Assembly: GCA_030617765.1 (NCBI GenBank)
Contig: JAUWUU010000002.1
Location: 1-39,669, forward strand
Source of the DNA: Flavobacteriia bacterium
GTDB lineage: Bacteria > Bacteroidota > Bacteroidia > Flavobacteriales > Flavobacteriaceae
Direction: 5' to 3'
Length of the DNA: 39,669 nt
The notes under the pieces: generated by a model
Seen by the model: the letters and a program-made list of their open reading frames with translations, nothing else
The model's database searches: none
Told to the model about the DNA's origin: nothing
Program-made: the position numbers and the translations under genes
Part shown: positions 1 to 39,669 of the stretch, in pieces
Layout: each line of letters opens with the position of its first letter
Position numbering within the stretch: the stretch's first letter is position 1

Positions 1-52
1 AACAGAAGAAGGGAAACAAAAAAATCGTAATGTAGAAATTGAAATAAAATAA
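1..52 (+). CDS. C-terminal tail of an OmpA-family protein (partial)
   Basis: The window opens inside a reading frame (codons from position 2) that ends at TAA 50-52. The last residues read TEEGKQKNRNVEIEIK. A run of the form (K/R)NRxVEI close to the C-terminus is the usual end of OmpA-like peptidoglycan-binding domains, so this is probably the tail of an outer-membrane OmpA-family protein. Only 16 residues are visible, so nothing can be said about the rest of the gene. The next gene starts 26 bases downstream on the same strand and is probably co-transcribed. Confidence 0.5.
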   Translation, partial: TEEGKQKNRNVEIEIK

Positions 53-78
53 AATAACCAAATTAAAAATTAAAAATT

Positions 79-510
79 ATGTTAAAATTAGCAATAAATA
101 CAACAGCTTGTGATGGTTCCGATGTTTTTTGGCCATGGTTAATGTGGCTATTAGGTGCCTTCTTATTAGGATTATTATTAGGATGGTTATTAAAACAACT
201 TTTTGGTGGTGATGGTGATGCCAAAGTAGCAGCAGCTCCTGTTGTTGCAATAGATGCCGTTAAAGATGATTACACTAAAATTGAAGGTATTGGTCCAAAA
301 ATTAAAGGATTATTAAATACTGACGGATTATGGAGTTTTCATCAACTAGCATTATCAAAAACAGGTCGTTTACAAAAAATTCTTGATAATGCAGGTGCTG
401 CTTATACGGTTCATAATCCTCGAACTTGGGCTGCGCAATCCAAACTAGCTGATGAAGGTAGTTGGGAAGAATTAAAAATTTGGCAAGATCATCTCAAGGG
501 TGGTTTATAA
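79..510 (+). CDS. Membrane-anchored helix-hairpin-helix protein
   Basis: This 143-residue protein has a short N-terminus, one strongly hydrophobic segment at about residues 17-38 (rich in L, G and W), a G/D/A-rich linker, and then a soluble domain. Around residues 66-80 it reads DYTKIEGIGPKIKGLL, a helix-hairpin-helix signature of the kind found in DUF4332-like and 'flap endonuclease-1-like' small proteins. The rest of the domain (GRLQKILDNAGAAY, then an NPRTWAAQ stretch) fits the same fold. HhH motifs usually contact DNA, but here the domain is tethered to a membrane and follows an OmpA-like gene, so a DNA role is not established. A strong terminator follows directly. No enzymatic motif is seen. 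The family resemblance is fairly sure and the function unknown. Confidence 0.75.
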   Translation: MLKLAINTTACDGSDVFWPWLMWLLGAFLLGLLLGWLLKQLFGGDGDAKVAAAPVVAIDAVKDDYTKIEGIGPKIKGLLNTDGLWSFHQLALSKTGRLQKILDNAGAAYTVHNPRTWAAQSKLADEGSWEELKIWQDHLKGGL

Positions 511-538
511 GAATTCACAACTTTGATTAATTTTATAC

Positions 539-570
539 CCCGTTCATTAGTACTAATGAACGGGTTTTTT
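539..570 (+). terminator. Rho-independent terminator after the HhH gene
   Basis: A perfect 26-base palindrome at 539-564 (left arm CCCGTTCATTAG) is followed at once by six T residues (565-570). It starts 28 bases after the stop of the HhH gene. The uninterrupted stem plus T-tract is a textbook intrinsic terminator. Confidence 0.9.
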
Positions 571-574
571 AGGC

Positions 575-604
575 AAAAAAAAAGCTGTCAAATAATTGAC
601 AACC
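575..604 (-). terminator. Probable terminator of the small minus-strand gene
   Basis: The stem TGTCAA-ATAA-TTGACA (586-601) is flanked on its left by nine A residues (575-583), which read as a U-tract on the minus strand. It lies 30 bases past the stop of the 105-residue minus-strand gene. The stem is short (6 bp), so this is weaker than the neighbouring plus-strand terminator. Confidence 0.6.
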
Positions 605-633
605 TTTTTTAAATTAAATTTGAGTTGTATTTT

Positions 634-951
634 CTATCCAAAGAAATAAGCCATTTTCCAAAATCTTTTATTTTTAGATTCTGTACAATTTCTTTTAGGA
701 TTATTTAAGCAGTATAAATATTCCCTTCCTTTAGCGTTTATTTTAGCATTGATACCATTAATTTTATTAGTTATTCCAAAAGCCACGAAATCTCTTGGAT
801 TTCTATTTTCAATAACAATTAAATTTCTACCTTGTAAATCACTAACAATCTCATAAATAAGGTAATAATCTTCATCAATTAACGAAACATCAACAAATTT
901 ACCTTTGTCATTGTTTTTGAGATATTCCAATATTTTACGTTCTACATTCAT
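634..951 (-). CDS. Small hypothetical protein, winged-helix-like
   Basis: A 105-residue soluble protein whose function I do not recognise. It begins MNVERKILEYLKNND and carries a segment reading NGINAKINAKGREYLYCL at about residues 66-83. That resembles the last helix and wing of small winged-helix domains, where a 'xI(T/N)xKGxxYL' pattern is common. The two Cys residues near the C-terminus (CLNNPKRNC) show no metal-site spacing. It is monocistronic: it runs against the upstream HhH gene, the two ending tail to tail with separate hairpins between them. Its length and basic C-terminus (NKRFWK) would suit a small regulator or toxin-antitoxin-type protein, but no partner gene is present. The reading frame is convincing and the role unknown. 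Confidence 0.65.
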   Translation of the reverse strand: MNVERKILEYLKNNDKGKFVDVSLIDEDYYLIYEIVSDLQGRNLIVIENRNPRDFVAFGITNKINGINAKINAKGREYLYCLNNPKRNCTESKNKRFWKMAYFFG

Positions 952-1298
952 AGCAATGTGTTTTTAGAATGTTATAATAAAGATGCAAAAAAGTTGTATT
1001 GGTTGCGTATTAAATAATAAAATAAATGTAATATTATAATAACGAAAAAAATATAGTATTTATTGTTATTTTTCTAAGATATTGTCAATATTCTAAAATT
1101 TTAAAACCAAGTTAATTCTATAAGTATCAATATACTTACAATTTTATATCAAAATAATAGTGAATAAACTATAGTTTGTACATTATAGTTTGTATTGTGA
1201 TTCTTAAAAAAACTAAAATTTTAAAAAAGGATCAATTTTTTATATCCGTTAAAATTACGTAAAATTACATTTTATAATATTTATTAGTTTTCTAATTT
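952..1298. other. Intergenic region, 347 bp, divergent promoters expected
   Basis: This very A/T-rich gap lies between the minus-strand 105-residue gene and the plus-strand nhaC and should hold the promoters of both. I see no reading frame, RNA gene or strong hairpin, and no clean TAnnTTTG box at a convincing distance from either start. Two direct repeats are visible: TATAGTTTGTA twice (1170-1180 and 1184-1194, 14-bp period) and TAAAATTAC twice around 1250-1268. Confidence 0.6.
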
Positions 1299-2744
1299 AT
1301 GGATGATAAAATAATTAAAAATAAGGAGTTAAATATATGGGAAGCATTAATTCCTGTTATAATTTTAGTAATTTTATTAGCTTATAATGTTTCTGTTTAT
1401 GGTGATAATGCTTTAAGCGGGTCAAATCAATTTATTTTATTATTAGGAGGAGCTGTTGCAGCCATTATTGGTTTTATGAATAAAGTATCTTATAAGAAAA
1501 TGATTGATGAAGTAGCCAACAACCTTAAATCGACAACAGGAGCAATATTAATTCTCTTATTTGTAGGTGCTTTGGCAGGAACTTGGTTGATAAGCGGTGT
1601 AATTCCTACCATGATCTATTACGGTTTAAAGATCTTAAATCCTACAATTTTTTTACCTGCTACTGTTATTATTTGTGCGATCATTTCGATTGCAACTGGT
1701 AGTTCATGGACTACCTCTGCAACAGTTGGAATTGCTTTAATTGGGATAGGTGATGCGCTGGGTATATCATTAGGTATGGTGGCAGGAGCCGTGCTTTCCG
1801 GAGCTTATTTTGGAGATAAAATGTCTCCAATGTCAGATACGACTAACCTTGCACCAGCTATGGCCGGTACGGATTTGTTTACACATATCAGATATATGGC
1901 ATATACAACTGTGCCTACAATTATTATTACACTAATTATTTTTATAATAATTGGCTTTACAATTGATACAACCGGAAGCGCAAATACTGAAGTTATTTTA
2001 AATTCTATTAAAGAAACCTTTAATATCAATCCTTGGTTGTTCTTAGTGCCAATCATTGTAATTGTTCTCATTATAAAAAAAACACAACCTTTAGTAGCTT
2101 TATTAATTGGTACACTTTTAGGAGGCGTTTTTGCTATTATTTTTCAACCGGATATTGTCATGCAAATTGCAAATGCTAAAGTATTGAACTTTCAATCAGC
2201 ATATCAGGGTGTAATGAATGCGATAACCGTTGATACTGCCATTGAAACCAGTAATCCACAACTGAATGACCTGTTTTCATCTGGAGGAATGAGCGGAATG
2301 CTAGGGACTATTTGGTTGATTATTTGTGCGATGGTCTTTGGAGGTGTTATGGATGCGATAGGTGCTTTATCCAGAATCAGTAGTGCTCTATTAAATATAG
2401 CAAGTTCAGTTTTTGGTTTATTTGCAAGTACTGTTGCCAGTTGTTTGGCATTGAATGTAACAGCTAGTGATCAATATTTGGCAATTGTTGTGCCTGGTAA
2501 AATGTTTAGCAAAGCTTATGAAGAAAAAGGTTTAGCTCCTGAAAATTTGAGTAGGACTTTGGAAGATTCTGGTACAGTTACTTCTGTTCTGGTACCATGG
2601 AACACTTGTGGTGCTTATCAATCAGGAGTATTAGGTGTTAGCGTAAGTGAGTATTTTGTATATGCTATTTTTAATTATTTAAGCCCTTTTATGACTTTAT
2701 TCTTTGCTGCTTTTCATATCAAGATCAAAGAACTTAAAAAGTAA
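1299..2744 (+). CDS. nhaC: Na+/H+ antiporter, NhaC family
   Basis: This 481-residue polytopic inner-membrane protein has about eleven or twelve hydrophobic segments across its whole length, the usual size for NhaC/MleN antiporters. Family-typical stretches include the G/S/T-rich segment ATGSSWTTSATVG (about residues 132-144), followed by YFGDKMSPMSDTTNLAP with acidic and Ser/Thr residues within the membrane, and LNVTASDQYLAIVVPGKMF in the second half. The role would be electrogenic Na+/H+ exchange for sodium and pH homeostasis. A malate/lactate-coupled antiporter of the MleN type is the main alternative, since substrate cannot be read from sequence. It stands alone: dusB converges on it from the right with a 38-bp gap, and no obvious terminator hairpin separates them. 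Confidence 0.9.
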   Translation: MDDKIIKNKELNIWEALIPVIILVILLAYNVSVYGDNALSGSNQFILLLGGAVAAIIGFMNKVSYKKMIDEVANNLKSTTGAILILLFVGALAGTWLISGVIPTMIYYGLKILNPTIFLPATVIICAIISIATGSSWTTSATVGIALIGIGDALGISLGMVAGAVLSGAYFGDKMSPMSDTTNLAPAMAGTDLFTHIRYMAYTTVPTIIITLIIFIIIGFTIDTTGSANTEVILNSIKETFNINPWLFLVPIIVIVLIIKKTQPLVALLIGTLLGGVFAIIFQPDIVMQIANAKVLNFQSAYQGVMNAITVDTAIETSNPQLNDLFSSGGMSGMLGTIWLIICAMVFGGVMDAIGALSRISSALLNIASSVFGLFASTVASCLALNVTASDQYLAIVVPGKMFSKAYEEKGLAPENLSRTLEDSGTVTSVLVPWNTCGAYQSGVLGVSVSEYFVYAIFNYLSPFMTLFFAAFHIKIKELKK

Positions 2745-2782
2745 TTATGATTAATTTTTGTGTTTATTAAATTGAAGAATTT

Positions 2783-3760
2783 TCAACCAAATTTCTTTAA
2801 AATTTCTTTAAAAACTTGAAAGATTTCTTCTTTACTATCTGCGGTTACCATTTTTAAACGGTATTTTTTAAAATGCGGAATTTCTTTAAAATAATTAGTA
2901 TAATGACGACGAGTTTCAAATAATCCAGTACGTTCTCCATTCCAATTAATAGCCATTTGCAGGTGTCGTTTTGCAGTTTCAACACGTTGAGCTATGGTTG
3001 GAGGCACCAAATGTTCCCCAGTTTTAAAAAAGTGCTTTACCTGTGCAAAAAACCATGGATTACCTATGCTTGCCCTGCCTATCATTGCACCGTCAAGTCC
3101 GTATTTATCGCGCATGATCATTGCTTTTTCCGGAGTATTCACATCACCGTTTCCGAAAACTGGAATAAACATCCTCGGATTGTTTTTTACGTTGGCAATT
3201 GGTTCCCAGTCAGCTTTTCCTTTATACATTTGAGCGCGGGTTCTTCCGTGAATTGCTATTGCTTTTGCTCCAACATCCTGTAGACGTTCTGCGATTTCTA
3301 AAATTTGTATCGTATCATTATCCCAACCTAAACGCGTTTTAACAGTTATGGGTAAATGAGTGTGTTTTACCATTGCATCTGTAAGTTTGACCATTAACGG
3401 AATATCTTTTAATATTCCGGCACCAGCACCTTTGCTTACTACTTTTTTTACAGGGCAACCATAATTAATATCGATAAAATCAGGATTTGATCGTGATACA
3501 ATTTCAACTGTTTGTAACATAGAATCTAGATTAGCACCAAAAATTTGAATACCAACCGGGCGTTCTTTATCGTAAATATCTAATTTTTGAATACTTTTTT
3601 CTGCATCGCGAATCAATCCTTCTGAAGAAATAAATTCAGTATAAACAACATCTGCACCTTGCTCTTTGCAAAGTGCTCTGAATGGAGGGTCGCTTACATC
3701 CTCCATCGGTGCAAGTAAAAGTGGAAATTCACCAAGTTCTATGTTGCCAATTTTTACCAT
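2783..3760 (-). CDS. dusB: tRNA-dihydrouridine synthase B
   Basis: A 325-residue cytoplasmic FMN enzyme that reduces uridines in the tRNA D-loop using NADPH. The N-terminus reads PLLLAPMEDVSDPPFR, the DUS-family flavin-binding start (usually APMAGVTD). The conserved DINYGCPVKKV stretch at about residues 97-107 carries the catalytic Cys. TVKTRLGWD (about 139-147), IHGRTRAQMYKG and the phosphate-binding FGNGDV and DGAMIGRASIGNPW segments follow in the usual TIM-barrel order. Length and architecture match DusB. A TAnnTTTG box lies 26-33 bases upstream of the start, so the gene has its own promoter. The DusB subfamily call rests on the overall motif set. The broader DUS assignment is certain. Confidence 0.93.
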   Translation of the reverse strand: MVKIGNIELGEFPLLLAPMEDVSDPPFRALCKEQGADVVYTEFISSEGLIRDAEKSIQKLDIYDKERPVGIQIFGANLDSMLQTVEIVSRSNPDFIDINYGCPVKKVVSKGAGAGILKDIPLMVKLTDAMVKHTHLPITVKTRLGWDNDTIQILEIAERLQDVGAKAIAIHGRTRAQMYKGKADWEPIANVKNNPRMFIPVFGNGDVNTPEKAMIMRDKYGLDGAMIGRASIGNPWFFAQVKHFFKTGEHLVPPTIAQRVETAKRHLQMAINWNGERTGLFETRRHYTNYFKEIPHFKKYRLKMVTADSKEEIFQVFKEILKKFG

Positions 3761-3785
3761 ATATAAACACTATAAAGCTATTTTG

Positions 3786-3793
3786 CAAAAATA
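3786..3793 (-). promoter_or_regulatory. Putative -7 box for dusB
   Basis: The minus strand reads TATTTTTG here, matching the Bacteroidetes -7 consensus TAnnTTTG. It predicts a leader of roughly 20 bases before the dusB ATG. No TTG-type -33 element is seen at the usual distance, so support is moderate. Confidence 0.4.
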
Positions 3794-3891
3794 AAAATTA
3801 ATATTTAATTCTAAATAATAATTTTTCATTTTTCATTTTTTAGTGCTTTGTGTAATATTTTATTTAGACACTCATTTTATTTAAAATATGT

Positions 3892-3899
3892 TACATTTG
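3892..3899 (+). promoter_or_regulatory. Putative -7 box for the TolB-like lipoprotein
   Basis: TACATTTG matches TAnnTTTG and lies 21 bases before the ATG at 3921. It also argues against the in-frame ATG at 3888, which would fall upstream of the predicted transcript start. No clear -33 TTG is present. Confidence 0.45.
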
Positions 3900-3920
3900 T
3901 TACCTTTAAAAAATAAACCA

Positions 3921-5051
3921 ATGAAGATAAAAATAATATTAATAATTTTATTGATAAGTCTTTTAAGCTGTAAAACACAAACAGGTCAAAAAACTAAAAT
4001 TAAATCTAATAAAGAAGATGCTACTTCAGGTGCAACAAAAGTTGTAAATAAGATACATTATCCTCAGGAAAAACATTTAGGTAACATTAAACAACTAACT
4101 TTTGGAGGTGATAATGCTGAAGCTTACTGGAGCTTTGATGGTACAAAACTGGTTTTTCAAGCAACAAATAAGAAATGGGGATTGGATTGCGATCAGATAT
4201 TTACTATGGATCTTGATGAAGATCTAAGTAAAGGTTCAATGCCACAAATGGTAAGTACGGGTATGGGTCGAACAACTTGTAGTTATTTTTTACCGGGTGA
4301 TAAATCAATAATTTATTCTTCTACTCATTTGGGTAGTGAAGCTTGTCCGACAGTTCCAAAAAAAGAAGATCATGGAGGTAAATATGTTTGGCCGGTTTAT
4401 AAGACATTTGATATTTTTACTGCAGATATTAATGGGAATCAGTTAAAGCAATTAACTAAAACGGATGGTTACGATGCAGAACCAACAGTATCACCAAAAG
4501 GTGATAAAATTGTTTTTACTTCAACCAGAACAGGTGACTTAGAATTATTTACCATGAATCTTGATGGTACTGATGTAAAACAAATTACGCATGAATTGGG
4601 TTATGATGGTGGAGCATTTTTCTCACCTGATGGAAATAAATTAATATTCCGTTCTTCTCGTCCTAAAACGGATAAAGAAATTAAAGAGTACAAAGAACTA
4701 TTAGCACAGGGTTTGGTAAAACCAACCAATATGGAATTATATATTTGTAATGTTGATGGTTCTGATCTGCAAAAAATAACAAATTTAGGAGGAGCTAACT
4801 GGGCGCCTTTCTTTCATCCAAGTGGTAAAAAAGTACTATTTTCTTCAAATCATCATAAAGAAAAACATGATGGATTTAATTTATTTATGGTCAATATAGA
4901 TGGTGCTGGTTTAGAACAAATCACATTTGACGGGGTATTTGATGCTTTTCCTATGTTCTCGCCTGATGGAACTAAATTGGTATTTTCTTCAAATAGAAAT
5001 AACAACGGAACACACGATACCAATTTGTTTGTAGCCGATTGGGTAGAATAA
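3921..5051 (+). CDS. TolB-like beta-propeller lipoprotein
   Basis: A 376-residue protein beginning MKIKIILIILLISLLSCKTQ, a lipoprotein signal with the lipobox LLSC, so it should be exported and lipidated at Cys17. An in-frame ATG at 3888 would add eleven residues before this signal and overlaps the likely -7 box, so I chose 3921. The mature part contains repeated PD40/WD40-like blades of the type VSPKGDKIVFTSTRTG, FSPDGNKLIFRSS, FHPSGKKVLFSSN and FSPDGTKLVFSSNR, each followed by an 'LDG(T/S)D' turn. This is the pattern of TolB-type propellers. Such lipoproteins serve as binding scaffolds or surface proteins, and no catalytic residues are apparent. It is not the Tol-system TolB itself: the N-terminal TolB domain is missing and no tol genes are nearby. 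Confidence 0.85.
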   Translation: MKIKIILIILLISLLSCKTQTGQKTKIKSNKEDATSGATKVVNKIHYPQEKHLGNIKQLTFGGDNAEAYWSFDGTKLVFQATNKKWGLDCDQIFTMDLDEDLSKGSMPQMVSTGMGRTTCSYFLPGDKSIIYSSTHLGSEACPTVPKKEDHGGKYVWPVYKTFDIFTADINGNQLKQLTKTDGYDAEPTVSPKGDKIVFTSTRTGDLELFTMNLDGTDVKQITHELGYDGGAFFSPDGNKLIFRSSRPKTDKEIKEYKELLAQGLVKPTNMELYICNVDGSDLQKITNLGGANWAPFFHPSGKKVLFSSNHHKEKHDGFNLFMVNIDGAGLEQITFDGVFDAFPMFSPDGTKLVFSSNRNNNGTHDTNLFVADWVE

Positions 5052-5151
5052 ATTATCAAAACCTTATGAGCCACTATTTCTATAAAGAATAAAGTAGTTT
5101 AAGAATCTATTATATAGTAGAGAATTACACTAAAAAGTGCTTTATTTTAAC

Positions 5152-5159
5152 TAATTTTG
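5152..5159 (+). promoter_or_regulatory. Putative -7 box for the Gfo/Idh/MocA gene
   Basis: TAATTTTG matches TAnnTTTG, 20 bases before the ATG at 5180. A small inverted repeat CACT-AAAA-AGTG (5128-5139) lies just upstream. No standard -33 element is seen. Confidence 0.4.
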
Positions 5160-5179
5160 AGATAGATTAATTATAAGTT

Positions 5180-6160
5180 ATGGCAAAAAAGTACAATTGG
5201 GCAATTCTAGGCTGTGGTAAAATTGCAAGAAAATTTTCAAATGATTTAAAATTACTACCAAATGCAAATTTATATGCAGCAGCATCAAGGAGTTTAAAAA
5301 ATGCTAAGGATTTTGCTAATGAATTGGGCTATGAAAAGGCATTTGGGTCTTATCAGGAAATGGTAAATGACCCCGATGTTGATATTGTTTATATTGCAAC
5401 TCCTCATTCTTTTCATTTAGAACATACTTTACTTTGTTTAAATCATAAAAAAGCAGTCTTGTGTGAAAAAGCTTTTGCAATGAATTCAAAAGAGGTTAAA
5501 AAAATGATAAGCGCTTCAAAAGAGAATAATACTTTTTTAATGGAAGCATTTTGGACTATTTTCCAGCCTCAGTTTTTAAAAATGAATGAAATTGTAAAAT
5601 CAAAAGAGTTAGGAGATCTCAAATTTATAAAATCTGATTTTATGTTTAATGCTGAGTTTGATCCTAATAAAAGACTATACAACATTGATTTAGGAGCTGG
5701 ATCATTACTTGATATTGGAATTTACCCAATATTCACTTCTTTATTCTTTTTAGGGAAACCCTTTAAAATAAAAACAATTGCTAATATTAGATCAACTGGG
5801 GTAGAAGATAGTATTACAATGTTATTTGGTTATAAAAATGGAGCTATGTCTGTCTTAACGTCCAGTTTTGAAAGTTCTTGTAAAAATGAAACAGAATTAT
5901 GTTTCGAAAATGGATTTATCAAAGTAGAGCGAAAATTAGCTGAGCCAATTTTAATGAATAAAAATGGATCAGATCAATTTGTTGATTATGATACAATTTC
6001 TGGTGAAGGATATGAATTAGAAGCTTCTCATGTAATGGAATGTTTGGATAATGATCTTATTGAAAGCCCAGTTTTACCACTTTCTTTTAGTTTGGATCTG
6101 ATGGAAATTTTAGATGCTGTTCGTAAAGATGCGGGTATTATTTTTCCTAATCACGACTAA
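5180..6160 (+). CDS. Gfo/Idh/MocA family oxidoreductase
   Basis: A 326-residue cytoplasmic dehydrogenase. The N-terminus NWAILGCGKIARKF is a Rossmann dinucleotide-binding loop (GxGxxA). DPDVDIVYIATPHSFH (about residues 67-82) and VLCEKAFAMN (about 94-103) are the standard family positions, with the catalytic-type Lys in the EKx motif; the usual EKP reads EKA here. GAGSLLDIGIYPIF at about residues 173-186 is typical of the dihydrodiol-dehydrogenase-like branch. Substrate is probably a sugar, cyclitol or trans-diol oxidised or reduced with NAD(P), but it cannot be read from sequence. The gene is single, with its own likely -7 box, and lepA follows 69 bases later with a separate promoter. Family assignment is firm and substrate open. 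Confidence 0.88.
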   Translation: MAKKYNWAILGCGKIARKFSNDLKLLPNANLYAAASRSLKNAKDFANELGYEKAFGSYQEMVNDPDVDIVYIATPHSFHLEHTLLCLNHKKAVLCEKAFAMNSKEVKKMISASKENNTFLMEAFWTIFQPQFLKMNEIVKSKELGDLKFIKSDFMFNAEFDPNKRLYNIDLGAGSLLDIGIYPIFTSLFFLGKPFKIKTIANIRSTGVEDSITMLFGYKNGAMSVLTSSFESSCKNETELCFENGFIKVERKLAEPILMNKNGSDQFVDYDTISGEGYELEASHVMECLDNDLIESPVLPLSFSLDLMEILDAVRKDAGIIFPNHD

Positions 6161-6192
6161 AAATAAAAAAATCTTACACACAAAAATTTAGC

Positions 6193-6200
6193 TATCTTTG
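6193..6200 (+). promoter_or_regulatory. Putative -7 box for lepA
   Basis: TATCTTTG matches TAnnTTTG exactly and sits 29 bases before the lepA ATG, predicting a leader of about 25 bases. The -33 region reads TTAC rather than TTG, so the promoter is only half-consensus. Confidence 0.5.
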
Positions 6201-6229
6201 CAGAATTTAGAAGATAGTTAAAACTACGT

Positions 6230-8026
6230 ATGAAGAACATTCGAAATTTTAGTATAATTGCTCATATTGACCACGGGAAAAGCACTTTGGCTGACCGACT
6301 TTTAGAGCTCACAAATACCATAACTGACCGGGAAAAACAGGATCAATTATTGGATACTATGGACCTGGAAAGAGAACGTGGAATTACTATAAAAAGCCAT
6401 GCCGTTCAAATGGAATATACCTATAAAGGAGAAGACTATATTCTAAATTTGATTGATACTCCAGGCCATGTAGACTTTTCATATGAAGTTTCAAGATCAA
6501 TTGCTGCATGTGAAGGAGCCTTGTTAATTGTTGATGCGGCTCAAAGTATTCAGGCTCAAACCATATCAAATTTATATTTAGCTCTAGAAAATGATCTTGA
6601 AATTATTCCGATATTGAATAAAGTAGATTTGCCTAGTGCTAATCCTGAAGAGGTTACTGATGATATCGTTGATCTGTTAGGTTGTGATCCTGAGGAAGTA
6701 ATTCACGCAAGTGGTAAAACCGGTTTTGGTGTAGAAGAAATTTTAAAGGCAATAATTGAAAAAGTACCTGCTCCTGTAGGTGATGTAAATGCGCCACTAC
6801 AAGCATTAATTTTCGATTCTGTATATAATTCTTATCGTGGTATTGAAACTTATTTCAGGGTATTTAATGGCGAAATTAAAAAGGGGCAACATATTAAATT
6901 TGTAGCTACTGATAATGATTATTTTGCTGATGAGGTAGGTACATTAAAATTAAATCAAGTCCCTAAAAAAAGTATTAAGGCGGGAGATGTAGGGTATTTA
7001 ATTACTGGGATAAAAACGGCCAGTGAAATAAAAGTAGGAGATACCATTACCGATGCAGATAATCCTACTCAAAACATGATTGAAGGATTTGAAGATGTAA
7101 AACCCATGGTTTTTGCTGGGATTTATCCGGTTGATACAGAAGATTATGAAGAGTTGCGATCATCAATGGAAAAACTAAAACTCAATGATGCATCTTTGGT
7201 TTTTGTACCTGAAAGCTCAGCTGCCTTAGGTTTTGGTTTTCGATGTGGATTCTTAGGAATGTTGCATTTAGAAATTATTCAGGAAAGATTGGAACGTGAA
7301 TTCGATATGACAGTAATTACAACTGTACCTAACGTATCATATCACGCTTATACTAATAAAAAACCAAATGATATCATTTTAGTAAATAACCCTTCTGATT
7401 TACCTGAACCATCAACTTTAAACAGAGTAGAAGAACCATATATTAAAGCAAGTATTATTACAAAAGCTGAATTTGTGGGGCCGGTAATGAGTTTGTGTAT
7501 AGAAAAACGTGGTGAGATCACACACCAAACTTATTTAACAACAGAAAGGGTCGAATTAAATTTTGATATGCCCTTATCAGAGATCGTTTTTGATTTTTAT
7601 GATAGATTAAAAACAGTTTCAAAAGGATATGCATCTTTTGATTATCATCCGATTGGATTACGAGAATCTAAGTTAGTAAGAGTTGATATTTTATTAAATG
7701 GACAACTTGTAGATGCTCTTTCTGCTTTATTACATACTGATAATGCTTATGGAATTGGTAAAAAAATATGTGAAAAATTGCGAAAACTAATTCCACGTCA
7801 ACAATTTGATATTCCAATTCAGGCAGCAATTGGAGCAAAGATCATTGCTCGTGAAACTATAAAAGCACTTCGTAAAGACGTAACGGCAAAATGTTATGGA
7901 GGAGATATTACTCGTAAACGTAAATTGCTCGAAAAGCAGAAAAAAGGTAAAAAACGTATGCGACAAGTTGGTAATGTTCAAATACCCCAACAGGCATTTA
8001 TGGCGGTGCTGAAGTTGAATGAATAG
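6230..8026 (+). CDS. lepA: Elongation factor 4 (LepA), ribosomal back-translocase GTPase
   Basis: A 598-residue translational GTPase, the standard LepA length. The G-domain motifs are all visible: AHIDHGKST (G1, residues 11-19), RERGITIKS (G2), DTPGH (G3) and NKVD (G4, about 130-133). Domain II, the EF-G-like domain III/V segments (for example [24 protein letters not shown]) and the LepA-specific C-terminal domain follow. That last domain ends with [25 protein letters not shown], which is diagnostic of LepA against EF-G. It binds ribosomes and acts during stress or initiation; a back-translocation role has been proposed for the family. It starts right after its own -7 box, and no operon partner is on the plus strand. 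Confidence 0.97.
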
Positions 8027-8069
8027 TAATTTAGAGATTATCGCAAGCCTTATTAAGCCAGTTCAATTT

Positions 8070-8447
8070 TTAAGAAATAATATTCAATTGTCTTAAAAAA
8101 GTATCAAGATCATCGGCAGTTTTAAAGCACGAATTAACTTGGTTAACATCATCACAGTAAGTAGAATCAATTAGATGTGCCCTGCAATCTATAGTTTTAA
8201 GATCAATATTTTTAAACTTGGAATCTAAAGCAATACATCGTTTTAATAAACCTTGTAAAGTTTCGTGATTATGAGTTTCAAAACCTCTCAGACTAAGGAA
8301 TCCTTTTAGATTATTTTCAATGGCATATTGAGAATTTTTACAAACCAGATAGGTTACAACATCTTCTTTAGGTTTGAACAATTCATCATTAGCCACTTTT
8401 AAATTTTCTCTGGCTTTATTAAAATGTTGATTTGATTTCTGTAGCAT
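8070..8447 (-). CDS. HEPN-like domain protein
   Basis: A 125-residue mostly helical protein. The start NQHFNKARENLKVANDEL and the central QYAIENNLKGFLSLRGFETHNH followed by LQGLLKRC match the four-helix HEPN fold (COG2250-type: 'A..yA.E..LKa.L...G...H.l..LL'). An R54-x4-H59 / R54-x6-H61 arrangement is present, but it sits in the helix-2/3 region rather than in the C-terminal RNase motif of active HEPN toxins, so I do not claim nuclease activity. No MNT-type nucleotidyltransferase partner is adjacent, so a classic toxin-antitoxin pair is unlikely. The start codon lies only two bases beyond the U-tract of the PFOR terminator, so expression depends on read-through or an unrecognised promoter. 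The HEPN-like fold is likely and the function unknown. Confidence 0.7.
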   Translation of the reverse strand: MLQKSNQHFNKARENLKVANDELFKPKEDVVTYLVCKNSQYAIENNLKGFLSLRGFETHNHETLQGLLKRCIALDSKFKNIDLKTIDCRAHLIDSTYCDDVNQVNSCFKTADDLDTFLRQLNIIS

Positions 8448-8449
8448 AT

Positions 8450-8485
8450 AAAAAAAACAGGGTCTAATCGTAGATCAAACCCTGT
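8450..8485 (-). terminator. Intrinsic terminator after PFOR
   Basis: On the minus strand the stem ACAGGGT ... ACCCTGT (plus-strand arms 8457-8463 and 8479-8485, with further weak pairing inside) is followed by eight U residues (plus-strand A-run 8450-8457). It lies 14 bases past the PFOR stop codon and directly abuts the start codon of the HEPN-like gene. Confidence 0.85.
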
Positions 8486-8498
8486 ATAATATAAAAAA

Positions 8499-11400
8499 TT
8501 ACATTCCTCTAAATAATTCTAAACGTTCCCATTGAGAATCAACTTGTTCTTGAGCTTCTTCTAACAAACCTTCAGCAGCTTTAGGATGATCTTTAGCTAC
8601 TCTAGTAAAGCGAGCTTCGCTGTACATAAATTCTTTTAAAGGAGCAGATGGAGCTTTAGAGTCCAATCTAAATTTCTTACCCTTTGGTTTCATTGGGTCA
8701 AATCTAAATAACGGCCAATAACCTGTTTCCACAGCTTTTACTTGGTGTGCTGCACCATCTCCCATATCGTAACCATGTTCAATACAATGAGAATAAGCAA
8801 CAATTAGTGAAGGACCATCATAAGCTTGCGCTTCTTGGATAGCTTTTAGAGATTGCAGATCTTTAGCGCCTGATGCTATTTGAGCAACATATACATTACC
8901 GTAAGATACTGCTTGTAAAGCTAAACTTTTCTTAGGAGTTCTCTTACCAGCAATAGAAAACTTAGCACTTGCCCCGAGTGGAGTAGCTTTAGAAGTTTGT
9001 CCACCTGTATTTGAATATACTTCTGTATCCATTACCAGAATATTGATATTTTCTCCTGATGCAAGAACATGATCAACTCCACCAAAACCAATATCATATG
9101 CCCAACCGTCACCACCTAGGATCCATACATATTTTTTACGTAAGTATTCAACTAACTGATTTAATTTTTTAGCATCCTCATTGTTGTCAATGATTGATAA
9201 AGTTTCTTTCAGTTTGTCTAAATCGGCAAATTTTTGTTCTTTTTGGGTTTCATTTTCTTCAGGATTCTCCAAAATAGCATTTACCAATTCAGAACCTACT
9301 AATAATTCTAGCGATTTTAAAAGGTCTACTGCAATTTCTTGTTTTTTCGTTAGACCTAATTTCATACCTAATCCGAATTCAGCATTGTCTTCAAATAGAG
9401 AATTTGCCCAAGCTGGACCTCTACCAAACTCATTCTTCTTGTAAGGTGTTGTTGGTAAATTACCTCCATAAATTGATGAACAACCAGTTGCATTGGCAAT
9501 TAAGATGCTATCTCCATACAACTGCGTTAACAATTTGATATAAGGAGTTTCACCACAACCCGGACAAGCTCCTGAGAATTCAAATAATGGTTCTAAGAAT
9601 TGGGAACCTTTTACATTGGTTATTGCCAATTCTTTTCTGTCATAATTTGATAATTCAGTAAAGTAATCCCAATTTTCATTTTCAACAACATCAACTTCAA
9701 GTTTTTTATGCATATTAATAGCTTTTAATCCTTCAATTTCTTTGCTTTCAGCAGGACAAACAGCAACACATAAATCACACCCGGTACAATCTTCAGGTGA
9801 TACTTGTAAAATATAAACATCATTTTCTTTAAATGGACGGCCTTTAGCACTAACAGTTTTTAATGTTAAAGGAGAATCTTTTAATTCGTCTTTAGGAACT
9901 ACTTTTGCTCTAATAGCAGCATGAGGACAAACAGCAACACATTTATTACATTGGGTACAAAGATTTTCATCATCCCATATAGGAATATAATCTGCAATAC
10001 CAGCTTTTTCATATTGAGTTGTTCCTGTTGGGAAAGTTCCGTCAACTGGGAATGCACTTACAGGTAACTCATCACCTTTACCAGCTAATATTTTTTCTAA
10101 TACATCAGTAACAAATCCTTTAGGAGCATTGACCATAGCAGGTTGAAGAGTTCTTTGACTAGTAACCTGTTTTGGATAATCTACTTTTTGTAAATTTTCT
10201 AATGATTTATCTACTGCATTAAAGTTCATTTGTACAACCTTATCGCCTTTATGTGAGTAAGATTTTACAATAGCATCTTTTATTTTTTGAATTGCTTCAT
10301 CTTTTGGTAAAATACCTGAAATTGCAAAGAAGCATGTTTGTAGTACGGTATTTGTTCTTTTACCAAGATTTGCTTGATCAGCAACTTTAGTAGCATCAAC
10401 TACATAGAAATTAGCTTCTTTTTCAATAATACCTCTTTGAAATGCTTTAGGTAATTTATCCCAAATCTCATCTTTAGAATATGGTGAGTTTAATAAGAAA
10501 GTACCACCTTCTTTTAAATTGTCAACCATATCATAACTTTCAATAAAATTGAATTGATGACTTGCAATAAAATCAGCTTTATTGATCAAATAAGATGAAT
10601 ATATATGTTCTGGACCAAATCGCAAGTGAGAAATTGTTTGTGCACCTGCTTTTTTAGAATCGTAAACAAAATATCCTTGAACATAATTATCGGTGGTTTC
10701 TCCAATAATTTTGATAGAGTTTTTGTTTGCACCTACAGTACCATCAGAACCTAATCCGTAGAACATACAGTTAATGGTAGAGCGTTTAACAGAAAAATCA
10801 TGATCGACGTCTAGACTAGTGTGAGTTACGTCATCATTGATACCAACAGTAAAATGATTTTTAGGTTTGTCTTTTGATAATTCATCGTAGATACCTTTTA
10901 CCATTTGAGGTGTAAATTCTTTAGATGATAAACCGTAACGACCACCAACAATTGTAGGAATTTCTTTACCGCTTTCAACAAATGCACTTAATACATCCAT
11001 ATAAAGAGGTTCGCCAATACTTCCTGGTTCTTTAGTTCTGTCTAAAACTGCAATTTTTTTAACAGTTTTTGGTAAATTATCAATAAAGTCTTTTGCAGAG
11101 AACGGACGGTATAAGCGTACAAATAATGCACCAACTTTTTCGCCATCAGCAACCATTTTTTCAAGGGTTTCTCTAACAGCACCTTCACCAGAGCCCATAA
11201 TAATACTCACTCTTTCTGCTTCAGGATGACCTATATAATAGAACAAACTGTATTTACGACCTGTAAGTTCATAAAATTCATCCATAACATCTTGAACGAT
11301 ACCAGGAACTTTATCATAAAATCCATTAGCCGCTTCACGAGCCTGGAAGAATACATCAGGATTTTGAGATGTTCCTCTAAGAACAGGATTGTCAGGATCT

Positions 11401-12029
11401 AAAGAATGTTTTTTGTGTTCCATAATCTTATCTTCCGGCATCATCTTTTTGATAACTTCATCAGAAATCGCATCGATCTTAGAAATTTCATGAGAAGTCC
11501 TAAATCCGTCAAAGATATTCAAGAAAGGAATTCTTGATTTTAAAGTTGCTACTTGAGTAATCAAAGCAAAATCATATGCTTCTTGAACACTTCCGCCAAA
11601 TAACATGGCAAAACCGGTTTGTCTTGCTGACATCACATCACTGTGGTCACCAAAAATTGATAAAGCATGTGTTGCAACAGTTCTAGCGGCAACATGAATT
11701 ACAGATGGTAATAATTCACCAGCAATTTTAAACATATTTGGGATCATTAATAACAATCCTTGAGATGCTGTAAATGTTGTTGTTAAAGCACCGGTTTGTA
11801 AAGCGCCATGAACAGCACCTGATGCTCCACCTTCACTTTGTAATTCAATTATTCGAGGTACATTACCCCAAACATTTTTTTCTCCTTTTGAGCTGTACAA
11901 GTCAACATGTTCACCCATAGGTGATGCAGGAGTGATAGGGTAGATGGCACAAACTTCATTTGTTTTATGTGCAATGCGTGCTACTGCTTCATTTGCATCA
12001 CAAATTAGTTTCTGAGATTTTTTTTCCAT
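8499..12029 (-). CDS. nifJ: Pyruvate:ferredoxin (flavodoxin) oxidoreductase, single-chain
   Basis: A 1176-residue homodimer-type PFOR, the full family length. It converts pyruvate and CoA to acetyl-CoA and CO2 with reduction of ferredoxin in the cytoplasm. Domains in order: the N-terminal pyrimidine-binding domain with YPITPASPMGEH near residue 27; the gamma-like domain in the middle; a ferredoxin-like domain with CTQCNKCVAVCP (around residue 690) and CTGCDLCVAVCP (around 745) for two [4Fe-4S] clusters; CPGCGETP (around 820), whose cysteines help ligate the proximal cluster; and the TPP domain with GGDGWAYDIGFGG (around 973) and NTGGQTSKATP (around 1005). No gap or frameshift is seen. It is monocistronic, with a terminator behind it and, in front, a -7 box plus an FNR-like palindrome shared in architecture with the korA and nuoA promoters. 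Ferredoxin is encoded immediately upstream. Confidence 0.97.
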   Translation of the reverse strand: MEKKSQKLICDANEAVARIAHKTNEVCAIYPITPASPMGEHVDLYSSKGEKNVWGNVPRIIELQSEGGASGAVHGALQTGALTTTFTASQGLLLMIPNMFKIAGELLPSVIHVAARTVATHALSIFGDHSDVMSARQTGFAMLFGGSVQEAYDFALITQVATLKSRIPFLNIFDGFRTSHEISKIDAISDEVIKKMMPEDKIMEHKKHSLDPDNPVLRGTSQNPDVFFQAREAANGFYDKVPGIVQDVMDEFYELTGRKYSLFYYIGHPEAERVSIIMGSGEGAVRETLEKMVADGEKVGALFVRLYRPFSAKDFIDNLPKTVKKIAVLDRTKEPGSIGEPLYMDVLSAFVESGKEIPTIVGGRYGLSSKEFTPQMVKGIYDELSKDKPKNHFTVGINDDVTHTSLDVDHDFSVKRSTINCMFYGLGSDGTVGANKNSIKIIGETTDNYVQGYFVYDSKKAGAQTISHLRFGPEHIYSSYLINKADFIASHQFNFIESYDMVDNLKEGGTFLLNSPYSKDEIWDKLPKAFQRGIIEKEANFYVVDATKVADQANLGKRTNTVLQTCFFAISGILPKDEAIQKIKDAIVKSYSHKGDKVVQMNFNAVDKSLENLQKVDYPKQVTSQRTLQPAMVNAPKGFVTDVLEKILAGKGDELPVSAFPVDGTFPTGTTQYEKAGIADYIPIWDDENLCTQCNKCVAVCPHAAIRAKVVPKDELKDSPLTLKTVSAKGRPFKENDVYILQVSPEDCTGCDLCVAVCPAESKEIEGLKAINMHKKLEVDVVENENWDYFTELSNYDRKELAITNVKGSQFLEPLFEFSGACPGCGETPYIKLLTQLYGDSILIANATGCSSIYGGNLPTTPYKKNEFGRGPAWANSLFEDNAEFGLGMKLGLTKKQEIAVDLLKSLELLVGSELVNAILENPEENETQKEQKFADLDKLKETLSIIDNNEDAKKLNQLVEYLRKKYVWILGGDGWAYDIGFGGVDHVLASGENINILVMDTEVYSNTGGQTSKATPLGASAKFSIAGKRTPKKSLALQAVSYGNVYVAQIASGAKDLQSLKAIQEAQAYDGPSLIVAYSHCIEHGYDMGDGAAHQVKAVETGYWPLFRFDPMKPKGKKFRLDSKAPSAPLKEFMYSEARFTRVAKDHPKAAEGLLEEAQEQVDSQWERLELFRGM

Positions 12030-12123
12030 AATTATGTATTTTTTATTATTAAGTATCTGTAGTTAACATTGCATTATCATATATGGTGTTGATCACAAAA
12101 TACTTATTCGTTTTAACAAGTTG

Positions 12124-12131
12124 CAAAATTA
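12124..12131 (-). promoter_or_regulatory. Putative -7 box of the PFOR promoter
   Basis: The minus strand reads TAATTTTG, matching TAnnTTTG. The predicted transcript has a leader of about 90 bases. There is no TTG -33 box. Instead, a palindrome at 12154-12167 is centred 33 bp upstream of the box centre, as expected of an activator-dependent promoter. Confidence 0.55.
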
Positions 12132-12153
12132 TGACGAAAACAACATTAAAAAA

Positions 12154-12167
12154 ATGATATAAATCAT
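12154..12167 (-). promoter_or_regulatory. FNR-like operator upstream of PFOR
   Basis: The palindrome ATGAT-ATAA-ATCAT contains the TGAT-N4-ATCA core used by FNR-class members of the Crp/Fnr family. Its centre (12160.5) is 33 bp from the centre of the PFOR -7 box (12127.5), about 40 bp before the predicted transcription start, the class II activator position. The same spacing recurs before korA and nuoA. Which regulator binds is not known. Confidence 0.6.
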
Positions 12168-12194
12168 TTAGTAAGAAAAATAAAATATTTAAAC

Positions 12195-12222
12195 AAAAAA
12201 AGACTGCTATTTTCAAGCAGCC
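12195..12222 (-). terminator. Intrinsic terminator after the ferredoxin gene
   Basis: On the minus strand GGCTGCT-(N7)-AGCAGTC forms a 7-bp stem with one G-U pair, followed by a seven-residue U-tract (plus-strand A-run 12195-12201). It separates the ferredoxin gene from the PFOR promoter, so the two minus-strand genes are independent transcripts. Confidence 0.85.
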
Positions 12223-12272
12223 TTTATATGATTAAGTGATAGCTTAAGAACTAAGACAATTAAATGAATAAA

Positions 12273-12626
12273 TTATTCACCGTGTATCCATGTTTTTTTC
12301 GCCAATAATTGCTCTTCAGTTTCTTGATGATTATCATCAGGAATACAGCAATCAACTGGGCAAACTGAAGCGCATTGAGGTTCGTCATGGAAACCTTTAC
12401 ACTCAGTACATTTGTCAGTTACGATAAAATAAAATTCATCGCTTAAAGCTTCGTTTTGCTCATCAGCATCAACCTCTTCACCATTACTAGGTAAAGTAAT
12501 TGTACCGCTTAAAGAAGTTTCGTCAGCATACGCCCATTCACTATCTGGTTCGTATATTGCGTTATTAGGACATTCAGCAACACATGCGTCGCAGTTTATA
12601 CATTCATCAGTTATTATAATAGCCAT
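12273..12626 (-). CDS. 2[4Fe-4S] ferredoxin, Alvin-like with acidic insert
   Basis: A 117-residue soluble electron carrier. Cluster motif one is C9-x2-C12-x2-C15-x3-C19-P. Motif two is C73-x2-C76-x8-C85-x3-C89-P, where the eight-residue spacer is the hallmark of Allochromatium-type (Alvin/YfhL) ferredoxins. Between the clusters lies an unusually long acidic stretch of about 50 residues (around 22-72, rich in D and E), and the tail is charged (ETEEQLLAKK). Two further cysteines follow motif two (C93, C94). Its position between PFOR and korAB makes it a likely acceptor for one or both enzymes and a likely donor to the NADH-module-free complex I. It is monocistronic, with its own -7 box (12658-12665) and terminator. 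The FNR-like palindrome of its neighbours is not visible at its promoter. Confidence 0.92.
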   Translation of the reverse strand: MAIIITDECINCDACVAECPNNAIYEPDSEWAYADETSLSGTITLPSNGEEVDADEQNEALSDEFYFIVTDKCTECKGFHDEPQCASVCPVDCCIPDDNHQETEEQLLAKKTWIHGE

Positions 12627-12657
12627 AATTTATATATTTTTATTACGATTTAGACAG

Positions 12658-12665
12658 CAAATTTA
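12658..12665 (-). promoter_or_regulatory. Putative -7 box for the ferredoxin gene
   Basis: The minus strand reads TAAATTTG, matching TAnnTTTG, 31-38 bases before the ferredoxin start. No palindrome is found 33 bp upstream and no standard -33 TTG, in contrast to the neighbouring PFOR and korA promoters. Confidence 0.45.
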
Positions 12666-12770
12666 AATAAATAAATTTCAATTAGAATACTGTAAAAGAA
12701 ATTTAGAATCATTATAAATAAGGTAATTTTCTAATATTAAAAAGTAACAAAAATCACAGATAGCGGATAT

Positions 12771-12784
12771 ATGATAAAAATCAT
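12771..12784 (+). promoter_or_regulatory. FNR-like operator upstream of korA
   Basis: The palindrome ATGAT-AAAA-ATCAT has the TGAT-N4-ATCA core. Its centre (12777.5) is exactly 33 bp from the centre of the korA -7 box (12810.5), the same geometry as at PFOR and nuoA. The arrangement suggests class II activation by a Crp/Fnr-family protein. Confidence 0.62.
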
Positions 12785-12806
12785 GCAATGGGTGAAATGT
12801 CCTAAA

Positions 12807-12814
12807 TATATTTG
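12807..12814 (+). promoter_or_regulatory. Putative -7 box of the korAB promoter
   Basis: TATATTTG matches TAnnTTTG and predicts a leader of about 55 bases before the korA ATG. There is no -33 TTG; the FNR-like palindrome takes its place upstream. Confidence 0.55.
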
Positions 12815-12875
12815 ATCCCTAAATTTTTCTACTTAGTAGAAAAACATTATTTTTACGAAATTTTAAAAACTTAAA

Positions 12876-14744
12876 ATGACACTAGATAAAACAAAAACTA
12901 CTGCTAAGAAAAAAGTTGAGCAAGTAAATGCGGTAGTTATCCGGTTTGTAGGTGATTCTGGAGATGGAATGCAGCTTACTGGTACACAATTTACAGATAC
13001 ATCTGCCATGTTTGGTAATGATGTCGCAACGTTTCCTAATTATCCTTCTGAAATTAGGGCACCTCAAGGAAGTTTATACGGAGTTTCCGGTTTTCAGGTA
13101 CATATAGGTAGTGTTGAAATTAGCACACCTGGAGATGACCTTGATCTATTGGTTGCCATGAATCCTGCAGGTTTAAAAACAAATTTAAAAGCGGTTAAAG
13201 CCGGTCATACAATTATTGTTGATACAGATTCTTTTACTAAAAAAAACCTACAAAAGGCTGAGTATGAAACAAATCCATTAGAAGATGGCAGTTTAGAGAA
13301 TTATAGGGTTATTGAAGTAGCAATGACTAGTTTAACAAGAGAAGCTTTAAAAGGTCTTGGATTAGACAATAAGAGTATTGTACGAAGTAAAAATATGTTT
13401 GCTTTGGGTATGGTTTACTGGATGTATGGTAGAGATATGAAACATACATTAGATTTCTTTGAAAAGAAATTTAAATTTAAACCTATCATAGCTGAAGCAA
13501 ATTCTAAAGTGATCAAAACAGGGTATTTTTTCGCTGAAACACTTGAATTGATCCCAAATTCTTATTCAATAGCACCTTCTACAATGCCAAAAGGTACTTA
13601 TAGAATTGTTAATGGAAATACTGCAACAGCATGGGGCTTTCTCGCTGCAGCTGAAAAATCTGGTTTAGAATTGTATTTGGGTTCTTACCCTATTACACCA
13701 GCTACAGATATTTTACACGAATTGGTAAAACACAAGCATTTTGGCGTTAAAGCATTTCAGGCTGAAGATGAAATTGCCGGTATTACTTCAACTATTGGGG
13801 CGGCATTTGCAGGTGATCTAGCGATTACTACAACTTCAGGGCCAGGATTGGCTTTAAAAGGAGAAGCGATTGGTTTGGCAATGATGACAGAATTACCAAT
13901 TGTAGTTGTAAATGTACAACGTGGAGGTCCTTCAACCGGATTACCAACCAGAACAGAGCAATCTGATTTGCTACAGGCAATGTATGGAAGAAACGGTGAA
14001 AGCCCTGTAATAGTTATTGCAGCAAGTTCACCGGCTGATTGTTTTGATTATGCTTTTGAAGCTTCTAAATTAGCATTAGAACATATGACTCCTGTTATTT
14101 TATTAACCGATGGATATATTGCTAATGGTTCTGAACCATGGAAAATAAAATCTATCAAAGATATGCCAGATATTAAACCAAATATCATTACTAATGATTC
14201 TGAAGGATATGGTCCATTTGATAGAGATAATGATTCTTTAGCGCGAAATTGGGCAATACCGGGTACTCCAGGATTAGAACATCGTATTGGTGGTTTAGAA
14301 AAAAATGAATTTACAGGAAATGTTTCTCATGATCCATTAAACCATGAGTCAATGACAAATATTAGAGCAGAAAAGGTAAAACGCGTTGAAAATTATATTC
14401 CCGATTTAACACCTGAATATGCTGAAGAAGGTGATTTACTTGTTGTAGGATGGGGAGGAACATATGGTAGTTTACATTCAGCAGTTAGAGATATGAGTAA
14501 AGATGGTTATAAAATTGGACATGCTCACTTCCATTATATTAATCCTATGTCAAAAAACACAGCAGATGTATTTTCAAGATTTAAAAAGATCATAGTTTGC
14601 GAATTGAACAAAGGGCAATTATCATTTGTGTTAAAAGGTAAGTTTAATCAGTATGATTTCTTACAATACAATAAGGTGCAAGGTTTACCATTTTCGGTAA
14701 TCGATTTAAAAGCAAAATTTAAAACACTAATAAAAGAAGATTAA
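12876..14744 (+). CDS. korA: 2-oxoacid (2-oxoglutarate):ferredoxin oxidoreductase, fused gamma-alpha subunit
   Basis: A 622-residue subunit that joins a gamma domain (about residues 18-200, starting with the glycine-rich VIRFVGDSGDGMQLTG) to an alpha domain (from about 230, with YLGSYPITPATDILHEL near 264-280 and the TTTSGPGLALKGEAIGLA segment). This gamma-alpha fusion paired with a separate beta subunit is the KorAB/OorAB layout. The complex decarboxylates a 2-oxoacid with CoA and reduces ferredoxin. 2-Oxoglutarate, giving succinyl-CoA in the TCA cycle, is the most likely substrate, because PFOR already covers pyruvate next door, but substrate is an inference. korB follows one base after the stop codon, so the two are translationally linked. 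The promoter carries an FNR-like palindrome. Confidence 0.92.
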   Translation: MTLDKTKTTAKKKVEQVNAVVIRFVGDSGDGMQLTGTQFTDTSAMFGNDVATFPNYPSEIRAPQGSLYGVSGFQVHIGSVEISTPGDDLDLLVAMNPAGLKTNLKAVKAGHTIIVDTDSFTKKNLQKAEYETNPLEDGSLENYRVIEVAMTSLTREALKGLGLDNKSIVRSKNMFALGMVYWMYGRDMKHTLDFFEKKFKFKPIIAEANSKVIKTGYFFAETLELIPNSYSIAPSTMPKGTYRIVNGNTATAWGFLAAAEKSGLELYLGSYPITPATDILHELVKHKHFGVKAFQAEDEIAGITSTIGAAFAGDLAITTTSGPGLALKGEAIGLAMMTELPIVVVNVQRGGPSTGLPTRTEQSDLLQAMYGRNGESPVIVIAASSPADCFDYAFEASKLALEHMTPVILLTDGYIANGSEPWKIKSIKDMPDIKPNIITNDSEGYGPFDRDNDSLARNWAIPGTPGLEHRIGGLEKNEFTGNVSHDPLNHESMTNIRAEKVKRVENYIPDLTPEYAEEGDLLVVGWGGTYGSLHSAVRDMSKDGYKIGHAHFHYINPMSKNTADVFSRFKKIIVCELNKGQLSFVLKGKFNQYDFLQYNKVQGLPFSVIDLKAKFKTLIKED

Positions 14745-14745
14745 A

Positions 14746-15759
14746 ATGGAAGATATAGCAGTAAAACAATATACATTCAAGGATTTTCAAAGTGATCAGG
14801 AGGTAAGATGGTGTCCGGGATGTGATGATTATGTAATTTTAAGATCTATGTTAAAAGCACTTCCTGAAATGGAGGTTAAAAAAGAAGATGTTGTATTTAT
14901 TTCTGGTATTGGATGTTCTTCTCGTTTTCCTTATTATGTAGATTCCTATGGTATGCATGGTATTCACGGTAGAGCAGCAGCAATAGCTAGTGGTGTTAAA
15001 TTAGCAAATCCAAATTTAAGTGTTTGGGTGGCTACAGGTGATGGAGATGCAATGGCTATTGGAGGAAACCACTTTATTCACGTATTGCGGCGTAACTTAG
15101 ATTTAAATATAGTTTTATTTAATAACGAAATATACGGATTGACCAAAGGTCAATTCTCACCTACGTCAGTATTGGGACAAAAAACTAAATCATCACCATA
15201 TGGTAATACGCAACCACCATTTCAACCTGGTGAATTAGCAATTGGAGCCCGTGCTAGATTTTTTGCTAGAATTGGAGGTAATACTCCAAAGGAAATGACT
15301 AAGCTATTTATTGATGCAGAAAAATTCAAAGGAACTTCTTTAATAGAGGTTTTACAAAATTGTGTAATCTTTAATGATGGTTGTTTTACAAATTATACTG
15401 ATAAAGCAGTAAAAGACGAACAACAATTACACGTTGAGCATGGAGAACCAATGATTTTTGGTAAAAACAAAGATAAGGGTCTTATTTTAGATGGATTGAC
15501 ATTAAAAATTGTAACAATTGGTGAAGATAATATAGAAGAAAAAGATCTTTTAGTTCACGATGCAAAATGTGAAAATGAAATCATGCACCATATGTTGATT
15601 AATTTAAGATATCCTTTGGTTACTGGAATTATAAGGAGTGTTGAAGAACCAACCCTTGAAGAAAGAGAAGCTGAACTTACTGAACAAGTAAAATCTAACT
15701 CTAATTTTTCAAAAGTGGATGATTTATTTTTCTCTGGAGAAACCTACGAGGTCAAATAA
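14746..15759 (+). CDS. korB: 2-oxoacid (2-oxoglutarate):ferredoxin oxidoreductase, beta subunit
   Basis: A 337-residue TPP and [4Fe-4S] subunit. WCPGCDDYVI at residues 22-31 gives C23 and C26, and GIGCSSR gives C57; these are the usual cluster ligands along with a later Cys (near 207, in LQNCVIF). The TPP motif begins ATGDGDAMAIGGNHF (about 96-110) and ends LFNNEIYGLTKGQ (about 124-136), with SPTS following, all standard for KorB. No ferredoxin domain is fused, so electrons leave to a separate ferredoxin such as the one encoded upstream on the other strand. It is co-transcribed with korA. A GC-containing hairpin follows the stop and separates it from nuoA. Confidence 0.93.
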   Translation: MEDIAVKQYTFKDFQSDQEVRWCPGCDDYVILRSMLKALPEMEVKKEDVVFISGIGCSSRFPYYVDSYGMHGIHGRAAAIASGVKLANPNLSVWVATGDGDAMAIGGNHFIHVLRRNLDLNIVLFNNEIYGLTKGQFSPTSVLGQKTKSSPYGNTQPPFQPGELAIGARARFFARIGGNTPKEMTKLFIDAEKFKGTSLIEVLQNCVIFNDGCFTNYTDKAVKDEQQLHVEHGEPMIFGKNKDKGLILDGLTLKIVTIGEDNIEEKDLLVHDAKCENEIMHHMLINLRYPLVTGIIRSVEEPTLEEREAELTEQVKSNSNFSKVDDLFFSGETYEVK

Positions 15760-15772
15760 AAAAATAATTTCA

Positions 15773-15805
15773 AAAGGATGACATTAGTCATCCTTTATCC
15801 TTTTA
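15773..15805 (+). terminator. Hairpin after korB, probable terminator (also contains the nuo operator)
   Basis: A perfect 10-bp stem (left arm AAAGGATGAC, 15773-15782) with loop ATTA and right arm ending in TTT at 15796 starts 14 bases past the korB stop. The following sequence is T-rich but broken (TTTATCCTTTT), so termination may be partial. Its core is at the same time the FNR-like palindrome of the nuo promoter. Confidence 0.6.
15778..15791 (+). promoter_or_regulatory. FNR-like operator upstream of nuoA
   Basis: ATGAC-ATTA-GTCAT has the TGAY-N4-RTCA core. Its centre (15784.5) is exactly 33 bp from the centre of the nuoA -7 box (15817.5), matching the PFOR and korA promoters to the base. 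It is embedded in the korB hairpin, so pattern alone cannot tell whether it serves as operator, terminator or both; the conserved spacing favours a regulatory role. Confidence 0.55.
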
Positions 15806-15813
15806 ATTCAAAA

Positions 15814-15821
15814 TATTTTTG
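15814..15821 (+). promoter_or_regulatory. Putative -7 box of the nuo operon
   Basis: TATTTTTG matches TAnnTTTG, 25 bases before the nuoA ATG. No -33 TTG is present; an FNR-like palindrome lies upstream at the activator position. Confidence 0.5.
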
Positions 15822-15846
15822 CCATTTAATTTAAGAATTTATTTCA

Positions 15847-16197
15847 ATGGGCTACGAAGCAATTTTAGTATTATTATTAGCAGGAGTTTTTTTGATTGTT
15901 TTAGCAAATTTCTTATCCAATTTACTTTCTCATAAGTCAGATAATCCTGCAAAAAGAGAACCTTACGAATGCGGTATTGAAACTATAGGTCCAACATGGG
16001 TACAGTTTAAAGTTGGGTATTATCTTTTTGCAATTTTATTTTTAATATTTGATGTAGAAGTTGCATTCTTAATACCATGGGCAGTAGTTTATAAAGAAAT
16101 TGGAACAGTTGCTTTGGTAGAAATAATTATATTTTTATTTATACTTGGTTTGGGGTTAGCATATGCATGGAAAAAAAGAGCATTAAAATGGGAGTAG
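15847..16197 (+). CDS. nuoA: Complex I subunit A (NuoA)
   Basis: A 116-residue inner-membrane subunit with three hydrophobic segments (about residues 4-24, 57-78 and 85-107). [24 protein letters not shown] in the loop after the first segment is the NuoA/ND3 signature with its conserved Cys. [17 protein letters not shown] carries the conserved acidic residues of the second helix. It forms part of the membrane arm at the quinone site. It is the first gene of the operon; its end overlaps the nuoB start by ten bases. Confidence 0.95.
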
Positions 16198-16784
16198 ATA
16201 AAAGAAGTTTTTTAAAACAAATAGAACCAGATGGGTTAAAGCAAGTGGTTCCAAATGATTTTCCGGGTAAAGTAATACCAGGAGGGAATGGAGGAAATAT
16301 TGTGGTTACAACTTTAGATAATGTAATAAACTGGGGTCGTTCAAATTCATTATGGCCTTTGTATTTCGGAACAAGTTGTTGTGCGATTGAAATGATGCAA
16401 ACAGGTGCGCCCAGACATGACTTTTCTCGATTTGGATTTGAAGTAGCACGACCTTCAGCACGTCAAGCTGATTTGATCATAATTGCCGGAACAATTGTAA
16501 ATAAAATGGCGCCGGTATTGAGAAGATTATATGATCAAATGGCTGAACCAAAATATGTTATTGCTATGGGAGCTTGTGCCATTTCAGGAGGGCCATTTTT
16601 TTATAATTCATATTCTGTTGTAAAAGGAGCTGATCATATAATACCGGTTGATGTTTATATTCCGGGATGTCCTCCACGACCTGAAGCATTATTAGAAGGG
16701 ATGATCATGTTGCAAAAAAAGATCAAAACAGAAAATATGACTAAAAAAGTAAATCCTATTGATGGATTTGATGAAGGAAAATAA
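16188..16784 (+). CDS. nuoB: Complex I subunit B (NuoB), cluster N2
   Basis: A 198-residue peripheral-arm subunit that carries the terminal [4Fe-4S] cluster N2 and hands electrons to quinone. The four ligands are visible: [10 protein letters not shown] (C64, C65), MGACAISGG (C130) and [10 protein letters not shown] (C161), with HDFSRFG and [12 protein letters not shown] between. I start at 16188 ([10 protein letters not shown]), which overlaps the end of nuoA by ten bases; an in-frame ATG at 16167 would add seven residues and a 31-bp overlap and is less likely. All N2 ligands being present argues for a redox-active complex. Confidence 0.95.
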
Positions 16785-16810
16785 TAGTTTGTTATATAAA
16801 ATCAAGTAAA

Positions 16811-17272
16811 ATGAAAAATGAAGATTTACAAAATATTATAAATGGCTTTGGTAAAAATTTGGAATTTACTACAGAAGAATCTGAATTTTTAAATGTTATT
16901 GTTCCTAAAGAACAACTTCATGAAGTTTGTGAACAATTGAAAACAAATCCAGATTTAAAGTTTGATTATTTATATTGTTTAACAGGAATGGATTGGGGTA
17001 GTGATCTTGGTGTTATTTATCATTTAGAATCAACTGAACTCAAACATTTAATTGTTGTAAAAGTTAAAACTGATGATAGAGAAAACCCAACATTGGATTC
17101 GGTTTGTGATATATGGAGAACTGCTGAATTCCATGAAATGGAGGTTTATGATTTTTTCGGTATAAAATTCAATAATCATCCAAATTTAAAACGCCTTTTC
17201 TTAACTCCGGATTGGGATGGATGGCCTTTGAGGAAAGATTATGTAGATGAAGCAAATATGATTATTAAATAA
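16811..17272 (+). CDS. nuoC: Complex I subunit C (NuoC)
   Basis: A 153-residue soluble subunit of the peripheral arm (30-kDa family). The conserved second half is present: the stretch from about residue 99 reading VCDIWRTAEFHEMEVYDFFGIKF, followed by HPNLKRLFLTPDW and GWPLRKDY near the C-terminus. It helps form the quinone-reaction module with NuoB and NuoD. nuoC and nuoD are separate genes here (8-bp gap), unlike the fused nuoCD of some other Bacteroidota. Confidence 0.93.
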   Translation: MKNEDLQNIINGFGKNLEFTTEESEFLNVIVPKEQLHEVCEQLKTNPDLKFDYLYCLTGMDWGSDLGVIYHLESTELKHLIVVKVKTDDRENPTLDSVCDIWRTAEFHEMEVYDFFGIKFNNHPNLKRLFLTPDWDGWPLRKDYVDEANMIIK

Positions 17273-17280
17273 GTATTTCC

Positions 17281-18402
17281 ATGGTTGAAAAAGAGATAGA
17301 AAACAAAATGAAAACGGAAGAATATTTCGTTAATATGGGTCCTCAACACCCGGCTGCGCATGGAGTGTTACGATTATTATTAACAATTGATGGTGAAATA
17401 ATAAAAAATGTTGATCCTGATCTGGGATATATTCATCGTTCAATCGAAAAAATGTGCGAACGTGATAGTTACCAACAAATAGTACACCTTACTGATAGGA
17501 TGGATTATTTATCATCGCATATTAATAATGAAGCCGTATGTTTGGCTGTTGAAAAAGGACTTGATATAGAAGTTTCTGATAGGGTTAAAGTTATTAGAAC
17601 CATTGTGAGCGAATTAACTCGTTTGGCCTCTCATCAATTATGGTGGGGTGTAATAGGGATGGATCTTGGCGCTTTAACTACTTATTTTTATGCTTTTAGA
17701 GATCGTGAATATATTAATGATATTTTTGAGGAAACCTGTGGCGCAAGATTGACCATGAATTATAATATACCAGGAGGTTTGATGTTCGACATTCACCCAA
17801 ATTTTGTAAATAGGGTGAAAGAATTTTTAGTGCATTTTAAAACAAAATTACCTGAATATGATCGTTTGTTAACAGGAAATGTAATATTTCAAAAACGAAC
17901 AAAAGGTGTAGGCGTTTTAACCAAAGAAGATGCAATATCATATGGGGCTACTGGTCCAGTTGGAAGAGGTTCAGGTTTTGCATGTGATGTTAGAAAAACA
18001 CATCCTTACAGTGCTTATGATAGAGTTGAGTTTAAAGAGGCTTTATTTACTGAAGGAGATTCTTTGGCAAGATATAAAGTGAGGATAATGGAAATGTGGG
18101 AATCGATGTCGATCATTGATCAATTGATTGATAATATTCCTGAGGGAGATATTAAAACACCAACCAAAGCAGTAATAAAATTACCCAAAGGTGAATTTTA
18201 TCAAAGAGTTGAAGCTGCAAGAGGTGAATTGGGTGTTTATATCAACAGTACCGGAACTAAAAATCCGTATAGAGTAAAATTCCGTTCGTCTGGATTTTCA
18301 AATTTATCGGTTTTAAACCATATAACTAAGGGTGCGAAAATAGCGGATTTGGTTGCTACAATGGCATCATTTGACTTTGTAATTCCTGATATTGATCGTT
18401 AA
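17281..18402 (+). CDS. nuoD: Complex I subunit D (NuoD), 49-kDa homologue
   Basis: A 373-residue subunit that lines the quinone cavity with NuoB. NMGPQHPAAHGVLRLLL, near residue 18, contains the quinone-site His loop (HPAAHG). GYIHRSIEKMCE, DRMDYLSSH and the C-terminal SFDFVIPDIDR are family standards. The protein is slightly shorter than average at the N-terminus, which is common. A start at the internal ATG 17308 (MKTEEYF) is possible and would drop nine residues that precede the conserved part. The next gene is nuoH, 20 bases on, where most NADH-linked operons would carry nuoE, nuoF and nuoG. Confidence 0.94.
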   Translation: MVEKEIENKMKTEEYFVNMGPQHPAAHGVLRLLLTIDGEIIKNVDPDLGYIHRSIEKMCERDSYQQIVHLTDRMDYLSSHINNEAVCLAVEKGLDIEVSDRVKVIRTIVSELTRLASHQLWWGVIGMDLGALTTYFYAFRDREYINDIFEETCGARLTMNYNIPGGLMFDIHPNFVNRVKEFLVHFKTKLPEYDRLLTGNVIFQKRTKGVGVLTKEDAISYGATGPVGRGSGFACDVRKTHPYSAYDRVEFKEALFTEGDSLARYKVRIMEMWESMSIIDQLIDNIPEGDIKTPTKAVIKLPKGEFYQRVEAARGELGVYINSTGTKNPYRVKFRSSGFSNLSVLNHITKGAKIADLVATMASFDFVIPDIDR

Positions 18403-18422
18403 TAATAGTATAAGATTTTTTA

Positions 18423-19490
18423 ATGATGAACATACCATTAAACATAACAAAAACAATACATGATTGGCTTTTTTCAATCATGCCTGAAGGAGTAGCAACT
18501 GTTACTGAATGGGTTATAGTTGCAGCAGCTTATTTAGCATTATTTGCAGTTGCAGGATTGTATTTAGTACTTCTAGAACGAAAAGTTGCAGCATGGTTTC
18601 AATTGAGGCTTGGCCCGAATAGGGTAGGACCCTGGGGTATTTTTCAAACCATGGCAGATGCTTTGAAGTTAGTTTCAAAAGAATTAACAAGTAACGCAAA
18701 TATTGATAAATTTTTATACAATTTAGCGCCGTATTTTGTTATACTTTCTTCTTTGATTGCTATTGGTGTATTTCCTTTTTCAAGACAATTTCAAGCCTTA
18801 GATATTAATATTGGAATATTTTTCCTATTTGCAGTTTCATCTATTGGTGTGATTGGAATTCTATTAGCGGGATGGTCCAGTAATAATAAATTTGCGATGA
18901 TTGGTGCAATGCGAAGTGGTTTACAAACCATTAGTTATGAGTTATCAGTTGGTTTATCAATGTTAACCATGGTATTATTAACTGGTTCTTTACAATTATC
19001 AGAAATAATTGAAGTACAGCGTACAGGTGGATGGTTGATTTTACAAGGTCATATTCCTGCTATTATAGCATTTATGATCTTTATGATTGCCGGAACAGCC
19101 GAAACCAACAGAGCACCTTTTGATCTTGTAGAAGCAGAATCAGAATTAGGAGCAGGTTTTCACACCGAATATTCGGGAATGAAATTTGCCTATTTCTTTT
19201 TAGCTGAATTTATCAATATGTTTATTATAGCTTCTATTGCAGTTGTATTATTTTTTGGAGGCTGGTTATCACCTTTTGGAATAACTGATGATATTACCTG
19301 GTTTCCTGAAACAATTTGGTTTGTAATAAAAGTATTGGGTATCATATTTTTAATGATGTGGTTTAGATGGACGTTTCCGCGATTAAGAGTTGATCAATTG
19401 TTAACCCTAGAATGGAAATATCTATTACCAATAAATTTAGTGAATTTAGTTTTAATGGCAATTATAATTTGGTTGAATTGGACTATTTAA
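18423..19490 (+). CDS. nuoH: Complex I subunit H (NuoH)
   Basis: A 355-residue polytopic membrane subunit with about eight helices that joins the peripheral and membrane arms and forms the entrance to the quinone chamber. Key stretches: LLERKVAAWFQLRLGPNRVGPWG (from about residue 50), FQTMADALKLVSKE, GTAETNRAPFDLVEAESELGAGFHTEYSGMKFA (from about 222; the conserved acidic quinone-cavity loop) and FRWTFPRLRVDQLL. Two adjacent ATGs (18423, 18426) are possible starts. All charged residues typical of the loop appear to be present. Confidence 0.96.
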   Translation: MMNIPLNITKTIHDWLFSIMPEGVATVTEWVIVAAAYLALFAVAGLYLVLLERKVAAWFQLRLGPNRVGPWGIFQTMADALKLVSKELTSNANIDKFLYNLAPYFVILSSLIAIGVFPFSRQFQALDINIGIFFLFAVSSIGVIGILLAGWSSNNKFAMIGAMRSGLQTISYELSVGLSMLTMVLLTGSLQLSEIIEVQRTGGWLILQGHIPAIIAFMIFMIAGTAETNRAPFDLVEAESELGAGFHTEYSGMKFAYFFLAEFINMFIIASIAVVLFFGGWLSPFGITDDITWFPETIWFVIKVLGIIFLMMWFRWTFPRLRVDQLLTLEWKYLLPINLVNLVLMAIIIWLNWTI

Positions 19491-19508
19491 TAAATGATTT
19501 AACAAACA

Positions 19509-19985
19509 ATGAGTTACTTTTCAGATATATATAACGGAATAAAAACCTTGCTTACCGGAATGAGTGTAACAGGAGGGTATTTTATTCGTGCCCGTAAAGG
19601 AAGTATAACACAACAATATCCTGATAATAGAGAAACATTAAAAATGTTTGATCGATTTAGAGGTGAGGTTGTGATGCCGCATAATGAGAATAATGAACAT
19701 TATTGTACAGGTTGTCAAGCGTGTGAGATTGCTTGTCCAAATGGTTCTATAGAAATAGTTTGGGATAGACAAGTTGATCCTGAAACAGGCAAGAAAAAGA
19801 AAATGATCGATAAACATATTTACCACTTGGGTATGTGTACAATGTGTAGTTTATGTGTAGAAGCTTGTCCTACTGATGCCATTGTTTGGGCTCAGAATTA
19901 TGAGAATTCTGTATATGACAGAAAATATTTAACAAAAGTATTGAACCAACCCGGTTCAAAAGTAAAAGCAGGAATTGAAGATTAA
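19509..19985 (+). CDS. nuoI: Complex I subunit I (NuoI), 2[4Fe-4S]
   Basis: A 158-residue peripheral-arm subunit with two ferredoxin-type motifs: C66-x2-C69-x2-C72-x3-C76-P and C110-x2-C113-x2-C116-x3-C120-P, ligating clusters N6a and N6b. YFIRARKGSITQQYPD in the N-terminal part is the family lead-in. In complexes that lack NuoEFG, this subunit is the probable docking point for reduced ferredoxin. There are no unusual extra Cys ligands or fused domains. It is followed closely by nuoJ. Confidence 0.95.
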   Translation: MSYFSDIYNGIKTLLTGMSVTGGYFIRARKGSITQQYPDNRETLKMFDRFRGEVVMPHNENNEHYCTGCQACEIACPNGSIEIVWDRQVDPETGKKKKMIDKHIYHLGMCTMCSLCVEACPTDAIVWAQNYENSVYDRKYLTKVLNQPGSKVKAGIED

Positions 19986-19989
19986 TATT

Positions 19990-20496
19990 ATGGAAACAAT
20001 TTTATTTTATATTTTATCTGCTTTGATTGTAGTCTTTTCGATTGCATCTGTATCAAGCCGTAAGATTTTAAGAGCAGTTACTTATTTGTTATTTGTATTG
20101 ATAGCAATTTCCGGTATCTACTTTTTAGTAGATTACAGTTTCTTAGGAGCAGTACAATTAACAGTTTATGGTGGTGGAGTAATCGTTTTGATTATATTTT
20201 CGGTATTACTCGTACATCATATTGAATTAGAGTTAGAAGTAACACCTATAAAGAGGAAGATAATTGCAGGATTGATTAGTGTAGTCGGTTTGGGTATTAC
20301 ACTTTGGGCAATTTACACTTTTCCATTTACAAATGCCACAAATTATAAAAGCATTGAAGTTGCAGATATTGGTAGAAAATTACTCGGTTATGGCGATGGT
20401 GGATTTATTCTGCCGTTTGAGGTAATTAGTGTGTTGTTATTAGCTGTTATGGTTGGAGCAATAGTTATTGCAAAAGGAAAAAAATTAAATGAATAA
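19990..20496 (+). CDS. nuoJ: Complex I subunit J (NuoJ)
   Basis: A 168-residue membrane subunit with five hydrophobic segments. The first residues METILFYILSALIVVFSIASVSSRKILRA and the third-helix stretch VQLTVYGGGVIVLIIFSVLLV are typical of NuoJ/ND6, the latter including the pi-bulge Tyr-Gly motif. The start is the ATG at 19990, four bases past the nuoI stop. A TTG at 19975 lies in frame but would overlap nuoI and add five residues of no family resemblance. Confidence 0.93.
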   Translation: METILFYILSALIVVFSIASVSSRKILRAVTYLLFVLIAISGIYFLVDYSFLGAVQLTVYGGGVIVLIIFSVLLVHHIELELEVTPIKRKIIAGLISVVGLGITLWAIYTFPFTNATNYKSIEVADIGRKLLGYGDGGFILPFEVISVLLLAVMVGAIVIAKGKKLNE

Positions 20497-20506
20497 TTAG
20501 ATTAAA

Positions 20507-20824
20507 ATGATTGAAGGTATAAGTATTTACGAAATTTTAACACTTTCAAGTATAGTGTTTTTTGTAGGGGTTTATGGGTTTTTTACCAGAGAAAATTTGA
20601 TAACGGTATTGATGTCAATTGAACTTATTTTAAATGCATCTGCTTTAAATTTTGTGATTATTAACACCTATTTGTATCCGGATTTTTTACAAGGTGCCGT
20701 TTTTTCAATTTTTATAATCGCTATGGCAGCTGCTGAAACCGCTTTGGCTATTGCAATTATTATTAATTTATACAAATTGGTAGCATCTGTAGAAGTAAAA
20801 GATACAGAAAAACTGAAATATTAA
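20507..20824 (+). CDS. nuoK: Complex I subunit K (NuoK)
   Basis: A 105-residue membrane subunit with three helices, the standard NuoK/ND4L size. LITVLMSIELILNASALNFV (about residues 29-48) carries the conserved intramembrane Glu, and the third-helix stretch AMAAAETALAIAIIINLYK (about 72-90) carries the second one. It takes part in proton translocation next to NuoJ and NuoH. The gap to nuoJ is ten bases and to nuoL forty. Confidence 0.94.
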   Translation: MIEGISIYEILTLSSIVFFVGVYGFFTRENLITVLMSIELILNASALNFVIINTYLYPDFLQGAVFSIFIIAMAAAETALAIAIIINLYKLVASVEVKDTEKLKY

Positions 20825-20864
20825 TAGAGATTTAATAGAAGGATAAGAATTTAAATAACAAAAA

Positions 20865-22781
20865 ATGGATTTTAGCTATACCATATTAATTCCACTGATT
20901 CCCTTAGCACTTTTTGTGATCTTAGGTATATTCAGTAAAAAGATACCTGCCTCAATTTCAGGATGGATGGGATCAATAGGATTGGGCGTCACTTTTGTTT
21001 TGTCCTATTACGCAGCCTATCAATATTATTTGAATGGAAAAGTAAATGGTGTTTATCAACCATTTATTTATAAATATAATTGGATGAATTTTACAGATAA
21101 GCTCCATATCGATATGGGAGTTCTAATCGATCCAATTTCAGTTATGATGTTAGTTGTAGTTTCAACTATTTCATTTATGGTGCATTTATACAGTAGGGGA
21201 TATATGAAAGGTGATGATGGTTATACGCGATTTTTTGCCTACTTAGCATTATTTAGTTTTTCTATGTTTGGGCTGGTTTTGGCAACTAATCTCTTCCAAA
21301 TTTATATTTTTTGGGAATTGGTTGGTGCTTCATCATTCTTATTGATTGGATATTATTATACAAAACCATCTGCAGTTTCCGCAGCAAAAAAAGCATTTAT
21401 TGTAACGAGATTTGCTGATTTTGGTTTCTTGGTGGGAATCCTGATCATTGGATATTATACAGGTACCTGGGATTTTCAAGAATTGAATAATCCTGAAGGT
21501 TCAGTAATAACCAATTGGGCTTCTACATCTTTTATGGGATTGTCAGTACTTACCTGGGCATTGATACTCATTTTTATGGGTGGTGCAGGTAAATCGGCAA
21601 TGTTACCATTTCATATCTGGTTACCAGATGCTATGGAGGGTCCAACCCCTGTTTCGGCATTGATTCACGCGGCAACTATGGTTGTAGCGGGTGTGTATTT
21701 AGTGGCCAGACTATTCCCGATGTATTATTTTATAGAAGACGGATTTGCGCTTCAGGTAGTAGCGTACGTCGGTGCTATTTCATCATTGTTTGCTGCAATA
21801 ATTGCCTTAACACAAAATGATATTAAAAGAGTGTTGGCTTTTTCAACAATGTCGCAAATTGGCTATATGATGTTAGCATTAGGAGTGTCCGGATACCACG
21901 GCCATGATGGTTTAGGATTTATGGCTTCTATGTTCCACTTGTTTACGCATGCGATGTTTAAAGGGCTTCTCTTCTTAGCAGCAGGTTCAGTTATTCATGC
22001 AATTCACAGTAATTATTTGCAGGATATGGGTGGTTTAAGAAAGTATATGCCCATTACACATATTACATTTTTAATTGCAGCTTTGTCAATTTCAGGTGTA
22101 CCATTTTTTGCAGGATTCTTTAGTAAAGATGAAATATTAACAGCTGCTTATGAAAACAATATATTAATTTATATCAGCAGTGTTTTTGTTGCTGGATTGA
22201 CGGCTTTTTATATGTTTAGACTGTATTTTGGAATATTTTGGGGAAAAGATAAAGAGTATGAACATACACCTCATGAATCACCAATGTCTATGACAATACC
22301 AATGATGTTTTTAGCATTTATGAGTATTGCCGGCGGTTATATACATTTTAGTAAATATATATCTCCAGATCATATGCCCTTTGAAGCGCATTTAAATTAT
22401 TATTTAGCTGCTATTGCTTCAACAGTTGGATTGATAGGAATTGTTTTGGCTTTTATTTTTTATAAAAAAGAAAATAATTTATCAGAAAGGTTTTCACATG
22501 CATTTGGAATATTTTATAAATGGACCTATAACAAATTTTATTTTGATGAGATCTATTTATTTGTTACCAAAAAAATAATTTTCGGATTGGTTGCAAAACC
22601 ATCTGCCTGGTTTGATAAAAATGTTGTTGATGCATCGATGATTGGTATTGGAAATGTTACTGAATCATTTTCTTATAAGATCAAAGGAATGCAATCCGGT
22701 AAATTTCAGGATTATGCAATGGGCTTTATTAGTGGAGGTGTTGTGATTGCCATTGTAGTATTTTATTTATGGATAAATTAA
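20865..22781 (+). CDS. nuoL: Complex I subunit L (NuoL), antiporter-like proton channel
   Basis: A 638-residue membrane subunit, the largest of the three Mrp-like pumps. FQIYIFWELVGASSFLLIGYYY carries the conserved helix-5 Glu; GKSAMLPFHIWLPDAMEGPTPVSALIHAATMV (from about residue 239) is the family's key helix-7/8 region with the pump Lys. The C-terminal extension (about 520-638) corresponds to the long lateral helix and its last transmembrane anchor (VVIAIVVFYLWIN). It is a normal length with no truncation. Confidence 0.96.
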   Translation: MDFSYTILIPLIPLALFVILGIFSKKIPASISGWMGSIGLGVTFVLSYYAAYQYYLNGKVNGVYQPFIYKYNWMNFTDKLHIDMGVLIDPISVMMLVVVSTISFMVHLYSRGYMKGDDGYTRFFAYLALFSFSMFGLVLATNLFQIYIFWELVGASSFLLIGYYYTKPSAVSAAKKAFIVTRFADFGFLVGILIIGYYTGTWDFQELNNPEGSVITNWASTSFMGLSVLTWALILIFMGGAGKSAMLPFHIWLPDAMEGPTPVSALIHAATMVVAGVYLVARLFPMYYFIEDGFALQVVAYVGAISSLFAAIIALTQNDIKRVLAFSTMSQIGYMMLALGVSGYHGHDGLGFMASMFHLFTHAMFKGLLFLAAGSVIHAIHSNYLQDMGGLRKYMPITHITFLIAALSISGVPFFAGFFSKDEILTAAYENNILIYISSVFVAGLTAFYMFRLYFGIFWGKDKEYEHTPHESPMSMTIPMMFLAFMSIAGGYIHFSKYISPDHMPFEAHLNYYLAAIASTVGLIGIVLAFIFYKKENNLSERFSHAFGIFYKWTYNKFYFDEIYLFVTKKIIFGLVAKPSAWFDKNVVDASMIGIGNVTESFSYKIKGMQSGKFQDYAMGFISGGVVIAIVVFYLWIN

Positions 22782-22790
22782 TTTAAGGAT

Positions 22791-24281
22791 ATGGATATTT
22801 TATCACTTTTTGTAATTGTACCAATTATTACTGTTATAGCTTTAGGTTTTTCCAAAGGTTTAAAACAATCTCGAATAGTTGCATTGGCAGGAATGCTGGT
22901 ACAATTGGGTATGTCAATAAATTTGATTTTTGCCTATTTAAAAGAAAGAGCTGTTAATGATGATATCATGGTGTTTGTCAAAGATATTATGTGGTTTGAA
23001 CAATTTAACATTCATTATAGTGTTGGTGTTGATGCGATTTCGGTTGTAATGATTGCATTAACAGCAGTAATTGTAGTTGCAGGTATATTTATTTCATGGA
23101 TGGTCGATGATCTGCCAAAAGAATTTTTTATCTCTTTAATCATATTATCCACTGGAGTTTTTGGGTTCTTTATTTCATTAGATCTGTTTACCATGTTTGT
23201 TTTCTACGAAATAGCTGTTATTCCGATGTATTTGCTGATAGGAATTTGGGGATCAGGTCCGAGAGAGAATTCCGCAATGAAACTGACATTAATGTTAATG
23301 GGAGCCTCCGCGGTATTGTCGGTTGGTATTTTCGGAATTTATTTCAATTCGAATATTGGTACAGACGGACCACTTACATTTAATATTTTAGAAATAGCAC
23401 AGGTGAATATACCTGAAGCGGCACAAAATTTATTTTTTCCTATGGTATTTATAGGATTTGCAACTTTAGGAGCTTTATTCCCATTCCATACATGGTCACC
23501 TTCGGGTCATGCCTCAGCACCAACAGCAGTATCAATGTTACACGCAGGAGTTTTGATGAAATTAGGAGGATACGGTGTTTTTAGAGTTGCTATGTATTTA
23601 TTACCTATAGGAGCTATTAATTGGTCAGATTTCTTTTTAGTTCTTGCTTCAATTGGAGTAGTTTACGGTGCTCTGGGTGCTATTATGCAAAAAGATCTAA
23701 AATATATCAATGCTTACGCTTCTGTTAGTCACTTAGGCTTGGTTTTGTTTGCTTTACTAATGTTTAATAAAACAGCCTGGAATGGAGCTATTATTCAATC
23801 TTTATCACATGGTTTATTAACAGCTATGTTCTTTGCTCTAATTGGAATGGTCTATGGAAGAACCCATACCAGAGATGTAGCAAAACTTGGAGGTATTATG
23901 AAAGTATTACCATTTATTGGTGCCATTTATGTTATAACCGGTTTGGCTTATTTAGGCTTACCTGGATTTAGTGGCTTTGTTGCTGAAATGAACATTTTTG
24001 TTGGTTCTTTTCAACACGATGATACTTTTCATAGAATATTAACGATTCTTGCAGTTTCATCAATTGTTGTTACAGCAGTGTATATATTAAGAATGGTTGG
24101 TAAAATTATGATGGGGCCGTTGAGCAATCCTGAATATGCAAATTTACCTAAAGCTACCTGGTATGAAAAAGTAGGTTTGGTGATGCTATTGATTCCTGTT
24201 GTAATTATTGGAGTTATGCCATTTGGATTAGGTGAAATGTTAAAAGAAAGTATTGAACCGTTCTTAGAACGATTACTATAA
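22791..24281 (+). CDS. nuoM: Complex I subunit M (NuoM), antiporter-like proton channel
   Basis: A 496-residue membrane subunit with about fourteen helices. LFTMFVFYEIAVIPMYLLIGIWG (from about residue 132) carries the conserved channel Glu. GALFPFHTWSPSGHASAPTAVSMLHAGVLMKLGGYG (from about 229) is the helix-7/8 signature with the essential Lys; the family usually reads WLPDAH where this protein has WSPSGH, a mild variant. GLAYLGLPGFSGFVAEMNIF is also standard. The gene lies nine bases past nuoL. Confidence 0.95.
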   Translation: MDILSLFVIVPIITVIALGFSKGLKQSRIVALAGMLVQLGMSINLIFAYLKERAVNDDIMVFVKDIMWFEQFNIHYSVGVDAISVVMIALTAVIVVAGIFISWMVDDLPKEFFISLIILSTGVFGFFISLDLFTMFVFYEIAVIPMYLLIGIWGSGPRENSAMKLTLMLMGASAVLSVGIFGIYFNSNIGTDGPLTFNILEIAQVNIPEAAQNLFFPMVFIGFATLGALFPFHTWSPSGHASAPTAVSMLHAGVLMKLGGYGVFRVAMYLLPIGAINWSDFFLVLASIGVVYGALGAIMQKDLKYINAYASVSHLGLVLFALLMFNKTAWNGAIIQSLSHGLLTAMFFALIGMVYGRTHTRDVAKLGGIMKVLPFIGAIYVITGLAYLGLPGFSGFVAEMNIFVGSFQHDDTFHRILTILAVSSIVVTAVYILRMVGKIMMGPLSNPEYANLPKATWYEKVGLVMLLIPVVIIGVMPFGLGEMLKESIEPFLERLL

Positions 24282-24293
24282 AAAATTATTAAA

Positions 24294-25724
24294 ATGAACT
24301 TGGAAAGTTTCTTATTAATGCGTTACGAAATTGGATTATTAGCAGTAATATTATTGTTAATTGTCTTTGAAATATTTTTGAATAAAAAACATAAAGGAAG
24401 TCTGATTGATATTGCTATTGTGCTTTTTACGATTCATACAATAATAGGTTTTCTACCATTAGCAGATGGAAGTATATTTGGAGGAATGTTTAAGACCAAT
24501 GCACTTTTACATTTCTTTAAAAGCACATTAAATGTTGGTGTTTTGATATTGTTATTACAATCAGCAGATTGGCTTAAAGAAAAAGTTGTTCAGCAAAATA
24601 AATCAACCGAATTTTTTATACTGCTCTTTTCTTCTTTGCTGGGAATGTACTATATGATTTCTTCAGGAGATTTTCTAATGTTTTATATAGGTTTAGAATT
24701 GGCAACTTTACCGGTTGCGGCTTTAGTGGCCTATGAGACCTTTAAACAGGATTCAGCGGAAGCTGGAGTGAAATTTATCCTTTCATCAGCATTGGCATCC
24801 GGAACAGCATTATTAGGGGTATCATTTTTATATGCAACTACAGGAACGATCTATTTTGATGCTATGGCAGAAGTTTTAACAATGTCTAATTTATCAATTT
24901 TAGGATTTATATTTTTCTTTTCCGGATTGGCATTTAAAATTTCATTGGTACCATTTCATTTTTGGACAGCTGATGTTTACGAAGGTGCACCCATTAGTAT
25001 TGCTTCATTCCTTTCAGTTATTTCAAAAGGAGCAGCAGTCATTATATTAATGATCATTCTATTTACTGTAATGAAACCATTGATGCCGGTTTGGATCAAA
25101 GTTATCTATATGGTCTCAATTGCTACAATGTTTCTTGGTAACATCTTTGCTTTAAGGCAAAAGAATATGAAACGATTTTTGGCCTACTCATCAATTGCAC
25201 AAGCAGGTTTTATTTTATTAGGATTTTTATCTAATGATCAATTAGGATATACTACTATTATTTATTTCGTTGCCATATATATCTTTTCAAATTTAGGAGC
25301 CTTTGGCGTTGTACAAGCAATTTCTTTAGCAACAGGAAAAGAGAATATGGATGATTATGAAGGACTTTATCGTACCAACCCAAAATTGAGTTTGGTAATG
25401 ATGTTGGCTTTATTCTCCCTAGCAGGAATACCACCTTTAGCTGGATTTTTTGGAAAATTCTTTTTGTATACAGCAGCAGCCAGTCAAGGATATTATTTAT
25501 TGGTATTTATCGCTGTAGTTAATGCAACAATATCATTGTATTATTATTTATTAGTAATTAGAGCAATGTTCTTACGTAAAAATGAAAATGCAATACCATT
25601 CTTTAAAAGTCAGCCTTATATGAGATTAGGTTTGTTATTAGCATCTATTGGTATTCTAGTTATTGGAATGTATAGTCCGATTTATGAATATATATATTCA
25701 ATTAGTAATAGTTTTTTAAATTAA
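24294..25724 (+). CDS. nuoN: Complex I subunit N (NuoN), antiporter-like proton channel
   Basis: A 476-residue membrane subunit with about fourteen helices. FLMFYIGLELATLPVAALVAYE (from about residue 127) carries the conserved Glu. FKISLVPFHFWTADVYEGAPISIASFLSVISKGAA (from about 214) is the key helix-7/8 segment, and LFSLAGIPPLAGFFGKFFLY is diagnostic of NuoN. It closes the recognisable complex I set, with a further small gene six bases downstream. Confidence 0.95.
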   Translation: MNLESFLLMRYEIGLLAVILLLIVFEIFLNKKHKGSLIDIAIVLFTIHTIIGFLPLADGSIFGGMFKTNALLHFFKSTLNVGVLILLLQSADWLKEKVVQQNKSTEFFILLFSSLLGMYYMISSGDFLMFYIGLELATLPVAALVAYETFKQDSAEAGVKFILSSALASGTALLGVSFLYATTGTIYFDAMAEVLTMSNLSILGFIFFFSGLAFKISLVPFHFWTADVYEGAPISIASFLSVISKGAAVIILMIILFTVMKPLMPVWIKVIYMVSIATMFLGNIFALRQKNMKRFLAYSSIAQAGFILLGFLSNDQLGYTTIIYFVAIYIFSNLGAFGVVQAISLATGKENMDDYEGLYRTNPKLSLVMMLALFSLAGIPPLAGFFGKFFLYTAAASQGYYLLVFIAVVNATISLYYYLLVIRAMFLRKNENAIPFFKSQPYMRLGLLLASIGILVIGMYSPIYEYIYSISNSFLN

Positions 25725-25730
25725 TAATTT

Positions 25731-26060
25731 ATGGTACTTGGAGGTAAACACTTATTTGGAAGTATTAACGATACTAGAGTTACTTTTATTGAAAAGAAAA
25801 TAGAAGAAGACAGAAAGAATTTTTTAAAAGAACTTTTAGAAAAGAATGATTTTGAAGTTTTGATTCAGGAAGATAAACGAAAAAGCGAAGAAGATCCACA
25901 ACTTTATACTGTTGGTGTTACTGATATGACATTTAACCCAACTACTTATATTTTTCAACGCAGGTTAAAATCATTAGATGGTGAACACATTGTAAATCAG
26001 GATTACTGGAATCAAAAATCTGAAGATACAAAGCCACAATACTGGAAAAATTCAAAATAA
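25731..26060 (+). CDS. Unrecognised 109-residue protein, last gene of the nuo operon
   Basis: A small soluble protein I do not recognise. It has no signal peptide, no transmembrane segment and no Cys, so it cannot carry an Fe-S cluster by thiolate ligands. The N-terminal half (about residues 15-52) is highly charged and probably helical (EKKIEEDRKNFLKELLEKND). The second half contains YTVGVTDMTFNPTTYIFQRRLKS and an aromatic-rich end (NQDYWNQ ... PQYWKN). It starts six bases after the nuoN stop and precedes the operon's terminator, so it is co-transcribed with complex I. Context allows an accessory or assembly factor, or a part of the electron-input interface of a complex without NuoEFG, but position is the only evidence. 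Confidence 0.8.
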   Translation: MVLGGKHLFGSINDTRVTFIEKKIEEDRKNFLKELLEKNDFEVLIQEDKRKSEEDPQLYTVGVTDMTFNPTTYIFQRRLKSLDGEHIVNQDYWNQKSEDTKPQYWKNSK

Positions 26061-26081
26061 TTATAAATTAATTCTATTATC

Positions 26082-26113
26082 AAAACTATCAATTTTTTTG
26101 ATAGTTTTTTTTT
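26082..26113 (+). terminator. Terminator of the nuo operon
   Basis: The stem ACTATCAA-(T5)-TTGATAGT, extended by A/T pairs, runs straight into a tract of eight more T residues (26106-26113). It lies 21 bases after the stop of the 109-residue gene and so includes that gene in the nuo transcript. The A-rich left side gives weak U-rich character on the other strand too, where a minus-strand gene ends at 26123. Confidence 0.9.
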
Positions 26114-26122
26114 GGAATCTTT

Positions 26123-26527
26123 TCAATAAAAAGTGTTATAAGCAATGATCTGCCCATTTTCAATTTCCGGAATTTCTATACCATAGATAAGCCCGTAATT
26201 TGGGTCGTTATCTTTAGTGATCCTAAAATAAAAGGTCATTTCGCTGTGAGCGAATTCCAGTAAATAAAAAGTTCGTCCATCTTTATTGAGCTCAATCACT
26301 CTGTTAATTGGAGTTGTCAGATTATCGAAATAAAATTTATTTTCATCAGGAAAATACAGCTTTAATTGATTATTTTTCAATTCAACCTGAAGAGGATGTT
26401 TAAGCGCTTCAACAGTTTCACTATTCCTACCTATAGGCAATACCCATTTATTAGAAGCATCAAAAATAATGGTCTGAGCAGAGGTGATTCCTGTAAATAA
26501 AAATAGAAGAAATACTATTTTTTTCAT
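26123..26527 (-). CDS. Secreted hypothetical protein
   Basis: A 134-residue protein with a clear Sec signal peptide (MKKIVFLLFLFTGITSAQ, cleavage likely after TSA at residue 17) and no lipobox, so periplasmic or outer-surface. The mature part is beta-rich, with alternating hydrophobic and charged residues (LQVELKNNQLKLYFPDE, RTFYLLEFAHSEMTFYFRITKD). No catalytic or binding motif is recognised and there are no Cys residues. It is monocistronic with a good promoter (26562-26592) and shares its downstream region with the nuo terminator. It is unrelated by sequence to its neighbours. Confidence 0.75.
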   Translation of the reverse strand: MKKIVFLLFLFTGITSAQTIIFDASNKWVLPIGRNSETVEALKHPLQVELKNNQLKLYFPDENKFYFDNLTTPINRVIELNKDGRTFYLLEFAHSEMTFYFRITKDNDPNYGLIYGIEIPEIENGQIIAYNTFY

Positions 26528-26903
26528 AAAAAATGGTTTTATTGATTTATATAAAGATTTCCAAAAATAATGATAATCTTCTAAAAAACAAATATATAAT
26601 CAAATAGTTAGTCTCTATTTAAGTTAATTTTATTAATTATACGCGATATAGAAATTGTAGTAATCTCCATAAAATTAGCAATATGTTTGGCAAATGCTTC
26701 AAAATACTTAATGGAAATATTTAAAACGTGGAAACTTAATATTCAAGATCTAGCTATTTGGATAAAATCAGGTTACAAAAAATTAAGGAACACATATTTG
26801 GTTTTCCATTTTTTTTTAGTAATTTACTAAAGAAAGATAGTTATTATAATAATCTGAATTACAGCTTATTGATAAATAATTATTCAAAAAAACAGTTTTA
26901 ATA
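26528..26903. other. Intergenic region, 376 bp, between divergent genes
   Basis: This gap separates the minus-strand secreted protein from the plus-strand glucan cluster. The left part holds the minus-strand promoter. A plus-strand TATGTTTG (26682-26689) fits TAnnTTTG but is some 215 bp from the glgM start, and its nearest upstream TTG (26655-26657) is 24 bases away, so it is a weak candidate. No reading frame, RNA gene or strong hairpin is seen. Confidence 0.55.
26562..26592 (-). promoter_or_regulatory. Bacteroidetes-type promoter of the secreted protein gene
   Basis: On the minus strand TTTG (26592-26589), a 19-base spacer and TATTTTTG (26569-26562) match both the -33 and -7 elements of the Bacteroidetes consensus. 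The -7 box ends 35 bases before the ATG, predicting a leader of about 28-30 bases. This is the most complete promoter match in the window. Confidence 0.65.
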
Positions 26904-28109
26904 ATGAAAGTACTTTTTTATACAAAAGAATTTCCGCCATATGTTTATGGTGGTGCAGGAGTTGTTGTTGAATATTTAGCAGCTGAATTGGCTAAGATCA
27001 TGGAAATTGATGTAAGGTGTTTTGGTGATCAGAATGAAAATTCAGATAATTTAACAGTTAAAGGATTTTCCTATGATAATCCGGTTTTTGATCAAACAAA
27101 TGATAAGCTAAAAGCCGTATTTAATAGTTTAACTACATGTATTCAAATGAATGCTGACGATGTTGATGCGGATATAGTACATTGTCATACCTGGTATGCT
27201 CAATTTGCGGGTATCGTAGCAAAATTGAGTTATGGTGTTCCGTTGGTAATTACAACACATTCCTTAGAGCCATTAAGACCATGGAAAAGAGAGCAATTGG
27301 GTAGAGGTTATGATACTTCTTCCTGGGTTGAAAAAACAGCAATTGAAATGGCTGATGCTATTATTGCTGTGTCAAAGGAAACAAAAGAAGATGTTTTAAA
27401 ATATTTTGATGTAGATAAAGATAAAATTAAAGTAATTTACAATGGAATTAACCTTGAAGAATATGTAGTAACTCAAGAAACATCTACACTTGATAGGTAT
27501 GGAATTGATCAATTAAAACCATTTGTACTTTTTGTAGGTAGAATTACCAGACAAAAAGGGATCATACATTTGGTTAATGCGATAAAATATATTGATCCAG
27601 AAACTCAGATTATTTTATGTGCCGGAGCACCGGATACACCTGAAATTGCCAAAGAGATGGAAGACAGCGTGAAGGAAGTGAAAAAAGATAGAGATAATGT
27701 TATATGGATAGATGAAATGTTACCTAAAAAAGAAGTAATTCAACTATATTCGCATGCAGATGTATTTTGTTGTCCTTCAATATATGAACCATTTGGTATC
27801 ATTAATGTTGAAGCAATGGCTTGTGAAACTGCTGTTGTTGCAAGTGCTGTTGGAGGGATAAAAGAAGTTGTTGTGGATGGAGAAACAGGAATATTGATTT
27901 CTTTAGATCAGCAGGATTCAGCACCTTTTGAGCCAATAGATCCGGAAAAATTTTCTAAAGATCTTGCGGAAGGTGTCAATAAATTGATTAACAATAAAGA
28001 ATTAAGAGATGCCATGGCAAAAAAAGGTAGAAAAAGAGTTGAAGACACTTTTGATTGGAGCGCCATAGCAAAACAGCACAAAGAATTATATAAATCGTTA
28101 AAGCAATAA
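26904..28109 (+). CDS. glgM: GT4 glucosyltransferase, actinobacterial-type glycogen synthase / maltose-1-phosphate synthase
   Basis: A 401-residue GT-B glycosyltransferase. The start MKVLFYTKEFPPYVYGGAGVVVEYL resembles the Corynebacterium/Mycobacterium 'GlgA' family (now GlgM) rather than the classic 470-480-residue GlgA with its KTGGL motif. The GT4 E-x7-E motif is present in YEPFGIINVEAMA (about residues 293-305), with VFVGRI/TRQKG at about 209-220 in the nucleotide-binding half. In actinobacteria GlgM transfers glucose from ADP-glucose to glucose-1-phosphate, giving maltose-1-phosphate, the GlgE substrate. The presence here of glgC, glgE and the maltokinase gene supports the same role, but glycogen synthase activity cannot be excluded. 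First gene of a tight six-gene cluster; glgC follows two bases later. Confidence 0.82.
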   Translation: MKVLFYTKEFPPYVYGGAGVVVEYLAAELAKIMEIDVRCFGDQNENSDNLTVKGFSYDNPVFDQTNDKLKAVFNSLTTCIQMNADDVDADIVHCHTWYAQFAGIVAKLSYGVPLVITTHSLEPLRPWKREQLGRGYDTSSWVEKTAIEMADAIIAVSKETKEDVLKYFDVDKDKIKVIYNGINLEEYVVTQETSTLDRYGIDQLKPFVLFVGRITRQKGIIHLVNAIKYIDPETQIILCAGAPDTPEIAKEMEDSVKEVKKDRDNVIWIDEMLPKKEVIQLYSHADVFCCPSIYEPFGIINVEAMACETAVVASAVGGIKEVVVDGETGILISLDQQDSAPFEPIDPEKFSKDLAEGVNKLINNKELRDAMAKKGRKRVEDTFDWSAIAKQHKELYKSLKQ

Positions 28110-28111
28110 TT

Positions 28112-29368
28112 ATGAAGGTATTGAGTATTATTTTAGGGGGCGGACAAGGCTCAAGGTTATATCCTTTAACCGAAAGAAGATCAAAACCAGCGGTACCGAT
28201 AGCAGGAAAATACAGACTGGTAGATATTCCAATTTCTAACTGTATCAATTCTGGCCTTAAAAAGATATATGTATTAACCCAGTTTAATTCAGCTTCATTA
28301 AACCAGCACATTAAGAATACTTATCACTTTAGTTTTTTTAGCAAAGCATTTGTTGATGTTTTAGCTGCAGAACAAACACCGGAAAGTTCTAATTGGTTTC
28401 AGGGAACTGCTGATGCAGTTCGTCAGAGCATACATCATTTTTTGAAACATGATTTTGAATATGCTTTAATATTATCAGGTGATCAGCTTTATCAAATGGA
28501 TTATAATGAAATTCTTAAGAAGCATATTAAGAGCAAAGCAGAATTATCTATAGCAACAATGCCTGTTAATGCCAAGGATGCAACTTCTTTTGGAATTTTG
28601 AAAACAAATGAGAAGGATGAAATAACATCCTTTATTGAAAAACCAGCACACGAGTTATTACCTGAATGGGTTTCAGATGTAAGTGATCAAATGAAATCAG
28701 AAGGTCGAAATTACCTTGCTTCGATGGGTATTTATGTCTTTAACAGAGAACTATTAATTGAATTATTGAAAGAACCTGATACGGTTGATTTTGGAAAAGA
28801 GATCATTCCTCAAAATATTGATAAACACAAAGTGATAAGCTATCAATTTGAAGGGTACTGGACAGATATAGGTAATATTGATTCTTTTTTTGAAGCCAAT
28901 TTAGGCTTAACGGCTTCTGTTCCTAAATTTGACTTGTTTAGCGAAAGTAAAAAAGTATTTACTAGAGCAAGAATACTGCCAACATCTAAGGTATCAGGTA
29001 CTATCCTTGATAAAACTGTTTTGGCAGAAGGATGTATTATTCATGCAGGAAAAATTGAAAGATCTGTAATTGGAATCCGTTCGAGAATATGTGAAGAATC
29101 AACGGTTATTAATACTTATATGATGGGGAGTGATTATTATCAAACTTTAGATGAATTGATTGATAATCCTTCAAATATACCTATGGGAATCGGGAAGCGA
29201 TGTTTTATAAAAAATGCAATTTTAGATAAGAACTGTTGCATAGGAAATGATGTAAGAATAAATGGAGGTAAACATCTAGAAGATGCTGAAACAGATTTAT
29301 ATGTAATACGTGATGGTATAGTAGTAATTAAAAAAGGCGCAATAATTCCACATGGTTTTGTAATTTGA
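28112..29368 (+). CDS. glgC: Glucose-1-phosphate adenylyltransferase (ADP-glucose pyrophosphorylase)
   Basis: A 418-residue enzyme making ADP-glucose from glucose-1-phosphate and ATP. ILGGGQGSRLYPLTERRSKPAVPIAGKYRLVDIPISNC at residues 7-44 is the nucleotide-binding and regulatory signature. SGDQLYQMDY (about residues 123-132), the sugar-phosphate-site IEKP and EGYWTDIGNIDSFFEANL follow in the standard order. The C-terminal part (from about 290) is a left-handed beta-helix with hexapeptide-like repeats. It feeds the neighbouring GlgM-type synthase. The stop is followed by a 95-bp gap with an 11-bp direct repeat before glgE, so a second promoter could lie there. Confidence 0.96.
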   Translation: MKVLSIILGGGQGSRLYPLTERRSKPAVPIAGKYRLVDIPISNCINSGLKKIYVLTQFNSASLNQHIKNTYHFSFFSKAFVDVLAAEQTPESSNWFQGTADAVRQSIHHFLKHDFEYALILSGDQLYQMDYNEILKKHIKSKAELSIATMPVNAKDATSFGILKTNEKDEITSFIEKPAHELLPEWVSDVSDQMKSEGRNYLASMGIYVFNRELLIELLKEPDTVDFGKEIIPQNIDKHKVISYQFEGYWTDIGNIDSFFEANLGLTASVPKFDLFSESKKVFTRARILPTSKVSGTILDKTVLAEGCIIHAGKIERSVIGIRSRICEESTVINTYMMGSDYYQTLDELIDNPSNIPMGIGKRCFIKNAILDKNCCIGNDVRINGGKHLEDAETDLYVIRDGIVVIKKGAIIPHGFVI

Positions 29369-29399
29369 TTACTTGCCAATTTTTTATTATCCAAACTGT

Positions 29400-29423
29400 T
29401 TAGCTTTAAAAATTAGCTTTAAA
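29400..29423 (+). repeat. Tandem 11-bp direct repeat between glgC and glgE
   Basis: TTAGCTTTAAA occurs at 29400-29410 and again at 29413-29423 (13-bp period), about 40 bases before the glgE start. It could be a paired regulator site or an accident of A/T-rich sequence. Confidence 0.5.
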
Positions 29424-29463
29424 GTTTGTGTATTTTAGTTATATTAAAATTCAAAAAAATACA

Positions 29464-31404
29464 ATGCTAGATCAAAAAAGAGTTGTTATTGATTATATCT
29501 CACCTACCATAAATAATGGTGATTTTCCAATTAAACGAGTTGTAAATGAAATTGTTAATGTTAATGCGCATGTTCTTGCTGATGGACATGATGAAATAGC
29601 GGCTTCGATTTTATATAAGCATGAAAATGAAAGTGATTGGAATGAGTTGAGAATGAGTCTTGCCTATAATAATGAATGGAATGGTTCTTTTGAAGTTCAA
29701 AAGCAAGGATATTATACCTATAAAGTTGAGGGTTGGATAGATTATGCCTTAACCTGGCAACATGGTATCATCAGAAAAATTGAAGACTATCAACTAGTAA
29801 CTTCAGAATTACTGGAGGGTGTAGATTTGATCAAATCAATCCTCAATACAGTAACAAAATCAGAAAGAGGATATTTAGAAAACTTACAAAAAATATTTAG
29901 CAATAAAGAATCTTATGAAGAAGCTATTTTAGAAGCGGTAAGTGATAAATTGCATCAAATATTTTATAAATATCCGAAAAAAAAACTGGTTAATTCATCA
30001 AGTGAGTTTCAGATTTATGTGGATAGATTAAAAGCCAGATTTAGTACCTGGTACGAATTTTTTCCACGTTCTGCTTCCAAAAAGGAAGGCGTTCACGGTA
30101 CTTTTAAAGATTGTATAAAACTATTACCAAGAGTTGTTGAAATGGGTTTTGACACTTTGTATTTCCCTCCGATACACCCTATTGGAGAAGTGAATAGAAA
30201 AGGGAAGAACAATTCAACTGATGCTTTTGAAGGTGACGTTGGCTCTCCCTGGGGAATAGGTTCTAAATATGGAGGCCATAAAGATATCCATTCAGAATTA
30301 GGAACGATTAAAGATTTTAAGTCCTTGGTTAAAAAGGCAAATGGTTTAGGTTTAGAAGTTGCTATGGATTTTGCTTTACAGGTAGCACCTGATCATCCTT
30401 GGGTAAAAGAGCATCCTCAGTGGTTTAAATGGCGTCCGGACGGAACAGTACAATATGCAGAGAATCCTCCAAAAAAATATCAGGATATTTTGCCAATTTA
30501 TTTCGAAACTGAAGATTATAAAAATCTTTGGAAGGAAACTTTAGATACTTTTATGTATTGGATTGATTGCGGAATAAATATCTTTAGAGTAGATAATCCT
30601 CACACGAAACCATTTTATTTTTGGAACTGGATCATTTCTGAAATAAAAAAAGAACATCCGGATGTATTATTTTTGGCAGAGGCATTCACAGGTCCAAAAA
30701 TAATGCAGCAACTAGGTAAACAAGGTTTCACACAATCTTATACTTATTTTACCTGGCGAAATTCAAAACACGAATTAATTGAATATGTTGAAGAGTTGAC
30801 CAAATCAGAACAACGTGAATATATGCGCCCAAATTTTTGGCCAAATACGCCAGATATTAATCCATTTCATTTACAAGGTGCGAATGAATCAAAATATATT
30901 CAACGTTATGCTTTAGCTGCTACTTTAAGTTCAAATGTAGGAATATACGGACCGGTTTTTGAATATATGATCGATGATTCGCTTCCAAATAGAGAAGAAT
31001 ATTTGGATTCAGAAAAATTTCAAATAACTCATTATGATTGGAATAAAAAAAATAATTTAATTTCAATTATAAGTAAAATTAATATGATCCGTAAGGATGA
31101 GGAAGCATTGCAACAAACCAATAACATTAAATTTTGTCACATTGAAAATGATAATTTGATAGCTTTTTATAAATGGAATGACGATAAATCTAATGAAATT
31201 TTAGTGATTATAAATTTAGATCCATACAGTGTACAGAGCGGGTCAATGCAACTACCTTTAGCAGAATTGAAAGAGTTTGAGCAAGGACTACCAGTTCAAG
31301 TTTATGATTTTATTTCAGGAAATGGTTACAATTGGTATGATGAATGGAATTATATTGAATTGCAGCCCGAGTTGCCTCTTCATATATTTAAGATAAATAA
31401 ATAG
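29464..31404 (+). CDS. glgE: Alpha-1,4-glucan:maltose-1-phosphate maltosyltransferase (GlgE, GH13_3)
   Basis: A 646-residue cytoplasmic enzyme that extends alpha-1,4-glucans using maltose-1-phosphate. YEFFPRSASKKEGVHGTF and TLYFPPIHPIGEVNRKGKNN (in the domain A/B region) are GlgE hallmarks. FRVDNPHTKPFYFW holds the nucleophile Asp (D377) and LAEAFTGPKIM the acid/base Glu (E406). Their 29-residue separation equals that of Streptomyces GlgEI (D394/E423). The N-terminal beta-sandwich domain with YTYKVEGWIDYALTWQHGI and the C-terminal domain are complete. I start at 29464 (MLDQKRVVID); an in-frame ATG at 29428 would add twelve residues with no family resemblance. The maltokinase ORF starts directly after the stop codon. 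Confidence 0.96.
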   Translation: MLDQKRVVIDYISPTINNGDFPIKRVVNEIVNVNAHVLADGHDEIAASILYKHENESDWNELRMSLAYNNEWNGSFEVQKQGYYTYKVEGWIDYALTWQHGIIRKIEDYQLVTSELLEGVDLIKSILNTVTKSERGYLENLQKIFSNKESYEEAILEAVSDKLHQIFYKYPKKKLVNSSSEFQIYVDRLKARFSTWYEFFPRSASKKEGVHGTFKDCIKLLPRVVEMGFDTLYFPPIHPIGEVNRKGKNNSTDAFEGDVGSPWGIGSKYGGHKDIHSELGTIKDFKSLVKKANGLGLEVAMDFALQVAPDHPWVKEHPQWFKWRPDGTVQYAENPPKKYQDILPIYFETEDYKNLWKETLDTFMYWIDCGINIFRVDNPHTKPFYFWNWIISEIKKEHPDVLFLAEAFTGPKIMQQLGKQGFTQSYTYFTWRNSKHELIEYVEELTKSEQREYMRPNFWPNTPDINPFHLQGANESKYIQRYALAATLSSNVGIYGPVFEYMIDDSLPNREEYLDSEKFQITHYDWNKKNNLISIISKINMIRKDEEALQQTNNIKFCHIENDNLIAFYKWNDDKSNEILVIINLDPYSVQSGSMQLPLAELKEFEQGLPVQVYDFISGNGYNWYDEWNYIELQPELPLHIFKINK

Positions 31405-33033
31405 ATGTCAAATAAAATTACCAAAACTATAATACAATCTCCCTTTCATTTTGATGAAAATTGGGAAGATTTACTTGATAATAAAGATTTTGTTAAAGTT
31501 TTTCTTTCCGATGTTTTAGAAGATTATATTGTAAAACAGCGTTGGTACGGAGGTAAAGCGAGCAAGCTAAAATATATTGAACTTTCAGAATATTTTAGAA
31601 TTCAAAATGAAGGAGAAGTATATTATGGTTTGATCTTAGAAATTAATTTTGTTGAAGCTTTTTATCAACATTATTTTTTGCCGATAGCTTTTGTTACAGA
31701 TAAGAATTTTGCTAAACAAGATAGAATTCTTCCAATTAGTATTAAAGGTCAACAAGGTTTTATTATTGATGCAATTAATCTTGAAGCATTTAGAAAACTT
31801 GTATTTGAATTGATCTTAAATGCTCAACCCAAGAATAAATCTAGAGTACAATATCATAAAAGTGAAACTTTTACCGATGTGGTTTATGAATCGTCGAGAT
31901 TTTTGGGTTTAGAACAAAGCAACACCTCAATTGTTTATAATGAAAAGTTTGTTCTAAAATTTTTCCGAAGGATTTTTGCTAATAAAAATCCTGATTATGA
32001 AATGAGTTGTTTTTTATCAGATAAGAAAGAATTCAAAAATACTCCGGCTTATCAGGGAAGTTTAAATATAATTGGTTCTGATAACGTCTATATTACCATA
32101 GCCTTAATGCAAAAAATGGTTCCCAATCAAGGCGATGCATGGGAATATATGTTAAAAGAACTACATAAGGTATTTTCTAATTTAGAACATAAAAATATAG
32201 ATATAAATTCATTACCTAAAACAGAGTTGTATTTAAGGTTAAAAATTGAAGATGTACCAGAAAAAATAATTGATTGGGTAGGATCAGATTTATTTCTTAA
32301 AATAAAAACTATTGCAAAACGCACTGCTGAAATGCATATTGTATTGGGATCAGAGTTTGAGGACACAGCTTTTACACCAACACATTTTAATGGTGATTAT
32401 ACAGTTTGGCTAAAGAATAGGTTACTTTATCAATTTCAAAACAGGTTGAATACTATTGAAAATAATCTACATAAACTTGATGGTTTGTCACTAGAACTAG
32501 CAAATGAGTTTTTAAATAATAAAAATATTATAAGAAAGCGGTTTGTGAATTTTGACTGGACAAAACTAAAAGGAGAGCGAATAAGGGTACATGGTGATTA
32601 TCATTTAGGGCAAATACTGGTCAAAGATGATGATTTTTACATTTTGGATTTTGAAGGTGAACCAGAAAGTACGATTAGAGACAGAAAAGTAAAACAGCCA
32701 CCATTAAAAGATGTTGCAGGAATGTTTAGATCTTTTCACTATGCTATTTATGCAACGGTTTTTAATAATAGTGAAAAATATATCCAATCACAAGAAACAT
32801 TATTTGAAGCCGCTGAATTATTGTATTCATATTTTACCAGTGTTTTTTTAGCAACTTACGTTGAAGCAATTTTAAATGCGAATCTAAATATTGGTTATGA
32901 TCAGGAACGAAATTTTATCTTAAAATACTGTTTGTTAGAAAAAGCAGTATATGAATTAGGTTACGAACTAAATTCACGACCACGTTGGGCATTAATCCCT
33001 TTAAAAGGAATATCTAATATTATTAATCATTAA
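31405..33033 (+). CDS. mak: Maltokinase (Pep2/Mak type)
   Basis: A 542-residue kinase of the aminoglycoside-phosphotransferase-like fold. The N-terminal cap carries KQRWYGGKASKLK (about residues 46-58), as in Mak proteins (usually QRWFGGKGR). The catalytic loop is RVHGDYHLGQILVK (about 395-408) and the metal-binding motif is FYILDFEGEPES, both close to actinobacterial Mak. It would phosphorylate maltose with ATP to give alpha-maltose-1-phosphate for GlgE. In many genomes Mak is fused to or paired with trehalose synthase TreS; no TreS is present here. The gene has zero-base spacing from glgE and is followed four bases later by glgB, so the three are translationally coupled. Substrate is inferred from family and context. 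Confidence 0.88.
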   Translation: MSNKITKTIIQSPFHFDENWEDLLDNKDFVKVFLSDVLEDYIVKQRWYGGKASKLKYIELSEYFRIQNEGEVYYGLILEINFVEAFYQHYFLPIAFVTDKNFAKQDRILPISIKGQQGFIIDAINLEAFRKLVFELILNAQPKNKSRVQYHKSETFTDVVYESSRFLGLEQSNTSIVYNEKFVLKFFRRIFANKNPDYEMSCFLSDKKEFKNTPAYQGSLNIIGSDNVYITIALMQKMVPNQGDAWEYMLKELHKVFSNLEHKNIDINSLPKTELYLRLKIEDVPEKIIDWVGSDLFLKIKTIAKRTAEMHIVLGSEFEDTAFTPTHFNGDYTVWLKNRLLYQFQNRLNTIENNLHKLDGLSLELANEFLNNKNIIRKRFVNFDWTKLKGERIRVHGDYHLGQILVKDDDFYILDFEGEPESTIRDRKVKQPPLKDVAGMFRSFHYAIYATVFNNSEKYIQSQETLFEAAELLYSYFTSVFLATYVEAILNANLNIGYDQERNFILKYCLLEKAVYELGYELNSRPRWALIPLKGISNIINH

Positions 33034-33037
33034 ACCT

Positions 33038-34942
33038 ATGGCAAAAGTAAAAGCATATAGTCTGTTCACAGACTTTGACATTGATCTATTTAAGTCTGGA
33101 AAACACTACCGTCTTTACGAAAAATTTGGTGCACATTCTATTGAGTTGGAAGATGAAAAAGGAGTTTATTTTTCTGTTTGGGCACCATCGGCAAAAAAAG
33201 TTTCTGTTGTTGGAGATTTCAATTACTGGAATGATAAACAGCATCAATTAAATGTTCGTTGGGATGAATCAGGAATTTGGGAAGGTTTTATACCGAATAT
33301 TAGTGAAGGCATGCGGTATAAGTTTAAAATTAAATCAAATAATAATGTGGAAACAGAAAAATCAGATCCTTATGCTTTTTTTTGTGAAACACCACCAAAT
33401 ACTGCTTCAATAATAAGAGATGTTGATACTTATGATTGGAAAGATAAAGATTGGATGGGATATAGAAAAGATAAAAATGGATTGGATAAACCTTATTCTG
33501 TTTATGAAGTTCATTTAGGATCTTGGATGAGAAATGAAGAGAGTAATTTTTTGACATATAAAGAATTAGCTAAAAAACTGGTTTCTTATTTAAAGGAAAT
33601 GAGTTTTACCCATGTAGAGCTTATGCCAATTATGGAATATCCTTATGATCCTTCTTGGGGATATCAATTGGTTGGATATTTTGCACCAACTTCTCGTTTT
33701 GGATCACCACAGGATTTTATGTATTTGATTGATCAATTACATAAAAGTGATATAGGGGTTATTTTAGATTGGGTTCCATCACATTTTCCATCCGATGATC
33801 ATGGATTAGGTTTTTTTGATGGAAGTCATTTATATGAACATCCTGATCATAAAAAAGGTTACCATCCTGATTGGAAAAGTTTAATATTTAATTACGGGAG
33901 AAATGAAGTAAAATCATTTTTGATCAGTAATGCATTTTTTTGGTTAGATAAATACCACGTGGATGGTTTAAGAGTAGATGCAGTTGCATCAATGGTTTAT
34001 TTGGATTATTCAAGAGAGGATGGCGCATGGGAACCAAATGAATTTGGAGGGAGAGAAAATCTGGAAGCAGTTTCATTTATAAAAGAATTTAATGAAAGTG
34101 TTTTATCAACTTTTGAGGGAGTTCAAACCATTGCTGAAGAATCAACAGCTTTTCCGGGGGTTACCAAACCGGTTAATATTGGAGGATTAGGTTTTGGAAT
34201 GAAATGGATGATGGGATGGATGCATGACACTCTTGAATACTTTTCAAAAGACCCAATCTATCGCAAGTTTGAACAAAATGTAATAACTTTTAGTTTGGCA
34301 TATGCCTTTTCTGAAAATTTTGTATTACCGCTTTCTCATGATGAAGTAGTTTATGGCAAAAAATCTTTATTAAACAGAATGCCCGGAGATGAATGGAATA
34401 AATTTGCTAATTTAAGATTATTATACGGCTATATGTTTACACATCCAGGCACCAAATTATTATTTATGGGAGGTGAGTTTGGTCAGTCATCAGAATGGAA
34501 TTTTAATCAAAGTCTGGATTGGCACTTGTTGCAATACAAACCTCACAAAGGGTTGCAGACATTTGTTAAAGACTTAAATAATTTGTATAAAAATACACCT
34601 GCATTGTACGAAAAAGGATTTAGTAATGAAGGATTTGAATGGATAAACTTTAGTGATAATGAAAATTCTGTAATCTCTTATATCCGTAAAGGGCATGATG
34701 AGGTTAATGATATAATTGTTGTTTGTAATTTTACTTCAGTAGCAAGAAAAAATTACAGAATTGGATTGCCAAGAAAAGGTTCTTTAACACAAATATTAAA
34801 CAGTGATTATAAAAAATATTTTGGAAGTGGCGTAAGTAATTCTAAAAAAATTAGTATTGAGAAAAAGGATTGGGATAATAGAAAGTATTCAGCAGAAATC
34901 ACGTTGCCACCCTTAGGGATGATCGCTTTTAAAATTGTTTAA
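33038..34942 (+). CDS. glgB: 1,4-alpha-glucan branching enzyme
   Basis: A 634-residue enzyme that introduces alpha-1,6 branches. The N-terminal CBM48 shows VYFSVWAPSAKKVSVVGDFNYWND (from about residue 44). The GH13 core has YEVHLGSWMR, ILDWVPSHFPSDDHGL, GLRVDAVASM (nucleophile D314), IAEESTAFPG (acid/base E367) and LSHDEVVYGK (transition-state Asp). The D314-E367 distance of 53 equals that of E. coli GlgB (D405/E458). The very N-terminal domain of E. coli GlgB is missing, so this is a short-form enzyme. It works on the linear chains made by GlgE. It is downstream of mak in the same transcript. Confidence 0.96.
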   Translation: MAKVKAYSLFTDFDIDLFKSGKHYRLYEKFGAHSIELEDEKGVYFSVWAPSAKKVSVVGDFNYWNDKQHQLNVRWDESGIWEGFIPNISEGMRYKFKIKSNNNVETEKSDPYAFFCETPPNTASIIRDVDTYDWKDKDWMGYRKDKNGLDKPYSVYEVHLGSWMRNEESNFLTYKELAKKLVSYLKEMSFTHVELMPIMEYPYDPSWGYQLVGYFAPTSRFGSPQDFMYLIDQLHKSDIGVILDWVPSHFPSDDHGLGFFDGSHLYEHPDHKKGYHPDWKSLIFNYGRNEVKSFLISNAFFWLDKYHVDGLRVDAVASMVYLDYSREDGAWEPNEFGGRENLEAVSFIKEFNESVLSTFEGVQTIAEESTAFPGVTKPVNIGGLGFGMKWMMGWMHDTLEYFSKDPIYRKFEQNVITFSLAYAFSENFVLPLSHDEVVYGKKSLLNRMPGDEWNKFANLRLLYGYMFTHPGTKLLFMGGEFGQSSEWNFNQSLDWHLLQYKPHKGLQTFVKDLNNLYKNTPALYEKGFSNEGFEWINFSDNENSVISYIRKGHDEVNDIIVVCNFTSVARKNYRIGLPRKGSLTQILNSDYKKYFGSGVSNSKKISIEKKDWDNRKYSAEITLPPLGMIAFKIV

Positions 34943-34998
34943 AATTTTATTTTTCCCTTTATTAAATTTTATTTTCTTTTTTAAACTTTAATATATTT

Positions 34999-37404
34999 AT
35001 GATAATTAATACCGAAATAGACAAAAAAGGAAATCAATATCCTTCAAATATAGTTTCTTGCAAAAAGGATATCGATAATTTTTCCTTTACAACTGAAAAT
35101 GGTGTAATACTTCAAGTTACTGTTATTAGAGATAGTGTTTTACGTTTTAGATATGCAACAGATTCTCATTTTGAAAATGATTTTTCATATGCGATTGATG
35201 AAGATGCAAGTATTGGCTTTAATCATTTAGAGACTGATGAAAATGATAACATGTACATTATTACTACTGCAAAATTAATTTGTCATATTCAAAAAAAAGA
35301 TTTAAAAGTAAAGATTTATGATGTTTTGGATAAATCGATAATTTTTGAAGATGAATCAGGATTTCATTGGGAAGAGAATTATGATGCTGGAGGTGATATT
35401 GTAAAAATGAGTAATGTAGCTCAGGAGGGGGAAAGTTTTTATGGTATGGGAGATAAGACAGCTAGCACCAATATGCGAGGAAGACGATTTGAAAACTGGG
35501 TAACTGATTCTTATGCTTATGAGCGGGGTACTGACCCAATATACAAGGCAATACCTTTTTATATTGGCTTGCATCATAAAAAAAGCTATGGTATATTTTT
35601 CGACAATACTTTCAGGTCATTTTTTGATTTTGCACACGAACGTCGTCATGTAACAAGTTTTTGGGCTCAAGGAGGTGAGATGAATTATTACTTTATTTAC
35701 GGGCCAAAAATGAATGATGTAATAAGTAGTTATTCAGATTTAACCGGTACGCCTGAATTACCGCCTTTGTGGACATTGGGTTATCATCAATGTAAATGGA
35801 GTTATTATCCTGAATCTAAAGTTAAAGAAATTGCTCAAAAATTTAGAGAATTAAAAATACCTTGTGATGCCATATATTTAGATATTGATTATATGGAAAA
35901 CTTTAAGTGTTTTACATGGAATAAAGAACATTTTCCAAATCCAAAGAAAATGGTGGATGAATTGGCAGAGGATGGTTTTAAAACGATTGCTATTATTGAT
36001 CCGGGAATAAAAATAGAGAAAGATTACAATATCTATGAAGAAGGGATGGATAACGGCTATTTCTGTAAAAGAGCTGATGGACCTTATATGAGAGGTAAAG
36101 TTTGGCCGGGTGAATGTTATTTCCCTGATTTCACTAATCCAAAAGTAAGAAAATGGTGGTCGGGTTTATTTAAGGAACTCATTGGAGATATTGGTATAAA
36201 AGGTGTTTGGAATGATATGAATGAACCGGCTGTAATGGAAGTGCCTAATAAAACTTTTCCAAATGATGTTCGTCATGATTACGACGGTAATCCTTGCAGT
36301 CATCGTAAAGCTCATAATATTTACGGAATGCAAATGGTTAAAGCAACTTACGAAGGTTTAAAAAAATTCACTTATCCAAAACGACCATTTGTAATAACCC
36401 GCGCCGCTTATTCAGGTACTCAAAGATATACTTCAACATGGACCGGTGATAATATAGCAACCTGGGATCATTTATGGATTGCCAATGTTCAGGCACAGCG
36501 TATGAGTATGTCTGGTTTTTCTTTTGTAGGTTCTGATATTGGCGGATTTGCAGAACAACCTACAGGTGAGTTATATGCAAGATGGATACAATTGGGGGTG
36601 TTTCATCCCTTTTGTAGAACCCATTCTTCAGGAGATCACGGAGACCAAGAACCATGGTCATTTGATGATGAAGTACTTGATATTGTTAGAAAATTTATTG
36701 AAATAAGGTATCAATTGCTTCCTTATTTATACACTGCTTTTTGGCGATATATTAATGAAGGAACACCAATTTTAAAGTCATTGGTTTTGTTCGATCAGGA
36801 AGATTTGCAAACCCATGATAGGACTGATGAGTTTATTTTTGGAGAAAAAATATTGGTTTGCCCTATTTTAGAACCTAATGCTAAAGGGAGAAGAATGTAT
36901 ATACCTAGGGGAAAATGGTATAATTTTTGGGATGATGAAATTGTTGAGGGTGGTAGAGAAACCTGGGTTGATGCTGATATTGAAAGTGTACCTATTTTTA
37001 TAAAAGAAGGAGCGATCTTACCAAAATATCCGGTTCAGCAATATGTTGGAGAAAAACAAATTGATGAACTTACTTTAGATGTATATTATAAAAAAGGAAA
37101 AGAGAAAAATTTTTTATATGAGGATGCAAATGATGGCTATGATTATAAAAAAGGACGTTTCAGTTTACGGAATTTCACCTTAGTTGGAAAATCAAAAGAG
37201 TTGATCATACAGCAGCATAAATTTGGTAAATATATTACAGACTATGATACTTTTAAGATCAAATTACATGGATTACCCTTTAAAATCACTACAATTCAAG
37301 TTAATAACGAAGAGATTAATTTTAAAGATGTAAAAGTAAATGGTGATAATACCATAATTGTTAATAAAGACTTTACAGAACTTCATATTAAAGGTGGTCT
37401 CTAA
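34999..37404 (+). CDS. GH31 alpha-glucosidase
   Basis: An 801-residue family 31 glycoside hydrolase without a signal peptide, hence cytoplasmic. The order is the usual one: an N-terminal beta-domain (to about residue 235), PPLWTLGYHQCKWSYYPE at about 254-271, DAIYLDIDYME, the nucleophile motif GVWNDMNEPAVM (D406), TWTGDNIATWDHL (acid/base D484), SGFSFVGSDIGGF and HPFCRTHSSGDH, then C-terminal beta-domains. It would release glucose from maltose, maltooligosaccharides or alpha-glucan ends. Alpha-xylosidase and alpha-glucan lyase activities are within the family, but the neighbours point to alpha-glucan turnover. The 56-bp gap to glgB has no terminator, so it is probably in the operon. Confidence 0.92.
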   Translation: MIINTEIDKKGNQYPSNIVSCKKDIDNFSFTTENGVILQVTVIRDSVLRFRYATDSHFENDFSYAIDEDASIGFNHLETDENDNMYIITTAKLICHIQKKDLKVKIYDVLDKSIIFEDESGFHWEENYDAGGDIVKMSNVAQEGESFYGMGDKTASTNMRGRRFENWVTDSYAYERGTDPIYKAIPFYIGLHHKKSYGIFFDNTFRSFFDFAHERRHVTSFWAQGGEMNYYFIYGPKMNDVISSYSDLTGTPELPPLWTLGYHQCKWSYYPESKVKEIAQKFRELKIPCDAIYLDIDYMENFKCFTWNKEHFPNPKKMVDELAEDGFKTIAIIDPGIKIEKDYNIYEEGMDNGYFCKRADGPYMRGKVWPGECYFPDFTNPKVRKWWSGLFKELIGDIGIKGVWNDMNEPAVMEVPNKTFPNDVRHDYDGNPCSHRKAHNIYGMQMVKATYEGLKKFTYPKRPFVITRAAYSGTQRYTSTWTGDNIATWDHLWIANVQAQRMSMSGFSFVGSDIGGFAEQPTGELYARWIQLGVFHPFCRTHSSGDHGDQEPWSFDDEVLDIVRKFIEIRYQLLPYLYTAFWRYINEGTPILKSLVLFDQEDLQTHDRTDEFIFGEKILVCPILEPNAKGRRMYIPRGKWYNFWDDEIVEGGRETWVDADIESVPIFIKEGAILPKYPVQQYVGEKQIDELTLDVYYKKGKEKNFLYEDANDGYDYKKGRFSLRNFTLVGKSKELIIQQHKFGKYITDYDTFKIKLHGLPFKITTIQVNNEEINFKDVKVNGDNTIIVNKDFTELHIKGGL

Positions 37405-37494
37405 TAATAAATAAATATTATAAATTTACTCTCTTTACTAGTTGGTGTTATTCTTTTGGTAAGTTGAATAAGATATTTAATAATTGGATAAGAA

Positions 37495-37520
37495 GCAAGC
37501 CGGCCTTCTGTAGGCAGGGA
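37495..37520. repeat. Short GC-rich palindromic element (possible degenerate REP-like repeat)
   Basis: In an A/T-rich spacer a G/C-rich patch contains GCCT-TCTGT-AGGC (37503-37515) flanked by further G/C. It looks like a remnant of small dispersed palindromes common in Bacteroidota genomes, but only one copy is visible here. Confidence 0.35.
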
Positions 37521-37589
37521 TTTATGAATTTATTTTTTAACAGATTAATTACTCCTTAAAGATATAAAAAGCATTACCTTTCGAAATTC

Positions 37590-37627
37590 TTAGGCAAAGA
37601 AAATTATTTTTAATTTTCTTTGCCTAA
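37590..37627. repeat. Perfect 17-bp inverted repeat before the 604-residue gene
   Basis: Left arm TTAGGCAAAGAAAATTA (37590-37606), loop TTTT, and an exactly complementary right arm (37611-37627). It ends 30 bases before the start codon at 37658. No T-tract follows on the plus strand, and none is clear on the minus strand, so it is not a typical terminator. It would form a stable hairpin in the leader if transcription starts upstream, or serve as a large operator. Confidence 0.8.
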
Positions 37628-37657
37628 ATTATACTAGAAGAAATTAAATAATTTATT

Positions 37658-39472
37658 ATGTCAAAAGCACATTCATTTCATATTCCTGTTATGGGAATTG
37701 CATTTACAATTGATACGCCATTAAAGATTTCTCATTACGGTATCGATTCAGTAATATCTTTGGTAGATGATATACTTATTGAAAAGATTAGAAAAGTATA
37801 TAGTAAAAAATATGAAATACCTTATAAAGAAATCTCTAATAAGATTGATGATTTTCGTGCAAAACGAATTACTTCTTATCTGAATATGGTAAACGAAATT
37901 ACTGAAGAAAAATTTAATGAACTCAAAAAAATATCCAAAGAAAAAAGCTCTGGAATCAAAGAATATTTGAGTATGTTGCCCGATAATTCTTCCATAAAGA
38001 AAGAGTTTAAAAATTTTGCTTCTAAATATATCAATTTTGAAGATTTTGAAAATAAGATTAAAAATAGTTTTTCAAAAGGCAGTATTGATGTAAATATAAT
38101 GACAAAATTAGATAGAGAAAACTATAAAAATGGCGAACGATTACCCGCTGAATATAATGATGCACATGCAGCGTTAAGGGGTTTTGCCAACAGTGATCTA
38201 AATTCTTCATTGGTGCTATCAGCCGGGATGAATCCTAGATTGTATAGTTATCTTGAAAAATTTGATGATTTTTATCCTAATGAAGAAGGAGTTATCAAAA
38301 AGAAAATTGTTTTAAAAGTTAGCGATTATCGTTCTGCATTAATTCAAGGTAAATTTTTAGCTAAAAAAGGTTTATGGGTGTCTGAATACAGAATAGAGTC
38401 CGGACTTAATTGTGGGGGTCATGCTTTTGCAACTGAAGGATTTTTAATGGGGCCAATTCTCGAAGAATTCAAAAATAACAGAAAAGATCTTGCGCAATCG
38501 ATTCATGAAATTTTAATACCAGCACTATCAAATAAAAATAAGGTAATACCTGTTGATGAACTGGCCATAAAAATTACAGCACAAGGTGGTGTAGGAACTG
38601 AACAAGAACACGAATTTTTAATTGATCATTATCAGGTTGATTCAGTTGGATGGGGTACACCTTTTCTTTTAGTGCCTGAGGCTACAACAGTTGATGATAA
38701 AACGATTCATAAACTTGAAAAAGCAAAAGAAGAAGATTTGTATTTAAGTAATATTTCACCTTTGGGAGTACCTTTTAATAATCTTAAAGGAAATTCTAAA
38801 GATCTGGAAAAACTTGCCAAAATAGCAGAAGACAGACCAGGCAGCTCTTGCACCAATAAATTTGTTGCAAATAACACTGATTTTACTGATTATTCAATTT
38901 GTACAGCTTCACGTCAATATCAAAGAGTAAAGATCAAAGAATTGGATAAGCAAGATCTTTCATTAGAAGATTATCAAGATCAATTAGGTAAGATAACAGA
39001 AAAATCTTGTATTTGTGTAGGTCTGGGAACTTCAGCATTATTGGAGAATGATTTGGACACCACGAGTGTAGGGGAAGGAGTTTCTGTATGTCCGGGTCCT
39101 AATATGGCATATTTTTCACAAAAAATGAGTCTAAAAGATATGATTGATCATATTTACGGAAGGACTAAGATAAGTACAAGTAACAGGCCAAATATGTTTA
39201 TCAAGGAACTAAATCTATACATTGATTATTTAAAGGATAAAGTAGAAGAATCAAAAGATTCTTTGACAAATAAACAAGAAAAGTATTTATTGAATTTTTC
39301 AAAAAATTTGAAAGAAGGTATTAACTATTACGATAGTTTATTTGAAAATGCAAAGGATATATTTGAAGAATCAAAATATAATGTTTTAAGAGAATTAGCG
39401 TTAGAAAAAGAAAGATTAAATGTTTTAAATTATAAGATCAATAATCTTTCATTAGCTTTGGTTAAGGCTTAA
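37658..39472 (+). CDS. Unrecognised 604-residue protein with TIM-barrel flavoprotein-like signatures and clustered Cys
   Basis: I do not recognise a named family. There is no signal peptide or transmembrane segment. The start (HIPVMGIAFTIDTPLKISHYGIDSVISLVDD, about residues 8-38) resembles the first strand and loop of flavin-dependent TIM barrels such as FabK and nitronate monooxygenase. Residues 305-340 (ITAQGGVGTEQEHEFL, then YQVDSVGWGTPFLL) resemble their phosphate-binding end, which in NMO reads like GGIGxxxx...ADGVQxGTRFL. About 180 residues between them (40-215) are helical and charged. All six cysteines fall in residues 252-478: C252 in LNCGGHAF, C398 in SSCTNKF, C415 in SICTASRQ, C451/C453 in KSCICVGLG and C478 in VSVCPGPN. 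This suggests a metal or Fe-S site. The last 100 residues look coiled-coil. An oxidoreductase is plausible but unproven. A strong hairpin precedes the gene and a terminator follows. Confidence 0.8.
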   Translation: MSKAHSFHIPVMGIAFTIDTPLKISHYGIDSVISLVDDILIEKIRKVYSKKYEIPYKEISNKIDDFRAKRITSYLNMVNEITEEKFNELKKISKEKSSGIKEYLSMLPDNSSIKKEFKNFASKYINFEDFENKIKNSFSKGSIDVNIMTKLDRENYKNGERLPAEYNDAHAALRGFANSDLNSSLVLSAGMNPRLYSYLEKFDDFYPNEEGVIKKKIVLKVSDYRSALIQGKFLAKKGLWVSEYRIESGLNCGGHAFATEGFLMGPILEEFKNNRKDLAQSIHEILIPALSNKNKVIPVDELAIKITAQGGVGTEQEHEFLIDHYQVDSVGWGTPFLLVPEATTVDDKTIHKLEKAKEEDLYLSNISPLGVPFNNLKGNSKDLEKLAKIAEDRPGSSCTNKFVANNTDFTDYSICTASRQYQRVKIKELDKQDLSLEDYQDQLGKITEKSCICVGLGTSALLENDLDTTSVGEGVSVCPGPNMAYFSQKMSLKDMIDHIYGRTKISTSNRPNMFIKELNLYIDYLKDKVEESKDSLTNKQEKYLLNFSKNLKEGINYYDSLFENAKDIFEESKYNVLRELALEKERLNVLNYKINNLSLALVKA

Positions 39473-39476
39473 CAAA

Positions 39477-39522
39477 ATCAAATGGTCGTCAATATTTTTA
39501 AAATATTAACGACCATTTTGTT
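39477..39522 (+). terminator. Terminator after the 604-residue gene, probably bidirectional
   Basis: The arms AATGGTCGT (39481-39489) and ACGACCATT (39509-39517) are extended inward by eight A/T pairs after one mismatch. T residues follow on the right and A residues precede on the left (CAAAATCA), so it can serve the converging minus-strand gene that ends at 39532. Confidence 0.8.
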
Positions 39523-39531
39523 AGATTGATA

Positions 39532-39669
39532 TTAATCCATATTTTCATTTTCAATTTTATCTTTTTTCTCGATCATTGCATTGATGATCAAAGAGATTCC
39601 ACCAAATAAAAATATCATTGAAAAATAAGCAACCGGTTCTTCAAGAGTTGTGTACTGACTTAATAAAGA
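39532..39669 (-). CDS. C-terminus of a membrane protein (partial)
   Basis: A reading frame enters from the right edge on the minus strand and stops at 39532-39534. The visible 45 residues contain one transmembrane segment (AYFSMIFLFGGISLIINAMI) followed by a charged cytoplasmic-looking tail (EKKDKIENENMD). A final helix with a short charged tail fits many transporters. The family cannot be named from this fragment. It converges on the 604-residue gene with a shared terminator between them. Confidence 0.65.
   Translation of the reverse strand, partial: SLLSQYTTLEEPVAYFSMIFLFGGISLIINAMIEKKDKIENENMD

Follow-up and report, generated by a model that had tools for sequence, protein, structure and literature searches.

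The window (the whole stretch of DNA under analysis, 39,669 nt) carries on its minus strand two ORFs which we take to encode a pyruvate:ferredoxin (flavodoxin) oxidoreductase (PFOR) and a ferredoxin. On the plus strand there are a presumptive korA-like and korB-like gene pair and a presumptive nuo operon (Table 1). Among the window ORFs, no nuoE, nuoF or nuoG frame is found between nuoD and nuoH. The palindrome ATGAYN4RTCAT has four exact matches in the window. Three are intergenic (Table 1) and the fourth, starting at 36263, lies inside a coding frame. Shuffled versions of the window contain 0.32 palindromes on average and none of 100 shuffles reached four. An earlier note had claimed that the PFOR, korAB and nuo promoters share this palindrome 33 bp from a TAnnTTTG box. 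This was confirmed: each of the three intergenic palindromes is accompanied by a box matching at six of six positions, at exactly 33.0 bp from centre to centre. Boxes with five of six matches occur around the window palindromes at many different distances. On the strand of the ferredoxin gene no box with at least five of six matches is found at 33.0 bp from the korA palindrome, and there is no further exact palindrome in the window, in agreement with the claim that the other window genes named in the note lack it.

Table 1. Genes and predicted promoter elements in the window
Feature	Position	Strand	Remarks
PFOR (nifJ-like), 1176 aa	8499..12029	-	ORF
PFOR -7 box TAATTTTG	12124..12131	-	33.0 bp from palindrome centre; inferred start ~12119
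PFOR predicted operator palindrome	12154..12167	-	ATGATTTATATCAT read on minus strand; exact match
Ferredoxin, 117 aa, between PFOR and korA	12273..12626	-	ORF
korAB predicted operator palindrome	12771..12784	+	ATGATAAAAATCAT; exact match
korAB -7 box TATATTTG	12807..12814	+	33.0 bp from palindrome centre; inferred start ~12819
korA-like 2-oxoacid:ferredoxin oxidoreductase alpha subunit, 622 aa	12876..14744	+	ORF; relatives found
korB-like beta subunit, 337 aa	14746..15759	+	ORF
Hairpin holding nuo palindrome, possible korAB terminator	15773..15796	+	10-bp arms, 4-nt loop, -13.8 kcal/mol
nuo predicted operator palindrome	15778..15791	+	ATGACATTAGTCAT; exact match
nuo -7 box TATTTTTG	15814..15821	+	33.0 bp from palindrome centre; inferred start ~15826
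nuoABCD-HIJKLMN operon	15847..25724	+	ORFs

In mapped flavobacterial promoters the TAnnTTTG box is located at -12 to -5 (PMC9723704), and the starts in Table 1 were inferred from this box position. With the box at -12 to -5, a spacing of 33.0 bp centres the palindrome at -41.5, the position of a class II activator. The published starts thus fit the activator position proposed earlier. A reading of the sequence by eye showed that all three promoters lack a TTG around -35 to -30, as had been stated. All three window promoters show the class II layout, i.e., a site near -41.5 and no good -35/-33 element.

The same spacing stands out genome-wide. In the genome from which the window derives (2.2 Mb), 19 of the 48 palindrome/box pairs with a spacing of 18 to 48 bp (31 possible spacings) are at exactly 33.0 bp (binomial P about 2e-16). 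The pairs listed from 8 of 25 relatives (the last one, G003, in part) give 55 of 150 at exactly 33.0 bp. Across 100 genomes of the family, 742 pairs were found at 33.0 bp compared to 13 at a control gap of 29.0 bp, and the reversed pattern gave 12 pairs at 33.0 bp (hand count). Site density follows the presence of CRP/FNR relatives: 2.62 sites per Mb in the 57 genomes with an orthologue of the FNR-like protein described below (E up to 1e-60), 2.32 in the 27 genomes with only another CRP/FNR relative, and 0.12 (four sites in total) in the 16 genomes with no match or with E above 1e-10. In favour of chance, an A+T-rich genome is rich in short palindromes and TAnnTTTG boxes, and five-of-six boxes are scattered at many distances around palindromes. 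The excess at a single spacing, the four palindromes against 0.32 expected, and the near absence of sites where no close regulator relative exists leave chance a negligible probability. It was ruled out as the source of the pattern by the shuffled sequences, by how the spacings are distributed and by the control at 29.0 bp. A single individual site could still be due to chance.

By our count, 9 of the 19 six-of-six sites at 33.0 bp in the own genome precede energy genes and 10 precede genes without a clear energy role. Genes for NO-reductase-like proteins, succinate dehydrogenase, pyruvate phosphate dikinase and a NuoEF-like subunit are found downstream of six-of-six boxes. Downstream of five-of-six boxes, which were counted only within the genome stretches examined, are genes for a cbb3 oxidase, a NiFe hydrogenase and further ferredoxin oxidoreductases. 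In the flavobacterial species with mapped promoters, cbb3 oxidase expression rises when oxygen becomes limiting (PMC9723704). The genome-wide scan proposed in the earlier note gave a clear excess at 33.0 bp with energy genes among those downstream. The regulon it inferred is supported; its description as small was an understatement, given 19 six-of-six sites in this genome alone.

Conservation in orthologous promoters, suggested as a further check, was examined in the best 80 of 246 relatives, counting only promoters with at least 200 bp upstream; 6 of the 80 were dropped for korA, 38 for PFOR (no PFOR start found or short upstream sequence) and 16 for nuoA. The operator at 33.0 bp is kept in 68 of 74 korA promoters, and korA operators, when present, are always at this distance. 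The surrounding sequence varies widely: among the 68 operators the N4 centre takes 18 forms and the 23-nt spacer 63, the spacers having a mean pairwise identity of 0.50. For PFOR the operator is found at 33.0 bp in 28 of 42 promoters (14 have none at this distance). For nuoA the exact core is present in 38 of 64 promoters, at 33.0 bp in 29 and only at 32.0 bp in 8, and 26 are without it. Of the three operators, that of nuo shows the lowest conservation. The outer base of the proposed motif ATGAY-N4-RTCAT varies, being almost always A, G or C in the orthologous promoters. Conservation and the genome-wide scan were two of the three tests that the note had named as able to refute its reading, and neither did so.

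The nuo site is also the weakest of the three cases because its palindrome lies within a terminator-like hairpin. The hairpin begins 14 bp past the korB stop codon and is followed by a T-rich stretch, and in several relatives a long T run comes after it. Together with the weaker conservation, this would fit a palindrome that serves only as the korAB intrinsic terminator, its distance to the nuo box being a coincidence. We consider this unlikely. In 17 of the 29 nuoA promoters at 33.0 bp the arms extend no more than 4 bp beyond the core, so that a long hairpin is absent there, yet core and spacing are kept (arms are extended by at least 5 bp in the other 12). Moreover, the 38 exact-core promoters fall mostly at 33.0 bp (29) or only at 32.0 bp (8). 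Operator and terminator functions of the nuo palindrome are mutually compatible.

The note had advised finding CRP/FNR genes in the genome; candidates are an FNR-like gene (C138:1596-2282) and a gene for a receiver-CRP hybrid (C165:3451-4485). The FNR-like gene is located outside the window, between cbb3 oxidase genes carrying single operators. Its product contains PF00027 (cNMP_binding, 78.5 bits) and PF13545 (HTH_Crp_2, 54.8 bits), both over the cut-off, and by this predicted combination of a cNMP-binding fold and a Crp-type winged HTH it is a member of the CRP/FNR superfamily. The best solved relative is a Crp/Fnr-family protein, followed by chains named 'FNR type regulator'. E. coli FNR binds its [4Fe-4S] cluster through Cys20, 23, 29 and 122 and reads DNA through Glu209, Ser212 and Arg213 of the recognition helix. 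In the alignment with FNR, the CxxC of the candidate matches the FNR CxxC and C107 matches the last ligand. Among the best 30 of 57 orthologues, all 30 have the CxxC and three further cysteines, C54 and C60 being present throughout, and 29 have an exact operator core upstream of their own gene. The third FNR ligand, Cys29, lacks a counterpart. The Glu and Arg of the recognition helix are kept; Ser212 is absent, replaced by Ile in the candidate and in the same 30 orthologues. The operators also differ from that of FNR proper (TTGAT-N4-ATCAA): the inner TGAY-N4-RTCA is the search pattern itself, and the outer T is nearly absent (1 of 68 korA, 0 of 28 PFOR and 0 of 29 nuoA operators, from the best 80 of 246 relatives). 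This protein, encoded beside the cbb3 oxidase genes, is the best candidate regulator, though not the sole one. Of the genomes lacking an FNR orthologue, two (G007 and G031) contain korA with upstream sequence of sufficient length, and both keep the korA operator at 33.0 bp, so the operator does not depend on the presence of this orthologue. An exclusive assignment to it was dropped for this reason. Another genome, G082, has the orthologue and no korA site.

The hybrid consists of receiver and HTH_Crp_2 domains (receiver-cNMP-HTH) and its gene adjoins one for a heme-PAS-like kinase. It probably reads the same operator. The window promoters might be read mainly by the hybrid, driven by the kinase, with the sites still in class II position. 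The 27 genomes with only another relative nearly match the site density of those with the orthologue (2.32 vs. 2.62 per Mb), 16 of these 27 have their best match in an open frame of hybrid size (350 to 385 residues; hand count), and the korA operators of G007 and G031 point the same way. We nevertheless consider a leading role of the hybrid rather unlikely. The sites next to the hybrid gene are arranged in tandem, 22 bp apart, and make up a class of their own in this genome. Five such tandem places are listed for it, and none of them is a window promoter. Moreover, the cbb3 oxidase genes with single operators flank the FNR-like gene, not the hybrid gene. The operator may have more than one reader within the CRP/FNR family. 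A broader and more tentative idea, which we consider possible but not the probable case, is that two different flavobacterial low-oxygen or redox sensors, the FNR-like protein with its unusual, conserved cysteine set and a heme-PAS-like kinase that feeds a receiver-CRP fusion, converge on one -41.5 operator grammar at Bacteroidota promoters without a -33 element, and that in a few genera the fusion split off its own targets by means of tandem operators spaced exactly 22 bp (-63.5 and -41.5).

We consider it very probable that the palindromes are operators of a CRP/FNR-family activator, and that PFOR, korAB and nuo form part of a single conserved energy-metabolism regulon, with the FNR-like protein as the most likely main regulator in this genome. 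The sites with their constant spacing, their conservation and their co-occurrence with CRP/FNR relatives are seen directly; binding, activation, the signal (oxygen, NO or redox) and the family member that binds we infer. A CRP/FNR-family dimer would bind VTGAY-N4-RTCAB centred at -41.5 in promoters that retain TAnnTTTG, the -7 box of Bacteroidota, and miss the -33 element, and as a class II activator it would replace the missing -33 contact. The FNR-like regulator would probably sense through an iron-sulphur cluster or thiols, be active when oxygen is scarce, and control its own gene as well. Ferredoxin-reducing enzymes and complex I would be switched on together with hydrogenase, the cbb3 oxidase and NO-reductase-like genes. 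The recurrence of the operator across the genome and the family suggests that its targets share a low-oxygen or redox programme. One switch would tie ferredoxin-reducing enzymes to a complex I without NuoEFG. Bacteroidota are an abundant phylum in the sea, soil and gut, and to our knowledge their oxygen gene regulation is poorly mapped. With a fixed operator-box distance that can be read from sequence, regulons could be mapped in this family straight from raw genomes, and one could test directly how activators function at Bacteroidota promoters that lack a -33 element.

Among the open-access papers searched (subscription papers being mostly outside this set), we found none that describes a regulon of the FNR type, or promoters with class II spacing, in Flavobacteriaceae. 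A Flavobacteriales CRP/FNR homologue was treated as MalR-like and a MalR matrix was used for it (PMC8510549). HcpR and HcpR2, known from Bacteroides and other anaerobes, resemble the present case as CRP/FNR-family regulators in Bacteroidota whose recognition-helix residues 180/181 are linked to operator bases (PMC1274295). The common motif of HcpR2 is GTAACnnnnGTTAC, and the Bacteroides and Porphyromonas regulons contain hcp alone (PMC1274295). The operators studied here are VTGAY-N4-RTCAB rather than GTAAC-N4-GTTAC and their targets are broad, and HcpR2 was dropped as the regulator on the basis of its motif. No hcp was recognised among the listed genes downstream of the own-genome sites.

The hybrid and its neighbouring kinase are reminiscent of the rhizobial FixL-FixJ-FixK and hFixL-FxkR systems, in which a heme-type PAS kinase is coupled to a CRP/FNR-type output with targets including fixNOQP, a cbb3 oxidase. 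Here the receiver and the CRP-type DNA-binding part are fused, next to a putative heme-PAS-like kinase. Another close parallel is E. coli FNR at class II promoters. The shared features, predicted from sequence for the present system, are a TGAT-type palindrome with a 4-bp centre at -41.5, targets that include anaerobic and microaerobic respiration, a cNMP fold with a Crp-type HTH, and autoregulation. The present system differs in several ways: the outer base, T in E. coli, is A, G or C; the core promoter has a TAnnTTTG box and no -33 element; the cysteine set is CxxC, C54, C60 and C107; and among the predicted targets are a complex I operon that lacks nuoEFG and ferredoxin oxidoreductases.

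Palindromes of the form ATGAYN4RTCAT lie upstream of PFOR, korA and nuoA in the window, each with a TAnnTTTG box (-7 promoter element) at 33.0 bp, centre to centre (3/3). All coordinates and distances in the earlier note for these three pairs proved correct on recomputation. Four exact palindromes were observed in the window versus 0.32 expected from shuffled sequences; the fourth is within a coding frame. Inspection by eye bore out that the PFOR, korA and nuo promoters have no TTG at about -33. FNR and CRP act as class II activators from -41.5. In the Flavobacterium psychrophilum transcription-start map the box is found at -12 to -5 (PMC9723704), so the operator centre, 33.0 bp upstream from the middle of the box (-8.5), falls at -41.5, which fits the class II position proposed from the sequence alone. 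In that paper no 'crp' occurs in the main text and a search found no 'fnr'. No description of the regulon or of the 33-bp grammar in Flavobacteriaceae was found in a search limited mostly to open-access literature.

Coordinates of operators, genes and sites in the window, in other contigs (C) of its genome, in fetched loci (L) and in family genomes (G)
Feature	Position	Detail
PFOR operator	window 12154-12167	minus strand
korA operator	window 12771-12784	plus strand
nuo operator	window 15778-15791	plus strand
nuo-site hairpin	window 15773-15796	-13.8 kcal/mol
nuo operon	window 15847-25724	nuoABCD-HIJKLMN (presumed)
FNR-like candidate regulator	C138:1596-2282	
PAS kinase, own genome	L033 (C165):2090-3418	
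Receiver-cNMP-HTH hybrid, own genome	L033 (C165):3451-4485	
PAS kinase, G025	L162:276-1517	
Hybrid, G025	L162:1544-2578	
Tandem operators	C165:5821, 6284, 7733; C147:8207; C21:6185	
CRP/FNR protein, Arg-Glu helix	L021:2139-2774	CRP-like
Site adjoining it	C101:9787	GTGACAACTGTCAC, 33.0 bp from box
Double-sided palindromes	G017 C2:256994-257067; G032 C1:3596686-3596759	
Two-box site	C104:6360	33.0 on one side, 41.0 on the other

The window's own genome (2.2 Mb, 166 contigs, 90% complete) was scanned for TGAYN4RTCA with a box matching all six fixed bases (6/6) at any spacing of 18-48 bp. Spacing peaks at 33.0, with 19 of 48 palindrome/box pairs at exactly this distance and three or fewer at every other; the reversed pattern gave 3 pairs. 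Among the matches listed for eight relatives from different genera, 55/150 pairs are at 33.0, with 8 or fewer at each remaining spacing. The fixed 33.0 pattern gave 742 pairs in 100 family genomes (own included), the reversed pattern 12 and a fixed 29.0 pattern 13. Among 148 genomes drawn across the phylum, other orders of the same class (20 genomes) gave 69 pairs versus 4 reversed and other classes (111 genomes) 39 versus 5, so the spacing grammar extends through the class and is weak outside it. In G017 and G032 one palindrome has 33.0 boxes on both strands, which would suit a single dimer serving a divergent promoter pair. One site in the own genome (C104) has boxes at unequal distances.

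The earlier note proposed a small shared regulon; the 19 six-of-six sites at 33.0 point to a larger one. By a generous count energy genes lie downstream of 9 of these sites and not of the other 10. The sites precede the PFOR, korAB and nuo operons of the window (three of the 19), two NO-reductase-like pairs of cytochrome c and COX1-fold genes, presumably NorC/NorB (Pfam Cytochrom_C and COX1 in the one pair tested), a NuoEF-like fused subunit adjoining a NiFe hydrogenase (below NCBIfam cut-offs), pyruvate phosphate dikinase, succinate dehydrogenase cytochrome b, a Na+/H+ antiporter subunit (MnhE), a rhodanese and a porin with FadL-type and OmpA domains. The remaining sites belong to genes of unknown or other role; no ATG-started frame of at least 45 aa was found within 400 bp of the site at C165:5843. 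Five-of-six boxes were examined in fetched stretches of the own genome only, where seven further sites at 33.0 were found. These precede ccoS-ccoNO (cbb3 oxidase), a NiFe hydrogenase small subunit, an indolepyruvate-type ferredoxin oxidoreductase (below its cut-off), a VorB-type oxidoreductase cluster, a fasciclin and an aminotransferase-like gene; the C107 site, within a coding frame, is probably a chance match.

Conservation was examined at the loci of the 80 best-matching KorA relatives (of 246 found), with flanks of at most 10 kb; most are labelled as Flavobacteriaceae or genera belonging there. The exact core is present in 68/74 korA promoters, and in every one of these a box matching 5/6 or better stands at 33.0 (6/6 in 62). 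The spacer of 23 nt occurs in 63 versions across the 68 (mean pairwise identity 0.50) and the N4 centre in 18, so spacer length is kept and sequence is not. PFOR promoters have the exact core in 34/42, and 28/42 have it 33.0 bp from a box matching 5/6 or better; only 5 of these 28 boxes are 6/6, and the commonest form ends in TTTA. The nuoA promoters have the exact core in 38/64; the spacing is 33.0 in 29 of them and exclusively 32.0 in 8. The outer operator base is G or A in 66/68 korA operators and C in 18/28 of PFOR. The korA gene is uncommon in the family (14/100 genomes at E <=1e-100), and 13 of its 15 loci there have the operator at 33.0; it was not found at the G082 locus, and the G048 locus has too little upstream sequence to score. 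A contig labelled Piscirickettsiaceae (L112) carries a flavobacterial-type korA with the operator; this label probably reflects an error in binning or naming.

A hairpin beginning 14 bp past the korB stop has the nuo operator at its centre. This hairpin may terminate korAB transcripts, because in several relatives, including some Lutibacter, a T run comes after it. The arms are extended by 4 bp or less in 17 of the 29 nuoA operators at 33.0, so in those the operator is present without a long hairpin. We infer that the nuo palindrome is an operator which doubles as a terminator in some lineages. In some Lutibacter-like relatives a long T run follows the hairpin and the box is at 32, not 33.

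The search for Crp/Fnr genes found five PF00027 proteins in the own genome. One, FNR-like, is encoded between cbb3 oxidase genes (C138). It has matches in 88 of the 100 family genomes, in 57 at E <=1e-60 (taken here as orthologues). Among the 30 best of the 57 (own included), an N-terminal CxxC with Cys54, Cys60 and Cys107 is found in 30/30 and an exact operator core near the regulator gene (500 bp upstream to 60 bp inside the open-frame start) in 29/30. Aligned to a chain named FNR type regulator, which we take to be from Aliivibrio, the CxxC pairs with the FNR CxxC and Cys107 with the final FNR ligand; a counterpart of the third ligand is absent, and Ile takes the place of Ser212. From the alignment we take residues 180/181 (CRP numbering) to be Thr/Glu. 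By the rule linking residues 180/181 of the recognition helix to operator bases (PMC1274295), this pair fits a TGA without a fixed preceding G, as observed. The G before TGA at the C101 site, which adjoins a CRP/FNR protein with a CRP-like helix, fits the same rule (PMC1274295).

Site density is 2.62/Mb in the 57 genomes with an FNR orthologue, 2.32/Mb in 27 with only other relatives and 0.12/Mb (4 sites) in 16 with no match or E >1e-10 (no match at all in 12/16), many but not all of these 16 being small. The last value ties the sites to the CRP/FNR family. The FNR orthologue is not the sole candidate reader, because density remains 2.32/Mb without it and the korA operator at 33.0 is kept in G007 and G031, both lacking it.

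A second reader is probably the receiver-cNMP-HTH hybrid on C165. There, as in G025, a PAS kinase gene precedes the hybrid gene, and the gene that follows presumably encodes a universal-stress-type protein. The kinase PAS domain (L033 copy only) hits DosP- and FixL-named chains at E 1.5e-5 to 9e-4, the top hit being another multi-sensor kinase. Tandem operators (TGAYN4RTCA-N10-TGAYN4RTCA, centres 22 bp apart), some adjoining PAS kinase and receiver-CRP fusion genes, number 21 in G025, 5 in the own genome, 1 each in G047 and G054 and none in the other 96 of the 100 genomes. The inner operator is 33.0 from a 6/6 box in the three C165 tandems and the C147 one; no box was found at 32 to 34 for the C21 tandem. 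In G025 (L162 to L176), with both directions tried, 13 of the 20 pairs listed have their inner operator 33.0 bp from a box matching 5/6 or better, and 7 do not; three G025 pairs are within 2.4 kb downstream of its hybrid gene.

The observation and main interpretation of the earlier note stand, with a larger regulon, a less certain regulator and a weaker nuo member than claimed. The sites, their spacing, their conservation and their co-occurrence with CRP/FNR relatives, all observed directly, are consistent with a CRP/FNR-family dimer that would bind the operators and activate from -41.5, replacing a -33 contact. The FNR-like protein would be the main regulator in the own genome, and low oxygen or a related redox cue may be the signal. 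One plausible role is that oxygen limitation would induce PFOR and KorAB, reducing ferredoxin, together with complex I and a high-affinity terminal oxidase. No nuoE, nuoF or nuoG frames were found between nuoD and nuoH among the window open frames, and this layout would be as expected of a complex I that takes its electrons from ferredoxin or some other donor. Strong cbb3 oxidase up-regulation under oxygen limitation is described in Flavobacterium psychrophilum (PMC9723704).
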